Positions 1-64,000 of a stretch of 64,000 nucleotides of DNA are shown here, piece after piece. Where the stretch lies: contig CM057135.1 of NCBI GenBank assembly GCA_029964075.1, forward strand, positions 3,519,001 to 3,583,000, read 5' to 3'. The notes under the pieces were generated by a model. The model saw only the letters and a list, made by a program, of their open reading frames with translations. It was not told the origin of the DNA and did no database searches. A program made the translations under genes and the position numbers. Source of the stretch: Patiria pectinifera. Taxonomy: Eukaryota; Echinodermata; Asteroidea; Valvatida; Asterinidae. Within the stretch, counting starts at the first letter, position 1; every line of letters starts with the position of its first letter.

Positions 1-717
1 CCAACCACAACATTGTGACGAAGGTTGGCAGGTTCAACGACTGCATACATGGAACTCAGTTTGTGATGATCAGCTATACCCTTTGCTACCCACTCGCTGC
101 ATGCTGGAACTGTAGTGTTCTGCTTCAGTGCAATCTTAACTACACGGGGAGGGGCCCCTTGGACTGTCCACTGGACCCAGTTACCGGCCATTCGTATGCC
201 GTTGCGTGCCTCCAATATGCAATCATAGTGGTATAGAAAGTCATAGCCAAGGATTCCTTCATCGCTGATGGGGGCGACAAATGCATCCCATTGGAAGTGC
301 TGTTCACCAATCATCATGTCTTGTGGCAACACCTTCAATGTCAATGAGTTCCTTGTTTGCAGTTTCTAGTTTTGTGCTTTTGCACGGGGGTTTGAGTTCA
401 GGGCGTTTTCCAGCAGGGATCTGGCTGAAAAGTGCTGAAGAAATAATGGTCACCGCCGCTCCGGTGTCGACTAAAAGTTCGCTGTCTTGGTCGCATATCT
501 GCACTCGCAAAAATGCAGACATGCCTTGAAATTGCTGTCTACCCATTCGGATAGTGTTCTGTTCATTGGGACGGACCGGTGCCAGGCCGGACGGCACGGT
601 CCGCGTTAGTTTTCCGTCTGTATGACGACGACCTTCTTGGCCGCTAAGTCGGGGCACTTGTTTGCAAAGTGGCCGGGCTTGCCACATTTGAAACAAGTAA
701 CATGTTTCTTGGCTTCA
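1..717 (-). CDS. Ty3/Gypsy nucleocapsid knuckle and aspartic protease (partial)
   Basis: This is the 3' continuation of the gag gene at 718-1797. A retroviral zinc knuckle of the form CX2CX4HX4C lies at about 654-695, in a different frame from the end of gag. The protease frame follows, with the catalytic motif LLVDTGAAVT at about 450-476, and continues to the window edge, where ILGYDFL matches the usual protease C-terminal region. The role is maturation of the Gag-Pol polyprotein in the virus-like particle. The gag-to-protease frame change could be programmed frameshifting or decay. The pol region lies outside the window. Confidence 0.75.
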
Positions 718-1797
718 TCAGGCTTGGCGGATTTCTGCTTGTTGGCGGGCGGGCTTATCTTTGATCAGTTTGACAATTCCGTTTAACCGTCGGTCGAGGT
801 TGTCTTGGAACTGTTTAAACTGCTTTTGGTTGACGAACCCGGGATCAGCCTCAGATACTGCCTGGACGGTGTTCACACGATGTGATTTTCCCGAGCTTGT
901 GGTGTCACGGAGGCTCAGGAAGTTTTCCACCGCCGTTGTTGCCTCCTCAAGGGACTTGGGATTCGTCATGCCAACGGAAACTGCCATCTGCTGGTCGGGG
1001 AGGCCCTTCAGAAAATGGCGAAGGGCGATGCTCTCTCTGGTAACTGGATCTGCCGTAGGGTAGCCACGAAAGACGAGGCGGCGAATGTCGGCTACAAACT
1101 CCGCCAGCTTCTCCTTCGGCTGATGTCTCCTCGCTTCTAGCTGAGCGATGTAGTAATTTGGCAATTGTCGTTCGCCAAATCGTTTACCAAGCTCCTTCAC
1201 CAGGGTGTCGGACGACTTGATTGCTTCGGGATCCAGTTGCTGGTACACGTACTCGGCCGCCTTTCCACGTAGAATGCTGACAAGTCGGAAACGCTTTTCT
1301 TCCTCGGACCAGCTGCAAGCCTCGGCTAGACCCATCAGAGGTCGGACGAAGCCTTCCCATGACTTCGTGCCGTCAAATTCTCCTCGGCGAGGGAGAGGAA
1401 CATCCAGCTTATGACTCGGCTGGGTTCGGAGAGGACGGAGCTCGACTTGCTCTGCTGCTGTTGGTTTAGGGGCGTCAGCTTGTGGAACGGTGGAAGGGGC
1501 AGTACTGGGAGCAGACATCACTGGCTGTGAGTCCTTGGGCGATTTCGCTGAAACATTGGCATCTGTCTGCTCAGCCGTCGATGGGCTCTGTAATGCAGCA
1601 GTTGCTCGGAGTTGTTTCAGCTCTTTCTCCGCCTCCACTGAACGAAGCTTGAAAAGTTCGAACTGTTTTTTAAGTTCTTGGAGTTCTGCACTCTCTGCCT
1701 GTAGACTTGAATGCAGGTCGGTGTCATCATCATCATACAACGACTGTAACCTGCAAGATTTTAGCTTGGCAGGCATGTTGGCTGCTGATACTGACAA
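718..1797 (-). CDS. gag: Ty3/Gypsy retrotransposon Gag
   Basis: A 359-residue Gag-like protein. The N-terminal third is a charged coiled coil (LQELKKQFELFKLRSVEAEKE) followed by a Ser/Thr/Pro-rich linker. From about residue 135 comes a retrotransposon capsid domain, marked by FDGTKSWEGF, ACSWSEEEKRFRLVSILRG and the later LPNYYIAQLEARRHQPKE and FLKGLPD. The order is Gag, zinc knuckle, protease on the minus strand, with LTR and primer-binding site upstream at higher coordinates. That is a 5'-complete Ty3/Gypsy layout. The first ATG of the open frame was taken as the start; it lies about 125 bp inside the primer-binding site. Confidence 0.8.
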   Translation of the reverse strand: MSVSAANMPAKLKSCRLQSLYDDDDTDLHSSLQAESAELQELKKQFELFKLRSVEAEKELKQLRATAALQSPSTAEQTDANVSAKSPKDSQPVMSAPSTAPSTVPQADAPKPTAAEQVELRPLRTQPSHKLDVPLPRRGEFDGTKSWEGFVRPLMGLAEACSWSEEEKRFRLVSILRGKAAEYVYQQLDPEAIKSSDTLVKELGKRFGERQLPNYYIAQLEARRHQPKEKLAEFVADIRRLVFRGYPTADPVTRESIALRHFLKGLPDQQMAVSVGMTNPKSLEEATTAVENFLSLRDTTSSGKSHRVNTVQAVSEADPGFVNQKQFKQFQDNLDRRLNGIVKLIKDKPARQQAEIRQA

Positions 1798-1904
1798 GCA
1801 GAAAAATCAGAGTCTAAAGCTGGGAGATCCGTTCAGTGGAGGGGTACATGAAGTGACTTAATTAAAAGTCATGGTATAGTTCGATGGTGTGTGTAAGTTC
1901 GTAT

Positions 1905-1921
1905 CCCAGCGCTTGCCACCA
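1905..1921 (-). other. Reverse-transcription primer-binding site
   Basis: Read on the minus strand, TGGTGGCAAGCGCTGGG directly follows the LTR end. Its complement ends in CCA and resembles a tRNA T-arm plus acceptor 3' end. One base (1922) separates it from the LTR terminal dinucleotide. Position and TGG start are as expected for minus-strand priming of a Ty3/Gypsy element. The primer tRNA was not identified. Confidence 0.7.
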
Positions 1922-1922
1922 G

Positions 1923-2760
1923 TGTAACGTCTCTCTACGGTGAGAGACATTATCACATAAGAGTCAGATACAAATATCTTACACACACACACTAGTACTT
2001 TATTCGGGATTATTTACATCTCAGCTCAATAGAGGGCGCACTATATACAATGTAAAGTTAAGGCGTACATGATTATCTGTGTACAGACGTAGGGTCTATG
2101 GCCATTGAGTGGACAGCTCGATAATCTACGTGTACATGTACATGGCAGGAACTCTGTCGGGGTCAGAGCCCAGATCAACAATCTAATGCATCATAATGCG
2201 GGAGCTCAGTGTAGGTCAGAGCTCAGCTTCATAATCTACTGGGGAAGAGCCCAGTACAACAATGACCAGATATGCCATTTCTGCGCGCTTTATATAGACT
2301 TTTGGGTGCGCGTCTTAGCCAATGGGAGCATTGGATTCTGGTGGTTATGAATAATGCATCCGTGTACAAAGGCATGGGGAAAGTTCTCTATGGGAGATTT
2401 GTACACGGCTGACTTAGACAATCTACTGGAAGAAAGTCCGAGAGCAGTGGTTAGCGGGCGAAGCAGGATCACTCGTGGGTGCGTTACGGGGAACTGATCC
2501 TCAAGGAAAAGGGAAAGGGAATAACTTCTCGGTACATAGGCTTGTGTACAAGACTTAGTCTCTAGACTAGTTAGGATTCTACACACTAATGCTATGGAGT
2601 AAAACTATGAGATGAAGGACGTAACCTGACCTCTAGCTACCGTAGGTCTCGGCCAGTGGGTTAGCGGGACACACTCGCTGGGGTGTACGGGGTCACTCAG
2701 GGGTGAATACACGGGTAGGGTTTAGCGAGCCACATTCGCTAAATGCTCGGGGTCAATGTT
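1923..2760 (-). repeat. 5' LTR of the Ty3/Gypsy element (upstream edge undefined)
   Basis: In plus-strand reading the LTR begins TGTAACG at 1923. Reading the element's direction, a TATA box lies at 2288-2296 and an AATAAA signal at 1999-2004, giving R of roughly 2265-1980 and U5 of 1980-1923. Three diverged copies of a TTAGCGG...CACTCG...ACGGGG motif at about 2451, 2657 and 2717 look like U3 enhancer repeats, so U3 reaches at least 2760. I could not find the outer LTR end or a target duplication; the second LTR is outside the window. Confidence 0.6.
2288..2296 (-). promoter_or_regulatory. LTR TATA box
   Basis: The minus strand reads TATATAAAG, a canonical TATA box, about 285 bp upstream of the poly(A) signal of the same LTR. 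It probably drives the gag transcript. Confidence 0.6.
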
Positions 2761-4365
2761 GGTCGGATGCGAGGTAAGGTGTGTGAGGGGAATTCGCATC
2801 GACTCCGGGGAAAGGTGGAGGGAAAATGGCTAAGTCCTAAGTACATGTCCCATGGCGGTACATGTTCAATAGCTGTGAGTGCTACATGCATTGCGCGCTA
2901 TACAATAGCGTACATGTACTGCACACTTGTACGTGTGTCTAAAACTTCGTGGTAAGCTTCGCGCTGTGTGAGGGCACACAGGATCGCTGCAAGCATTACG
3001 TTGTGCACGGAGTGGAATGGATTGGTTGGGAAAGAAGTAAACTACGCAATTTGCGGGAACGCAACAATATGTAAACAACTTCAGCTGCCACAGTACAAAA
3101 AGAAATAGTCACAGCAAGTCATCTGCAGCGGATATGCACAAGCGTTTGTGTTGTTTACGCAGAGCAAAATGAAACATTCATTTACTGATTCATTTACTGT
3201 GTGTTTTGGTTTTTGGCGTATCAGCTTCGATAACACACCTGTATAGAATACAAATACAGCATTGCCAATAGCCGTACAAAAGTCATACAAACTTTCGAGC
3301 TTTCCATAGATGTGTGACAAACACTTTGTTCATGGAGTCAGCGCTCTTGGATTGTACTTCCCATTTGAATGATGGCATTGAATAAAAATAAGCAAACCCA
3401 AATTACTAAATATTGATTAGGTTCAGACAAGGATGCACATTCATCATTGACTTTTGAAAGTTTAAGTGTATACTGATAACGTCTAACTTCTGGTTGGATG
3501 ACATCACATTATTGCCCATGGGTTGCTTCTGTTTGGCATGCATACATTACAAATTAGTAACAAAAGTTCATCCAGGTAGATTAATGAGCAAAACAAAAAT
3601 AACACAAAATGTACATCCTTTTATTTTAAGCGGATAGTTATTTGAAGACCAGCTCATTGCTAGACGGAATATTTTAAAATAACCATGTCAAGGCCAAAGA
3701 TTTAACACGATAGGTAAAGTTTGAGAGCAATTTCCAGAGGTACAGTAGCCTAACACTTGGACAGTGTGCAGAAACATTGTAAATACATATACAGAAAAAA
3801 TGGCAAAAGCAAAAACCTTAATAAGTGGCGTTCAGGGCGTTTTCCTTTGGGGGCTACCTCAAGGACCGAGTGTGCTGTATTTTGCTAAACACGTGTATGA
3901 GTATGGCCATCGTTATTGCAGTTCTTTGTGCACGCAGTGCTATTGTTTTGACAATGTCTCATAGACTTGTGTGTGGACAAACTGATTTTGACGATTTTTC
4001 TGTAAGTAGCCGCCATTTCTTAATTAAGGCTTTATTTTCAATGCCGTTTTTTACCATATATCACCAAGATCTCGTAAGTTGTATTTTGGGAATATCTTAA
4101 AACAATTTCAACATGTCTCCCCAATTTTGGGAAATATATGTCGGAGAAAGAGTAAAGGTATTTTGGACCACCCTGTGTGGTGGCATCCACATGTGTAATG
4201 CGACTGTTTGGAGAATCAATTTCGCTCAAATTAATTCGGCAAAGGCACAACAAACATTGCCTTGTCTTCTGTTTTACGAACAACACATTTTTCATTCAAC
4301 ATAGTTACACTAACAGCCCTAGCTGCTTGCTCTTCCAATGACACCCTGTGAATAAACGGTGACTG
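2761..4365. other. Gene-free stretch
   Basis: Only short ORFs without recognisable motifs occur here, plus AT-rich DNA and scattered TACATGTAC-type words. The first few hundred bases may still belong to the LTR U3. I see no gene. Confidence 0.5.
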
Positions 4366-4511
4366 CTCTATGTTCCGACACCCCTATGTTCCGACAACCT
4401 AGATTCTGTTACTCCCGGTTAGGGTTAGGGTTAGGGGTAGGGTTAGGGTTAGGGGTAGGGTTAGGAATAGGAATATGTGCAGTCGGAACATAGGGGTGTC
4501 GGAACATAGAG
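4366..4511. mobile_element. Small inverted-repeat element with telomere-like core
   Basis: Arms at 4366-4395 (plus) and 4482-4511 (minus) are near-identical inverted copies, each holding two CTATGTTCCGACA units. Between them, at about 4420-4465, are TTAGGG and TTAGGGG repeats. The inverted ends suggest a MITE or foldback with a telomere-like core rather than a plain telomere relic. Confidence 0.6.
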
Positions 4512-4865
4512 GTGTAACCGAATAAACTGTGATCTTATAGCAATCTGCCTGTCTGTGAAGAGATGTTCTTGAATGCGCCTCAGGACATGCACCAGCACAT
4601 GCACCAGCACATGCACACTATAACTGCAATATTACAAGAGCCTTGATGCTGCATCCTTGAGTTGCACTATGGAGTAATTTCGCTTGGAAGAACTATGGTA
4701 GTGTTCACTATGATAAAGTCTACCACTGTACTTAAACCTCTCATAGTAATGAGCCTCATCATTTTTTTAACTGGTAATCAAAGTGATAGTCTATTGCAAG
4801 CCGATCTTCAACATGAAGCTGGCCAACTACAGCCTTACCCAGCAACTCAGTGTCTCCGATTTGTC

Positions 4866-5520
4866 TTCTTATTACAGGACGGTATGCACCAACATGGGTG
4901 GGTCGAGCATATAAGTCTTTGCAAGCATCACTCGCTTCATCCATGCAGACCTTTGCAGATGTTGAGTCCCTCTGTAAAGCTGGAAATTGACAGCTAGCTG
5001 CTGAGGAACAAACTGTGTACCATGAATCAACTTTAAAAGAAGTCGGTTGTTCCCCTCAAATTGGAATGCAGAATTTGACCAAGCAGGTCCCCAGGAAGCA
5101 ACACTGTTATAGATGGCAGAGCAGGTGTACATTAAATGAAACATTTTCTTTTCCATACAGCTCAGCAGTATAGATCACACATTTCTCTATAGCAAGGTCT
5201 GCCTTTTCTTGATCACTGGCATTTACTTCATTCTGATGGAGAGTGTGAAGCCCATACACAAGAAGGAACCAGTGGTTTAGATACCTAATAGGTAGTATAT
5301 TCTTCAGCACAAAGAGAGAGTAAAAATGTAGAAAAGACCTAAGTTCAGAGGCCTTCCAAAACTTCCTAGTCTCAAGTTTTCTTGGCACCCTTGACAGCTC
5401 TTGTGGTGGTTCTATCGCCATAAGTCGTTGATTGACATCATTCATTTTTGTTACGATGTACCATGCTTGCCGATGGTTTGTGTTTTCAAACCCCAAGAAG
5501 CACGCAGTGCATATAGTCAA
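4866..5520 (-). pseudogene. DUF4218-like transposon protein fragment
   Basis: Two overlapping minus-strand frames make one decayed protein. The first (5520-5107) contains RVPRKLETRKFWKASELRSF then a hydrophobic FYSLFVLKNILPIRYLNHW block and NVHLLCHL. The second (5156-4872) continues with SWGPAWSNSAFQFEGNN and KLIHGTQ. The order KASE, NHW, H-LLCHL, WGP..S.F.FE matches the DUF4218-type C-terminal region of tnp2/EnSpm-like transposon proteins common in invertebrates. Start, transposase core and end are missing, so this is a remnant. It is related in type to the transposase at 58.8-61.4 kb. Confidence 0.6.
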
Positions 5521-6078
5521 TTGAAAGAGTCATTGAAAGAGAAAAAGACGAAACATTGCATAGTACATGTTAATCAGCTGTTGTTTACTCTGAAAGTGAT
5601 TTATCAACACGAAGTTGGGCTTCTTTTTTTAAGCTTAACCACAAAATGGCACCTGTGTATTTCCAACATCAGTGTGCCTCTTTTCTTTCTGTTGACAGAT
5701 TCTTTTAGGTCAATCTGGCAAAAATGTGTTCATTGTTCCATCGCAGTTGCCCAAAATACTTTTCTCCTTGACGATGAACCATAGAAAGTGTTCATGCACA
5801 GACCAACATGTAGAAGTGTGCATTATAAACAACCACAGGAATTATCAACAGCCACAGGATTAACTTGAGAATCTTGACATGGTTGGGAAAGAGGGAAACT
5901 CAGTTGTTACACAATGAAGAACTGTAAATAATTACTGTCAAACTGGTGAACCCTGGAATTAACGAATATTTTCTTGCATTTTAGAGTAACAGTGTTGGAT
6001 TCAATTTTAAATGTTAGAAAAATAAAATACTTGTTAGATTTGAAATTCTATCAAATTATTTTTGACTATTTTAAATCA
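5521..6078. other. Gene-free stretch
   Basis: Contains one plus-strand ORF of about 127 residues (5401-5784) with no motif, antisense to the DUF4218-like fragment at its start. Nothing else is recognisable. Confidence 0.4.
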
Positions 6079-7003
6079 TTACAAAATGACTATTCTCACT
6101 TCCTGATCATCGGAAATCGCATCATCTTCATCCAAGTGATCCCGGCCATCCGGATCGGAATCATCAGCTGGATCTGGACCTTCATCTGGATCAGAATCAT
6201 CACCTGGATTAGGACCTCCATCCGGAACGGCATCTTCACCCAGAGCAGGATCTTTGTCTGGATCGGAATCATCAGCTGGATCTGGACCTCCGTCTGGATC
6301 AGAATCATCGGCTGGATCTGAACCTCTGTCTGGATCGGAATCATCAGCTGGATCTGAACCTCTGTCTGGATCGGAATCATCACCCGGATCAGGACCTTTG
6401 TCTGGATCGGAATCATCAGTTGGATGTTGACCTCCGTCTGGATCGGCATCATCACCCGGATAAGGACCTTCGTCTGGATCGGAATCATCAGCTGGATCTG
6501 GACTTCCGTCTGGATCGCAAACATCACCCGTATCAGGACCTTTGTCTGGATCGGAATAATCAGCTGGATCTGGACCTTTCGTCTGGATCGAAATCAACAC
6601 CTGGATCTGGACAGCCGTCTAGATTTAAATCATCGCCTGGATCCTAGACTCTGTCTGGATCTGGCTTTCGGCCTCTTTGCGGATCTGGGTCTTCATATGG
6701 ATTCGAACCAATACCTAGATTTATGGCAATGTCTGGATACAGACCATATCTTGGATCCGAGTTGTCACTTGGGTTTCGATAGACACTTTGATAACTGTTA
6801 TTTGCTTCTTGGTCATCACTGGAAAATAGGGCATCATCATCAGGAAGTGCAGGTGGATATTGGTTGCCACTCGGATCTGGGTTGTTAGCTGGATGTACAT
6901 GAATGCACTCAGCTGCGTCATTGGTGATGATAACTTGTGGGTTAACTGGTGCAAGGTTGTTAGATACACTGGGATCTGGGTTGATTTGACTGTCTTCGGA
7001 GGC
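6079..7003 (-). pseudogene. Acidic DPDDSD-repeat protein exon, interrupted by the Polinton
   Basis: The minus strand encodes tandem 12-residue units of the type PDPADDSDPDGG (36-bp DNA unit, about 14 copies, 6120-6600). The tail has DEDDAISDDQEV. Upstream the frame continues non-repetitively (LPDDDALFSSDDQE, NPDPSG) up to the Polinton target site. A TAG stop near 6649 and a frameshift near 6590 break it. Across the insertion the frame and a TTTGTAG splice acceptor appear to continue at about 19,985. The product would be highly acidic, disordered and possibly calcium-binding. Function unknown; expanded repeats can also arise by slippage, so a real protein is inferred only. Confidence 0.5.
6120..6650. 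repeat. 36-bp minisatellite
   Basis: Tandem variants of a 36-bp unit that on the plus strand starts GGATCGGAATCATCAGCTGG, about 14 copies. The unit is a multiple of three, so it keeps the acidic minus-strand frame. Confidence 0.85.
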
Positions 7004-7009
7004 TGCTGG

Positions 7010-7255
7010 AGTAGGGAGATGGTCAGGTTCTATTCCAAATCCCCAAATATACCTCCCTCTCTCCCAATATATCTACCTCTCTCCCAATATATCTCCCTCT
7101 CTCCCAATACCTCTCTTCTCTCCCCCAAATATCTTTCCTCTCTCCCACTATATCTCTCTCTCTCCAAATATATATCTCTCTCTCCCAATATCTCTCTTCT
7201 CTCCCAATATATATCTCTCTCTCCCAATATATCTCTCTGTCTCTGAGTTGTTATA
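7010..7255 (+). repeat. Left terminal inverted repeat of the Polinton
   Basis: Terminal 40 bp match the inverted right end with two visible mismatches. They are followed by microsatellite-like CTCTCTCCCAATAT blocks that also match the right end for about 140 bp. Beyond that the block array is longer on this side. Confidence 0.85.
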
Positions 7256-7578
7256 TTATAAGTGGAGGGTACGGTGCCAAAAACCCCTAATATCTCCCTC
7301 TCTCTAGGCACCAGACCAGAGAGACCAGCATCAGTCGCCGTCTTGGAGATCTCTACCTAGACTCACAGCGACTGGTGCGCCCTCTATCAATACTTACAAA
7401 TAAATAAACAAACAACTTTTTTATGTTTACACGTCTAAGTTTTTCACTAGTCCTGAATCCTCCAATTTCAATACGATTTTGCACACCCCCTAGGGAGTTA
7501 GGGTTAATAACGGCTGACTTTACCTTTAAAAACATGTAACTTTAACAAAATATAATTTAAAAAAAAAGATAAAAAATA

Positions 7579-7805
7579 ATGTCAAAGTTCTATTAAACTA
7601 AAGGGAACTGTCAGTTCTCTTTTCTTTGTCAAACAAATTTTATTCATAAGCATGATGTCAGAGTTCTATTGAACTAAAGGGAACTGCCAGTTCTCTTTTC
7701 TTTGTCAAACAAATTGTATTCATAAGCATGATTTCAGAGTTCTATTGAACTAAAAGGAACTGCCAGTTCTCTTTTCTTTGTCAAACAAATTGTATTCATA
7801 AGCAC
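7579..7805. repeat. 81-bp tandem repeat, three copies
   Basis: Three near-identical units, each with GTTCTATTGAACTAAAGGG, a GGAACTGCCAGTTC palindrome and TTTGTCAAACAAATT. They lie in the gene-free left arm of the Polinton (7260-8960). The rest of that arm shows no coding sequence. Confidence 0.85.
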
Positions 7806-8968
7806 GATGTCATATTTTTATTGCACTTAATAGAATTTCCTAACATTTTTTGGGTTTACAGTTTTTTGGCACTGGATGCTATTCATCAATATGTAATTCT
7901 CCAATGGGGAGTGGTGGTGGATTACGAAAATGGTGATGAAGGGCTTTTACAGCTTCACTCAAATGAGGAGACGCTATCAGGTTTTTGTTTTGCCTAACTA
8001 CATGTACTTGCAAGCACTAAACAAATCTCCAACGCACCCTTCGCTGAACAAGGAAACGGTTCTGTTCTCCTTTCTCAGATCTTTACCACTATAAGTCAAG
8101 TCTATGGTCTCCATAGTGGACTTGATTTTAAAAACACAGAGATAAAAAACAAATAATTAATACAATGGCATATATTTTTATCATTTTTTTTTATCAAAGT
8201 ATTAAGACAACTATTTGTCGGCGGTCAATATTGCTGTTTATCAAGAAAAGTTGTTTTTACACATCTATATACAAACTGTAAAAATACAGCAAACCTACGT
8301 TTTACGTGTAAGATGTTAGTAAATATCTGTGGGTTGCTCTGGAGTCTTTGCAAAACCTAGCGTTGTATGCGATGTCGACTGCTCTGGGCATATACGCAAA
8401 ATAACCGCTCCCTAAATGCGGTGTAGTTGTATATACGTGCTATCATAGAATGCTGACACATAGGCCTAGTGCAAAACGCGGAACAAAAGACTAAGTACAA
8501 TGAGTCAACCTGTTTTGCAGAACTGCACGAGGCCATCTTCTGTGTATAAAGTCTGGCAAAGGTGACCCTTTATACGAAAGTAAATGTCATATTTATTTCT
8601 ACGCTATGACAGGTGAAGGTAAACTATAGAATATTACGACTGAGGTCACACGCAAATAGGTATGGAGCGCCGATGGTATGGATATCGCCAATCGTACATT
8701 GAATAAAAAAAAACCCCTTTATTTAACAAAATAAATCATTTATAATATATGAATCTTTTCCAGAGTGAACACACTGAGCTATCGGATAAAACAGATCAAT
8801 GCGATCACCAGATTTTTATCGAGAATGGATTCCTAATTTTTTAAACCTGCGGTGAAATAATATCACGTTACTTTGATTTTTCGGCAGAAAATGCTCAAGG
8901 ACACATGAATCAATCGGTTTTTTCTAAAAAAGAATCAAAAGACAAATATTAAGAAAACGTTTTTAGAC

Positions 8969-9238
8969 ATGTCTCCACAGCAAGACTCAGAAGACATCCA
9001 AGAAACGATCAATAAATATAACGAGCTTGTTAATTACAAAACATTGAGGGGAAACGGATGTGTCAAAAGATCATTAATAGCCGCGTGTTTTCATCATGTC
9101 GTTCGATTAGACAAAGAACGAGTTGGAGCTAAAAAGTGACTCAAAATCAATTTCATATAGCCTTAGAAAGATACGATGAACACTACAATAAAGGCGGGGC
9201 CGAGTGTACCACCCTCAGAGGTCAAATAGAGGTATAAC
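8969..9238 (+). pseudogene. Small conserved Polinton protein, copy 1
   Basis: Starts MSPQQDSEDIQETINKYN and runs through RSLIAACFHHVVRLDKERVG, then ends early because bases are lost relative to copy 2. The reading resumes as YDEHYNKGGAE to 9238. The helix pattern (basic R, IAAC, HHV, V.L) resembles half of a TFIIB/cyclin-type fold as in viral late transcription factors; this is a weak by-eye resemblance. Function unknown. Confidence 0.5.
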
Positions 9239-9261
9239 TCGGTGGATCGCTTTCATAATGT

Positions 9262-9596
9262 TTATTTACCGAGAATTCGAACTTGTAAGTTTTTCGATAA
9301 GAGATTTTTTCCTTTTGTCAGCTGTTCGTCTACCCGTTTTTTAACTTCTTTTTCAAAGTCTGAATCGTTTTTAATTTTTTGAAGCTTTGTGCTGGTCTTT
9401 GTTCTTTTTTTTTGCTTAAGCTCGTTACATTTTGCGAGCTCTCTCGTAATCAATAAAAACTCTTCGTGCGATATATCTCCGTCGTTGATGGCTTGAGACA
9501 CGTATTCTTCAATCGTGTTAAGTTTGGAGTCCGCTAATATTTTAATCTGGTCGTGCTTTTTCAGCTTGGCGGATAATCGCTTAGACGCGATTCTGA
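9262..9596 (-). pseudogene. 3' fragment of the hydrophobic Polinton gene, duplicated copy
   Basis: Encodes the C-terminal half only (SKLNTIEEYVSQAINDGDIS, then a Lys-rich coiled coil). It is truncated by the tandem-duplication junction at about 9596; residues upstream of the junction in the same frame are unrelated. The full copy is at 10,281-10,941. Confidence 0.7.
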
Positions 9597-9982
9597 CAGG
9601 TGAAGGTAAACTATAGAATATTACAACTGAGGTCACACGCAAATAGGTATGGAGCGCCGATGGTATGGATAGTATAAAATGAGCAAAAAGGTATGGAGCG
9701 CCAATCGTACATTTAATAAATAAAAAAAACCTTTATTTAACAAAATAAATCATTTATAATATATGAATCTTTTCCAGAGTGAACACACTGAGCTATCGGA
9801 TAAAACAGATCAATGCGATCACCAGATTTTTATCGAGAATGGATTCCTAATTTTTTAAACCTGCGGTGAAATAATATCACGTTACTTTGATTTTTCGGCA
9901 GAAAATGCTCAAGGACACATGTATCAATCGGTCTTTTCTAAAAAAAGAATCAAAAGACAAATATTAAGAAAACGTTTTTAGA

Positions 9983-10257
9983 CATGTCTCCACAGCAAGA
10001 CTCAGAAGACATCCAAGAAACGATCAACAAAATATAACGAGCTTGTTAATTACTAAACATTGAGAGGAAACGGATGTGCCAAAAGATCATTAATAGCCGC
10101 GTGTTTTCATCATGTCGTTCGATTAGACAAAGAACGAGTTGGAGATTTATTAAAAGTGACTCAAAATCAATGTAATATAGCCTTAAAAAGATACGATGAA
10201 CACTACAATAAAGGCGGGGCCGAGTGCACCGCCCTCAGAGGTCAAATAGAGGTATAA
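9983..10257 (+). pseudogene. Small conserved Polinton protein, copy 2
   Basis: Same protein as copy 1. Here the 5' part has an extra A (ATCAACAAAATAT) and a TAA stop. The central and 3' parts are intact from about 10,060: RSLIAACFHHVVRLDKERVG, DLLKVTQNQ, YDEHYNKGGAE. A third, partial copy starts at about 43,150. Conservation of the centre across copies suggests it was once functional. Confidence 0.5.
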
Positions 10258-10280
10258 CTCGGTGGATCGCTTTCATAATG

Positions 10281-10941
10281 TTATTTACCGAGAATTCGAA
10301 CTTGTACGTTTTTCGATAAGAGATTTTTTCCTTTTGTCAGCTGTTCGTCTACCCGTTTTTTAACTTCTTTTTCAAAGTCTGAATCGTTTTTAATTTTTTG
10401 AAGCTTTGTGCTGGTCTTTGTTCTAATTTTTTGCTTAAGCTCGTTACATTTTGCGAGCTCTCTCGTAATCAATAAAAACTCTTCGTGCGATATATCTCCG
10501 TCGTTGATGGCTTGAGACACGTATTCTTCAATCGTGTTAAGTTTGGAGTCCGCTAATATTTTAATCTGGTCGTGCTTTTTTCAGATTGGCGGATAATCGC
10601 TTAGACGCGATTCTAAGCAGAATGTCAACACCAAAAGCGCCTATAAACGTTCCTTCTAGCACCAATCCAACGGAGGCTGATATAACACCCAAGAGAGCGG
10701 GAATACTGACAGCCCCCGCTATAGCCCCCAATCCTTGTAATCTTAGCTCTACGTAGTTAATCGTGTCGATCATTCTCTTTATTTTTTGATAAGTGCGCTC
10801 TCGGTGGTCTCTCTCTTTTAAGATTATAGATCGAATCTCTTCAATCTTTATAAGTCTGTACACTTTTGTTTCTTCGTTACTCTTTAATCGGAGTACATCT
10901 CCAGAAATATCGGGGTATAACACCTTACTATCTATACTCAT
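10281..10941 (-). pseudogene. Conserved Polinton hydrophobic/coiled-coil protein
   Basis: Starts at MSIDSKVLYPDISGDVLRLK. A hydrophobic Gly/Ala-rich stretch at residues 65-105 (LQGLGAIAGAVSIPALLGV) could span a membrane. The C-terminal part has SKLNTIEEYVSQAINDGDIS and a Lys-rich helix. One extra T in a T-run near 10,575 shifts the frame between the halves; the copy at 43.4-43.7 kb reads through here. This protein recurs beside Polinton genes in invertebrates, function unknown, perhaps virion- or membrane-associated. Confidence 0.6.
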
Positions 10942-11073
10942 GTTTTTAATATAAAACGATTTTAAAAATTAAAAGATCTCTAACTCTATCATTATACTCA
11001 CCCCCTTGTTGTTGATGATCTGTCCTTTTTCACCTATGATTGAAAATGTCTGTTTATCGATTATACCGTTTTA

Positions 11074-11379
11074 TTATACCGGATTCACGTTGTAAGACCC
11101 CGTATACACCACTTTGGGTACCAGTCTTCCTTTGGGTAAATTAAGTAATCGAGAGACTTCTCTGTTTAAACGCAATTTGAGCTTCACGTCGGTTACCAAA
11201 AACGTCACCTTTTTAGATTCTCTAAATATTCTAAAACTTACCCCAGGTATAGAATTTAAAATGAAATCGAACCAATCGACGTCGTACCACCCCGGTGGTA
11301 TGGTGACCGAACCGGTGACTCCGGCTGGTAACGGCGCTAAATGACTCGAAAAAATACAATCTAAATTATCACCAGACAC
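11074..11379 (-). CDS. Putative Polinton virion-associated protein
   Basis: A 101-residue open frame starting MSGDNLDCIFSSHLAPLPAG, with a VTIPPGWYDVDWFDFI segment and a beta-rich remainder ending in SRLLNLPKG. The pattern VTIPPG-Y followed by strands recalls a structural-protein segment found in invertebrate Polintons. It is much shorter than a typical minor capsid protein. It may be a fragment. It sits in the minus-strand block with other Polinton genes. Confidence 0.35.
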   Translation of the reverse strand: MSGDNLDCIFSSHLAPLPAGVTGSVTIPPGWYDVDWFDFILNSIPGVSFRIFRESKKVTFLVTDVKLKLRLNREVSRLLNLPKGRLVPKVVYTGSYNVNPV

Positions 11380-11399
11380 GATAAGACTTCCCTTTATTG

Positions 11400-11949
11400 T
11401 TACCCTACTTCTCTAACTACTCTCACATTATCTTTGCTTGTTCTACCTTGAATATATTTTACTGCTATAGTTTTACCTTCAGTGATGTGTTGGTGTCTTT
11501 CATATAATATTTTTATTACAAAATTAATCGTATTGAGTTGTAGGACGGTTACTGAGCTTTCTTCTCTTATATTAGCTAAAAACAAATATCTTTTTGTCGT
11601 TTGTGCTTTTTCTTCTCTAAGCAATTCTAAAGCAGATTCTAATCTATCATCTTCATACGCTTCTATAAGATCGTTCATAACACTATTGAAAACATTTTCG
11701 TCGTTAAATAAATAGTCGTCGGGCACAAGTCGCTCGATAAAATCGCTATCAGTTCTAATTTGCTCATCATCTTTCAACATCAGAAGTTTCAGCGGGTCTC
11801 CCGTTTTTTTTGCGTAAACCAATCAAAATCCGTGGCGCTGGAAATATTAAAATATCCGGGGTTACACATCACCCTTTTTGCGCGTACAGATTTTTGACCG
11901 TTTAAATTATCTTCGACGTCTTCTAATTTAAAAGTCTGCTCATTTTGAA
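11400..11949 (-). pseudogene. Unrecognised Polinton ORF with a frameshift
   Basis: The open frame 11,822-11,400 encodes an acidic, helical protein (FIERLVPDDYLFNDENVFN; VTVLQLNTINFVIKILYERH). Upstream, another frame encodes AKRVMCNPGYFNISS and DFDWFTQKK up to an A-run at about 11,808. Joining frames there gives continuous sense, so an indel in the A-run is likely. Not assigned to a family. Confidence 0.45.
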
Positions 11950-12010
11950 ACAAGTGAAACGAATGAATTTATTTTAAAAGTCGTTTTATATTAAAACTGA
12001 AACTAAAATA

Positions 12011-12488
12011 ATGAGTGATTTTGAGTCGTTAAAAGAAGCAGATGTTAGGTATAGCTGATCAGGTAACGAAACAAGTAAATCAAAATGTGGCTAAGGCAAC
12101 CGGGCTAACGCATCAAGCTGCATCCCAGGCAAATTCTTTAAACAGCACTAAACCCAGTGAGTTCGGGGTCATAGTTAATAATAGTAACGGGTTTTTAACC
12201 TTGTTTCCGGACTTAACCTCTGACTATAAATTACCTCACGTTGAGACGGACGAGGGTGTAGATCGTTGGAAATCACACCCCATGTCGTTTTATCAAAATC
12301 AGTTAAATTTTGCGATCTACTGCGCTACTACGGAGTGCTGTGTTGGATTCGATCTTTTAAACGCGAGCAACAAGTACGTTTGGGTCATCTTTTACTTTAA
12401 TTTATATTTTACGGTCAGAAAGATCCTGTACGACTTTGCCGCTCCTTTACCGGAAGATGACGCATTTAACGCTCTAGACAACAGTTAA
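12011..12488 (+). pseudogene. Conserved Polinton protein, N-terminal part
   Basis: An ATG at 12,011 (MSDFESLKEAD) runs into a stop after about 15 codons. The main frame starts at 12,042 and keeps SNGFLTLFPDL, then SFYQNQLNFAIYCATTECCV and a basic aromatic segment ending PLPEDDAFNALDNS. The YQNQLNFA-(x)-CAT block is one I associate with a large uncharacterised protein encoded in many invertebrate Polintons. Here only about 150 residues remain. Opposite in orientation to its neighbours. Confidence 0.5.
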
Positions 12489-12633
12489 AATCACAGAGCA
12501 TTTACCAATACCTGTTTGTTATTTGGCATGGATTAAAAATAAGTCTTTTAAACAGACGAGATTTTATTTAATAAACCTATTTAAATTACGACGTTTTGAT
12601 TATACTGCCCGGTTGTATACCCTGGATCACCAA

Positions 12634-12822
12634 TTAATTTTGCGTGGCCAGAGCTCCACTTATAAGACCCGTCAATTTACCCGCATCTTCTACGCTTAGT
12701 TTATTTAAATCCGGCGCTTTCAGTAGTTTATTTCCTACCATGGCGTATCCCATCGAAACACCCGATATGACGGCTCCGTGATAAGTCGTATTCGCTATTC
12801 CGCTGGTGTCAAAGTTACTCAT
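12634..12822 (-). CDS. Small hydrophobic Polinton protein
   Basis: A 62-residue frame, MSNFDTSGIANTTYHGAVIS..., with a Gly/Ala-rich hydrophobic segment and a conserved-looking LSVEDAGKLTGLISG near the end. Small proteins of this pattern accompany capsid genes in Polintons and related viruses. Probably membrane- or capsid-associated; function unknown. Confidence 0.5.
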   Translation of the reverse strand: MSNFDTSGIANTTYHGAVISGVSMGYAMVGNKLLKAPDLNKLSVEDAGKLTGLISGALATQN

Positions 12823-12854
12823 CGTTTTTAATATAACAATTTTTAAATTGCTGT

Positions 12855-13070
12855 TTATTCCATGTCTAGCGTTTTGGGGGCGCTGGGTGTAGTGGGTTGC
12901 GTTACTACTGGCACTTGCTGAACTACCGGCGCAGTTGCCTTACTTTTTAGTACCAGCAACCCCACTCCTATTATCGACGCTACAGCTCCCCACATCGCCC
13001 AAGAGCTGTAGTCCGGCGAGCTCGTAGCGTCGTCTGATGTTACATCCATTTTTGATAATTTTAATTTCAT
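12855..13070 (-). CDS. Single-span membrane protein, Polinton
   Basis: A 71-residue frame with one predicted membrane helix (WAMWGAVASIIGVGLLVL, about residues 25-43) followed by a Pro/Val/Thr-rich tail. The start overlaps the upstream gene's stop in an ATGA arrangement (13,067-13,070), suggesting one transcription unit. Confidence 0.5.
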   Translation of the reverse strand: MKLKLSKMDVTSDDATSSPDYSSWAMWGAVASIIGVGLLVLKSKATAPVVQQVPVVTQPTTPSAPKTLDME

Positions 13071-13405
13071 CTGTCTATTGTGTCTTGGTCTTGGTCACTC
13101 TCGTTACCGTCGGTGATGACGCTGTTTTTACTGGTTGGGGTGTCTTTGCTGCAGGCGTTGCTGTCGCTGCTTTCTGATCTTCCATTTATTATATAAGGTT
13201 TGTTAAATTTCAAATGTTTCGTTGTGATAATCGTAGCTATTACGGGTGATATAAAAGTTCCGTGCTTGTAACAAACGTCACTCAACATACCAGCGATACT
13301 CGCGCTTATAATAGGATCAGAACTCAAGCCGTTGGCGAGTTCTTCTTCAGAATCTAAAGGGACGTTAAATCCTAAAACTTGTACGGATGTAACAACGGAT
13401 AACAC
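13067..13405 (-). CDS. Unrecognised Polinton ORF
   Basis: A 112-residue frame starting MLSVVTSVQVLGFNVPLDSE. The N-terminal half is mixed hydrophobic; the C-terminal third is Ser/Asp-rich (SESSDSNACSKDTPTSKNS). No family recognised. It overlaps the next gene by four bases. Confidence 0.4.
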   Translation of the reverse strand: MLSVVTSVQVLGFNVPLDSEEELANGLSSDPIISASIAGMLSDVCYKHGTFISPVIATIITTKHLKFNKPYIINGRSESSDSNACSKDTPTSKNSVITDGNESDQDQDTIDR

Positions 13406-13659
13406 TCGTGAAAATAGACTTATTAGAAAGTTTATTTACCAACAGTTTGAACAATTTCATTTCCAAATTTAGTTTCGTGGAGCTGGATGTGCTTTATGCA
13501 AGTTTTAGGTCCTCCGTCTAATTAGAAAGGAGTTTAATTTTAATGTCGCTGAAGCAACAACGTTGTAGATGCGGAGATACTCATAGGTGTAAAACGATAG
13601 ATTACTCGATATGATTATAATAGCCAGTAATTGTAAGTACTCGAACATTGCTATCATTT

Positions 13660-13815
13660 ACTAACAGCAAAATGTATTTTGTTGACGTTTGTTGAATAGA
13701 TTGCTGATTTTTGTTGATTAGGACAATGTATTTTGATGACGTTTATTAAATAGGTTGCTGATTCGTGTTGATTAGCCAAATGTATTTTGTTGACATTTAT
13801 TCAATAGGTTGCTAC
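13660..13815. repeat. About 60-bp tandem repeat, three copies
   Basis: Three diverged units each with AATGTATTTTGTTGACGTTT, AATAGGTTGCTGAT and TGTTGATTA, between the small ORFs and the ATPase remnant. Confidence 0.75.
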
Positions 13816-13833
13816 TCACCTAGCTATATTTAC

Positions 13834-14317
13834 CTACTCAAGTAGCTCGTAATTAACTGGAGGTTCAGTCATTACGACCAATTTACTATATTTCACATCT
13901 CTCAAACGTCGTTTTATATGATCTCGTTCTTCAATGGGTACTACGTCGTTTTTGTCTAACGTTTGATCAAAAGATGTTTTATCCTTGCAGTAAAATAATG
14001 CCAACCAAGCCGTATTTTCTCTATAATCGTCTACGATAAAAAAAAAAAAAGCTTAGCAACACCCTCGAATGCTTTCCTGTAAAAATCGATCGCTTCGTTG
14101 AGCGTCATCTTGTACAATTCCGGATCGCAGAGATATACCTCGGGATCTGATTGAATCCACTATTTTTCGATGTATGTTTTGTTTTTAACTATGGTAGGGC
14201 AAATGATGACTTTCGCTTCAAATGTGTTTTACAGTCTGACTTTAACGGATCCAAAATCCATTTGGTTTTATCCGAATTTGTTTTGCCAACGATTAAAGCG
14301 CAATGCAGCTGTGTCAT
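13834..14317 (-). pseudogene. FtsK/HerA-type packaging ATPase of the Polinton
   Basis: Starts MTQLHCALIVGKTNSDKT, a Walker A motif in which the usual GK(T/S) glycine has become Asp (NSDKT). After a frameshift, sense continues through SDPEVYLCDPELYKMT to a Walker B-like FIVDD at a T/A-run near 14,045. It then jumps to the C-terminal segment (YRENTAWLALFYCKDKTS, VKYSKLVVM), ending at a TAG at 13,834. The sensor region between Walker B and the C-terminus is deleted. The family packages Polinton or virus genomes into capsids. No open frame covers it; it was read by translating across breaks. Confidence 0.65.
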
Positions 14318-14329
14318 TTTAACTTTAAC

Positions 14330-15375
14330 AGATTTAAAATTCCCGTCTTCCAAGTTCAATTGAGCATCCATGATTAAAAATACGTACATCGTGAGGTCAC
14401 CCTGGCTTTCGGCTTCTCTGATAAATTGAATGTTGATGCCTCCTCCGTCTCCAAGTTTCCTACCAGATCCGTGAGCGGAATTGTCGTCGTTACTTCTAAA
14501 ATCGAGCCAAGAACTTGCTAATTTCGGTCCAGTGTTGATACTGAAACATGCCTTGACTGCAGAGTTGATTGGGTTTACCTTCTACGGTCACCGATGTTTC
14601 GGTGATTTTTGGATTGTAAAATCGCTTTGGATATTTGACCGCGGGATCTTTAAACAAAAACAAAATACCCTTGGGACTCCTGATGGGTTGATTGACGGTG
14701 ACGTTCCAAAGCGTGTCCGATTTGTTGACGGATCTTACTTCTAGCGAGTGGATTTTATCAAACAGGTATTGCATCTCACCTAGCTTTCATCTGACGGTGA
14801 TAGCTAGGTTTCAGTTGGTCACCACTTCGTATTCGAGAGTCAAGTCTGAGATACTGTACATCGCCGACGTATCTGTACTGTTGACTACTTTTTCATGATC
14901 GTTAAACTTTATCTCGTACGTGAGAGGTTGTTGTAAACCGCTGGGGTAAAAAGGGTGATGCGAAGTCAGTATGTCAATGTCCAGCCATATACAATATCTG
15001 TTACCATAGGCATCCGCGATAGCTTTATCTTTACCGTTGTTAGCGCCTGCGTTAGCATCTTGAGCCGCCGTGATTACTCACGATTTCGTTACCTTGAAGT
15101 CTGACGCTGATTTCGCTGACTAAATTTCTGGCCAAATTACCAAAAATGGTTCTGTTGTCGTCGCTTCCACCTTTGAGTTCTAAAGAGAAAGCTAGTTTAC
15201 AAGTGCCGGGTACGATAACATCGTCTACACCCAATTGAGGAAACTTGACCCTCAGCATTTGCCCCGCCGATATACTACTAGGATTGTGGGTGATGACCAC
15301 CTCTTTTCTCTCACCCTTGATAGATCTGGGTATTTTTAATAGCCTGCTGGGATTGAGCTTTTTTTCCATACGCAT
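14330..15375 (-). pseudogene. Double-jelly-roll major capsid protein of the Polinton
   Basis: The start (MRMEKKLNPSRLLKIPRS) leads into VKFPQLGVDDVIVPGTCKL and NLARNLVSEISVRLQGNEIV, the conserved N-terminal jelly roll. A frameshift at about 15,060 follows. Sense continues with LTYEIKFNDHEKVV and DLTLEYEVVTN, then two stops near 14,790. The second jelly roll has VNQPIRSPKGILFLF, FYNPKI, SVTVEGKPNQL and the terminal MDAQLNLEDGNF. This is the major capsid protein that makes Polintons virus-like. Its C-terminus runs in frame, without a stop, into the ATPase start. Confidence 0.75.
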
Positions 15376-15404
15376 TCATTTTATTTATAAAGAGTTTTAA
15401 ATTT

Positions 15405-15802
15405 AAAGGTATCTGTAAGCCAAAAAGCCCACCAATAGCGTTCTTCCCGCAATAAACGCAGGTTCTCTTTCTATTTGTTGGTCGCTAGGCTCGTAACAAT
15501 CTTCGAGTTTGGGTCGCGTTGCAGTCCTGCGGGTAGTTCGGTACCAATCACTTTGTTGTAGTAACGCAACGCTCGGTCTACGTCGGAAAATGTTTCTTTA
15601 AAGGCATTTTGTTCTCTGCTACGTTCGTTTCGAAAATCTAGATTGTTCGTTCGTTCTCGTTGCCACCGATCTTTGGCGGCCGAGAGTTGTTCTTCCGCTA
15701 AATCTCCTCGTCGACTATTAAATTTGAAAATATAAAGTTTGAACCAGTAAAAGCTAAGGCGTTGACGATCGCGCCTCCTATCATCATAACAACGCAAGCC
15801 AT
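15405..15802 (-). pseudogene. Small conserved Polinton protein with terminal hydrophobic segments
   Basis: An ATG at 15,802 gives a hydrophobic N-terminus (MACVVMMIGGAIVNALAF). A frameshift near 15,715 leads into a charged helix (AAKDRWQRERTNNLDF, then DVDRALRYYNKVIG). A second near 15,480 leads to a hydrophobic C-terminus ending FLAYRYL. This layout matches a small protein encoded next to the capsid gene in many Polintons; role unknown. Confidence 0.5.
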
Positions 15803-15897
15803 ATTATTATCAACGTCTTTTATATTAAATAATATACATATTATTTAATTATATTATATCGACCATATACACGATAAAACCAAAATCGATAAAAAGG

Positions 15898-16410
15898 TAA
15901 TCAGAGATGGGCTTAAAAAACAAGCAATCTGGCAAATTTATCTACCGGGTCCTGCGTATGTACCCAGGCCTACGAGTACTTCGCTAGAGTTTGAAACACC
16001 AAACGATTTTCACCAAATGGATGTGCTATACCTACCCTGGGATAAAGTAAAACGCAAGACTGATAAATACGCTTTGACGGTTGTTGACGTTGCGAGTCGA
16101 TACCACGAAGCAGAACCTTTGGTTTCTGAAACGGCGGATTCCACCAGAGATGCTATCGTCAAGATTTACGCGAGAACTCCTTTGCGTTACCCTAAAACGT
16201 TGAGAGTAGACGCCGGTACCGAATTTAAAGGCGCTTTTAAACAATTGATGACCTCAAAAAAACGTCGAGATTATCGTCGGTGAACCTCGAAACCACAGAT
16301 CGCAGGGTATCGTAGAAAGATTTAATCGAACGCTAGCCGAGAGACTGTTTGGTCATCAGTACGCTCAAGAAGAGAGAGTAGAAACACGTAATGGGTCGAG
16401 CGATTACGAT
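15898..16410 (+). pseudogene. Polinton retrovirus-type integrase, truncated
   Basis: The core reads PRPTSTSLEF, HQMDVLYLPWDK (first catalytic D), YALTVVDVASRYHEAEP and TLRVDAGTEFKGAF (second catalytic D). An indel in an A-run at about 16,251 shifts frame; sense resumes at EIIVGEPRNH, QGIVERFNRTLAERLFG (catalytic E). The N-terminal zinc-binding region and everything after about 16,405 are missing. The enzyme would insert the element and create the 6-bp target duplication. It abuts the polymerase remnant tail to tail. Confidence 0.75.
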
Positions 16411-19144
16411 TAAATCGAGTACATTTTAGGCCTTATGCAAACGACTTCTTTGATTATTATACCTCCAAACTCGTCTGATTTACCAATCACTTTCTTATTG
16501 GTTGGATTGTACAAAGGATGATCCGTCGGATAATTCGAAAGGTCGTATTGTTGCCCGTTTTGCTGCATATCTTTGTATACGTCGTCCGTGTAGACGCTTA
16601 AGAGTAAACTGTCCGTGTCCGTATACGGTAATCTGACTCGGTCTCCATACGTCGCTTTTATTCGATTATAATAAAAATCGTACATCAGCGTCTTTGAGAG
16701 ATCTTAGATACTCACTCCGCAGTAGATTGATTTGTTTAACACGGTTTTAGTTTTGTACATTTCGACAAATGACAGATCGCATTCTTTGAAGATCGATGTC
16801 TGTTTGTAGTTTTGTTTAGACACTATCATTTCGTATCTTTTATGCTCATCCTCTCTGAGTAACTTCGCATCCATTCTATTTCTAACGTCTTCCATTGTTT
16901 TTCCAAAAACGTTATTATTTATGAGTTTAAAAAAATCTTTTTCAAAATTAAAGGTCGCTTGAGTTCTGAGTTGAGTGTTTTTATCGATGTACACCTTCAT
17001 CCAAGGCTTCTGTTTAAACCCTAAGACGCGATGTACTTTTTTTTTTAGTTTTAATCCAAGCTCGATATAAAGCGCGATGTAGTGCGAAACGTACTTGCGT
17101 TTGGGTTTTAGCGTGCCGGTTAATTTGGGTACTTTGCTACTTGGCTCTGTCGACAACAGATTTCGTTGATACTCCGACAGGTCGGTCTCGGGTATAACTG
17201 TGTTTTCCGGTGCTAGCGGGTAATCGTTGTGCCAATCGTGAAGAGCAGCTAGATAATCAAGGTCTACCTCTAAAAAATAGCCCGTTTCTGACGTTTTCTC
17301 GATCGACATGATATACTCGGTTTAAAATTCCTGAGGCTTTAACCACTTGAAACGTTTGTACGGCAAGTACTGACTCATAGCCCAACCGTATAGGTTATTA
17401 GCGTCTAGATACGTCTTAGTAAATGTTTGTCTACGTCTTGCAATAAATCGAGTTCTATCTGAGAGTGTTTTAACAGCGCATCCCACGATAACCCGGGTGC
17501 GGTAAAATAATTAGCCGGATCTAACTTATAATTCTTTTTACACACACGTCTAAAATTCTCAAACACGCCGGCTAGTAATAACGTGTCGGTAGTCACGTAT
17601 AAGTCGTGATATTCGCCCAAGTTTTTTTTACCTTAAACTCTTTCCAAACTCGTCGTAATCTGTCATAGTCTTCTTGTGATATCCCTTCGTCTTTTAGACT
17701 GCTGTAAAACTGTTCGATTGGTGGTAGACTGGTCTCTTCTAATTTATCAAACGAGTCCATATATTCGTAAGGGTAAACTCCTTTTTGTAGTAAAAGGTCT
17801 AAAGTCTCTGAATTTTTAAAATGTTCTCTCAGTAAAGTAAACGACTCTTTTGGACAAGCTTTAACTAAGTTGTCAAGCGATGACGCCAAATGACGTAGAT
17901 TTCCGATAAAAAACGAAATGTACTCTGCTGAGTATGTACCAGTGACGTGCCAGTGATCTCTCACCTTTCTAAATTTGTTAATCTTCTTTTTGCAGTCGAG
18001 ACATTTAGACTCGATAAATTCCTTACTATTTTCGTACTGATATTCTTTTATTTGTTTTGTTGTCTTGGGTTCTTTGGGTTTCTGGCACTGACAGTTGCTC
18101 GAGTAATTGGTATAAATTGGTTTTTCGCAATTCCAACACGCGTTTGTTTTTTTCACGATGTTTTTATCTCGCTTAGTAAATTCCATGGGTATGGGATCGT
18201 GAAATATCCAATTAATATCGCACTGTAATTTTAACATCTTCTTTACAAACTTAGTTGTGGCGTCTTTGCCCTTGTAAGTTTCTCGATACATATTTTCGCC
18301 ATCACATCTAACGACTACCAACGAATAACCGCTTGCTTTGTGAATGTTTGTCTTTTGCGTGTTTTCCTTTATATTGTGCGGAGTTTTTTCTAGTACCGAT
18401 TCAAAGTCTGCGTAAATGACAAATGGTGCGTCCTGTGCAAATGTGTTTTTTAAATTTTAATACGTTGTTCTCGGGAAAAACGACTTTAAACGGAGGCTTG
18501 TCTATTACCTCACAATCTTGTTTGTGTCTGTCTGTCGTTCCGTAGTGTGACAGACATCTTCGACAGAAATATTTCTTGTGTCGATCTGCCGTTGCGGTAT
18601 AGAATGATCTAGAAAATTGTTTTATCCAACAGTTGTGACTTGTATCACCGTCGGAAAACAACAACAGATCGATAGCCTCAACGTTAGGATCTGTGTTTTT
18701 AGATAATGCCAATACATGTATGTTATCTTGTTCAGTATAACCAAAATCGTTGATCGATAGATTATTTTGTCTTTCTACCCTAGACATTTGATCCACTGGT
18801 GTGGGAAAATCTATATTTTCGAATTTCAATCCATCGTTCGTGTTGTATATCGTAGTTCTCTCTTTGTGGATCTGATATTTTGGGTGGTTTTCGATTCGCT
18901 TTTTTACTTTGTCCGAATAGTTACCAAGAGCGGCTCTCAAATACCATCTCAAACATTCGTTGTCTTTGTTTTGTACGTTGATTATCGCCTTTTTATTTTT
19001 TAGATAGTCGGGTAGCTCTATGTAAGAACTACCTCCTGCTTGAGCATAACGGTTTACGTTAATGTAAAACACGAGTATTTTATCGACTACCCAACCTGAT
19101 CCTCGATTTGTATGACTCGTGTGTTTTTCTTTTACTTGATCCAT
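16410..19144 (-). pseudogene. Protein-primed family B DNA polymerase of the Polinton
   Basis: Pieces in order from the N-terminus: GSGWVVDKI and KKAIINVQNKDNECLRWYL (19.1-18.9 kb); CxxC cluster FCRRCLSHYG; exonuclease motif YADFES at about 18,400 after a frameshift; FTAPGLSWDALLKHSQIEL (17.5 kb); motif A YLDANNLYGWAMSQ (17.38 kb); GKTMEDVRNR (16.9 kb); motif C YTDTDS (16.62 kb). About 35 residues before motif A and the region after RPKMYSI are deleted; at least four other breaks exist. The enzyme would replicate the linear element from a terminal protein. Clearly dead. Confidence 0.8.
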
Positions 19145-19378
19145 CGCTTCTTTGAGAATTTGCTTTACCTGACTCCCCTATAACCATATTATTACTGTTA
19201 AAGGTAAATTCATCAGTCACCCGTTCTCCATCAGGTACATTTTTAACGTAATCACTGTAATCGCAATCTGAAGCTTCATGTTAGTGAGTTCTCTAAGTTC
19301 TGATACGACTTTGCTGTCGATCTGCCGCTCGTAAGTGTATCAAAAACAGTTCAACGTCATTATTAAACCGTCTCGGAA
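19145..19378 (-). other. Degenerate upstream part of the polymerase gene
   Basis: Minus-strand frames keep fragments such as NDVELFLIHLRAADRQ and DGERVTDEFTFNSNN, which resemble the region just before the polymerase start. The frames are broken by stops. Confidence 0.4.
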
Positions 19379-19741
19379 TCAGTTCTCAGTTTCGAATGTT
19401 ATTTCTAAACCTTCTCGTACCTCTGAAGTCAGCCTCTTGAACATTTTCGGCAGATTTAAATCTCTTGATCGCTGAGAGTAAATCTTTTTTTTCAAAAATC
19501 GACCATTATAACCCGTCGGTACGTATTCTAGATTTTGTTCGTCTACAATCTGTTTGAGCTCATGTAGTGTCCTTTTCCTCAAGTTTTTTAATTTACTCTC
19601 TTCAGCCCTTAAAGCCTGAATATAGTCTCGACGAGTATAATTTTCTCGTTCATCTATCGCTATATTATTTTGATCAACGTAACTCTTCAATGCAGCTTTA
19701 ACCCACCGCGAATTCCCTTTAGGTTTTGAGTTAGTCTCCAT
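19379..19741 (-). CDS. Basic helical protein upstream of the polymerase, SAP-like segment
   Basis: A 120-residue open frame starting METNSKPKGNSRWVKAALKS. A segment RTLHELKQIVDEQNL...GYNG...LKKKI resembles a SAP-type nucleic-acid-binding helix pair. It is the outermost gene before the right terminal repeat and probably co-transcribed with the polymerase remnant. It may be the polymerase N-terminus or a separate gene. One of few frames here without visible damage. Confidence 0.45.
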   Translation of the reverse strand: METNSKPKGNSRWVKAALKSYVDQNNIAIDERENYTRRDYIQALRAEESKLKNLRKRTLHELKQIVDEQNLEYVPTGYNGRFLKKKIYSQRSRDLNLPKMFKRLTSEVREGLEITFETEN

Positions 19742-19828
19742 TTATAATATAGAGATATTATCTCTTCAAAAATGGACTAGATAAAAAAAAAAATATTGAA
19801 TTTTTTTTTAATAAAACCAAAATGTTAT

Positions 19829-19968
19829 CATTTTTAAGACAGAGAGATATTGGGGGAGAGGAAAGATATTTGGGGGAGAGAAGAGAGATATTGGGAGAGA
19901 GGGAGATATATTGGGAGAGAGGGCGATATATTTGGGGATTTGGAATAGTACCTGCCCATCTCCCTACT
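19829..19968 (-). repeat. Right terminal inverted repeat of the Polinton
   Basis: Inverted match to 7010-7150, including the terminal 40 bp and the GGGAGAGATATTGG block order. Target duplication follows immediately. Confidence 0.85.
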
Positions 19969-19999
19969 GCTGGGGAACTACAAACAAATTGAAGAAATT

Positions 20000-21365
20000 T
20001 TTATGTTAATCATACAGCCTGATTAGAAATTTGGTATCTAAATTATAATATTCATTTTGGAATTTTAAAGAAATATTTTGGATAAACAAATTAATTCAGA
20101 ACGTCTTTGCTATGTTGTTAAAAGTCAACTTTTATTCATCAATAATTTTTTCCCAGCAAATATAGTCGATATTTGGCAGGTTCTGGCTTTCTTTTTGTAG
20201 ACAATATTAAGATTGCAGATCATACAGCCCAGATCATACAACGCGTAGAAGACGAGTGGGATTATAATAGGTATTTAATTACCACTATCGTTCAAGAAGC
20301 ACAAGTGGCCGAGTGAGTATAGCGCACCTGACTCATAAGTGAAAGATGATTTATTGAAGCCGTCGCACACATTCGACTAAAAATTATTCTCTATTTTACT
20401 ATTTTAAATAGACCTTAGACCTAATGATGTAATGGTTTTGTTTTCATATATAGGTTTCTTATGGGAGTGAAGTAGGGACGCTGCCAATCATAGGAAAGCG
20501 CACAAGTAAAGAAAGCGTGACGTCAGTACCCCGAGTTAAATTGTACGGAATATTTGCATACAAAAATGATTTGCACAGAAAATTCAGCAAAATATTTTTT
20601 CAGCAGAAGTTTGTTTCTGAAAGAAGACAACAAAGATAGGAGAAATATGGCACATTTGGTTTTAAAAAGGCTTAGTTTTCTTTCCAGAACACTGAAAGTG
20701 AAACAAACCTGTACCCTTGCACAATGGAACAGCAAGGCAATGTTCTAACATGTGTGATTTTAAGGTTTATTGTGTATTCGTACAATACTTGGTGATTGGG
20801 TAGATTTTTTAAGTGGATTTAGCAGAATTTTAACATGGTATTACAGTCACCCTGCCACATAAGACGGGCACCCACCGTTTTGCGCATGCCGAACTCGGGG
20901 TACAAGAGTACCATACATGTCTTTGATTTTCTGATAATTTTGAATGTGTTCGTTGTGCCGTGTTTTTCATCAAATTTTCCAATGACGGATCGAACTCTCA
21001 CCGTAAATATGGTATTTCACGGAAATATGCGCCAGTTTCCGGCGGGGCAATTTTACACGCATCGCTGTGTATACCACGGGTGAGTTTCTCTCCCGATTTC
21101 CAGATTTTGGTCAAACGTCTGCCGGATTCCCAGCATTTTCCGTTTCCTAATAAGTTGGTGCATTATTACCATGAAACTGCTTATTCACAGAAAATGCAGA
21201 GAAAGCTTGGCTATAGGACAAAAATATTCATGGTATTAATTAAATAAATATGGACGACCGTGTAGTGTAGGGTTTTCTAACTTTCAATCAAATTAGAGTG
21301 AAGGTGTTTTTTTTCTCTCAAAAATTACCAAATTTGTTCAACCTATTAAAAACAGACTCCTCTTA
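20000..21365. other. Gene-free stretch with a tRNA-like half
   Basis: At 20,300-20,335 a segment reads GTGGCCGAGTGAGTATAGCG then CTGACTCATAAG, like the D-arm and CAT anticodon arm of a tRNA or the box A of a tRNA-derived SINE. No T-arm or box B follows, so it is at best a remnant. The rest shows only short motif-free ORFs. Confidence 0.4.
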
Positions 21366-21712
21366 GTAGGTATCTAGCACGGAACGGTACCTAAGCGAAC
21401 GTTATGACCTAAAATATGACGTATCCTCCAAACAAAAGGCTCCCATTGTGACATGCTGAACAATACCCGTTTCACGCATATAATAGGCCTTCTTTCGGTG
21501 AGTGTCTTGCGATACAAAGTTGCCCGCGATAAGTACGGATTAAGGATCGGATTAAGGCGCTGAGTGACAGCCGAACTGCCCAGCGCACATTGTCCGCTTG
21601 ACAATCAATAGAGGGCCCCGGAATGCGGGAGTTTTAAAAGCGTATATTGAACATGTGAAATAGGAAATAACATTAACAATTAATTCTGTGCTGGCGTCGA
21701 TAACAACCTCCG
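21366..21712 (+). repeat. Left terminal inverted repeat, Harbinger-type element
   Basis: About 346 bp, near-perfect inverted match to 25,251-25,596. Unusually long for a PIF/Harbinger terminal repeat. Confidence 0.85.
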
Positions 21713-21816
21713 TTCAATGCAATAAGAATAGGTTGGGGCGGATTATTTCAGTGGATGTTGTACGTGGTAGGAGGCAATCAGAAAATGGCTGAGAGAGACA
21801 TCGCGGGCGTCGTGTC

Positions 21817-22582
21817 ATGACTGAGGAGGAGAAAGCCGTGATTAGAGATGGGTGGAATATACACCGCAACAACTACGTGAGAATTTTAGCGTACGTGCGG
21901 CGCCACATTCCCGCCAATATACGGGAGGTGTACGAAGGAGGCAGGACTCATGCAGCCCTACGAAGGAGGATCCGGGATTACGTTCAAAGAGAATTACAAG
22001 AGTAAGTTAGAAACACAATCAAGGAATTTGCCATTAACAAAGTATCTAGGGAATCTCAAGGTATCTTAAAAAAAAATGTTTTTAGGATGTTTCTCCATTA
22101 ACTTAAATTAAGCGTAAATGATTCCAAAATCCAGTAATTCAGGCTACAAAATCCATGTACATGCGTTAAACCCATGTAACTTATGTACATAATGTACACC
22201 ATTGATTTCCAGTGCAGTGGAAGAACGAGAGCAAGAGATGCGGCATGCTGGGCCTGTTGCTCCATGGAGGGCCAGACAAGAAGAAATGGACCGGCTAAAC
22301 GCCGTCGCGGAAGTACCCCCGCCCCCACCGATTGTACCCCCACCCCCACCGATTGTACCCCCTGGTGATGAAAACATGGATGAAGTTGATGAAGACGACA
22401 TAGGACATGAACCAGAAGACAGACAGCCACAACCTGAGCCAGATGCACCGGCACGGCGGAGAGAGCCTCTCTGGGCACTTGCAAGGAGGAACCAGGAACG
22501 TTTCTCGGACATGCTAGATGCCCATCAGGTCCGAATGGAAAGGGTGGATAGGATTTTGGAAGCTATCGAAGAGAATTTGTAG
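21817..22582 (+). CDS. Accessory protein of the Harbinger-type element (two exons)
   Basis: Exon 1 is 21,817-22,001 and exon 2 is 22,213-22,582. The intron begins GTAAGT and ends TTTCCAG, and the phases join (GA+T). The protein is about 185 residues. It has a basic helical N-terminus (IRDGWNIHRNNYVRILAYVR, RRRIRDYVQREL), then a Pro-rich repeat with PPPPPIVPP twice, an acidic stretch (DEVDEDDIGHEPED) and a C-terminal helix (RMERVDRILEAIEENL). Harbinger elements encode a second DNA-binding protein that helps the transposase; this one lacks an obvious Myb/SANT motif. An upstream ATG at 21,784 opens only a 12-codon frame. Confidence 0.65.
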
Positions 22583-22879
22583 AGGTAAGGAACAAAGACG
22601 TCGCTTGCCACTTCATGGCAACCTCGCTTTTAAGTAAAGCTGCATGAGGAGTTAAATTGTCAATATTGTTTGATAAAATCAAAATCCTAATTTTAGGCCA
22701 AAAAAGGAGGACATGGCACATTTAGAAACAGCATTGTCATTAAACAACAAAAATGAGGCGACAACCATAATGGTAGAATCTAACTGCTTTCTTTGTTTTT
22801 ACCTTTTTCACGTCAAGAGTGTGACTGGCGTTTATATTATGATATAGGCCTAACAATATAGGATGGGCGTTATTCCACC

Positions 22880-23349
22880 TTTAACCCTAAAGGGGCCGGG
22901 TTATTTTGACCATCTCTCAGCCGGGGGGGGGGGGGCGGATTCCGCCCCCCCCTAAGATCTCGGCCATCGAGTGACGAAAAATTTTGAAACTCTGCACATG
23001 CATAGAGCAATTCTTCCTAAACATGCCCAAGAAATTTCATGACTATAGGTCAAAGGGTTTTGGAATTATGGCTAATTAATTATTCATATGTATGAATGGC
23101 AATTCTGCTTGGTGTACACGACGTATATGCGAAAATTCAGTTTTCGCGGCGCGTAGCGCCGGAAATTTTTTCGCTACGTGCCAACCCGTGGTCCGATTTT
23201 TATGTTTTTGGTATCAAAAGATGCGCAAAGCTCGAGGCTAAAAAGTCATAACAGTTCGGGTCGCGAAAAATTTTTTTTTAGAAGCTATCGCGGAAAATGT
23301 TGAGGGGGGGGGGGCGGATTCCGCCCCCCCCGGCCCCTTTAGGGTTAAA
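22880..23349. mobile_element. Nested MITE with TTAA flanks
   Basis: Both ends carry TTTAACCCTAAAGGGGCCGG as inverted repeats, with a second inner inverted block of G-run plus GCGGATTCCGC. TTAA occurs at both ends (22,881-22,884 and 23,345-23,348), which fits a TTAA-duplicating family such as piggyBac or Kolobok. There is no coding sequence. It lies in the intergenic space of the Harbinger-type element, so it inserted later. Confidence 0.75.
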
Positions 23350-23558
23350 CTGATGCTTGTCTGTATTCATTTCATTTATTTGCAATTTCCACACAAAAAA
23401 TGATACAGGTTAACTCAGATTTAACAAAAATAAAGGAATCATTACTAAAGTAAAAATCATTGTAGTACTCCTATCACATGTACAAGTGTAAAACAATAGC
23501 CTCACAGTTTTCTTTCTGTACTAAATCTCAGTGTGTATGGCTAGGTTGACTTGAAGGG

Positions 23559-25039
23559 TTAACGGAGTTGTCCATAGAATTTGACATGGCGCTGCGCAAG
23601 GCAGACGCAAACATCAGCAATTTGCGAAAACAAGTCCCTGTTATTTCTATATCGCCCCTGCATTATGCGGTATGTCTTTAAATGTCGGATGGCGTGTTCA
23701 ATAGCCACTCGAGCAGATGCATGTTCTTTGTTAAACATTTTCCTCCTGTATCGTTCCTCACCACGAAGTTGATTTGCCTTCCAGGGAGTTAAGAGCGGCT
23801 CCTCATTGGGATAAATCCTGTCAGCCAGCAAGTATGTTCCCTCCAGAAGATGAAGACGACGCTGGTGGCCTATCTCAGGGAGGAGGCGATACTGTGCAGC
23901 ATCGTTCGTGTGTCCAAGGAAACCGGACTAAGAAGAAAAAGAAGACCTCATTTATAATAAGGTGTAAATAATGTATGTTTATGATTCCTGCGCGCCTAAC
24001 TTGCGGTGATTAATCTACAGCTGATGAATAATTTGCCTTTATTTGGCGTTTGTATAGTTACAGTGCACAACTGATGTGTTAGTATTTTTTTACGATGTAA
24101 TACAATATAGTGATTGTCATACAATCCAGTGTGTATTCCCAAAGTCATTGTTATATTGGTATTTATGTTAAAAAAAAAGTCAATAATTATGTTGTGAACC
24201 AATTATGTGTTCTTTATTTATTTTGCGCTATGATAACGGCAATAAATGTTACTTACATGCAGGTATCTTATATTTCCCTTCGAATCAGCTATTATCTGTG
24301 TTTGAAGGCAGTGTCGATGACGATGACCACTGTAGTACAGGTGTTGGTCATCTTCAGGTGTGAATATTTCATGCGACGTCCCATCTATGGTTCCAACTCC
24401 ATTCGGAAATGTGGCCCACATAACGTTCCGCATTGAGTTCCAAACGGCTTCGTTCGGCCACCGTATTTCCCCCGTCAAAGCATCCCATAGCACTCCCGTC
24501 ACTGTCTTCGTTATCCTTTGGGCGGTCGATTCGCTGACATCAAAGAGTACGGATAAAGAGTTAAAGTCCTGGTACTTTCGTAGCCATATCAGTGTAAGTA
24601 ACAGTCGGTTGTTGGCATCGAGGAGTCTTTTCCTCCTCCTCCCATCAATATTTTCCCTTTCCTCCTCTTGCAATGCTGTCCCGACAAACGCCAAAAGGTT
24701 GCCAAATGACTCCACCGTTTCCCCTGTCTCCATCCAAAAGGACTTTGGTTGGCGAATCAGAGTCGTGTAGACATCCCGTCCGTTGAAATTGTTCAAAGGC
24801 CCCGTAAAAACGAGTTCATAGAACGTAGGTGGAGGCACATTCGGCATTGGCATACCAACATCTAGTGCCGATAATATATCGACAATTCCTGTCTTAGAAC
24901 CTGAATCAAGTGGCGGAGGAAGGCTACTCGCACAAGCAGCCAACACACCCCTGACCCTTCGCATATCCATGTTTACAATCAACCTGAATTCGAAGTACTG
25001 TTGTTGGAAAATGTTGTTCGAACCCCTGATCCCGGACAT
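23559..25039 (-). CDS. PIF/Harbinger-type DDE transposase (two exons)
   Basis: Exon 1 is 25,039-24,257 and exon 2 is 23,927-23,559. The donor is CAT|GTAAGT and the acceptor TTCTTAG, phase 0. The protein is about 385 residues. Order: N-terminal region; helix-turn-helix-like SLSVLFDVSESTAQRITKTV; VGTIDGTSHEIF (first D); SGFLGHTNDAAQYRLLP (second D); LLADRIYPNEEPLLTPW; ARVAIEHAIRHLK (catalytic E). These match the DDE_Tnp_4 nuclease used by PIF/Harbinger. The enzyme would cut at the long terminal repeats. No frame damage is visible. A downstream in-frame Met at NMDMRRVRG is an alternative start. Confidence 0.8.
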
Positions 25040-25250
25040 ATACGTCTACATAGCCACATGTACTGTACATGTACAAATGTACATTCATTTTCACGCATCA
25101 GCGTCTAAGGCCCGCCAAGTCCCTCCCATTGCGTTTTTCCTTTGTTATCGGCAATGTACACAATATACGGGACAGCCAATCAGATGCCAAGTTAGGGTAC
25201 GTAAGGTAGTCTACTCCCAACCACACCTATTCCTATTATAATTCCGAAAA

Positions 25251-25596
25251 CGAGGTTCTTATCGACGACAGCGCAGAATTAATTGTTAATGTTATTTCCT
25301 ATTTCACATGTTCAATATACGCTTTTAAAACTCCCGCATTCCGGGACCCTCTAGTGATTGTCAAGCGGACAATGTGCGCTGGGCAGGTCGGCTGTCACTC
25401 AGCGCCTTAATCCGATCCTTAATCCGTACTTATCGCGGGCAACTTTGTATCGCAAGACACTCACCGAAAGAAGGCATATTATATGCGTGAAACGGGTATT
25501 GTTCAGCATGTCACAATGGGAGCCTTTTGTTTGGAGGATACGTCATATTTTAGGTCATAACGTTCGCTTAGGTACCGTTCCGTGCTAGATACCTAC
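25251..25596 (-). repeat. Right terminal inverted repeat, Harbinger-type element
   Basis: Inverted partner of 21,366-21,712, with a few substitutions and no visible indels of note. Confidence 0.85.
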
Positions 25597-26289
25597 TAGG
25601 CCCTAAATGACCCCTTTTTTGGACCAATAAATATGTGGTCTATGGACTAGGGGCGATCGTGTAGTGTAGGGCCCTGTTCCCATGAGGGAACAAAATCCAC
25701 TTTAAAATTATTAGACCGACCAAACTAGTTTGCGACATTCTCAATAAACAGTTATGTCATAGATAGAGGGCAGGGTTTTGATTTTTTGAGGGAAATTTGG
25801 GGGTAAAATGACGATGATAGCGCAGCGACAACACGCAACCCGAAAATATAAATGGCGAAACACTGCGCGTTGTACCGTGAGCACGCACGGCGCGCTTAAT
25901 CTTAAGGCACAAACCGTGCTAGTCCCATAAATGTGACTGAAATACTGGACTACCTCCGTATATCAGTCACAGATCCACGTACGGCCTGTGAGCGGAGCGT
26001 CCCGTTGCTAGGGAAGCCGACAATTAATTGGCTGTTTCGGCACTTTCGCCTTTGTTTTCGTTAAGATTTTTTTTTTTGGCTGTTTCGTCACTTTTGCCGA
26101 AACAGCCTTTGTTTTCGTTAAGATTTGTATTTTTTTCTTTTATTTTTTTTCTTCTTTTTCAACCATTCCCCATAGCATTTGTACACGTTTTTACAGTGGA
26201 AGGCACTTTGGGCAATAAATTCAATCCGATTGACTTTATACTCGGCACACACTTAGACCAGCATCTGAACATGTGTCCCGACGTCATGG

Positions 26290-29043
26290 TGACGTCATCG
26301 ACTAATTTATTATAGATTTTGAATATTTAATTTTTCCCATAGACTTTGTACACAGAAATAAAAAAAAATTGTAGATTTTCAACGGGCATTTTTGACTCTG
26401 CCCCAGTAATTCATTTGCACCAATCTTTGTCCAAGCAAAGACCCTAATTCAAACAACACTGTGTAATGATGACGTCATGATAACGTCATCCGGTGTGTTT
26501 TTATAGGCAATTAAATTGTGACACTTGTAATATTTAAAAATGCATAAGAAATTAACTGTTCGCGTCCGCAGCATTCTGTTACCGGCAAGTGGTAGAATAG
26601 GTTGAGGTCTTTATTTCATTCAGTGTGCGTGAAATCACGTGACCCTTGCTTCTGGTCGAAAAAGGCCAAAACCGGAAGCGGCTTATTATTTGAAAATGGT
26701 AATAGATACAAACTTGCTTTCAACGGTGTTAGTCTCTTGGCTAAAAGTATTCTTCAAATCATCTACCAATGACGTCATGCAATCTTCGAGTGCCCTCTAG
26801 CGACAGGCTGAAAATTTGCAAAAATGTATTTTGAATAGATGTCTGTGGCGGAGTTTGTCAGAATCGCCTAAATATTGGTGTATATGATGACCTTGACCCA
26901 CTTAAGACGTGTGCGAAGTTTTAGGCGAATGACGTGATCAGACCGGAAGTAATAATACGAAGACCCTTTTTCATTTGAACATTCCTGAAATATCAACCAT
27001 GGCAGTTTTTATGTTAGTTTTTACTTTAGTTGTCGATTAAAGGGTAGGTCTCAAACATTTCAAGCTTCGAGGCAATAAGCGAACTCGGACATGCCCTGCG
27101 CACGCTTGAAACTTCAGGTTGACAATACCTCTGCTCTACAACATGCACAGAACATCTATATGTACATACACGTACGTTACGCACATACATCGTATGTCAG
27201 TCAGCCTGCAGAGCACGTGTTGCCGAGGTCAAATCCTGTTCACGTCACAGTGACCATTTTAGCCGATTTTCGGCTAACTTTGACAAATTTTTATGTTCAT
27301 GCATGCGCTTAGTCAGGGACGTATAATAAAAGATCATAATGCCGAAAAGCCCTATGTTACGTATTTAAAGGTGTAGTTTTTCTGCAGTGGGATTTTCCAC
27401 AAGTCTTTTCCTATACAACACTGATATCTTACTGAGTAGTTCTGAACTCCAGCCGAGAATTACTATGAGAAGGAAAGAGAAATCGTATTTTTTTTCGCGC
27501 TGTCATTCTATTGAACATATTCCTAAGGGTCAGAATATCAAGTAATATTTCATAAAAATGTTTCAGTTCAAAGGCAAATTACAAATTTAAAGGTTCAATT
27601 TTTCTGCAGTGGGATTCTTGTTTAGCCCGTTAACTGTGTACACGTTTTCAAGCCATCATTTCTATAACTTGGCGATCTGGAATCGTCATCAATGTTACAG
27701 CCAAGGAAGACCCTCATACAAAAATTATGCCAAGACTATGACGTCATGATGACGTCATCACCTAATTTCTTTATTGATTTTTGAAAAAATTTACGTGCAT
27801 ATTATGAAGTCCTATATCTACAGAACTGTTAGTTTGAATAGGTTGAAACTTGGTATGTGGCTAGACCGGGATGTGTTATAGGTAAAAAAAAATTAGGTGA
27901 CGCCATGATGACGTCATTCGGAGATTTTATATGAATATTTGAAGTTTTTGGCCTTTTAGCCATATCTCATGAACGTAACATGCAAAATTCAAAATTCTTT
28001 GTGTATTTGGTTTGTTAGGTAAAAGGTATTTGCACAAAATTAAAAAAAAAAATATCTGACATCATTATGACGTCATAAAAATGCGATTTTTCAAAATACA
28101 TGTAAGGAAAGGTCTGACTGTCATGAAACTTAGCGGGTAGGTAAATAATGGTACTAGTATACAAAGTTTAAAGTGACGTCACGATGACGTCATGGTTTGG
28201 TTTTTATAATTTTTAGATATTTATAATTTTATTCTGCTTTCACAAATTGAACACTTTCTTTCATCGGATTGACATTAAACTTGGTTCAAACCAAAATCAC
28301 AATGACAAAATGTGCATTGAGAAGGGTCTTAAGGATGACGTCATTGCAGTGCAAGTGGCATCATTTGATAAAATTATACTTTAGGAATTATTCTAAGCGT
28401 TTTGAACAACCTTTAAATGCATGAAGCAAAATCTACAGAACTACAGGTCTGATTGGGTTGAAACTTGGTATGTACCTAAACGGGGATGTGTTATAGATGA
28501 CTGCATGTAAGTTTGACTCTAAAAATTGGAGGGAAAAAACCCGAAAAAAAGGCTTAGAAATTGACCACAAGCGTGTGGCATGTGGAGAAAATTCAACTTT
28601 TTCCAAATACGGTGGGTAATACTGCCAAAACATCCCCTTCCAGTGCATGCTTCAGACACATGTGATTGCATTGGTTTTAAAAACCGATTTTTGGCATTTT
28701 GCCTTTTGTTGACTTCCGCCAATGCCATCGTAGATTGCTCTCCGTTTCCTTTATTTTGTAAACACCCCTATACAGTTATAATTGAGCACATTAATACGAA
28801 CTAAGCCCGCATCGCCGGCTTGGAGGGGTAATGAATAAAATAAATCACTACAAGGAAACTCTTTACAATTTATAACTGGGGAGAAACCTTGAATGAAGAC
28901 CTGCAGCAATTGGAGTTTTACGTAACATTAAATGGCCATTAACCTATTATATGGTCTGTCTGCAGCACAATACTATCCAATTTGGTTGTAGCTTGGTATG
29001 AACCTAAGCCGGCATGTCGTATACATAAATCCAACTGACGTCA
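26290..29043. repeat. Gene-free region with eleven TGACGTCA palindromes
   Basis: Perfect octamers start at 26290, 26470, 26770, 27739, 27750, 27909, 28068, 28174, 28185, 28336 and 29036. Several occur in pairs as TGACGTCATGATGACGTCA-like doublets about 11 bp apart. Sentences such as GAAACTTGGTATGT recur between them (27,847, 28,450, related at 28,990), so this is a decayed family of roughly 150-600 bp units rather than independent sites. The octamer is the CREB/ATF consensus. No gene is visible from 25,600 to 30,900. Confidence 0.7.
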
Positions 29044-29398
29044 TTATGACGTCTTGACATGACATCTCACTCGCATTAAAGCTGCATTTTCTACAGCCTA
29101 TAAATCTACATTTGCATTTTCTTTTTACTACACCTGCATTACCTATCAGTCTGTAACATAATGCCAAAACAGCCCTATGTTTGTCCACAAACATATGTCT
29201 AGTTAAAAATCGAAATTATTTTGTGAGCAGAAAATCAACCCGGCTATAGTATGACTGCTAAATAGCACAAAATCGTTAAATTCGGTACCTTCAGAGGTTT
29301 GGTTATCTAAAAATCATGGTAATTCGTCAAAGAATGCAGACGGTTTTGAGCAAGCATGGCGTCTCTGATATTTACCAGACTGTTTCCCGGCCACCCTA

Positions 29399-29708
29399 AT
29401 AATAGTCAAGAGGCCAAAGGGGTCAGGGAACCAAACAAGAGCTTTAATCATCTACTGAGCGTGCGTCAACTTTGGCAAAGCGCACCGCGGCTGTTGCCTG
29501 TCATTCCAAAATCTTTGGCGGGTGCAATATGCGACCGCGGATGTAGAGCGCACACAAAAGGGTGCGCTTCACTGCAGAGGGCTTCAACGATTTTGGAATG
29601 ACAGGTAACAGCCGCGGTGCGCTTTGCCAAAGTTGCCGCACGCTTAGTAGATGATTAAAGCTCTTGTCTGGTTTCTGGACCCTTTGGCCTTTCTGACTAT
29701 TCGTCACC
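29399..29708. mobile_element. Foldback/MITE with about 110-bp arms
   Basis: Arms 29,399-29,514 and 29,594-29,708 are inverted copies (GCGCACCGCGGCTGTTGCCT, GAGCTTTAATCATCTACT) separated by about 80 bp. Ends extend to AATAGTCA/TGACTATT. Any transcript would fold into a long hairpin. No coding sequence. Confidence 0.75.
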
Positions 29709-30026
29709 GTTTTCACGAAGAGACAAAAGTGTCAAAAAATCGTCCGATTTTCGATTTTTCCAATTTTATACTATAGGCTTAAGTTTACTGAGATCTACCA
29801 TTTCGCAGGATTTGAAGTTTGGAAAGTGATTATTTGGCGGGAAAATGAAGATTTTGAAAAGGTTAAAAGTGGCCAGAGTGCATTTTTGGTTTTCACGAAG
29901 AGCTACACTTGACATTGCCTCTTCGTGAAAACGCTGCAGCAACGCACAGCGTTTCCACGCAGAGCGAAAATGCATTTATACCATGTGATGTTACGCGGCA
30001 CAGAAAGAAATCGTTTTCACGAAGAG
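29709..30026. repeat. Dispersed GTTTTCACGAAGAG motif
   Basis: The 14-mer occurs exactly at 29,709, 29,889 and 30,013, inverted at 29,919-29,932, and once degenerate at about 29,950. The second and third copies face each other. Confidence 0.6.
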
Positions 30027-30984
30027 AGAACATTCTACGCGCGTTGTCTGCTTTACCGTTGTCAAGGTAAAAATAAACCTCCTTCTCTGGTGCGTATTAA
30101 ATATGAGCTTTGTTTTTTTCTCACACGCCAGATCCAGAGAACGAGTGCAATACGCGCGTCCGTAGCACAGCAGCAATAATCGCGCGCCTCGAGGTAGATG
30201 AGCTTGGTGATCTAGCTCTTACATCATGCACGGCAGTTCCACATTGCATAGTGCGCACGTAAAAAAAAGGTCTGTAATGTGTTGGTTCGGGTTTTGTTAA
30301 CTCCAATGATGGATTATGATGCCCGTGACGTCACACAACATGGCGCCTTACATGTACCGAGAAAAGGCGTATATGTTTCGTCCCAATAATTGTCAAAATA
30401 AGACAATTTAAGGATACCCTTTACAAAAATTAATGACAGACACCAACTTGGAGTGATGTTTTCTTTAAGAAATGAATGAAAAAAAGGGCTATAATTTACA
30501 TCCAATTATTCATTTCGGGGAATTTTCGCTAAAGTTTTTGCCGTGCGCGGTGAATTTTGTTCGAGCAGCGAGGACTTTCAAAAATCCTTACAGAAAAGTA
30601 AAAACACATTTTCACAAGAAATCTTAATGCTTATTTGATAAATATATAAATAAACTAAACAATACATACTTGTTCTTTGTTGGGTCGACAGTTTTAATTG
30701 AAATACAGACGCTGAAAGTAACGCTTCATTTCCCGCGCTTCGCGGAGAATTTGGACTGCTGGATCGCTGGTTCACGGTTTAGCATGCCACTTGTACATAC
30801 AAACTGGCCCGCGGGTACCAGGTGGCCTAGCGACTTTCGCGCGGTACTCAAATTTGTTGACATACATGTACATATGTATTGGAGGGTTCGGTTTTTGAAA
30901 AGTAAAACAGTTAACCCTCATTTGTCATTTACTTCATTATGAGTTTCCGATTTCATGAAATATCGCTTGGGAAAATCTGTAGAA

Positions 30985-33900
30985 TTTTACCGAAAGGCTT
31001 CATCCGAGAGTAGTAAAACAGAAACGAAAACCACTTTCCTGCAGCAGTGCTCGCAAGGAAATAGCGCATGTATTTGGAGTCAGTACGTGGAACGATAGAC
31101 CCGACCAGCATCCAGCCTTCCTGTGTGAGAGGTGTTCAAGAAACATCAGACACTTTACTGGAGGCACCCGGGATATCGGTGTCGACAAATTGCTCGTGAA
31201 CCAGAAAATACAATCCGAGTGGCCTCCCCACAAACGAACAGGTGAATGCTTTGTGTGTGAGCTTGCTACTAAACAGGGGAAAGGGGGTAGAGCCAGAGGC
31301 CGCAAAATAAGACGGTTGTATACTTCAGGGGCTTCTTGTGAAACGGTGCAAGCGACACTATCCCCATTCAGCTACACAGATGCCAACATTTTTGAGCATT
31401 TGGACGGAGTATCAAGTAGGCCTAGCGTACAAGTGCCCACAAGTTTGGACTTGCTAAATGACAGGGGAGAGGGGAGTATTTTTGTCTGCGCAATATGCCA
31501 GTGTATCTTAAGCCAACCCAGTGTGCAAACACCTTGCGAGCACAATTTTTGTGCAGTCTGTCTCACAGAATATTTCCAACATTCGAAGAGCCCATCTGTG
31601 AAGTGCCCAGTATGTAATAACATGATCAGTTATGGGCAAATCACAAGAAAGTCCAGGTGTATTAACTGTACAGCTAGACAACGTGCTGGTCACTTGCTGC
31701 AAGTGTCAAACAATTGGGAAATTGGAACGGATCATCAGTCACGCATGTGAGCCAACCCATCAACAAACTCCCAAATTCAAAATAGTTCGGGCTGCAAAAT
31801 CGCCATCGAAACAAGAAGCAGACACAGAGAGGCAAAAAATAAGTTCAGCAGCCAAAATTCTCCAAGACTGGGCTAATCAGTATCACCATGGAGACCCTAT
31901 ACCCCCTATTGTGGAGGATGTAGCTGACAACTGGATTTGGCTGCAGCTGAAACGCGACAATAATGTAGCAGCTATCAAAACTGGTGGTCGGGTAAGACTT
32001 TGTTTTGACAACAAATCAGGTGTTTACATTAATGTCTACCAATTAAAATACTTCTATACAATGGATAGTAAAACTCACAACAACCATTTCTCACTATCAT
32101 TTATTTTTAAACAAGAAAATGGCATTTCTCTGGAAATCGGGAATACTTTAAATTTCTTCTAAAACTGTACATTAAAAAAATATATTACTGTCTTTACATA
32201 CATAAACATGTTAAAATCACAAGCAGCTCTAAAATTATGGCTATGGAATGCATAATTTAAGTGCTTTCAGAACATATCGTAATTCAGGTTCATTTCTTTG
32301 TTAACAGCCTGCATACATACAGCGACAAGTTATGTCTAAGAAACCATCTAATACATCTCCTGAAGCAGGCAAACACAGCCGTCAATTGACAACAGAAGAG
32401 TCGCTCATAATGATGCGAGACTGCAAACTTTCATGGAATCAGCTGAGGAAGTTAAGAAGGTGAAGTATAAGTCTTGTTGTTCAATATAATCAAAAATATG
32501 AATTAGGGATGGTGCTGCTTTTCAATTGACCACTTTAAATTCAGTTGTGGTGATTGCAATTCAAATATTGGAAGTTTGCTTTAAAAATGACAGATACATG
32601 AACGACAAGAACAGTATCCCATCTGAGCGAGCATTGAGGACGCAACAGAAACTGCTGCTCAAGGATTACCTTCAAGGCGAGATGACTGACCTTGTTTTCA
32701 ACAGCGAAAAAGCTGAGGGGATTAAGGGTTTCACAACTAGATCTGTGCCATTTGCATTTGTTGGAGACCTCAAAGAGATAGTATTAGATTACTTGGATCG
32801 ACACCAAAGGTGAGAGTTTACAAATAACTCTGCACATTTATGCCAGACACTTTAGTCTTTCATGATAAAATATTACATGTACGTGTATCCGAGTAATACT
32901 TTTAACTTCTCTTTCCAAAGAAATGACACCTTGACTTGGCATCAAGGAGTTATTCCTGAAGATGAGGTATGGGTGAAGGTTGGAGGGGACAAGGGCGGTT
33001 CTTCGTTCAAGATGGCCTTCCAGATTGCAAACATCGAACATCCAAACTCCCTGAGTAACACGGTGGTGTTTGCATGCTTCGAAGCGAAGGATTCTCTTGC
33101 AAACATCCTACGGGTCCTTCCACCAATCTTCCAACAAATCGCGAAGCTGGGATCTGCGAAGTGCCAGTAAGCAGGTTTTACTTTCTATATAAATGGTGGC
33201 ATAAAAAAAGAAGATAAGAGTTATAGAAACATACACAGCCGCATCATATTCAGGTTGTGGTCCCTGCCAAGTGCCAACATCCGCCACACATACATGTACA
33301 TATAACAATAACTATTTTAAAATTTTCTATTTTTTTTCCAATTTCTAGAGAGGAGTCGATTCGTTTGTTTTGCTTCGGCGACTACGAGTTACTGACCAAG
33401 TTATATGGCATATGTGGATGCAATGGTAAGGTTTCACAAGAGACATCAAGATGTAATATAGCCCATATTTGTTTACCAAAGATATAAATTGTATGATGAA
33501 CTCACCAGATGCTTGAATGTTGAAGGCATTCATCACTTCCAGATTTGAGGTGTGATGTGGTTGTTCATTTGCATTGCTTGTCAGAAGCAAATCTGTGGAA
33601 TACAAAAACTTCACATTATTAGAAATTATAACGCCAACATTTATATCTTGCAGCTCGCTACTGCTGCTTGTATTGCACAGCTACCAAAGCCCAAATGCAG
33701 GAGCCTCGATCCGAGAGAGGGGCATATCCCTCACGTACAATGCAAACCATCGAGGACAATTACCAACGCTTTGTACAAGATGGAGGGCTCCAGCAAAGAG
33801 CAAAAGATGTCTCAAACAGCATCGTCCATCGACCACTTATGCCTGTTGAGATCAGCCATGTAAGTTCTTGCATAGCTAAATAGGATTTTTGTAAGAGAAT

Positions 33901-34085
33901 ATACTTAGAACATTGAACTGTTTGATGAATAATCAACCTTTTTTTCTAATCACATATAGGTCGTCCTGCCAACACTTCACATATCGCTTGGCGTATACAA
34001 GAAGTTATTCGATGCCTTCGAAAGTGCATGTCACGGGATCGACGTGCAGTTGTTCCAGCTCCCATACATGTGCATGTACAAAATG
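30985..34085 (+). pseudogene. RAG1-like transposase gene (seven exons, 3' end missing)
   Basis: Exons: about 30,985-31,991; 32,308-32,459; 32,594-32,809; 32,921-33,166; 33,349-33,425; 33,654-33,859; 33,960-about 34,085. All introns are GT..AG and phases agree. Exon 1: HPAFLCERCSRNI, then WPPHKRTGECFVC, a RING finger (CAICQCILSQ, CEHNFCAVCL, CPVC) and VTCCKC...ISHAC, the order seen in the RAG1 N-terminal half. Exon 2 has LTTEESLIMMRDCKLSWNQL. Exons 4-6 have GGDKGGSSF...HPNS...FEAKDS, FGDYELLTKLYG and CLYCTAT, resembling the RAG1 core around its first two catalytic Asp and CxxC zinc site. Exon 7 has LPTLHISLGVYKKLFDAF. A frameshift at about 31,640 splits exon 1, there is no clear ATG, and the catalytic Glu region is absent. 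Molluscan N-RAG-TP is the closest described type I recall. Confidence 0.7.
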
Positions 34086-35190
34086 TACACGCGACATGAC
34101 ATAACACATCAGAAGAAATGTAGGCTCCACACATCTACTACCGGTACTGTATATGTTAACGTGTTTTGTTTTGTACATACATGTAGATGTATTTCACCAC
34201 GTATGGCTTTGTACGCCAAGTGTGCATGTCAAAAATTGTCATGTCAAATCAGACTTGTATTTAAATCATCAAGAATCGAGTCAGAGTCATTGCTCCCGAG
34301 TCTGAGTGCCAAGTCATGTGGGGCGAATCTGAGTCCGAGTCGCGTCCAAGTCATGTTTAATATTGAAAATAAATTTGGAGGTAGGCCTACTACTGTACTA
34401 GTAAATCTCACAGTATATAAATGCTTCCAATATTTTCACAGCCACTCTCTAATAAATACATGTACATGTACATGCAGGCAAGCCAGTGTTTGGAAATGAA
34501 TATCGTACCGAACACTATCAAGCTTGCATGATTAACCCAATATTGAGTGAAGACGATGGGGTTCATGTTTTTGATATTGATTTTCGAAATCGCTACACAA
34601 TGTATGTAATGATATTGTTGAAAGAGATATTTAATAAGTGATTTGTTATGTGAATTAAGTCCCACTTCGGCTTTATGCAGGTCAAGTCTCCGAGTTGAAA
34701 TCTTTATACTCAAAGTCTGAGTCTTTATGTCGAGTCTGAGTCCAGGTCTATCTAAATTAGGGTCTAGTAGTATGATGTATTTAAATGTTGGCCTAGGGCA
34801 AGGCCTAAATAAAATGTACCACTTTTAGTAAATCACCACATGGAAAATTGTGCAGTTACTTTTGAAAAATCAGACTAGTGATTGTATTGAATAAAATTGC
34901 ATTGACCCTTTGATAGCAAATGTTTCAGTTGGTTACGATTTCTTTTCTGGGCAGTATTATGTATAACTCTGACATGTTCATACATACACGAGTCGTTGCG
35001 TAGTTTCAAAATACGTGCATTCGGGGATCAGTCAATGCGCCTACCCTACGACTGTTTTATGTACGATAATATGTCCGTGTACAGGCGTTGAAAAAACTTG
35101 AGTGGGTCGCCTATGCTTGCCTTCCTCCATGGCATTTCAAAACGTAAGATTACAAAAATTGCTTCCTAGTACAAAAGATACATAACCTGT
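34086..35190. repeat. Gene-free stretch with GAGTC repeats
   Basis: Irregular GAGTCTGAGTC/GAGTCCGAGTC words at about 34,275-34,350 and 34,685-34,750, and TACATGTACATGTA-type runs. They start where the RAG1-like gene fades. No exon with the missing RAG1-like C-terminus could be read here. Confidence 0.5.
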
Positions 35191-35194
35191 GTAC

Positions 35195-35400
35195 TCACCT
35201 TAGAGATTCCCGTCGGAAACCCTCAAATCGTGCCAAACACCGCCACCCAAATACTGTCTCGGCCGTGACGCGCATGCAGACATGGCGGTCATGGCGGCGG
35301 TTCTCGACGGACTCCTGTTTATGTACCCTAAAGTTTGGCTGAAATTTCACGAAAGCGACTTGTCCCAGTGCTGTCGTCCACATTAATGTGAACAACAATT
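35195..35400 (-). other. CpG-rich segment, possible first exon
   Basis: A minus-strand frame (start near 35,398) ends at GAATCTCTAAG|GTGAGT, a consensus splice donor, and the segment is CpG-rich unlike its surroundings. The encoded peptide (TALGQVAFVKFQPNF, VCMRVTAETVFGWRC) matches nothing I know. It may be a 5' exon or promoter of a minus-strand gene; weak. Confidence 0.2.
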
Positions 35401-36234
35401 ACTCATTAATTCATATATCGACCAAATAACTTCACAAAACTGCTTTTCAATTTGAAAAATGATGCTTTATTCGTAGCTGAAATGACAACATGAAACTACA
35501 AAATCATACCGAACGCGAATAACACGAGCTCATGTCGCGTACGTAAAAGCATGCTAGTCAGAAATTGTGCACAAAGGATGGGGAGAGTCGATTGCACATA
35601 GCTTCATTGATGCTTATCGAAGCCTTATTTGGTAGCTTTTGCATATTCATGTCCTCAAACCAATCATATTTTACATTATCCGCGGGGTATTTAAATCCAC
35701 CAACGCAAAGACAGGATCTTCGCGCGGGCATGCATTATGCATCGCGCTCTGTTGTGAAGCGTCGTCACGTGACTTTACCACTAACTATAACTCGCCAAAA
35801 GAGGGCGTACTTTTGTATCAGTGAAACTGCCGTGCATGCCGCCGTCTTCTTCACCCTGCTGACTAACAATTAAGGTAACATTTAAATAAAGCTTTTTTCT
35901 CCCGAATCGTCCTGAAAAGTCGTGCTTCAACTTTTATTAGGCCTAGTAGTAGTACTGTATCAGTTGAGTCAGGACTGCAAACTGGGATTGTAACCGGACA
36001 TGTCATGTACTCGTGCAATATCATTCATTCAATGAACAAAACTAAGTACAGAAAAGCTCGAGGCTACACGGCCGATCATGCAGGTACTGGCCTGGCTCCT
36101 TATAATTTATCTCATTTACCAAACTAGTTGGCGACATTTAGCACATACAGGTATTTAGATAGAGGACAGGGTTTTGAATTGTTTAAGGAAATGTGTGTGT
36201 AAATGTCGATGTTCATTGTTTGGTGTGATCATTA

Positions 36235-36940
36235 GCCCAGGTTGGACTCCGTCGTTGTGTCCGTTGTGTACACGCAACAGAGTCCAGGGTATGATAAACC
36301 TCTCCTGCCATAACGAAAACAATTATAAAAGATTTTTTTCATATTTCTACCTGACTGAGGAAGCTGAAATTTCGCTTGCATATTCCTTGTGTCCTGAATT
36401 GTGCATGCGCTGCATGGGTTTACTGACCGGAACATACTGACCGGAGCATACTGACCGGAACGTCGAGTTTATACCTCTGGTTCTCTTCAGAACCATTCTC
36501 TTAGTTGAGAAACTATTCGCACATGGTGTTTCCGCAAACCCTTCATTATTTAGTATCTCCACCATGCAAAGCCTCAAATCTTACTTGCATGGGTTTAGAA
36601 AAGGCAAATATGTCCGGGGTGTCGTGCTTACCGAAAATAAACCGCAACCCCACGCTTTCGTTAAAAAACATTTTCAGTACGAACTCCCCGTGTGAAGATT
36701 ATGCGCGCGCGTGCATGCACACCTAGCACGCGGCAGCAGCAAGCCGCAGCAAACGGCTTCACGGTTGGAGTTTGTGCTGAAAATGTTTTCAACGAAAATT
36801 GCGGTTTATTTTCGGTAAACACACCGGACATAGGTAAAAATATGAAAAAAAAGTTTATAATTTTTTTTCCCCGCTATGGTGGTACAATTTATGCTCTGGA
36901 CGTCAGTCGTAATGCAATAAAGACGTCGTTCAACCTGGGC
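36235..36940. mobile_element. Foldback element of about 0.7 kb
   Basis: Outer inverted pair GCCCAGGTTGGACTCCGTCG / GACGTCGTTCAACCTGGGC (36,236 and 36,920). Inner inverted blocks 36,598-36,690 and 36,757-36,835 share ACCGAAAATAAACCGCAA and AACATTTTCAG. The right half is closer to intact; the left half is split by a later insertion (36,423-36,585). Confidence 0.65.
36423..36585. mobile_element. SINE-like 163-bp insertion with a 12-bp target duplication
   Basis: Flanked by direct TGCATGGGTTTA copies at 36,411-36,422 and 36,586-36,597. It contains three ACTGACCGGA(A/G)C repeats and a CTTAGTTGAGAAACTATTCG / CATGGTGTTTCCGCAAACC segment also found at 39,040-39,230. A long variable target duplication suggests LINE-type retroposition. 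Confidence 0.6.
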
Positions 36941-36949
36941 TAGTGTGAT

Positions 36950-38320
36950 CATGGACATGGTGAGTTGTAGTACACAATCAGTCGATGGGGCCGACTACTA
37001 CATGTAGTACTATCAGTAGCATTATTACATGATTTTTAATTTTTTGTTAAATATGGCCAAACTATACATCAAATTAAAGCTCTGGATGGGAAAACTCAAT
37101 GGTGCAAACAACATTGCCATAGGTGCTCCGTTCAGAAGTTATGTCCTCCCAAAGACACCATACTCCTGGAACTCTTCTGGTCCTCATCCGAGTTAATGTA
37201 TTTGTTAACTTAGAACCGACCATACTATTTAGTTTTGGTTCAAATATAGTCAAACTATACATCAAATTAAAGCGCTTGATAAGAAAAATTAAATGGTGCA
37301 AACGTCATTGTCATAAATGCTTCCGTTCAGAAGTTATGTTTTTCCAAAGACACCATTATTACTCGTGAAACTATTCTGATTGTGTGTGTGTTTTTTATTT
37401 ATGTAACCAGGGTGGAGCAGCATCTACTGAGGAGAAAGTGATGCAGCCAGATATTCCCTTATCAGCATCCCAATTCCTATGCCCCCCCTCCCCGCTTTTT
37501 CTGCATAAGATGGAGGAGGAATTTATAATGTAACCTTATTGATCTTCAATGATTAGGTGTCCTTTTTGAAGATCTTCCTGCAGCTTGTATTTGTAGACTG
37601 CGTGCGGGGACTCCTCATACACAATGTTAAACCAGTCGGGAAAACCTGGCACCCGAGACAAAAAATGTGATTTTCCAAATATTACAAGACCATCAAACTT
37701 TCAAACACAGTAAATAAGTACCAACAACTGAAATAACCAAAGATATTTTCATAAAAATATAAATTTTCTTGCGCATTAGAAATTGTTAAGCAGAATTAAA
37801 TATTGAATGGTGGGATGAAGTATGAAATAAAACAGAAGAATGCTGTTATCATAAACTCAATTCTCAGTAAAAAAAAAAAAAAAAAAGCTAGTATATAACA
37901 TCGAAATCAAGACTTGTTAGTACAGAACAAGATAATCAACATTTGATTGATAATTCTCAAAAACAGTTGTATTGTTGGAAAATATTCTGCAACTAAAACA
38001 GTGCTAAAATTCATGCAAGTTCAAGGTCATTTTTAAATGAAAAGCACTCAGAAGTGATTGTCACCATGCGGGCATTCACATTTGAAGTTCCTGATGAACA
38101 AGTATGATGTTCAAAACCAAATTGTACAATGGGGTAATCATGCATAGTTGAAGTCAAGTACTTTGCAAGTATCAGCTTTACTGCCAGACCTCAAGACGGT
38201 TTGGTACGGATGAAGATGCATTATACAGATATTGGTGTTGTTTTTCAATTTTTGTTGACAACAAACAGCTCAATGTTTGGTGTTAAATTACTTGGAAAGT
38301 ACTTGACTACAACTAAATCA
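36950..38320. other. Gene-free stretch
   Basis: Two diverged direct copies of a segment with CAAACTATACATCAAATTAA and GTTCAGAAGTTATG lie at about 37,055-37,160 and 37,245-37,350. An A-run occurs at 37,869. No gene is visible. Confidence 0.5.
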
Positions 38321-38329
38321 TGAATAAAG

Positions 38330-39036
38330 CTAAGCTCCTGAATGTTTTAGGAGCTCCTCCGGGTTGTGGCAATGCTGTAAAAATGAACAGAACCTTTGAT
38401 ATGGTTGTGCAGATGAAGAACTCAAATAGTGCACGAGAAAATATTTTTTGCCTCTCACTTGTGAAACCACCTTTGCTTTGTTCCACTTTATTCCTTCGTC
38501 TGTCTCAAATCTGTGTGAAACATGCTTCTTCACAAGCGGTGTTAGTGCAGGATCTTCCTGAACACTGTCACCTCCCTGACTCTCTCTGATTAACTGCTTA
38601 ACATTCTCAGCCAACTCTTGTGGAGACAAAAACCTTCTCTTCTTACTTCCATCCGGCTTTTCCTCCTGGACAGAGAAACTGTACAGTTTCGGATCACTGA
38701 CTTTCTGCTCCAGAAGACTCTTCCTGAATTTAACTTGTGCTTTCAAGAGATCCAACTTCTCATCTCGTTTCAACCCCATCATTGCAATGTCGACTTGTGA
38801 TTCGGTTTGCAAGAGCCCCCAATAGATGATATCATTAGCTTGTTCAATCTTTGCATTTATCTTTCTCTGTCTTGCCTCTTCCTCCTTCTGGAACTTTAGT
38901 CTTAGCTCCTCAGCCTTCTGTTCCTTGATTTTCTCCTGACGTTGCTTAAACTCTCTCTTGACTCTTTCAACTTCCCTTTTTGATGTTTTCAGAACTCTTC
39001 TTTCTTCTTCTTCACTCTTTGCCTCCAACCATTCAG
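38330..39036 (-). CDS. Terminal exon of an uncharacterised coiled-coil protein
   Basis: The open frame runs to a stop at 38,330. Starting near TEWLEAKSEEEERRVLK, it encodes a long charged coiled coil (KREFKQRQEKIKEQKAEELR...). This is followed by IYWGLLQTESQVDIAMMGLK, LLKAQVKFRKSLLEQ and LYSFSVQ...LSPQELAENVKQLI. The order coiled coil, GL-T-E-V-D, K-L-KAQ-FRK-LLEQ recurs in a multicopy invertebrate family of unknown function. The upstream 50 residues of the open frame come from the palindromic repeat at 39,040-39,230 and are unlikely to be coding. Upstream exons were not identified with certainty. Confidence 0.5.
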
Positions 39037-39039
39037 TAG

Positions 39040-39230
39040 TTTTATTATATAATGAAAGGTTTGCGGAAACACCATGTGCGAATAATTTCTCAACTAAGAG
39101 AATGGTTCTGAAAAGAACCAGAGGTAACCAGAAGCATTCTCTTAGTTGAGAAATTATTCGCACATGGTGTTTCCGCAAACCTTTCATTATTTAGTATCTC
39201 CACCATGCAAAGCCTCAAATCTTACTTAGT
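39040..39230. repeat. Palindromic copy of the SINE-like sequence
   Basis: Two inverted copies (39,052-39,108 and 39,135-39,195) share ATGAAAGGTTTGCGGAAACA and TTCTCAACTAAGAGAATG. The right copy continues with GTATCTCCACCATGCAAAGC exactly as at 36,550. It sits directly at the 5' edge of the coiled-coil exon. Confidence 0.75.
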
Positions 39231-39257
39231 TTTATTAAAGGTAAACATGAGGCTTAC

Positions 39258-39377
39258 CTCTGCAGTAATGGTAGAGATGTGCGGTCGGGCAAACTCAAAG
39301 TCGGATGTCCGTGGAGATGAAAAGGGCTCTTCCTCTTGAACTTCTCGAGGGTCTTGTGCTGGAGATCCACTCATGAC
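39258..39377 (-). CDS. Candidate internal exon, 40 codons
   Basis: The segment is bordered by CACAAAAG (acceptor) and GAG|GTAAGC (donor), length divisible by three and open in one frame. It encodes MSGSPAQDPREVQEEEPFSS then FARPHISTITAE. No family recognised. It may join the HECT-like exon upstream and the coiled-coil exon downstream, on the same strand; this is inferred from spacing only. Confidence 0.3.
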
Positions 39378-39946
39378 CTTTTGTGATGAAGCATGAATCC
39401 AGAAATACTAATTTATGTGTAAAATAAACAGGGAATATTGACGCACCTTTTAAGACATTCTCCTTTCCTCCAATAATTGAAAACTGTTGATATTCCCTGC
39501 CCTGGCTACAATCCAAAGGGCTTTGGAAAAAAAAATCTGCCTCCACCAAAATTATGTCTCACTGCACACTTACCACCCCTCCCCCATCTAAGGTTACAAG
39601 TCAAGTTTTGGCAGCAAATGGAAATGCATTATTATTGCTGATGTAATTAAATTAATCCTTTAATCATGTTAATACATGATGATTTTTTTTTATTATTAAA
39701 TTAAAACAATCATTTTGAAATCAACTAAAATACATTTGTTGGTCATGAATGGACGTTTGTACGAGTTTCATTCGTAAAAAAAACAATGAGTTACTGGTGC
39801 AAACATGACAGTCAGTTTGCAAAAAGACCGGAGTAAGGCTAATTTTCTATTGTATGAGATACGAAACATGTTGAGAAGTATTGTGAATATAAACAAGAGC
39901 ATGACATTAAAATAGTGTATTCGCTAAAAGGGTTGTTTTTCAATAC

Positions 39947-40130
39947 CTTCACCAAGTTTGCACGAGTGGTTGCATCTGGTAGATGTTCAATGTCCTCTAG
40001 TCGGACATCCTTATTTATCATGGCCGCAAACGCAGGACACATTCCCCGTATTTCAGGCCCTCCATTCACAAAACTGCATGTGAGGTATTTGCCTGCAAGC
40101 TTGTAGGTTTGCTGTCTGATGAGATGCAAG
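39947..40130 (-). CDS. Exon resembling part of a HECT domain
   Basis: The open segment reads YKLAGKYLTCSFVNGGPEIR then CPAFAAMINKDVRLEDIEHL and ends at GTGAAG|GTATTG (donor). The pattern aromatic-K-L-G(K/R)-x-x-x-S-V-N-GGP resembles the start of HECT-type ubiquitin ligase domains in an invertebrate gene family. The catalytic cysteine region is not seen nearby. The exon start is uncertain. Confidence 0.35.
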
Positions 40131-40199
40131 TCATGTGTAAAATGACACTATCCCAGACTTGCTTGCAGTCAATCAGTAATGCAATGATTTTTTTTTTGG

Positions 40200-41530
40200 G
40201 GGGGGGGCTGCTTTTGGAAGTTATAGCAGAAAAGAGGCTGTTCGATGTTAACCCCGGACAATAAGAGTCCCACTATTCATATGCAACTGATGCAAGGTCA
40301 TATTTCGTTTTTGATTATTATCTTCAATCGTAACATTAACAAAAGAGATCGGCATTATGTGAAAAACACGTTTAAATACACCTACTTTCTTGCTATACAG
40401 TTTCCTGAACAGTGAAAGGGCTCTTTATTGATGAAAATGCCAACGTTGTCGGAAGACTTATTATGCTCTAAAACTGTCATAGAAAATTAATAATCGTCAG
40501 GGTATATACATGCATTTTTTTTCTAGAAATACATATACACTTAATAAACGGAACCATTGTCCTAAACCACACACGGCTTAGTCGCGTATGGATCCCAGAC
40601 GGCTGCGCGAGGTCAAATACACAACCCACGCAGTGCCTACTTTTGTACAAAAGCCACACGCAATTACGAATTACCATAATTTTTGTCGTTATGTAGTTTT
40701 ATCGTTCAAAAATGAACTGCTCTTACTTTAGCTTCGTGATAATAATTATGCTATATTCATGACTGTTTTTTGTATGGCAACACAAGAGAACTCTTCCTTT
40801 TGTAATATAATGCCTTTCTCTTTTTAGTCACGTCAAACATGTGTGTAAATAGTTAGGAAATGGTTTTCGAGGGACATACAGTTGTTGCATCAGTTTGCCG
40901 TGGACTATGTTTTTTTTGTAGCCCAGCCAAATCAATACTGATTACCGTTGAAAGAAATACATCGTTGCTTTCAAATTGTTGTAGCTAAAGTATTAAAAAA
41001 AGACAGTTTTTCGAATGTTCTCAAACAATAACAGACAGAAAGTATTAGTAGTGTTTTCCGATCCTGGAGCTCTGTGCCTAAAATGTGTGATGGACTGATG
41101 GTTTTCGGTTCGATCCTGCACATGGATGGATACACAGTATAAACACAAATGATTTTAAAGTCAAGCAAATGATCTTTTAAAATCGAGACTTTTGCAACCG
41201 ATAAGGGATTCATATCTTTTCTGTTCCTAATTTTGGAATTTATTAAAGAAACACAAAATGTTGTTGTATGTTAACCCTGAAAAAACAAGAGTTCCGTTCT
41301 ATTTACAGACAAGCTCATATTAATTTTTTTATCATGCATTCGCATCATTAACAAATGTAACCTGTGTGAAAAACACGTCGATATAGTTTCCTGACAAAAT
41401 ACGAATCATGTCGGGGAGGCTTTTTTTGTTTCACAACTGTTTCTGAGTTGTAAATGGCAGGCGATTGCCCAAGGTCACTGAGGTAAATCAGAAAACACGA
41501 CCCACACAGTGTCTAAACTTTGGCGGGAAA
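40200..41530. repeat. Two diverged copies of a non-coding repeat
   Basis: Segments around 40,240-40,640 and 41,265-41,530 share, in order, GTTAACCC...ACA(A/-)GAGT, a stretch with CATTAACAAA, GTGAAAAACACGT, CAGTTTCCTGA and AC(C/A)CACGCAGTG/CCCACACAGTG. They are direct copies of one old repeat. The remainder of 40,131-42,028 shows no gene. Confidence 0.5.
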
Positions 41531-42028
41531 TCTGTAACTGGCATATTTATCAATGACATGATTCTCAGGCTTTGGAGTGGGCGGAGCCTAAACTACGCGC
41601 GTAGTAAAATACATGTACATGTACTTTGTAGCAAAAAGGCCTTTGGGACTTCCATATTTATAATTTGCTTGGTTATACAAAGAAACAACTACTGTATTTG
41701 AAAACTAGAGTCTACATCACTCTACTTACCTGTAGAACGAATACTTCATATGCATTGTTCCCTATGCCGGCAGGCAATTTGCTAAGAGTTTTACACAATA
41801 GCGCCCTCACGTGTCCTATCCACGACGCCCTGTGACATGAACACTACGTTAGTGTCCTCTTTTTCTCTTAACCGCAGGCGAGGTGTATCGTGAAATTTCG
41901 ATCGACCCGAATTTCAATGTTTTATTTATGCCTCTTTGCTGGGAGAAAGCTATTTATCAGATATAAAGAGAAAGTGTTTATTGTAGAGTTATCATAGTGA
42001 GTTATTCTAAGTGAAGTGAGTTAGAAAA

Positions 42029-42616
42029 ATGAGTAAATCTAGGAAGTTGGGGAGGACTGGGTGTGTCGATAATGGAGGGACGTACATCCCACCAGACAAG
42101 CCCGAGTTCTTGGGGGACTGCACCGGTGATGGTACGTCACCGCGGCAGCAGTCCCCTAGTCGGCCCCTTCGTCCACTGCCGGCTGTCGGAGCTGACGGAC
42201 CCGTTGACCAAGCGGGGGGCCGTACAACCCCACCGTCTTCGGTCAATATTCACGGGTCCGCCCAACTGAAGGGGAAACGCACCGGCAAGACAAAGAAATT
42301 GTCTGACGCCGGGGCAGTACCCAAAAAGGGACGTACGCAGCCGGAGGAAGTACTCCTCCATGGCTTAGTGCAACCAGGCCCACCCAGCCCCGTGATTACC
42401 ACGGTGCCTGGGGATGGGCTGTTATATGGCCGGCTAATCGACCGTACAGCACCCGCCTATGTTACCGGCGTGGGGGCGCTGTCGGCCGCCCGGGCGCAAT
42501 ATTTTTTTTTACAACTATCTGGTGTGACTACAGACCAGCGGACAATGCCGTGCACGGAGAGCCGTGCACGGGCGTCCCCGCCCGGTATTAGTTTACACCT
42601 ATCGGTGTCACTATAG
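42029..42616 (+). CDS. Unrecognised GC-rich ORF, possible retroelement ORF
   Basis: A 195-residue open frame starting MSKSRKLGRTGCVDNGGTYI, rich in Pro, Gly and Thr, with basic patches (KGKRTGKTKKLSD). Its base composition is clearly more GC-rich than the flanks. It ends in a segment with inverted CCGTGCACGG words (42,548-42,570). It could be the gag-like ORF of an unfamiliar element whose rest is missing. It could equally be a chance frame in GC-rich DNA. No family recognised. Confidence 0.3.
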   Translation: MSKSRKLGRTGCVDNGGTYIPPDKPEFLGDCTGDGTSPRQQSPSRPLRPLPAVGADGPVDQAGGRTTPPSSVNIHGSAQLKGKRTGKTKKLSDAGAVPKKGRTQPEEVLLHGLVQPGPPSPVITTVPGDGLLYGRLIDRTAPAYVTGVGALSAARAQYFFLQLSGVTTDQRTMPCTESRARASPPGISLHLSVSL

Positions 42617-42984
42617 TCTGAGCGGGGCCCGATACCGGGACACCGTGACGACGTTGCTTCGCCCCGGGGCCTGGTTCCCATTCCCTGGTGACAACTCGCC
42701 CCCCGTACTCTGACAATTCGGCGGACGAGAGCGAGCTGACCCGCACCATGCAACGAGTAGTAGGGGAGGTGGGGCCACCGGATCAAAATGGAAAAATATG
42801 CGGCCAGTCTGGACACGCCGCTCTCGATTCTAAAAATAGTTGGGGGAAAAATATAGGGGAATCGCCCGTGGCAAATTTTTTAAAATCTGACGTCAGGTTT
42901 GGGAGCAAAAAAGAAAAATGTGTGTCAAGTCAGCGCCTGTCGCTCTGGAGTTAAAAAATAAATCTGTCGTCGCTAAAATGAGGT

Positions 42985-43150
42985 GATGTCACCACCACGT
43001 GACTTTGAAAAATATGTGCGTCACCACCACGTGACCTTGAAACGTGTTGAGGCACGATAGGAATTTGGCGTAAACAACGTGACCTTGAAAAATGTGTGAG
43101 TCACCACCACGTGACCTTGAAACGTGTTGAGGCACGAAAGAAATTTGGCG
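42985..43150. repeat. CACGTG-containing tandem duplication
   Basis: Two copies of about 75-80 bp share CACGTGACCTTGAAACGTG, TGAGGCACGA and AATTTGGCGT. Four CACCACCACGTGAC or ACGTGACCTTG words occur. The second copy ends exactly where the Polinton fragment begins. Confidence 0.75.
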
Positions 43151-43735
43151 TGCCAAAAGATCATTAATAGCCGCGTGTTTTCATCATGTCGTTCGATTAG
43201 ACAAAGAACGAGTTGGAGATTTATTAAAAGTGACTCAAAATCAATTTAATATAGCCTTAAAAAGATACGATGACCACTACAATAAAGGCGGGGCTGAGGG
43301 TGTAGCCCTAAGAGGTGAAATAGAGGTAAAACTCGGTGGATCGCTTTCATAATGTTTATTTACCGAGAATTTGAACTTGTAAGTTTTTCGATAAGAGATT
43401 TTTTTTCTTTTGCCAGCCGTTCGTCTACCCGTTTTTTAACTTCTTTTTCAAAGTCTGTATCGTTTTTAATTTTTTGAAGCTTTGTGCTGGTCTTTGTTCT
43501 AATTTTTTGCTTAAGCTCGTTAAATTTTGCGAGCTCTCTCGTAATCAGTAAGAACTCTTCGTGCGATATATCTCCGTCGTTGATGGCTTGAGACACGTAT
43601 TCTTCAATCGTGTTAAGTTTGGAGTCCGCTAATATTTTAATCTGGTCGTGCTTTTTCAGCTTGGCGGATAATCGCTTAGACGCGATTCTAAGCAGAATAT
43701 CTACACCAAAAGCGCCCATAAACGTTCCATCTACA
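43147..43735. mobile_element. Second Polinton fragment
   Basis: Closely matches 10,074-10,660 of the Polinton: the 3' part of the small plus-strand gene (43,147-43,325) and the C-terminal half of the minus-strand hydrophobic protein (43,360-43,735). Both ends are abrupt, so this is an isolated piece, not a whole element. It does not carry the T-run frameshift of the main copy, so it did not derive from that copy after it decayed. Confidence 0.8.
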
Positions 43736-43815
43736 CTCTCAGAACGTTGGTTAAAATATTTAACCAACTTGGTTAAAATTTTAACCAACCATGTATTAAC
43801 AGGTGAACAGCCCAA
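43360..43815 (-). pseudogene. Truncated hydrophobic Polinton protein, undamaged C-terminal half
   Basis: The open frame reads through GAFGVDILLRIASKRLSAKL, KHDQIKILADSKLNTIEEYV and the Lys-rich helix without the frameshift seen at 10,575. The C-terminus differs slightly (EKLTSSNSR instead of VQVRILGK). Residues upstream of about 43,735 come from the adjoining TTAACC repeat, not from the gene. Confidence 0.7.
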
Positions 43816-44095
43816 CAGTTGGTTAGACCGTTAACCAACCGAGGTTGGTTACAAGTTAACAAGTGGTTGGTTAAAAGATTTAACCAACTGCTGGTTAATT
43901 TCACTTTACCCAACCCGTTGGGTAATTATTAATTGGGCAAATGTTAACCATTTGTTGGTTATAACCTCATTGTTGGGCAATTAATTTTAACCAACTGTTA
44001 TTTATCTTTTAAGCACTTATTGGATACAATTATTTGTTTTACAACTCAATAATTGGGTAATCTTTAACCAACAGTTGGTTAATAAGGAATCTTGC
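43736..44095. repeat. TTGGTTAA/TTAACCAA palindrome field
   Basis: About 360 bp with more than a dozen TTAACC or GGTTAA words arranged as nested palindromes (for example TTGGTTAAAATTTTAACCAA, spaced AACCAACxGTTGGTTA forms). Variants with CCCAAC/GTTGGG alternate. The region is strongly self-complementary. Confidence 0.75.
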
Positions 44096-45250
44096 CGTAC
44101 AGATTGGCAGTGGAGCAATTCGGCAACCATAAAAAACCACCAAAAAAAACCAAACAAACAAAGAAACAAATATGAAGAGACACATGTACTTTTGTCATGT
44201 TCCTTTTTATTTAAATGCAACTTCAAAATTCACAATCCATCGGATTTAAATTTGATTAGCATTGCCTTAACTTTAAAATTATTCTAATATACAGATGTCA
44301 CATACACATTACAATAAATTACGAAGAATCTAGAAGTAGGGCAGTTGTAAAAGAAGTAAATCAAACCAGATCTGTGACTGTTTGAGTTTTTGTTGGTAAC
44401 ACGTGCCTAAAGTCCGACCCAATTGGACTTGCAACATATATAAAATCAATAAATGCTTTTCATGAGTCACAACACCATTGATGTCATCAAACAATAACCT
44501 GTCTAGGGCCAACTAAACCTTTTGGGTCTTTGCGCCATTTTGTCAATGCTAGCACAAGAATATGTAAAATATAGTAGCATGAATACTGATATAGGATTCC
44601 ATCACATTTCAATGAATACTGATATTGGAGTCCATCATATTTCTTAACATGTAAATGTTTAAAAATTGAATAAAAGTCGGTGATATTGAACGTCCTGACG
44701 TCATTTTAAGAACGACGTAACCTAAAAAAAATCGCAGATTTTTATGACGTCATCATGATGTCATATTTACTTTGTCACATTTAAAAATCCATATCAAAAT
44801 CAAACGATGATGTAATCCTGACGTCACCATATCATATAATATATCTTTTTGTTTACTTTGATATTAATTTATTTTGCCAAGCTAAGTTTCAGGATATGTT
44901 GTAAATGCAGTATGTACAATTAGAAAGTATACAGTTGGCTAATGATACAAAACAGGGGAATATTACTTTGCACAAAATTTGCACCAATAATTAGAAATCA
45001 CATGACTTCGAGATATTAAAAAAGGGGAAAAAAACAATACCATATACATGAGTAATTTTATCACTACTATCATACTTTAGATGACCGGCCGCACATTGAG
45101 GTATTGCATAAAATCGGGCCAGCATTAAATGCAAGTAAATTGTCAAATTTGGAAGAAGATTCTGAAAGATGAACTATTATATACTGATAAAGTCTTTCTC
45201 TCATATTCAAAGGTCTGATACGAGAGGAAAAAACAACGTTCTATAAACCT
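44096..45250. other. Gene-free stretch
   Basis: Three more TGACGTCA octamers start at 44,696, 44,745 and 44,819, linking it to the 26-29 kb family. No coding sequence seen. Confidence 0.5.
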
Positions 45251-45251
45251 G

Positions 45252-45460
45252 GAACCATTTGCCCAAATTTCATAAAACTTCAAAAACAGTGGGGCAAAGG
45301 TGACCTAAAGATTCTGGAACAACAGTTTTAGTCCTCAATTCTTCATAACAAGGAAAATGAACCATTCGCCCAAATTTCATAAAACTTCAAAAACAGTGGG
45401 GCAAAGGTGACCTAAAGATTCTGGAACAACAGTTTTAGTCCTCAATTCTTCATAACATTT
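45252..45460. repeat. 107-bp tandem duplication
   Basis: Two almost identical units with CAAATTTCATAAAACTTCAA and GATTCTGGAACAACAGTTTT, starting at 45,252 and 45,359. Confidence 0.85.
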
Positions 45461-45492
45461 TAGGAAAATGCCAATACCTTTAGATACATGTA

Positions 45493-46757
45493 CAGGGTGT
45501 GTAAAAGAAAAGCTGATCCAAAACGTATGGGTCAATAATCAAACCGTCCCAGCTGTGATCGGTGCGTTAAAAGGGGTTTGTTAGAGATATAGTGGTTCAT
45601 AAAATGTTCATGATAATGTTGTCCATAATGATTTATCATTCCAGAGATTGTGCTTATCAAAATGCCAAACACTTAGTTCGTCAAAGTTTACCGATTCAAG
45701 GCAAATAAAAGCTGCCCAAAAAGTGTGCAGTTGCAGTTGATTATGTGTTGTATGGGAGGGTTATGACAATGACATGTTGAAAGTGTTTGAGCATAAATGG
45801 ATCACAATTTCGTGATTAAAATTACTCACTTAAACGATTTTTGTTTACTCAGAAAAACAAAAGTAATGCCAAAATCTACTCAAAACTTAGCTTGGGCGTT
45901 GGCCCACTTTGGCATGGCTTTGACATGGCCATTGCAAGCTATTTTAAAAATATTTTTGAAATGTCATTGCTGGTTTGTGATGAAAAACAAACTCTTTGAA
46001 AGGATTACTTATTTATTGACAACATATCAGTGTAATAGTACTTGTACTCGGTACTCATACCCGAGTACTACTCGTACCATTTTTAGAGTACTCATCATAC
46101 TCATACTTGAATGTCAAAGTGCTTGAATGTCAAATGCAAAGTACTAATGTACTAGAACTGACGGGCAGCAAAGTACTTGAAATCGACTTTTTCAAATTTG
46201 GCAACCTAATGACTCGTACTCTGCAACCTAATGACTCGTACTCTGCAACCTAATAACTCGTACTCTGCAACCTAATGACTCGTACTCGGCAACCTAATGA
46301 CTCGTACTCGGCAACCTAATGACTCGTACTCGGCAACCTAATGACTCGTACTCTGCAACCTAATGACTCGTACTCTGCAACCTAATGACTCGTACTCTGC
46401 AACCTAATGACTCGTACTCTGCAACCTAATGACTCGTACTCGGCAACCTAATGACTCGTACTCGGCAACCTAATGACTCGTACTCGGCAACCTAATGACT
46501 CGTACTCGGCAACCTAATGACTCGTACTCGGCAACCTAATGACTCGTACTCGGCAACCTAATGAAATTTTTGTTCGACCTTTATATTGCAAGCAACGGTA
46601 CTCAATCATCTCACTAGAAGTGCAATTATGGTATCAATAAAAAGCTAATCAACTCCCCTTTAAAATGGAACCACTTTGACATAGTAAATGTCTTAACTTT
46701 TACACAACTGCCCATTGTTTTTGGACAACCCGTACATGCTTTTTTGGATACACCCTG
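45493..46757. mobile_element. TA-flanked non-autonomous DNA element
   Basis: The ends are inverted: CAGGGTGTGTAAAAG at left and the complement of GGATACACCCTG at right, each bordered by TA (45,491-45,492; 46,758-46,759) inside a TACATGTA-like context. TA duplication suggests a Tc1/mariner-like family. No transposase is seen; the longest internal frame (45,797-46,126) has no motif. A similar single end (TACAGGGCGAGTAAAAAAG) lies at 51,466. The 22-bp array is inside. Confidence 0.55.
46201..46564. repeat. 22-bp tandem array, about 16.5 copies
   Basis: Unit GCAACCTAATGACTCGTACT(C)(T/G), differing mainly at one position (CTCTGC or CTCGGC) that is arranged in blocks. There are no spacers, so it is not a CRISPR array. 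The GACTCGTACTC half resembles GTACTCG repeats at 46,040-46,160 and 52,575-52,720. Confidence 0.95.
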
Positions 46758-47289
46758 TATACATGTATTGTATACGTAACAATTAAACGAGTAAAACTGA
46801 ACCAACTACAATAGGCCTGGCAGCAAGAGAAAGGTAATAATTAAAACATATGTGTCAAAGTCACTTGATTATGTAATACGTCAAAATCACTGAATAAGTG
46901 TGGGGGCCCTGATGAAGTTGCATGTTACTTTATGATAAGAAAAACACCAACAAGTTCTAAACATTAATTTCAATTTAGGCAATGTAACTCTGATTGATGT
47001 GTGGCTGCAGTTTTGAAGTTTTGTACAGGAAAGGGGCTGGCACCCTAATTGTAATTAGATAAACAATGTACATGTATATCAAATTAAATGTGTAGTCTAG
47101 CTATACTGTCTTGCTGGTCACAGTATCCATTAGATCAAACAACATAAATGGTGTGTTTACCCCAACTGCCTGAAAAAAAATCCAGGTAGGCAGGTAGGGA
47201 AATTATTGTATTTTGTCATGTTTTTTCCATCCCAGTTCATGCGCATTTGCGAGTTTGTTTGCAATATTTGGGATTCTTAACCCATGTCG

Positions 47290-48400
47290 TGTACTTTATT
47301 TTTTCAAAATGGCAATAAAACGTGTGAGGTCTGCAATTTGGCCACATAAACATAGTATGAGTAACTTGAACCCAACTTATCGCCTTTTTTAACATTCGAA
47401 CATGGTCTGGCGATAGCAGGGTCCAAGCTAATCCGTATATGCCGAGGAACAGAATTCCGTCATTGACCCAAAAACCCAACATTGCCTAACAACACTGATC
47501 AGATTTCACCCTCAAAACGGCCTCCAAATTACTAGACACGCCACCTGAGGTACAAGTAGACATCGATGAATAAGATTGCTGTACTGAAGTTTACTTACGA
47601 TCCGGATGAAAATTGAAATTTAATTCCTGTTCACTTCCGAGAGCTCCCCTCGCGATCGCGAACAAGTTAAATTTCCGACTCGTGATCTGATTGCAATGTG
47701 GTCATCATGCCCAGCGTTCATTCGATGGTCCCCGACGTATCCCAAGTGCGATTCCGTTATCGAAGGAGCAATGCATCGATTATGATAATGAAAAGACTTG
47801 ATTACGTTTGTAAACACCAGTGCATTTCGAACGATAAGGGAGTCGGGAACTAGCTTGAACTGGTTTCCGTCCATAAAATCCGCCCTACTTCCCGACTCCC
47901 TATTATCGTTCGAAATGCACTTGTGTTCACAAACATGATCCAGTCTACTCATTTTCGTAATCGATGCATCGCGCATGCTGGGTAACGGAATCACACTCGG
48001 GATAGGATACGGGGACCATCGACTGAACGTTGGGCATGATTACCACATCGCAATTCAAACACGAATCGGAAATTGAATGTGTTCACGATGATCGCGAGGG
48101 GAGCTCTAACGGGAAATTACACTTGTCATCCGGATTGTAAGTAAACTTCCAATATAACCATCTTAATCATCAATGTCTACTTGTACCTCAGGAGGCGTGT
48201 CTAGTAATTTGGTTTTGAGGGTGAAATCTGATGTTTTGTTGGGCAATGCTGGTTTTTTTTGGTCAATGACAGAATTCTGTTGCTCATAAGGATTAGCCTA
48301 CTTTCACCAAACCATGTCCGAATGTTAAAAAAGGGATAAGTTGGGTCCAAGTTACTAGGACTAACATAAACACACAATTTGATTTGCTTGGCCCTAGGGA
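47290..48400. mobile_element. Large imperfect palindrome, about 550-bp arms
   Basis: Left arm 47,290-47,840, right arm 47,885-48,400, with many matched blocks (GGGAGTCGGGAA / TTCCCGACTCCC, CACGCC.CCTGAGGTACAAG and its complement, ATCGATGCAT near the centre). A centre of about 45 bp separates the arms. Divergence and small indels indicate age. Probably a foldback transposon; no coding sequence. Confidence 0.7.
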
Positions 48401-48539
48401 TCGACACGCATCTGCCCTGCGAGGATAACATACAACGATCCCAAAAAACAAAGACCATAAAATCATTGTATTAGTGTGGGGGGGGGGGGGCCCTGATGTC
48501 AGTTTGTGCATATCCTGAAACTCTGCTTAGAAAGACACT

Positions 48540-48726
48540 CACAATGCAAGTTCAATTCAGGGAATGAACGTAACTTCCTTGATATGGCTGTAGTTTCTGA
48601 GCCTGTCATCTGTGGTTGCAACTCATAAACGTCTTCCAAGAATGGCCACGCTGTAAGGGAGAGGGGCTGGTACCCTAAATCTAAGACATATGTCAATTTA
48701 AACGTGTAGTCTACCGCCTTGGTCAA
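48540..48726 (-). pseudogene. Partial duplicate of the last exon of the eight-exon gene
   Basis: Encodes LTKAVDYTFKLTYVLDLGYQ and FLEDVYELQPQMTGSETTA, nearly the same as residues in the exon at 49,117-49,446. It lacks the first half and has a changed end (RKLRSFPELN). The surrounding sequence (about 48,470-48,900 versus 49,110-49,300) also partly repeats. Confidence 0.7.
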
Positions 48727-49116
48727 TGTTCTTTAAAGGCTTGCCTGCCTTTCAACAATAGCACAGACCTAAAAAAAAAAACCACGACCTCCAAATCACA
48801 GTATTAGTATGGGAGGACCTGATGATGTCAATGTGTGATATTACTCACTCTATTAAAGAGGTTGTGGAATGCTCGAAGACATTTCCGTCATTTTTCGGGT
48901 ATATATAGCCTAAGGTGTGATGAAATAAAAACGACTATTGTGTCTGTCATGAAATGAGTACAAAAGGTACTTTTGAGAGCTGTTTTTCAGGTCCAGTTTC
49001 GACCCGAACGTGCAATTGTGTAAAAGTCGTCGTTGCGGGCAGCAAACAAAACACAGTAAATCGTGACGTAATAAACAAGACTCCCGATGCACAGTAGCAT
49101 ACACGAGTCCACAGTA

Positions 49117-52100
49117 TCAATTCAGGGAATTAACGTAACTTCTGAATTCCCTAATGGACGTGGCTGTAGTTTCTGAGCCCGTTATCTGTGGTGGCAACTC
49201 ATAGACGTCTTCCAAGAACTGCCACACTACAAAGGAAATGGGCTGGTACCCTAAATCTAAGACGTATGTCAATTTAAATGTGTAGTCTACCGCCTTGGTC
49301 AAAGTCTCCATTCGGATTGCCTGCCTTTCGACGATAACAAAGACCTGATCTGGATTGAGCCTGCTCCCTCCCAGAGTAAGGATGAAAGGCTGTGGCCTCT
49401 TGCTTCTGTCTATGCTTCCCAGGTAGAAATTCAAATTGGTCCCTTCCTGTAGTAATATCAAACAAGACGAAGCAACAAATTTTAAATATATTAATAATAA
49501 CGGCGGGAATTTAGAAATCGATGAGAGAGTGAATGGCGAGAGGCAGTTTAATTTCTCCAAAGATTTGTGAGTGTGACAGAAAACAAGCAAGAAAGTATCA
49601 GATATTCACAAATGCCTCGGCAGATTGTATTGAGTTAATACTCAGGAGCTGAAGCATGCATATGGGAGGGTGTCTGTGTCAGTACAAGCAGCAGAATTTG
49701 AGTCAATATCCTTGCATTACAACATTTATTTAAATCCCCTATTGTGAAATAGCTTTATATCTAAATTAAAATTTTCTTGAGGTGGGCAAGGTCACTGCAA
49801 GGAAGGAACTTTTTCCAAAACAGAGCGACATAACAGACACCGCTCAATGATGTTTTGTCACTGGAGAGTGTAAAAAACAAAGAACACGAAACAGAAAAGT
49901 ACCAAAAGCCGTGTTCCCATGGCACTTTTTTCCACACACTTACTGCGACATCCCTTTCCTTTTTAGCTAAGTAATGCTATACGCGATACTGTCTGATAGT
50001 GTGGGACAGAGAAAATGACCTTGTATGATTTGTATGGGCAATTTTTGAGACGTACCAACTTTAATAGTTTTTCATCGTTCCACAGCCAAGATTGGGGGGG
50101 GGGGGAGCGGCTGCTGCACTCCCCTTCTCTGCCTCTTGTGAGATGGCCAAAATAACCCGGCTCCATCAAGTTATTGAACTGAACCATGTATAAGATATTC
50201 AAATTTTCTACAGAAAGTTCACTTAAGGACGTTAGTTTACCATCTGTCCTCATTGGAGAATGTCACAGTATATTAACCAAATATTTCCTATGGGAACACA
50301 GCCAAAGTAATTATAAACCACATCAATCCACTAAAGTTGTACAATACACACTTACAGGCTGGAAATCCACAAATGCCGACAAACAATCTTTTGCGCTGCA
50401 TCTTCCTTTCATTCCCTTGGCTCGTCCACGAAATATGAATGGTAGAGCAATGAATGCCAGGTTCCTCTGTTCCTCTGTCAACAGGAAAAGTACATGTACA
50501 TAACATTAACTGTGAATCCCAGTGATGTCCAGCAGCATAATGTTTATGAATTGTGCGGTCTTACTTATGATGCTCTTCGTGTCAGGTACGTCAAGAACGA
50601 AAACAAATTGTACTGTAAGCTTCACGTATGCAGCCACGAATGGATACCAAATTGCAAATTACATGTATTTCAACCACAGCAAAACAGGAATATCCTGGCC
50701 AATGGTAAGAACTACAATTTTTTCAGTTTCATAATTTCAGAAATAATTTTATGGACTCTTTCCTGGACTCCCCCCCTCCCAACCATCGATCCTCATGCAC
50801 ACCCCCCCCCCATTGTCTTTTCCATCCATTACCCAATTTATGAGGTAAGACTGATTTGAAGGTTATTGCTTTTTAGAGAGGTTGAAATCTTTGTGTTGAC
50901 CACATTATACAGCATCGTACACAAACTACTCTTTTTGAAGAAGAGTGTGATTATACCGTCTGAAAGTGTTGTAGCATCAACTGTCAGCTCTTGTTTCCAT
51001 GATTGATCTCGACTGGCATATTGGAGCACAGTTGTTGCTAATGCAGGCCACTTTGAAAACAGAAGATCTGGGTTGGGGGACATAGTGGTCTTGAAATCCT
51101 GTTCAACCTGACATCATAACAGAAATAAAAAAAAAAAAAAAAAAAAAAAATGGTTAACATTGTAACAAAGTTCAGTACATGTGAGATTGCGCCCTTTGTT
51201 TAAATTACATGGCATTACAGATTGCAATAAAACACAAGTCTATGATGAACATAAGTAAGACTCACATTTAGATTTCAAGCCACGTAGAGCCAAATATTTC
51301 AGACATGGTCTTACTATTACTATTATATCCTGTGATCGACAGAAATATGACATTTTTAGATTTAAATTTAATGCACATTCAGCCTTTTCTTGCACCATTA
51401 GCCAAAGTTTTAGGCTCTGTATACTCCTCCAACACCACTCCATCCCCGTAACTTCACCCTAGTAATACAGGGCGAGTAAAAAAGAAAGCCGCACTCAAAC
51501 CCCCCAAATTAAAGTTCATAGCTGCAAAAATATGTAGCACCAAAAATGGTAACTGGAAAGCCAATTTCATAAGATACTTTTAAATGAAAAAATTTCTTAA
51601 TTTGCTCAATCCGTTCAAAGAATATCACCATTTAAAAATGTGATTTCAAGAATCGCCGTCACAATTGTCTTCAAATATCACCAGCGATAAAACCTCAGTT
51701 TAAAAGTTAAAAGTATTCCACAAGGTTCTTTTGAAAGCCCCTCTTTCCAAAAAAAAAAAGGATTTTATAAATCGTATTGTTTGCCTAACCAAATTAACAA
51801 AGATATTGTGCACTACAGTTGTTGACATGTTGTTGAAACAAGTATTCTGTGTCATTTTCTTTGTTGTTCCTAACTGTCAGAATAAACTAATTGCTGTAGC
51901 TGTCATGATGCTGAGCGTAACAGTTTTGGAACAGTTTTGGAACTTTAACACAGTGGATAAACATTCCTAGTAATCAAATACTATTAAAATGGCCCCTATA
52001 ATGTTACAGGTGTTTCCTCACTGTACCTAGACTGAGCTTGCCAATAATTTCTTTTAAATTGAAAGTAAGCCCGAATCAGGGTGGAGCTGCTGAACGTGCT

Positions 52101-55100
52101 GGCCTTAAATGGGTCACGTGTACAAATGAACGTTTGAACAGCACTGAGGACCAAGAGACAAGTAGCTGCAGGTTCTGGCAAAAGTTCTCACATTGCACGT
52201 TTGTACTTGTTAAATAAGAAACCAAAAACACTGCAGCCACATAAGAGCAATACATCAGTTTTTTTGTCTGATTCATAAAAAGGATAGAAAAGTGACTCAC
52301 ATTTCCATCTTCAAGTAGACGTGTGTAACGGTCTAATATCTCTGCAACTGATCGCCGGGACCCGTCATCTTGTTTTTGTCTTATCCACTCATACCGTGCC
52401 CAAGCAGTTTCCAGCATATATTGTGTGCACTGCCTCTCCGGCCCTTTGTTATGTTTCATCCATTCCACCCGCTCATGTTGTTCTTCATTTGAGAGCAGCA
52501 CGTGTTCTACTCAGCAAAAAAAAAGAAATTGCAAAAAATAAAAATCAACTTTGCATGATAACCTTCCCAGTGTTGTAGTACTTGTACTTGGTACTCGAAT
52601 GTCAGAGTACTCGTACTCGAAATGACGGTACTCGTACTCGGGCAGCAAAGTACTCGTACTTGACATGTCGAAATTGTACTCGATCATCAAAGTACTCGTA
52701 CTCAAATAGCAGTACTCGAAAAAAAAGAAGGTTATAGCGCTTACAACGGCCTTAATTTATCGATGGTTTCAGTTTTAAATGGTTGATTGTGGAGAAATCG
52801 AAGTTTGTACGCACGTCCAGACGAACGCAATTATCAGCTAGCCGTGACTGGGTCTCTATCTAAATGGGCCTGGGCCAATTATGCACTAATAATTCAAATC
52901 ATTTAATTGAAAAATGCTTACAAAGACGATCCCTAGTTTGTATCACAAGTGATTAACACTACACATAATTTTCAGTTTATTTGTTTAAATGATTTGTTAG
53001 GCAAAATATAATAATTAACCAAACAGCTACCTGGAACTTGCTGACGAGCTTGTGGTTGTTTGTCTACTTTGGGAGGTTTTTCGTCCTCTGAGTTGTCATG
53101 AAGCAAAGTTTTCCTTATGTACCGCAGACGATCCTCGATGTAACCACTCGCAGGTCTCCCCTTCTTTCCTTTAATGTACCAAAGTTCCTGTTGCAATAAT
53201 TGGTTTAAAAGAAAGATCTCTAGGTTTATTCCCATGATGAAATGGGCTCCTAATATTTCAATGAAACAGAGAAAATAAACACATACATACTGTGACAATT
53301 AACAAAGTAAGTTTTAAATGAAAAGAATTAAGCATGGAATCTATGAACACCTTAAATTTCATTAAAAGTCCATTTCTCCGTGAAAATAATCTTTAAAAGA
53401 TGTTACACAGACATTTACATGGGGCTTATATAATATAGAACTAATCCTGTAAGGGTGTTTTCACAGTTTTTAATGACCCTGGTCACTAAGGATTATAATT
53501 GGTTATAGACATAACGGTACACTGTGTCTATCTCCATGGGTAAACAAAGAACTTTCTTAAGGGTGTTTTCACGGACTCTTAATCTGGCTTAATATGTTGA
53601 AAAATCCGTGAAAATTTAGTTAACTGTAATTCAAGAGAAAATGGCTCTTTAACAAATTTTTCCGGAATGAAGATGTTCATAGTATGGCCCCACTGGGCTA
53701 AAAGAGGCAGTCTGTCTGTGATTTTATCCTTGCCAAAAAAATAATACACAAAAACATAAGTTCCATGACGTATTTAAGCTGTTTTTTAAAATTTGGTTGT
53801 CAAGAAAGGATTATATACACCTTTAATTCAAGTCACAAGAACTAATAATAAAATCTTGGAGAAAACCTTTCGGATGAAGTAGTATGAAGAACTTTTTATT
53901 CAAGTACCGAGTATTGACGAGTGCTGAGGTTGCGAGTACGCATTTTTCATTTTTATTATTATAGAGAAAAACTCACATAGCCAGTCTCTCCTTTGGGATC
54001 ACCAAGGAATGGGAACGTATCCACAAGATTTGATGCCATGGTCTCTTTGATGAAGGCTGATGGGCTATGAGGATGAGAATTGATACAATCTTAATCCATA
54101 TTTTACATTTACAGACCATGTTCAGACACCATGTTAGCTAAAACAGTAAAAGTTAAAACGGTCGCTTACCACGTACGGGGGGTGTCCAGACATCGTTTTA
54201 AGTGTAGCAAGTTTAACTCGAAGTAGTTTATCTCAATTTTTATGGTCATGTAGAACATCCTCCTCGGCAAAAAACGCGCGCTAAAAAGAGCCTTCACTCT
54301 TTCATTTTTACAGTTCGCTACACGTGGTCTGAGCCCCTCACCGTGTGATGTGTGTTGCCATGCCGTGTTTGACATCGCAGCCTCGGCCGGTCATGTATGG
54401 CACGCCGGTAAACATGACGACAGTCCCTTGTCCACCACGGCGATTTTCCCATTTTTTTGAAGTATCGTACATCGGTCTTACATAATACGCCATTTCAGGC
54501 CTGGTTCTAGGGGGTAGCCCCAAATTTTGTCTAGCCCCCCCCCCCCCAATAAATTCCGTAAAAAAAAATTGCATTATCAAAAACAAGGATTGTGATGTAC
54601 ATGCAAACGGTCTCCCCCAAAGAAGAAACAGCCGTGACAAGGGTGCATCAGTTATTATCTTCAAGCAAACTTGAATCCTCGATCCTGATTGGTCGATCCA
54701 TGGCAATGATTTTAGGATTTTATTGGCGCTCCCCATTGAAAATATGGCATGAGCCCCCCCCCCCCCCTCCCTTTTGATTTTTGGAGGCTTAAGTGTCTGG
54801 AAAAAATAACCGGTCAACATTTCAGCACGCCTCCCTGAAAAATTCTGGATCCACTGTGCTAGCCCCCCAAAAATATTGGTTCTGTACCTTTCGTGGTGCA
54901 AAAAGACAAAAAATGTTCTGAAAAGTTGTTCAAAAACCATGTGTTCGAAACGACGTCATTGAACAGATTTCTCTCAAAGTTTACTGTGTCAACTTGCCCG
55001 CACGACATGTCAGTCACGTGAAAACACAAGTGATATTAACGTTGCAATATTGACCAATCAACACCAAGGTTTTCATGGTAGTTGAGTATATTAGTGTATT

Positions 55101-57754
55101 ATGATAATTATACTCCGGTTAGCGGTTGTTGCGTTGGCATCTACATATACACGTTTGTCAGCGCATCGTGAGTCTAGTGTGAGAGTACGAGTGAGCACGA
55201 TGTGAAACTCGGACCATGTGGTCATAAAACTTGCCGAAATTGGACTTGAAATTTGATGATTTTTTTTTTAACGGTAGGAGAATTAGGACATTGTTTGCTT
55301 AATAGAAAAGCGTGCCACAGAGAAGGTGTTACGTAACTCCAGGTCACTGCGCTGGCTAAAACGGGCAGCCTTTTAGGCCAAAAAAAAAAAGTCTCCGGTT
55401 TCTGGTATGCGCGCGCGTCGCCGTAGCCATGCGCGTCGGCAAAATGAAAAACTTTTTTATTCAATGAAAGATGATGCCTCAAAACCGCCAAACTCACTGG
55501 TTTGACTGGAATTCTGCTGCTGCGCAATTTCAACGTGTTTTTAGATGGGGTTATGATCGAGAATAAGCTTTATGTGGCCTCTCTGGACTCCCATATATTT
55601 GCACTAAGTTTAGTCGGGCACCATTTACAGTCACCAGCCGACATTTGAAGCAAAAAAGTCAGGTAAAAAAAAAAAAAGTCAGGTAAAAAAAAAAAAAAAG
55701 TCAGGTAAAAAAAAAAAAAAAGCAGCGTCGCCGCACCACTTTTTGGACAAGCTCCATACCAGAAACCGGAGACTTTTTTTTTTTGGCCTTAGCATAAACC
55801 GTTCAGACACCGTACTTAAGAGATAAACTTGTTCTGGTTATTCGCTAAACCCTCCCTCCGAGGGGGTTTAAGTTGCCGTTTTATCTTTGAGTTTAACTCG
55901 GATTCGGTCTAAATAAAAAAGCGTTCAGACATTGTTTTAGCAAGAAAGTTACACTGAATCGAGTTCAACCGGTGTTTTAAGGGAATTTAAAACGGTGTCT
56001 GAGTGACCCCACAGTTGCCTACAAAGTTGTGGTACATCTGCTAAGTAGGCCATATGCAGGTGAACTTGTTAACTGCCAATTTGTGGGTTGTGAACACACA
56101 ATACAAATGACTGTAAACAAGATTCCATCATGAATCTCCCATTGCTCCTCTTTAATCTCCCATTTACTCCCACTTATTTTGTATACACTCATCAACAAGC
56201 ATGAGAATGAATTTCAATTTAAAAAAACAACAGGAAACATTGTGCAGAAACAGCCAAAAAGATGTGAAATCAGGCAAAAAACGCCCCAAAACAGGCTCAA
56301 ACCAATTTTAGGCCACCCACACCCCCCAGGAATTCCTGCTTCAACAGGAAGATTCTCATGCCTGCATCAAAAGTAGACCTTTGCACAATCCTGGACTATA
56401 TATTGTCCACAACTAATCCATGTGATCCACCAGTGGAATATGAGAACATATACCCAACTGTACACATTGTGACCCTGATATCACAAACACCGGGATATGT
56501 GAAAAATTGAAAATCGGCGAGTTGCTTTGATAGCATGAAAAGCACCACAACATTACAGTAACATTTCATTTGATGGTCTTTGTAAAAGATTAGGAAGTAA
56601 CAAACTATTCTTACTTTTTCCCATGATTATCCATCAAATGGCCAACTAAAACCGTTTTGATGAGTTTGGTGTCTGCCCTTGAAGCGAACTTATTCTTCTC
56701 TATATTAGCTATGATGGCAGGTCCTTTCGAGTCGCTTGACAGTATTGCTCTGATATCCTGCAGCAAGACAAACAAAAGAGAGAATCATTGAAAAGACAAT
56801 TTTGAAAGAGACGTTTGCACCCGAGTATAGAGTCACCCTGACAAAAGAACTGACTGTAAAAAACGGGATCATGTTGACTCAAACAAGCTTAGGCCAAATT
56901 TTTCCTTTTTATACTACACATTACATTCTCAGAATATTTAAACTGAATTCGAAAAAGTATTGAAGAAAAAAGGTAATTAAGTGTTTTGACTTATTCACTG
57001 CCTCGCATACTGGTTTGAGCATAAAATGAATCATGTTTGCAATCCAAACCCAGAATACAATGCAAAGTCAATGGAAAGCAATTACTTTAAGTGTGGTACT
57101 TGTTTCCATGAGAAAGACTGGAAACATGTAGGACAGGGCATATTCTATTTCGAGCACACGTTCATTCTACTATAATGTTTCAAAAGTTTCGCATGCACAT
57201 GCAGTCACATCAGACTGCAAAGGTTCCTTTTTTTCTGAATATTCACTGTATACAAGCACATCTTTCTATCAATGCAGTCCTGATGATATCAATGCACCCC
57301 ATGCCATTGCATGCCTAAAAGCTTCTTGAGAAGTGCGAATAATCGCACACCTGAATCCCTCTGTACCGCACACCTCGGCATAATTATACTTCATCATCTG
57401 TGAATAAAAAGTATGTTGGACTCGGTGAAGAGAAAATTTATGGCTTAACTGTATTTAACCAAGATGTATAAAAAAATACCAGATTTTTCAGTCCCGGCTT
57501 GGACCACAGAATCACACACCTAGAAAAATCCAGGTGTGCCTTTTTCCAAACGCCTGTGATTTTTCAAATCAGAAGGACTGCAATAGTTAAATACCAGTGG
57601 TGAATGTTCACTCTGTACTTACAAATTGACATCGTGTTTTTTTCTGCGCCAGCTTGTTGGGGGGTTCCTCTTCACTGCATGATCTTTTGAGTGGGGGCTT
57701 CACAGGTGGGTCAGCTAACGGTTGGTCGGTCAATCCCACCATGCTTTGGAAGAT
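49117..57754 (-). CDS. Eight-exon gene of unknown function
   Basis: Exons: 57,754-57,623; 56,757-56,615; 54,064-53,977; 53,187-53,031; 52,506-52,301; 51,107-50,957; 50,474-50,356; 49,446-49,117. Every intron has GT and AG ends, and all seven junctions keep the frame with no internal stop. About 440 residues are covered; more 5' exons probably exist, since the first listed exon starts at an acceptor. Landmarks: basic KPPLKRSCSEEEPPNKLAQK; SNLVDTFPFLGDPKGETGY; GRPASGYIEDRLRYIRKTLL; SVAEILDRYTRLL; EEQRNLAFIALPFIFRGRAK, MKGRCSAKDCLSAFVDFQP; IDRSKRPQPFILTLGG, PDQVFVIVERQA. I know similar sequences only as multicopy uncharacterised proteins of invertebrates and fish. It may be cellular or the second gene of a transposon. 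Confidence 0.75.
52575..52725. repeat. GTACTCG-rich repeat
   Basis: About twelve GTACTCG/GTACTTG words in 150 bp within an intron of the eight-exon gene. It resembles 46,035-46,165. Confidence 0.75.
55376..55788. mobile_element. Harbinger-like MITE with TTA duplication
   Basis: The inverted ends are GGCCAAAAAAAAAAAAGTCTCCGGTTTCTGGTATG (given here as a description of about 35 bp: GGCC, A-run, GTCTCCGG, TTTCTGGTATG) and are flanked by TTA at 55,373-55,375 and 55,789-55,791. The interior has a short AAGTCAGGT plus A-run tandem (55,655-55,722). No coding sequence. It lies in an intron of the eight-exon gene. Confidence 0.75.
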
Positions 57755-58790
57755 CTGCCAAAAAAACAAACACAAATGAAATTAAGTTTCCATGTGTGTT
57801 CTGTAAATATTGTTTGCTGAACACTTGTTCCCTTTCTCGTTCACACACTTGTGGAGTTTTCATGCTATATTCCAAAATGAAGTATTTTGTGGATTTAGGA
57901 GGGAATACGGGCATGTATTGAAAAGCTAAATGGGAGATATCAAAGTTCAGCTACATGTACATGTATATTACCGGTACATTGCTGTGAGGAATGTTGTTAG
58001 TGGGAGAGAATGAAAATAGTAATTGTTTATCCTTCAAGAAAAAATATCACCTGAATTTTCCAAATCTGTCAAATTGAATTTGGCACTAAGATAAGAGATA
58101 AGGGTCTATAGGAAATAACTATGGCATATAATTATTTCCCAAACATGTCATATGGCCAAATTTTTTTTCAACATATTTCTGCTTCCGGTTTCCCTACCTA
58201 CCCTATTCCGACAGCCCCTACCCATATTTTTATTATGGGAAAAATGAGAACAAAACACCCAAAAACCTCAATTTCTTCTTATGCCCTTTTACAGGCAGAC
58301 GCCTCCTTACAATCACACACACACACAAAAATGCCCCCCCCCCAAAAAAAATCCCTCCCTACCTACCCTCTTAATTCTCAAATGCCTTGTTATCGGAAGC
58401 AGAACTCTTTTTGTTGGCCTATGCACTGTGGGTAGATGACAACAGCAGCACAGAAAGAACAAGCTACGCCATGGTAACATTCAACTGCAAACTGGAAATG
58501 TCAGCTCAACACTAATTGAAATGTCAACTCGAAAAGTCAGCTCCTAATTCAAAATTTCAGCTCCAAACTCCAAAGTCAGATCCTTGAAAAGTCAACTCAA
58601 AACTCAAAAAGTCAATTCCAAACTAAAACAAAAATCAGCTCCGAACTCCAAACTCCTAACTGCAAAAGTCAGATCCAAACTCAAAAATTAAACTAAAAAC
58701 TTGAAAAGTCAACTCAAACTGGATGTCAACTCCAAACTTTAACAGTCAATTCACAACTTGAGGCCAAAAACACACACCTGAAATATCGTC
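57755..58790. repeat. Gene-free stretch with a degenerate short tandem
   Basis: At 58,495-58,755 a degenerate unit of about 25 bp (AACTCCAAA(A)GTCAGCTC variants) repeats ten or so times. A CA run is at 58,314. No exon could be read. Confidence 0.5.
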
Positions 58791-61426
58791 CTAAGCCAGC
58801 TGAAATCGGGTAGAGATGTAGAAGTTTGGGTCTTGGTCTGAGTAGGACTTCACCGCATGGACAGGCTTATGATCGCCCAGTTTATCTGGTGTCTTCACGG
58901 CAATTTGAAAGGTCTGTGAAGTCCTTACAGCATAGGCATGGTAATGTTCATTGAAAGAAACAGTAACCCATGGTCTCACTAGAAAATAAATGTTGCTGTT
59001 TACCAGTACAATCTGCTGAACATCTCCAAACTCAGGGAGGTCATCACCCCAAGACAGGAGAAGCATTGTATTGGGCCTCATTTGATAGCCATTCACCACT
59101 ACTGAACTTGCTAACGTGACTTCTGAATCTAAGTCACACCCAAGACTTGCACATACAGCTTCGGCATTTTGCAAGCTCGTGGCAGGCACTACATATTGGC
59201 TTGCAACTTCAATGCCTCTTGTCAGAACATCTTCCTTCAGCAGAAATTCATAGCTTTGCCCCAGCGGGTGCTTTTTGGCCACTGTCTTTGCTATGTTTAT
59301 GTAATTGTTACATGTTTTTGCCACATGTTTTAAGCCTTTGTGTTTAGCCTCCAAGCGCATGGATGAATAGTTGGACAATGGCCCAACAAGCCGAATAATG
59401 CGAGGATAGTGAAGTAAGTGGTGCTGCTTAGGTATTAGCGTTACCTCTGGGAACAAATGCTTGAACAATCTATGGTGATCCGCAATTCTTCCTTTAAGCA
59501 TATACGTTGCAGCACAACTTATGCTTGGCGCTAGCACCAGCTTGTAGATGCTCAGTAGCTCAAGAAGCAATTCCCACACCTCTGAATTTTCACTGACTTT
59601 GTCACCAATGATTAGTGGCAGGTAGTTGATGAGGCACTGTGTCTGGGCTGCTATTTGCCCACTGCTTCCTTTGGGATTTGCCAGGGAATTGGCAGTAATT
59701 TCACAGGGGCGATTCTTTGAGTCTGCAAACCCATAACTGAATGCGGCAATTCTACCATTTAATTCAACGAGGCTGAAGCAGTGCTGATGAATAAGTTTAC
59801 TGACAACGAGCTTTATTCCATGGGAATAACTCCCTCAAGAAGATCGTGCATAATATCCGGAACAAAGTTAAATACCACATGGTAGTAACTGAGGTCGTTC
59901 AGAGAACTATAACGGGAAACACCTGTCTGAGACAGATCACCAACTTCAACATCTTGGGCATGGTTTTCCTCATCTCTCAGTGAGGTTGTGTCCTCCTCCT
60001 CTTGCTGTTGACATATTTCCCTGTGCTCTTTGCAATGTCTACAAGGGTAGTTTGCAGTAAACCCTCTTGCAAAGCCCAACATTGCATGCATTCCTAGGTT
60101 ATCTCCTACTACTTGAAACAGGTTTGGATGCACATGCCCTGTAAATTCAGGGGTATCGATGTATATTCCATCATCATATGCTCTTTGGAAGTCGTCCACT
60201 ATGACCCTTTGAACACTGCCATACTGTGCTATAAGTTTGCTCTTGGCTAGTGCTACGAGTATAATGTTATCTAAACGGCTTTGGAACTTTCTAGGCGTGC
60301 ACAATAACGACATATAAAATGCACATAACTTGTGGACACCTCTACGAGACCCTAAGGGGTTTGCTGGTTCCCATTCATCACTATACAGCAATAACGGAAG
60401 AACAACAGATCCATCTTCTTTGAACATCTCTTCAAAAAACCTGCCATCTTGGTAGGACTTCAGAACTCCCGCTTCAGCATCTTCATTTCTTTGAAACTGT
60501 AATATAGCTCTCATCATGCCAGGTAATTGAAGGTACAGTTTCAAGACCTCTTGGACTGGAACATACTCAAATGATTCACTTTTTCTCACTTGTTCCATTC
60601 GACCAGATGACCTGTTCAATACGGCTTTATATGTAACACCAAGAAACCTTTCCTGAGGCATCACAAGAACCCCTAGTTCCTTTGCATACTTCTGTTGTTT
60701 GCATTCAGACTTAATATCTGTCAAAATGTCTTTCAGAAGGTCACATTCAGTAAGGGACGTTTGAAAAGACATGGGTTAAACACCCATCCTCAAAGTCTTT
60801 CATCAGTAGGCCTACTTTAAACTTGATGTGATCAACTGTAGTATTCATCAATTCTTCAACATTGTCGGTTATTTTTTTGATTGTTGACACTGGAATGCCA
60901 TTGGTGCCCTTCAGGCTTGCAATAAACAAAGCTGCCACATGCTTAAAGTCTGTTTTTATTTCCTCAGTTGTTCAGTATTCTTCATCATCACTTCCATCAT
61001 CAGAATGTGCATGTACTTCATCAAACATATCATCGTTTTGACCGTCAGCTGCTGGAATAATCAGGGCACGTGGTTGTCCATGCAAATGATCCCTCAAGAT
61101 GTGTCGTTTATAAGTTTTGCAGTGGAAAAACTCTCGCTGGCACCCTTCCTCATGACAAACGATATGGGTTGAAGTGCTTGAGTTTATGTTGTGAATGTAT
61201 TTGATGTGATTGAAAAAATTGCTAACTCCGTAGGCAATTGGTTTCAGACACTTAAAACACATGTAACTCACTTCTTCTGGTCCAGGTTCTGGGGTGCGAA
61301 GCGCATCTTTCCAACTACTGTACTCTTGCTTAAATTTCAAACGGAGACCAATCCTTGGAATTAGTTCTTTCAAAGTATCGGTAGCCTCATCCAGCAGCTT
61401 AAAAGCTGCATCATCAACCCCATTTT
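58791..61426 (-). pseudogene. tnp2/EnSpm-like transposase with SAM-like and zinc-finger N-terminus
   Basis: An acceptor (CCTTTGCAG) at 61,427 opens a 2.6-kb exon. Order: SAM-like LKELIPRIGLRLKF; CX2CX12HX4H and CX4CX12HX4H fingers (61.27-61.09 kb); acidic linker; a TGA at about 60,973; then helical MNTTVDHIKFKVGLLMKDF; a frameshift at about 60,770. The core has PLLLYSDEWEPANPLGSRRG, LGFARGFTANYPCRHCK and FVPDIMHDLLEGVIP. A one-base frameshift at about 59,815 follows, then the C-terminal half with PKQHHLLHYPRIIRLVGP and MRLEAKHKGLK to a stop at 58,791. LLYSDE..NPLG and PD.MHD.LEG are hallmarks of invertebrate tnp2-like transposases. Only three lesions, so inactivation is recent. Confidence 0.7.
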
Positions 61427-61429
61427 CTG

Positions 61430-61749
61430 CAAAGGAATAAAAGAAAGACAACTCCATTAGAGAGCAGGTGGCACTCGGTGACTTTTACTTTTAACAAGTC
61501 CCTCAAGGGAGTAATTCCTTGAGTACCTGCACCTTGACAATTAAGTCAACAATCATCAATTGTATCTATGTACAGCACCTACATCGTGAATCCATTAGAA
61601 TTTACAGTAAATGAAGCTTAGCTAGTGTAGTGTAGTTGAACAGCGCCCTCTGTTGTTGTATATCTTTGACCAGGCAACTGTATCACATGCGATCCTGAAT
61701 AAAACAGTTACTCTCAAATCCGTGTCCATATTCCGTTCCAAACATCACA
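61430..61749 (+). repeat. Probable 5' LTR end of the second Ty3/Gypsy element
   Basis: Ends AACATCACA at 61,749, directly before the primer-binding site. It contains AATAAA at about 61,699. The outer LTR border was not found; it could lie anywhere from about 61,480 to 61,640. Confidence 0.45.
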
Positions 61750-61750
61750 T

Positions 61751-61766
61751 TGGCGACGAGGACGGA
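61751..61766 (+). other. Primer-binding site
   Basis: TGGCGACGAGGACGGA follows the LTR end after one base. This word is typical of a group of invertebrate Ty3/Gypsy elements. Confidence 0.65.
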
Positions 61767-61989
61767 TTGAACTAACACAAAACTGATCCAGCAATCCATT
61801 GCATCAACCAGTATCAACGTGGTGAGTCTCACACTCGTTGAATAGAACGTTTCTTTTGAAGAAATAATCGGAAAGCAGAACTGTAAATCCATACCGTAAC
61901 TGGTCAACGTGAACTCTGTTACACCAACGCTGTACAGAACATTATCTCGACAGTTTCACAGTGCTTGTTGAATATCGCTATCGTAAAGC

Positions 61990-64000
61990 ATGGCACTGCT
62001 ACCTGTTTTTCCAAGATTTGACATTCATCAAGATGCTAATGCTGGTCCTCGCTGGAAGTAATGGCTCCAGAGATTTGAACGGCTAATGGTGGCCATGGAC
62101 ATAAAAGATGACAATCGAAAACGTGCACTACTGTTACACTATGCGGGTACAGATGTTGATGAAGTGTTTGAAACACTCAAGGATGTCGGAGACGATTACA
62201 AGTCAGCAACTGAGCACCTGACAAAATACTTCAATCCTCGACATAACATAGCCTACGAGGTATATCAGTTCAGGCAGGCCAAACAGGGCAAAACTGAAAC
62301 TCTTGATACGTACCATACTCGACTGCGTCAACTTGCACAGACGTGTGAGTTCCAGGATGTCGACAAAGAAATCTGTGCACAAATCATCCTCAGTTGCCAA
62401 TCACAACGCCTCCGAAGACGTGCTCTGCGTGAACCAATGACACTGGAAAACTTACTTTCCAGTGGTCGTGCCCTCGAGACAAGCGAACGAGAAGCTGACG
62501 CTGTAGAAGCAGGGAGAGCTGAAACAACAAATGCTATCACAAAGTCCGATGATGGCAGAAGCAGACGTGACAAGGCATACACAAGCAGGTCCTTCAAGCC
62601 CCGCCCTCCCCGACAGCGAAATGCATCACAGAACCGAGGCGGATCCAAGTCCAGGCACCGCCAACCACCACGCCAAAATCAACCACCACGCCCCAACCGT
62701 ACCTGTTACTTTTGTGGAGGAACCTATCCCCATACTGGAACCTGTCCAGCGAAAGGAAAAAAGTGCCGAAACTGTGGAAAAATCGGACACTTTGATTCCG
62801 TATGCCGATCAGCATCAGCGAAAGTCAACGTCATAGAACAAGATGACTCTGACAATGACTACATCTTCGCCAACCAACGTGGCAGCGCTTACGTCATTCA
62901 TGTTGCTAATCTACCTACCTGCAAAATGACCATCGGCAACACTACCCTGTCTGCCATGATAGATTCAGGAGCATCCGTCAACGTGTTAGACTCCAAATCC
63001 ATTGATCTCCTTCGAAGTAGCGGGCAGACACTCAAGACACGAAAAGCTACTTCCAGAGTATTCGCCTACGGTACAAATACACCCCTACCAGTGCTAGGTG
63101 TCATCGAAGCTGAAGTAAGAGTCGGTCCCAACTCTTGCTCTACCGAGTTCCACATTGTCAACACACATAGCTGCAACCTGCTATCTTTCGCAACTGCCAA
63201 ACACCTCAAGCTGATCTCCCTCAATGCAGACCATGTAACCTGCAACCTCCAACCAGATCAGCCACAGCGACCACCAACCGCCACTACCATGACACATGAT
63301 CAGATAATGCAGCAGTATGGCGACTTGTTTTCTGGCATTGGGAAAATCAAAGATGTCAAGATCTCTCTTCACATCGACCCTGACGTAAAACCGAAGCAAC
63401 AAAAGCATCGTCGCATACCCTTCCACACACGCAAAGATGTCGAGCGTGAGCTCCGGCGACTGGAAGATGCAGACATCATAGAGAGAATTGACGGTCCTAC
63501 CCCATGGGTGAGCCCAATTCTTGTCGTTCCAAAGCCCTCAGGTGAGATCAGAATCTGCGTCGACATGAGAGAAGCCAATCGCGCAGTCCAACGAGAACGA
63601 CACCCCATGCCTACCCTTGATGACATCATCACTGACCTCAATGGGTGTACAGTCTTCAGCACACTAGACATGACAGCAGGCTACCACCAGTTTGAACTGG
63701 AAGAAGAATGCCGCAACATCACAACCTTCAGCACCCATGTCGGTCTCCTCCGCTACAAGCGTTTGATGTTTGGTATCAACGCTGCCTCTGAGATATTCCA
63801 GTCAGCCGTGGCACAACTTCTTACTGGCCTGAGTGGATGCAGGAATGTATCAGACGACATTCTTGTCTACGGCAAAGATCAACAAGAACACGATAGAAAC
63901 CTGAAAGCTGTTCTTGACAGACTCCAGAGCCACAACGCCAGACTGAACAAGAGCAAATGCAAGTTCGCACAACCAGAAGTTAAGTTCTACGGACACACGT
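61990..64000 (+). pseudogene. gag-pol: Ty3/Gypsy gag-pol (runs off the window), one stop codon
   Basis: An ATG at 61,990 opens a frame with a TAA at 62,059-62,061 after 23 codons; from there to the window end (about 646 codons) it is open. Order: capsid (YKSATEHLTKYFNPRHN, TYHTRLRQLAQTCEF); two zinc knuckles (CYFCGG...HTGTC, CRNCGKIGHFDSVC, about 62.7-62.8 kb); protease MIDSGASVNVLD (about 62.96 kb); reverse transcriptase with SPILVVPKPSGEIRICVDM, FSTLDMTAGYHQFEL and VSDDILVYG in place of the usual YVDD. Gag and Pol share one frame. An ATG at 62,089 could start a shortened Gag. Confidence 0.8.

Follow-up and report, generated by a model that had tools for sequence, protein, structure and literature searches.

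RAG1 cuts and rejoins antibody genes, and the locus studied here raises the question of whether both halves of RAG1, the N-terminal zinc region and the catalytic core, occur together in one transposon protein. The window, i.e., the whole stretch of 64,000 nucleotides of Patiria pectinifera DNA that was analysed (contig CM057135.1 of assembly GCA_029964075.1), contains a spliced gene for which a preliminary description, made from the letters alone, had claimed just this: one transposon protein that joins an N-terminus of RAG1 type to a RAG1-like DDE core. Our analysis upheld the claim, at the N-terminus by a profile search and in the core by predicted fold, and indicated, with a probability of roughly 0.93, that 30229-35834 is a decayed autonomous cut-and-paste DNA transposon of Chapaev type in an echinoderm genome, carrying a RAG1-like transposase gene.

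Exon joining gave a seven-exon gene at window positions 30939-34061, with the end of exon 1 taken as 31626-31991 and followed by six exons from 32308-32459 to 33960 onward (Table 1). The six introns are all GT-AG and, as had been described before, their phases match, and exons 2-7 are stop-free until homology ends. The start, previously set at 30985, was moved to the ATG at 30939 (MSFRFH), which matches the starts of relatives (MTMSFKFH in the starfish protein P0001, MSFKFH in P0029). The 3′ part of exon 2 showed 72% identity with residues 416-440 of P0001 by tblastn. The motifs lie where the preliminary description had placed them (GGDKGG at 32982-32999, PNS at 33042, FEAKDS at 33078, GDYELL at 33377, CLYC at 33665-33676 and LPTLHIS at 33966), as do the two Asp codons (32988 and 33380). 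The column of the first catalytic Asp holds D in 57 of 58 aligned relatives and that of the second in all 58, and each Cys column of the CxxC holds C in 55 of the 58. P0009 and P0029, both unspliced predictions, run off at the last residue of exon 1 (GGR followed by intron-like residues), an indication that the position of the first intron is common to the window gene and its relatives.

Table 1. Likely termini of the element, exons and landmarks of its gene, in window coordinates.
Feature	Position	Strand	Evidence or remark
5′ target-site duplication copy CATG	30225..30228		Identical to 35835-35838
5′ terminal inverted repeat CACGGCAGTTCCAC	30229..30242	+	13/14 identical when paired with 35821-35834
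Exon 1: N-terminal RAG1-like (Chapa) zinc region, RING, C..C..H finger	30939..31991	+	Two frameshifts; tblastn with P0001
C3HC4 RING (CAIC...CPVC), inside exon 1	31487..31621	+	PF00097
Exon 2	32308..32459	+	GT-AG, phase fits
Exon 3 (DUF1280 core)	32594..32809	+	GT-AG, phase, Pfam, tblastn
Exon 4, first catalytic Asp (codon 32988-32990)	32921..33166	+	GT-AG, tblastn
Exon 5, second catalytic Asp (codon 33380-33382)	33349..33425	+	GT-AG, tblastn
Exon 6, zinc CxxC (33665-33676)	33654..33859	+	GT-AG, tblastn
Exon 7, Chapaev LH motif (LPTLHISLG)	33960..34061	+	GT-AG, tblastn; homology end
Element interior without recognised coding sequence, expected place of C-terminal exons	34062..35820		No C-terminal match
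3′ terminal inverted repeat (CACGGCAGTTTCAC on minus strand)	35821..35834	-	Inverted-repeat search
3′ target-site duplication copy CATG	35835..35838		Identical to 30225-30228

Chapaev DNA transposons with a Chapa domain and a RING were reportedly described by Kapitonov and Jurka in 2007. The window element is like them in its Chapa-type zinc region, RING, DUF1280 core, C(2)C motif (CLYC), LH motif (LPTLHIS), CAC/GTG ends and 4-bp duplication, and differs by its frameshifts and the lack of the C-terminal third; the order of a RAG1-type N-terminal zinc region and then a RING, as in Chapaev subgroups, is likened here by description of published Chapaev. Pfam matched DUF1280 (PF06918) at 1.4e-22 (80.9 bits, cut-off 25) and the RING (PF00097) at 3.7e-7, and the match to RAG1_imp_bd (PF12560; 3.5e-4) reached 20.7 bits, below its cut-off of 23.3. 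The family is already described: DUF1280 corresponds to Chapaev transposases, in one clade with RAG1 (Majorek et al., 2014; PMC3985635), and a later paper set out the architecture of Chapa domain, RING and core and linked it to RAG1 (Kapitonov and Koonin, 2015; PMC4411706). Both RAG1 halves in one transposon protein are thus already in print, and the present analysis adds the window copy with its likely ends, members that probably come from sponges, and a comparison of the whole core by fold.

The protein search returned 25 relatives at E ≤ 0.01, among them proteins of starfish (P0001 at 1.8e-190), sea urchins, an acorn worm, amphioxus and a coral and two with scpid labels. A second search with an amphioxus protein as query, with scoring confined to the 7996 candidates that had most words in common, gave 94 relatives at E ≤ 1e-5 and added Hydra, Ptychodera, Ephydatia muelleri and Sycon ciliatum, and a search with alignment A1 (22 of the 25 first-search proteins) returned five proteins. 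No mollusc name appeared among the protein-search matches, many of which carry no species name. Precomputed domains combine RAG1_imp_bd and/or RING with DUF1280 in 10 of the 25 first-search and 15 of the 94 second-search proteins, P0015 being in both; the remaining relatives have DUF1280 without a precomputed N-terminal match, and some of these are short and others may lack the domain. The window core (333 residues) showed 64% identity with a Patiria protein over 275 residues, 78% with an Acanthaster protein over 190 and 56% with an Asterias protein over 309. In a maximum-likelihood tree of 96 of the 118 rows, those covering at least 230 of 322 reference positions (P0005 and P0006 left out; midpoint root for drawing only), the window copy fell in a fully supported set with Patiria P0002/P0003, Asterias P0001/P0027/P0028 and sea urchin P0004, a placement that points to a sea star as the most likely host. 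Among sponge proteins, Ephydatia P0045 and P0072 and Sycon P0104 have precomputed DUF1280 only. P0077 (Em0001g867a), with RAG1_imp_bd and DUF1280, groups with Ephydatia P0045 (support 100/100, short branch); P0010 has RAG1_imp_bd and DUF1280, with a RING by eye, and P0012 has RAG1_imp_bd, RING and DUF1280, the last two proteins carrying scpid labels, which we take to denote the sponge Sycon ciliatum. Judged by P0077, P0010 and P0012, sponge members with the full architecture are probable.

We then compared the family with RAG1 itself. The A1 profile found RAG1 in the PDB at 1.4e-31, over the N-terminal zinc region, the RING and the next finger, and the best other RING protein scored 1.1e-13. 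Over the core the same profile gave only sub-threshold collinear segments with RAG1. The A2 profile (58 of 117 proteins, picked for length and spread), whose N-terminal columns are mostly gaps, so that the N-terminal match to RAG1 was largely lost too, gave no core match, its best RAG1 E being 0.065, and PF12940 matched none of the 22 relatives at E ≤ 0.05, with all 22 families listed. A significant profile match of the core to RAG1/Transib was one test that the preliminary description had set for itself, and on that test its claim formally fell; the other, a predicted fold set against the RAG1 core, gave a strong match at the level of the overall fold. In the fold search with the predicted model, built for P0001 as a relative of the window protein, RAG1 and BbRAGL were the top matches among those listed, the D-D-E residues and zinc site of the RAG1 core were found on the model, and core identity to RAG1 was 14-16% among the structural alignments listed. 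The sub-threshold A1 alignment sets D607, C626/C629, H948/H953 and E974 of P0001 opposite D708, C727/C730, H937/H942 and E962 of RAG1 (RAG1 residue numbers by our own count), and D600 lies outside it. The aligned RAG1 ranges in the fold matches begin at 459 or later, and the nonamer-binding domain, within what we take to be its limits in RAG1, falls outside the match. The predicted fold makes a strong case that the core is RAG1-like: DUF1280, of 'unknown function' in Pfam, would on this model resemble RAG1 all the way between the first zinc region and the last catalytic helix. RAG1 and RAG1L (ProtoRAG, TransibSU) are likewise built of an N-terminal zinc region followed by RING, finger and catalytic core and have, as predicted, a like core fold and D-D-E residues with a CxxC/HxxxxH zinc site, and P0001 differs from them by long predicted helices between the LH and the H(4)H pair.

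A published whole-core comparison of Chapaev with RAG1 was not found in the literature searched, most subscription journals lying outside it, and the AlphaFold passages in PMC12730594 and PMC12693960 concern proteins other than Chapaev. In a passage from 2025 the C(2)C and H(3-4)H motifs are given as common to CACTA/Mirage, RAG1, Transib and Chapaev, with RAG1 originating from Transib, and CACTA/EnSpm and Mirage (CMC/CMCT clade) are described with these motifs, 5′-CA..TG-3′ ends and 2-5 bp duplications (PMC12730594); the window family is like them in each of these features. Because no solved CACTA/EnSpm or Mirage transposase structure was among the fold matches listed, the relative closeness of Chapaev to RAG1 is left unranked, and the predicted fold match does not show Chapaev to be the nearest kin of RAG1 after Transib.

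CAC/GTG ends and 3- to 4-bp duplications are named as Chapaev hallmarks in a passage of PMC4079192, and both were found around the gene. The element measures 5606 bp and is bounded by 14-bp inverted repeats (13 positions identical) with CATG on both sides; the CAC...GTG ends occur in a single copy, and the end sequence taken for the element is CACGGCAGTTYCAC. The inverted-repeat search paired 30225-30242 with 35821-35838, among the best 25 of 62 pairs. When 27931-30930 was compared with 34071-37070 for CAC ends with a 4-bp duplication, 30229-30242/35821-35834 was the single pair, and under the same criterion with a 5-bp duplication no inverted-repeat pair was found. None of 300 Markov-generated flank pairs contained a 14-bp pair that started with CAC, had no more than one mismatch and was bordered by a matching 4-bp flank; when the flank was not required, the mean over 100 was 0.01. 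End-like sites in the window comprise both ends and one site with two mismatches at 61946, and 1 of 100 shuffles gave at least three matches. The termini at 30229 and 35834 are likely, and the case for them, one 14-bp pair in one copy, is strong but not final, because the Markov test was designed after the pair had been seen, CATG, which is self-complementary, looks common in the window sequence, and at least four weaker inverted-repeat pairs (I11, I14, I17 and I24; 18-24 nt, 75-83% complementary, among the 25 of 62 listed) flank the gene. Just upstream of the element, at 29401-29701, lies a long hairpin whose 117-nt arms are 88% complementary and 67 nt apart, perhaps a separate miniature inverted-repeat element.

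The copy has decayed. The fingers of exon 1 had been described in RAG1 order, and the zinc region, the RING and the C..C..H finger are all present, but tblastn with P0001 ran through frame 3 (30933-30986), frame 2 (30995-31663) and frame 3 again (31653-31991), i.e., two frameshifts, between 30986 and 30995 and near 31650-31663, and the finger is out of frame with the RING. Homology ends at about 34061-34067, near residue 726 of the 1025 of P0001. Queries made of the C-terminal portions of six relatives did not recover the missing third anywhere in the window (best E 0.39), and Pfam gave no match in six ORFs in or near the interval where it was expected. The window copy therefore lacks the final ~300 residues, among them the zinc His pair and the catalytic Glu; the H(4)H motif and the third acidic residue are present in 54-55 of the 58 aligned relatives, the remainder being gaps, and we read their loss as decay of this copy and not as a sign of another family. 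Since it has two frameshifts, no third acidic residue and no zinc His pair, the window copy is nonfunctional, a dead fragment and ordinary transposon debris, although the enzyme of another copy might move the remnant.

A decayed gene of this kind could also be a Chapaev transposase gene that the host had domesticated and that then decayed here or was misassembled. The six introns would suit such a gene, as would the several relatives that are long predicted genes, some with named isoforms; set against the terminal inverted repeats and duplication that flank the copy, its frameshifts and missing third, and the other mobile-element pieces nearby, we consider a domesticated gene very improbable. 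Elements of the RAG1L + RAG2L kind are known from sea urchins, starfish and oysters, and slightly less probable again is that the locus is a bona fide RAG1-like (RAGL/ProtoRAG) element of this kind, which would share the identical domain order and the top fold matches, RAG1 and BbRAGL. Starfish Patiria does carry TransibSU elements according to a passage of PMC4411706, but the core found here is DUF1280, with PF12940 absent from the relatives as given above, its identity to RAG1 in the listed structural alignments (14-16%) lies below the >30% reported there for TransibSU, and its duplication has 4 bp, not 5 (CCAGG in a TransibSU in the same source). No RAG2-like domain was matched by Pfam in the six ORFs in or near the 3′ half, where a decayed or spliced gene could escape. 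Canonical Transib is described as core only, without another domain (PMC4411706), and Transib (HzTransib) as making 5-bp duplications (PMC8355894), in passages of these papers, and the window element again differs by its 4-bp duplication. Finally, a RING gene beside an unrelated DNA-transposon fragment, the two joined by exon choice alone, can be dismissed, for although the frameshifts break exon 1 and leave the join not directly open, residues 1-726 of P0001 align in order across the seven exons and the same domain combination recurs in the relatives counted above.

Taking the locus as a decayed Chapaev-type transposon, the ancestral gene would have coded for a transposase of about 1000 residues, with an N-terminal Chapa zinc domain, a RING, a C..C..H finger and a RAG1-fold core. 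When intact, such an enzyme would bind the inverted repeats that start with CAC and cut via a D-D-E site in an RNase H fold braced by the CxxC/HxxxxH zinc site, insertion would yield the 4-bp duplication, and the window element itself would have been mobile in the past. By analogy with RAG1, the N-terminal zinc region and the RING may bind DNA or protein and ligate ubiquitin, the RING being presumably active. A full-length protein of Asterias amurensis offers a relative that can be tested at the bench.

N-RAG-TP of Aplysia, reportedly described by Panchin and Moroz in 2008, is alike, by description only, in having a RAG1-like N-terminal region within a transposon. It differs, again by description, in that this part stands alone, N-RAG-TP being composed entirely of the RAG1 N-terminal-like part in a passage of PMC8355894. 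Tentatively, and at somewhat less than even odds, we suggest that the form with Chapa domain, RING, finger and RAG1-fold core is ancestral and early in animals, that RAG1 inherited both halves from one protein rather than acquiring its N-terminus through fusion, and that N-RAG-TP is a truncated Chapaev. The ancestral-form part of such a single-protein origin was proposed in 2015, as a passage of PMC4411706 has it, and the probable sponge members and the whole-core fold match give it added support. Relatives of varying completeness in starfish, sea urchins, acorn worms, amphioxus, cnidarians and sponges favour the single-protein origin of RAG1; presence in sponges need not mean age, because Chapaev elements move horizontally (passage in PMC4079192), which lowers the odds given above slightly.

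The window also holds other mobile-element and repeat sequences. At 58794-60775 on the minus strand, two overlapping ORFs resemble a CACTA/Mirage-type transposase by eye (GDNLGMHAML, PCRHC, HHLLH, RLEAKH), with no Pfam match at 0.01, and may add to the window another member of the same large clade. Harbinger-like transposase pieces lie at 23562-25045 on the minus strand (ORF 24221-25045: HTH_Tnp_4 at 8.2e-9 and DDE_Tnp_4 at 1e-4, below cut-off), and Polinton/Maverick-like pieces at 15849-19177, where the plus strand encodes an integrase core (PF00665, 8.5e-9) and ORFs on the minus strand look like a protein-primed DNA polymerase by eye, two of these ORFs having been scanned with no Pfam match. 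Retrotransposon ORFs stand at both edges of the window, at 62062-63999 on the plus strand (reverse transcriptase, PF00078, 1.4e-23) and at 3-1806 on the minus strand (gag/protease-like by eye). Two minus-strand ORFs about 34 kb apart, 9265-9732 and 43363-43830, contain nearly the same protein stretch (RIASKRLSAKLKKHDQIKILADSKLNTIEEYVSQAINDGDISHEE...) and are taken as a repeated gene. A short GGTTAG array with a telomere-like unit (8.2 copies) is found at 4417-4465, and a 22-bp satellite of 16.6 copies with 98% matches at 46200-46564.
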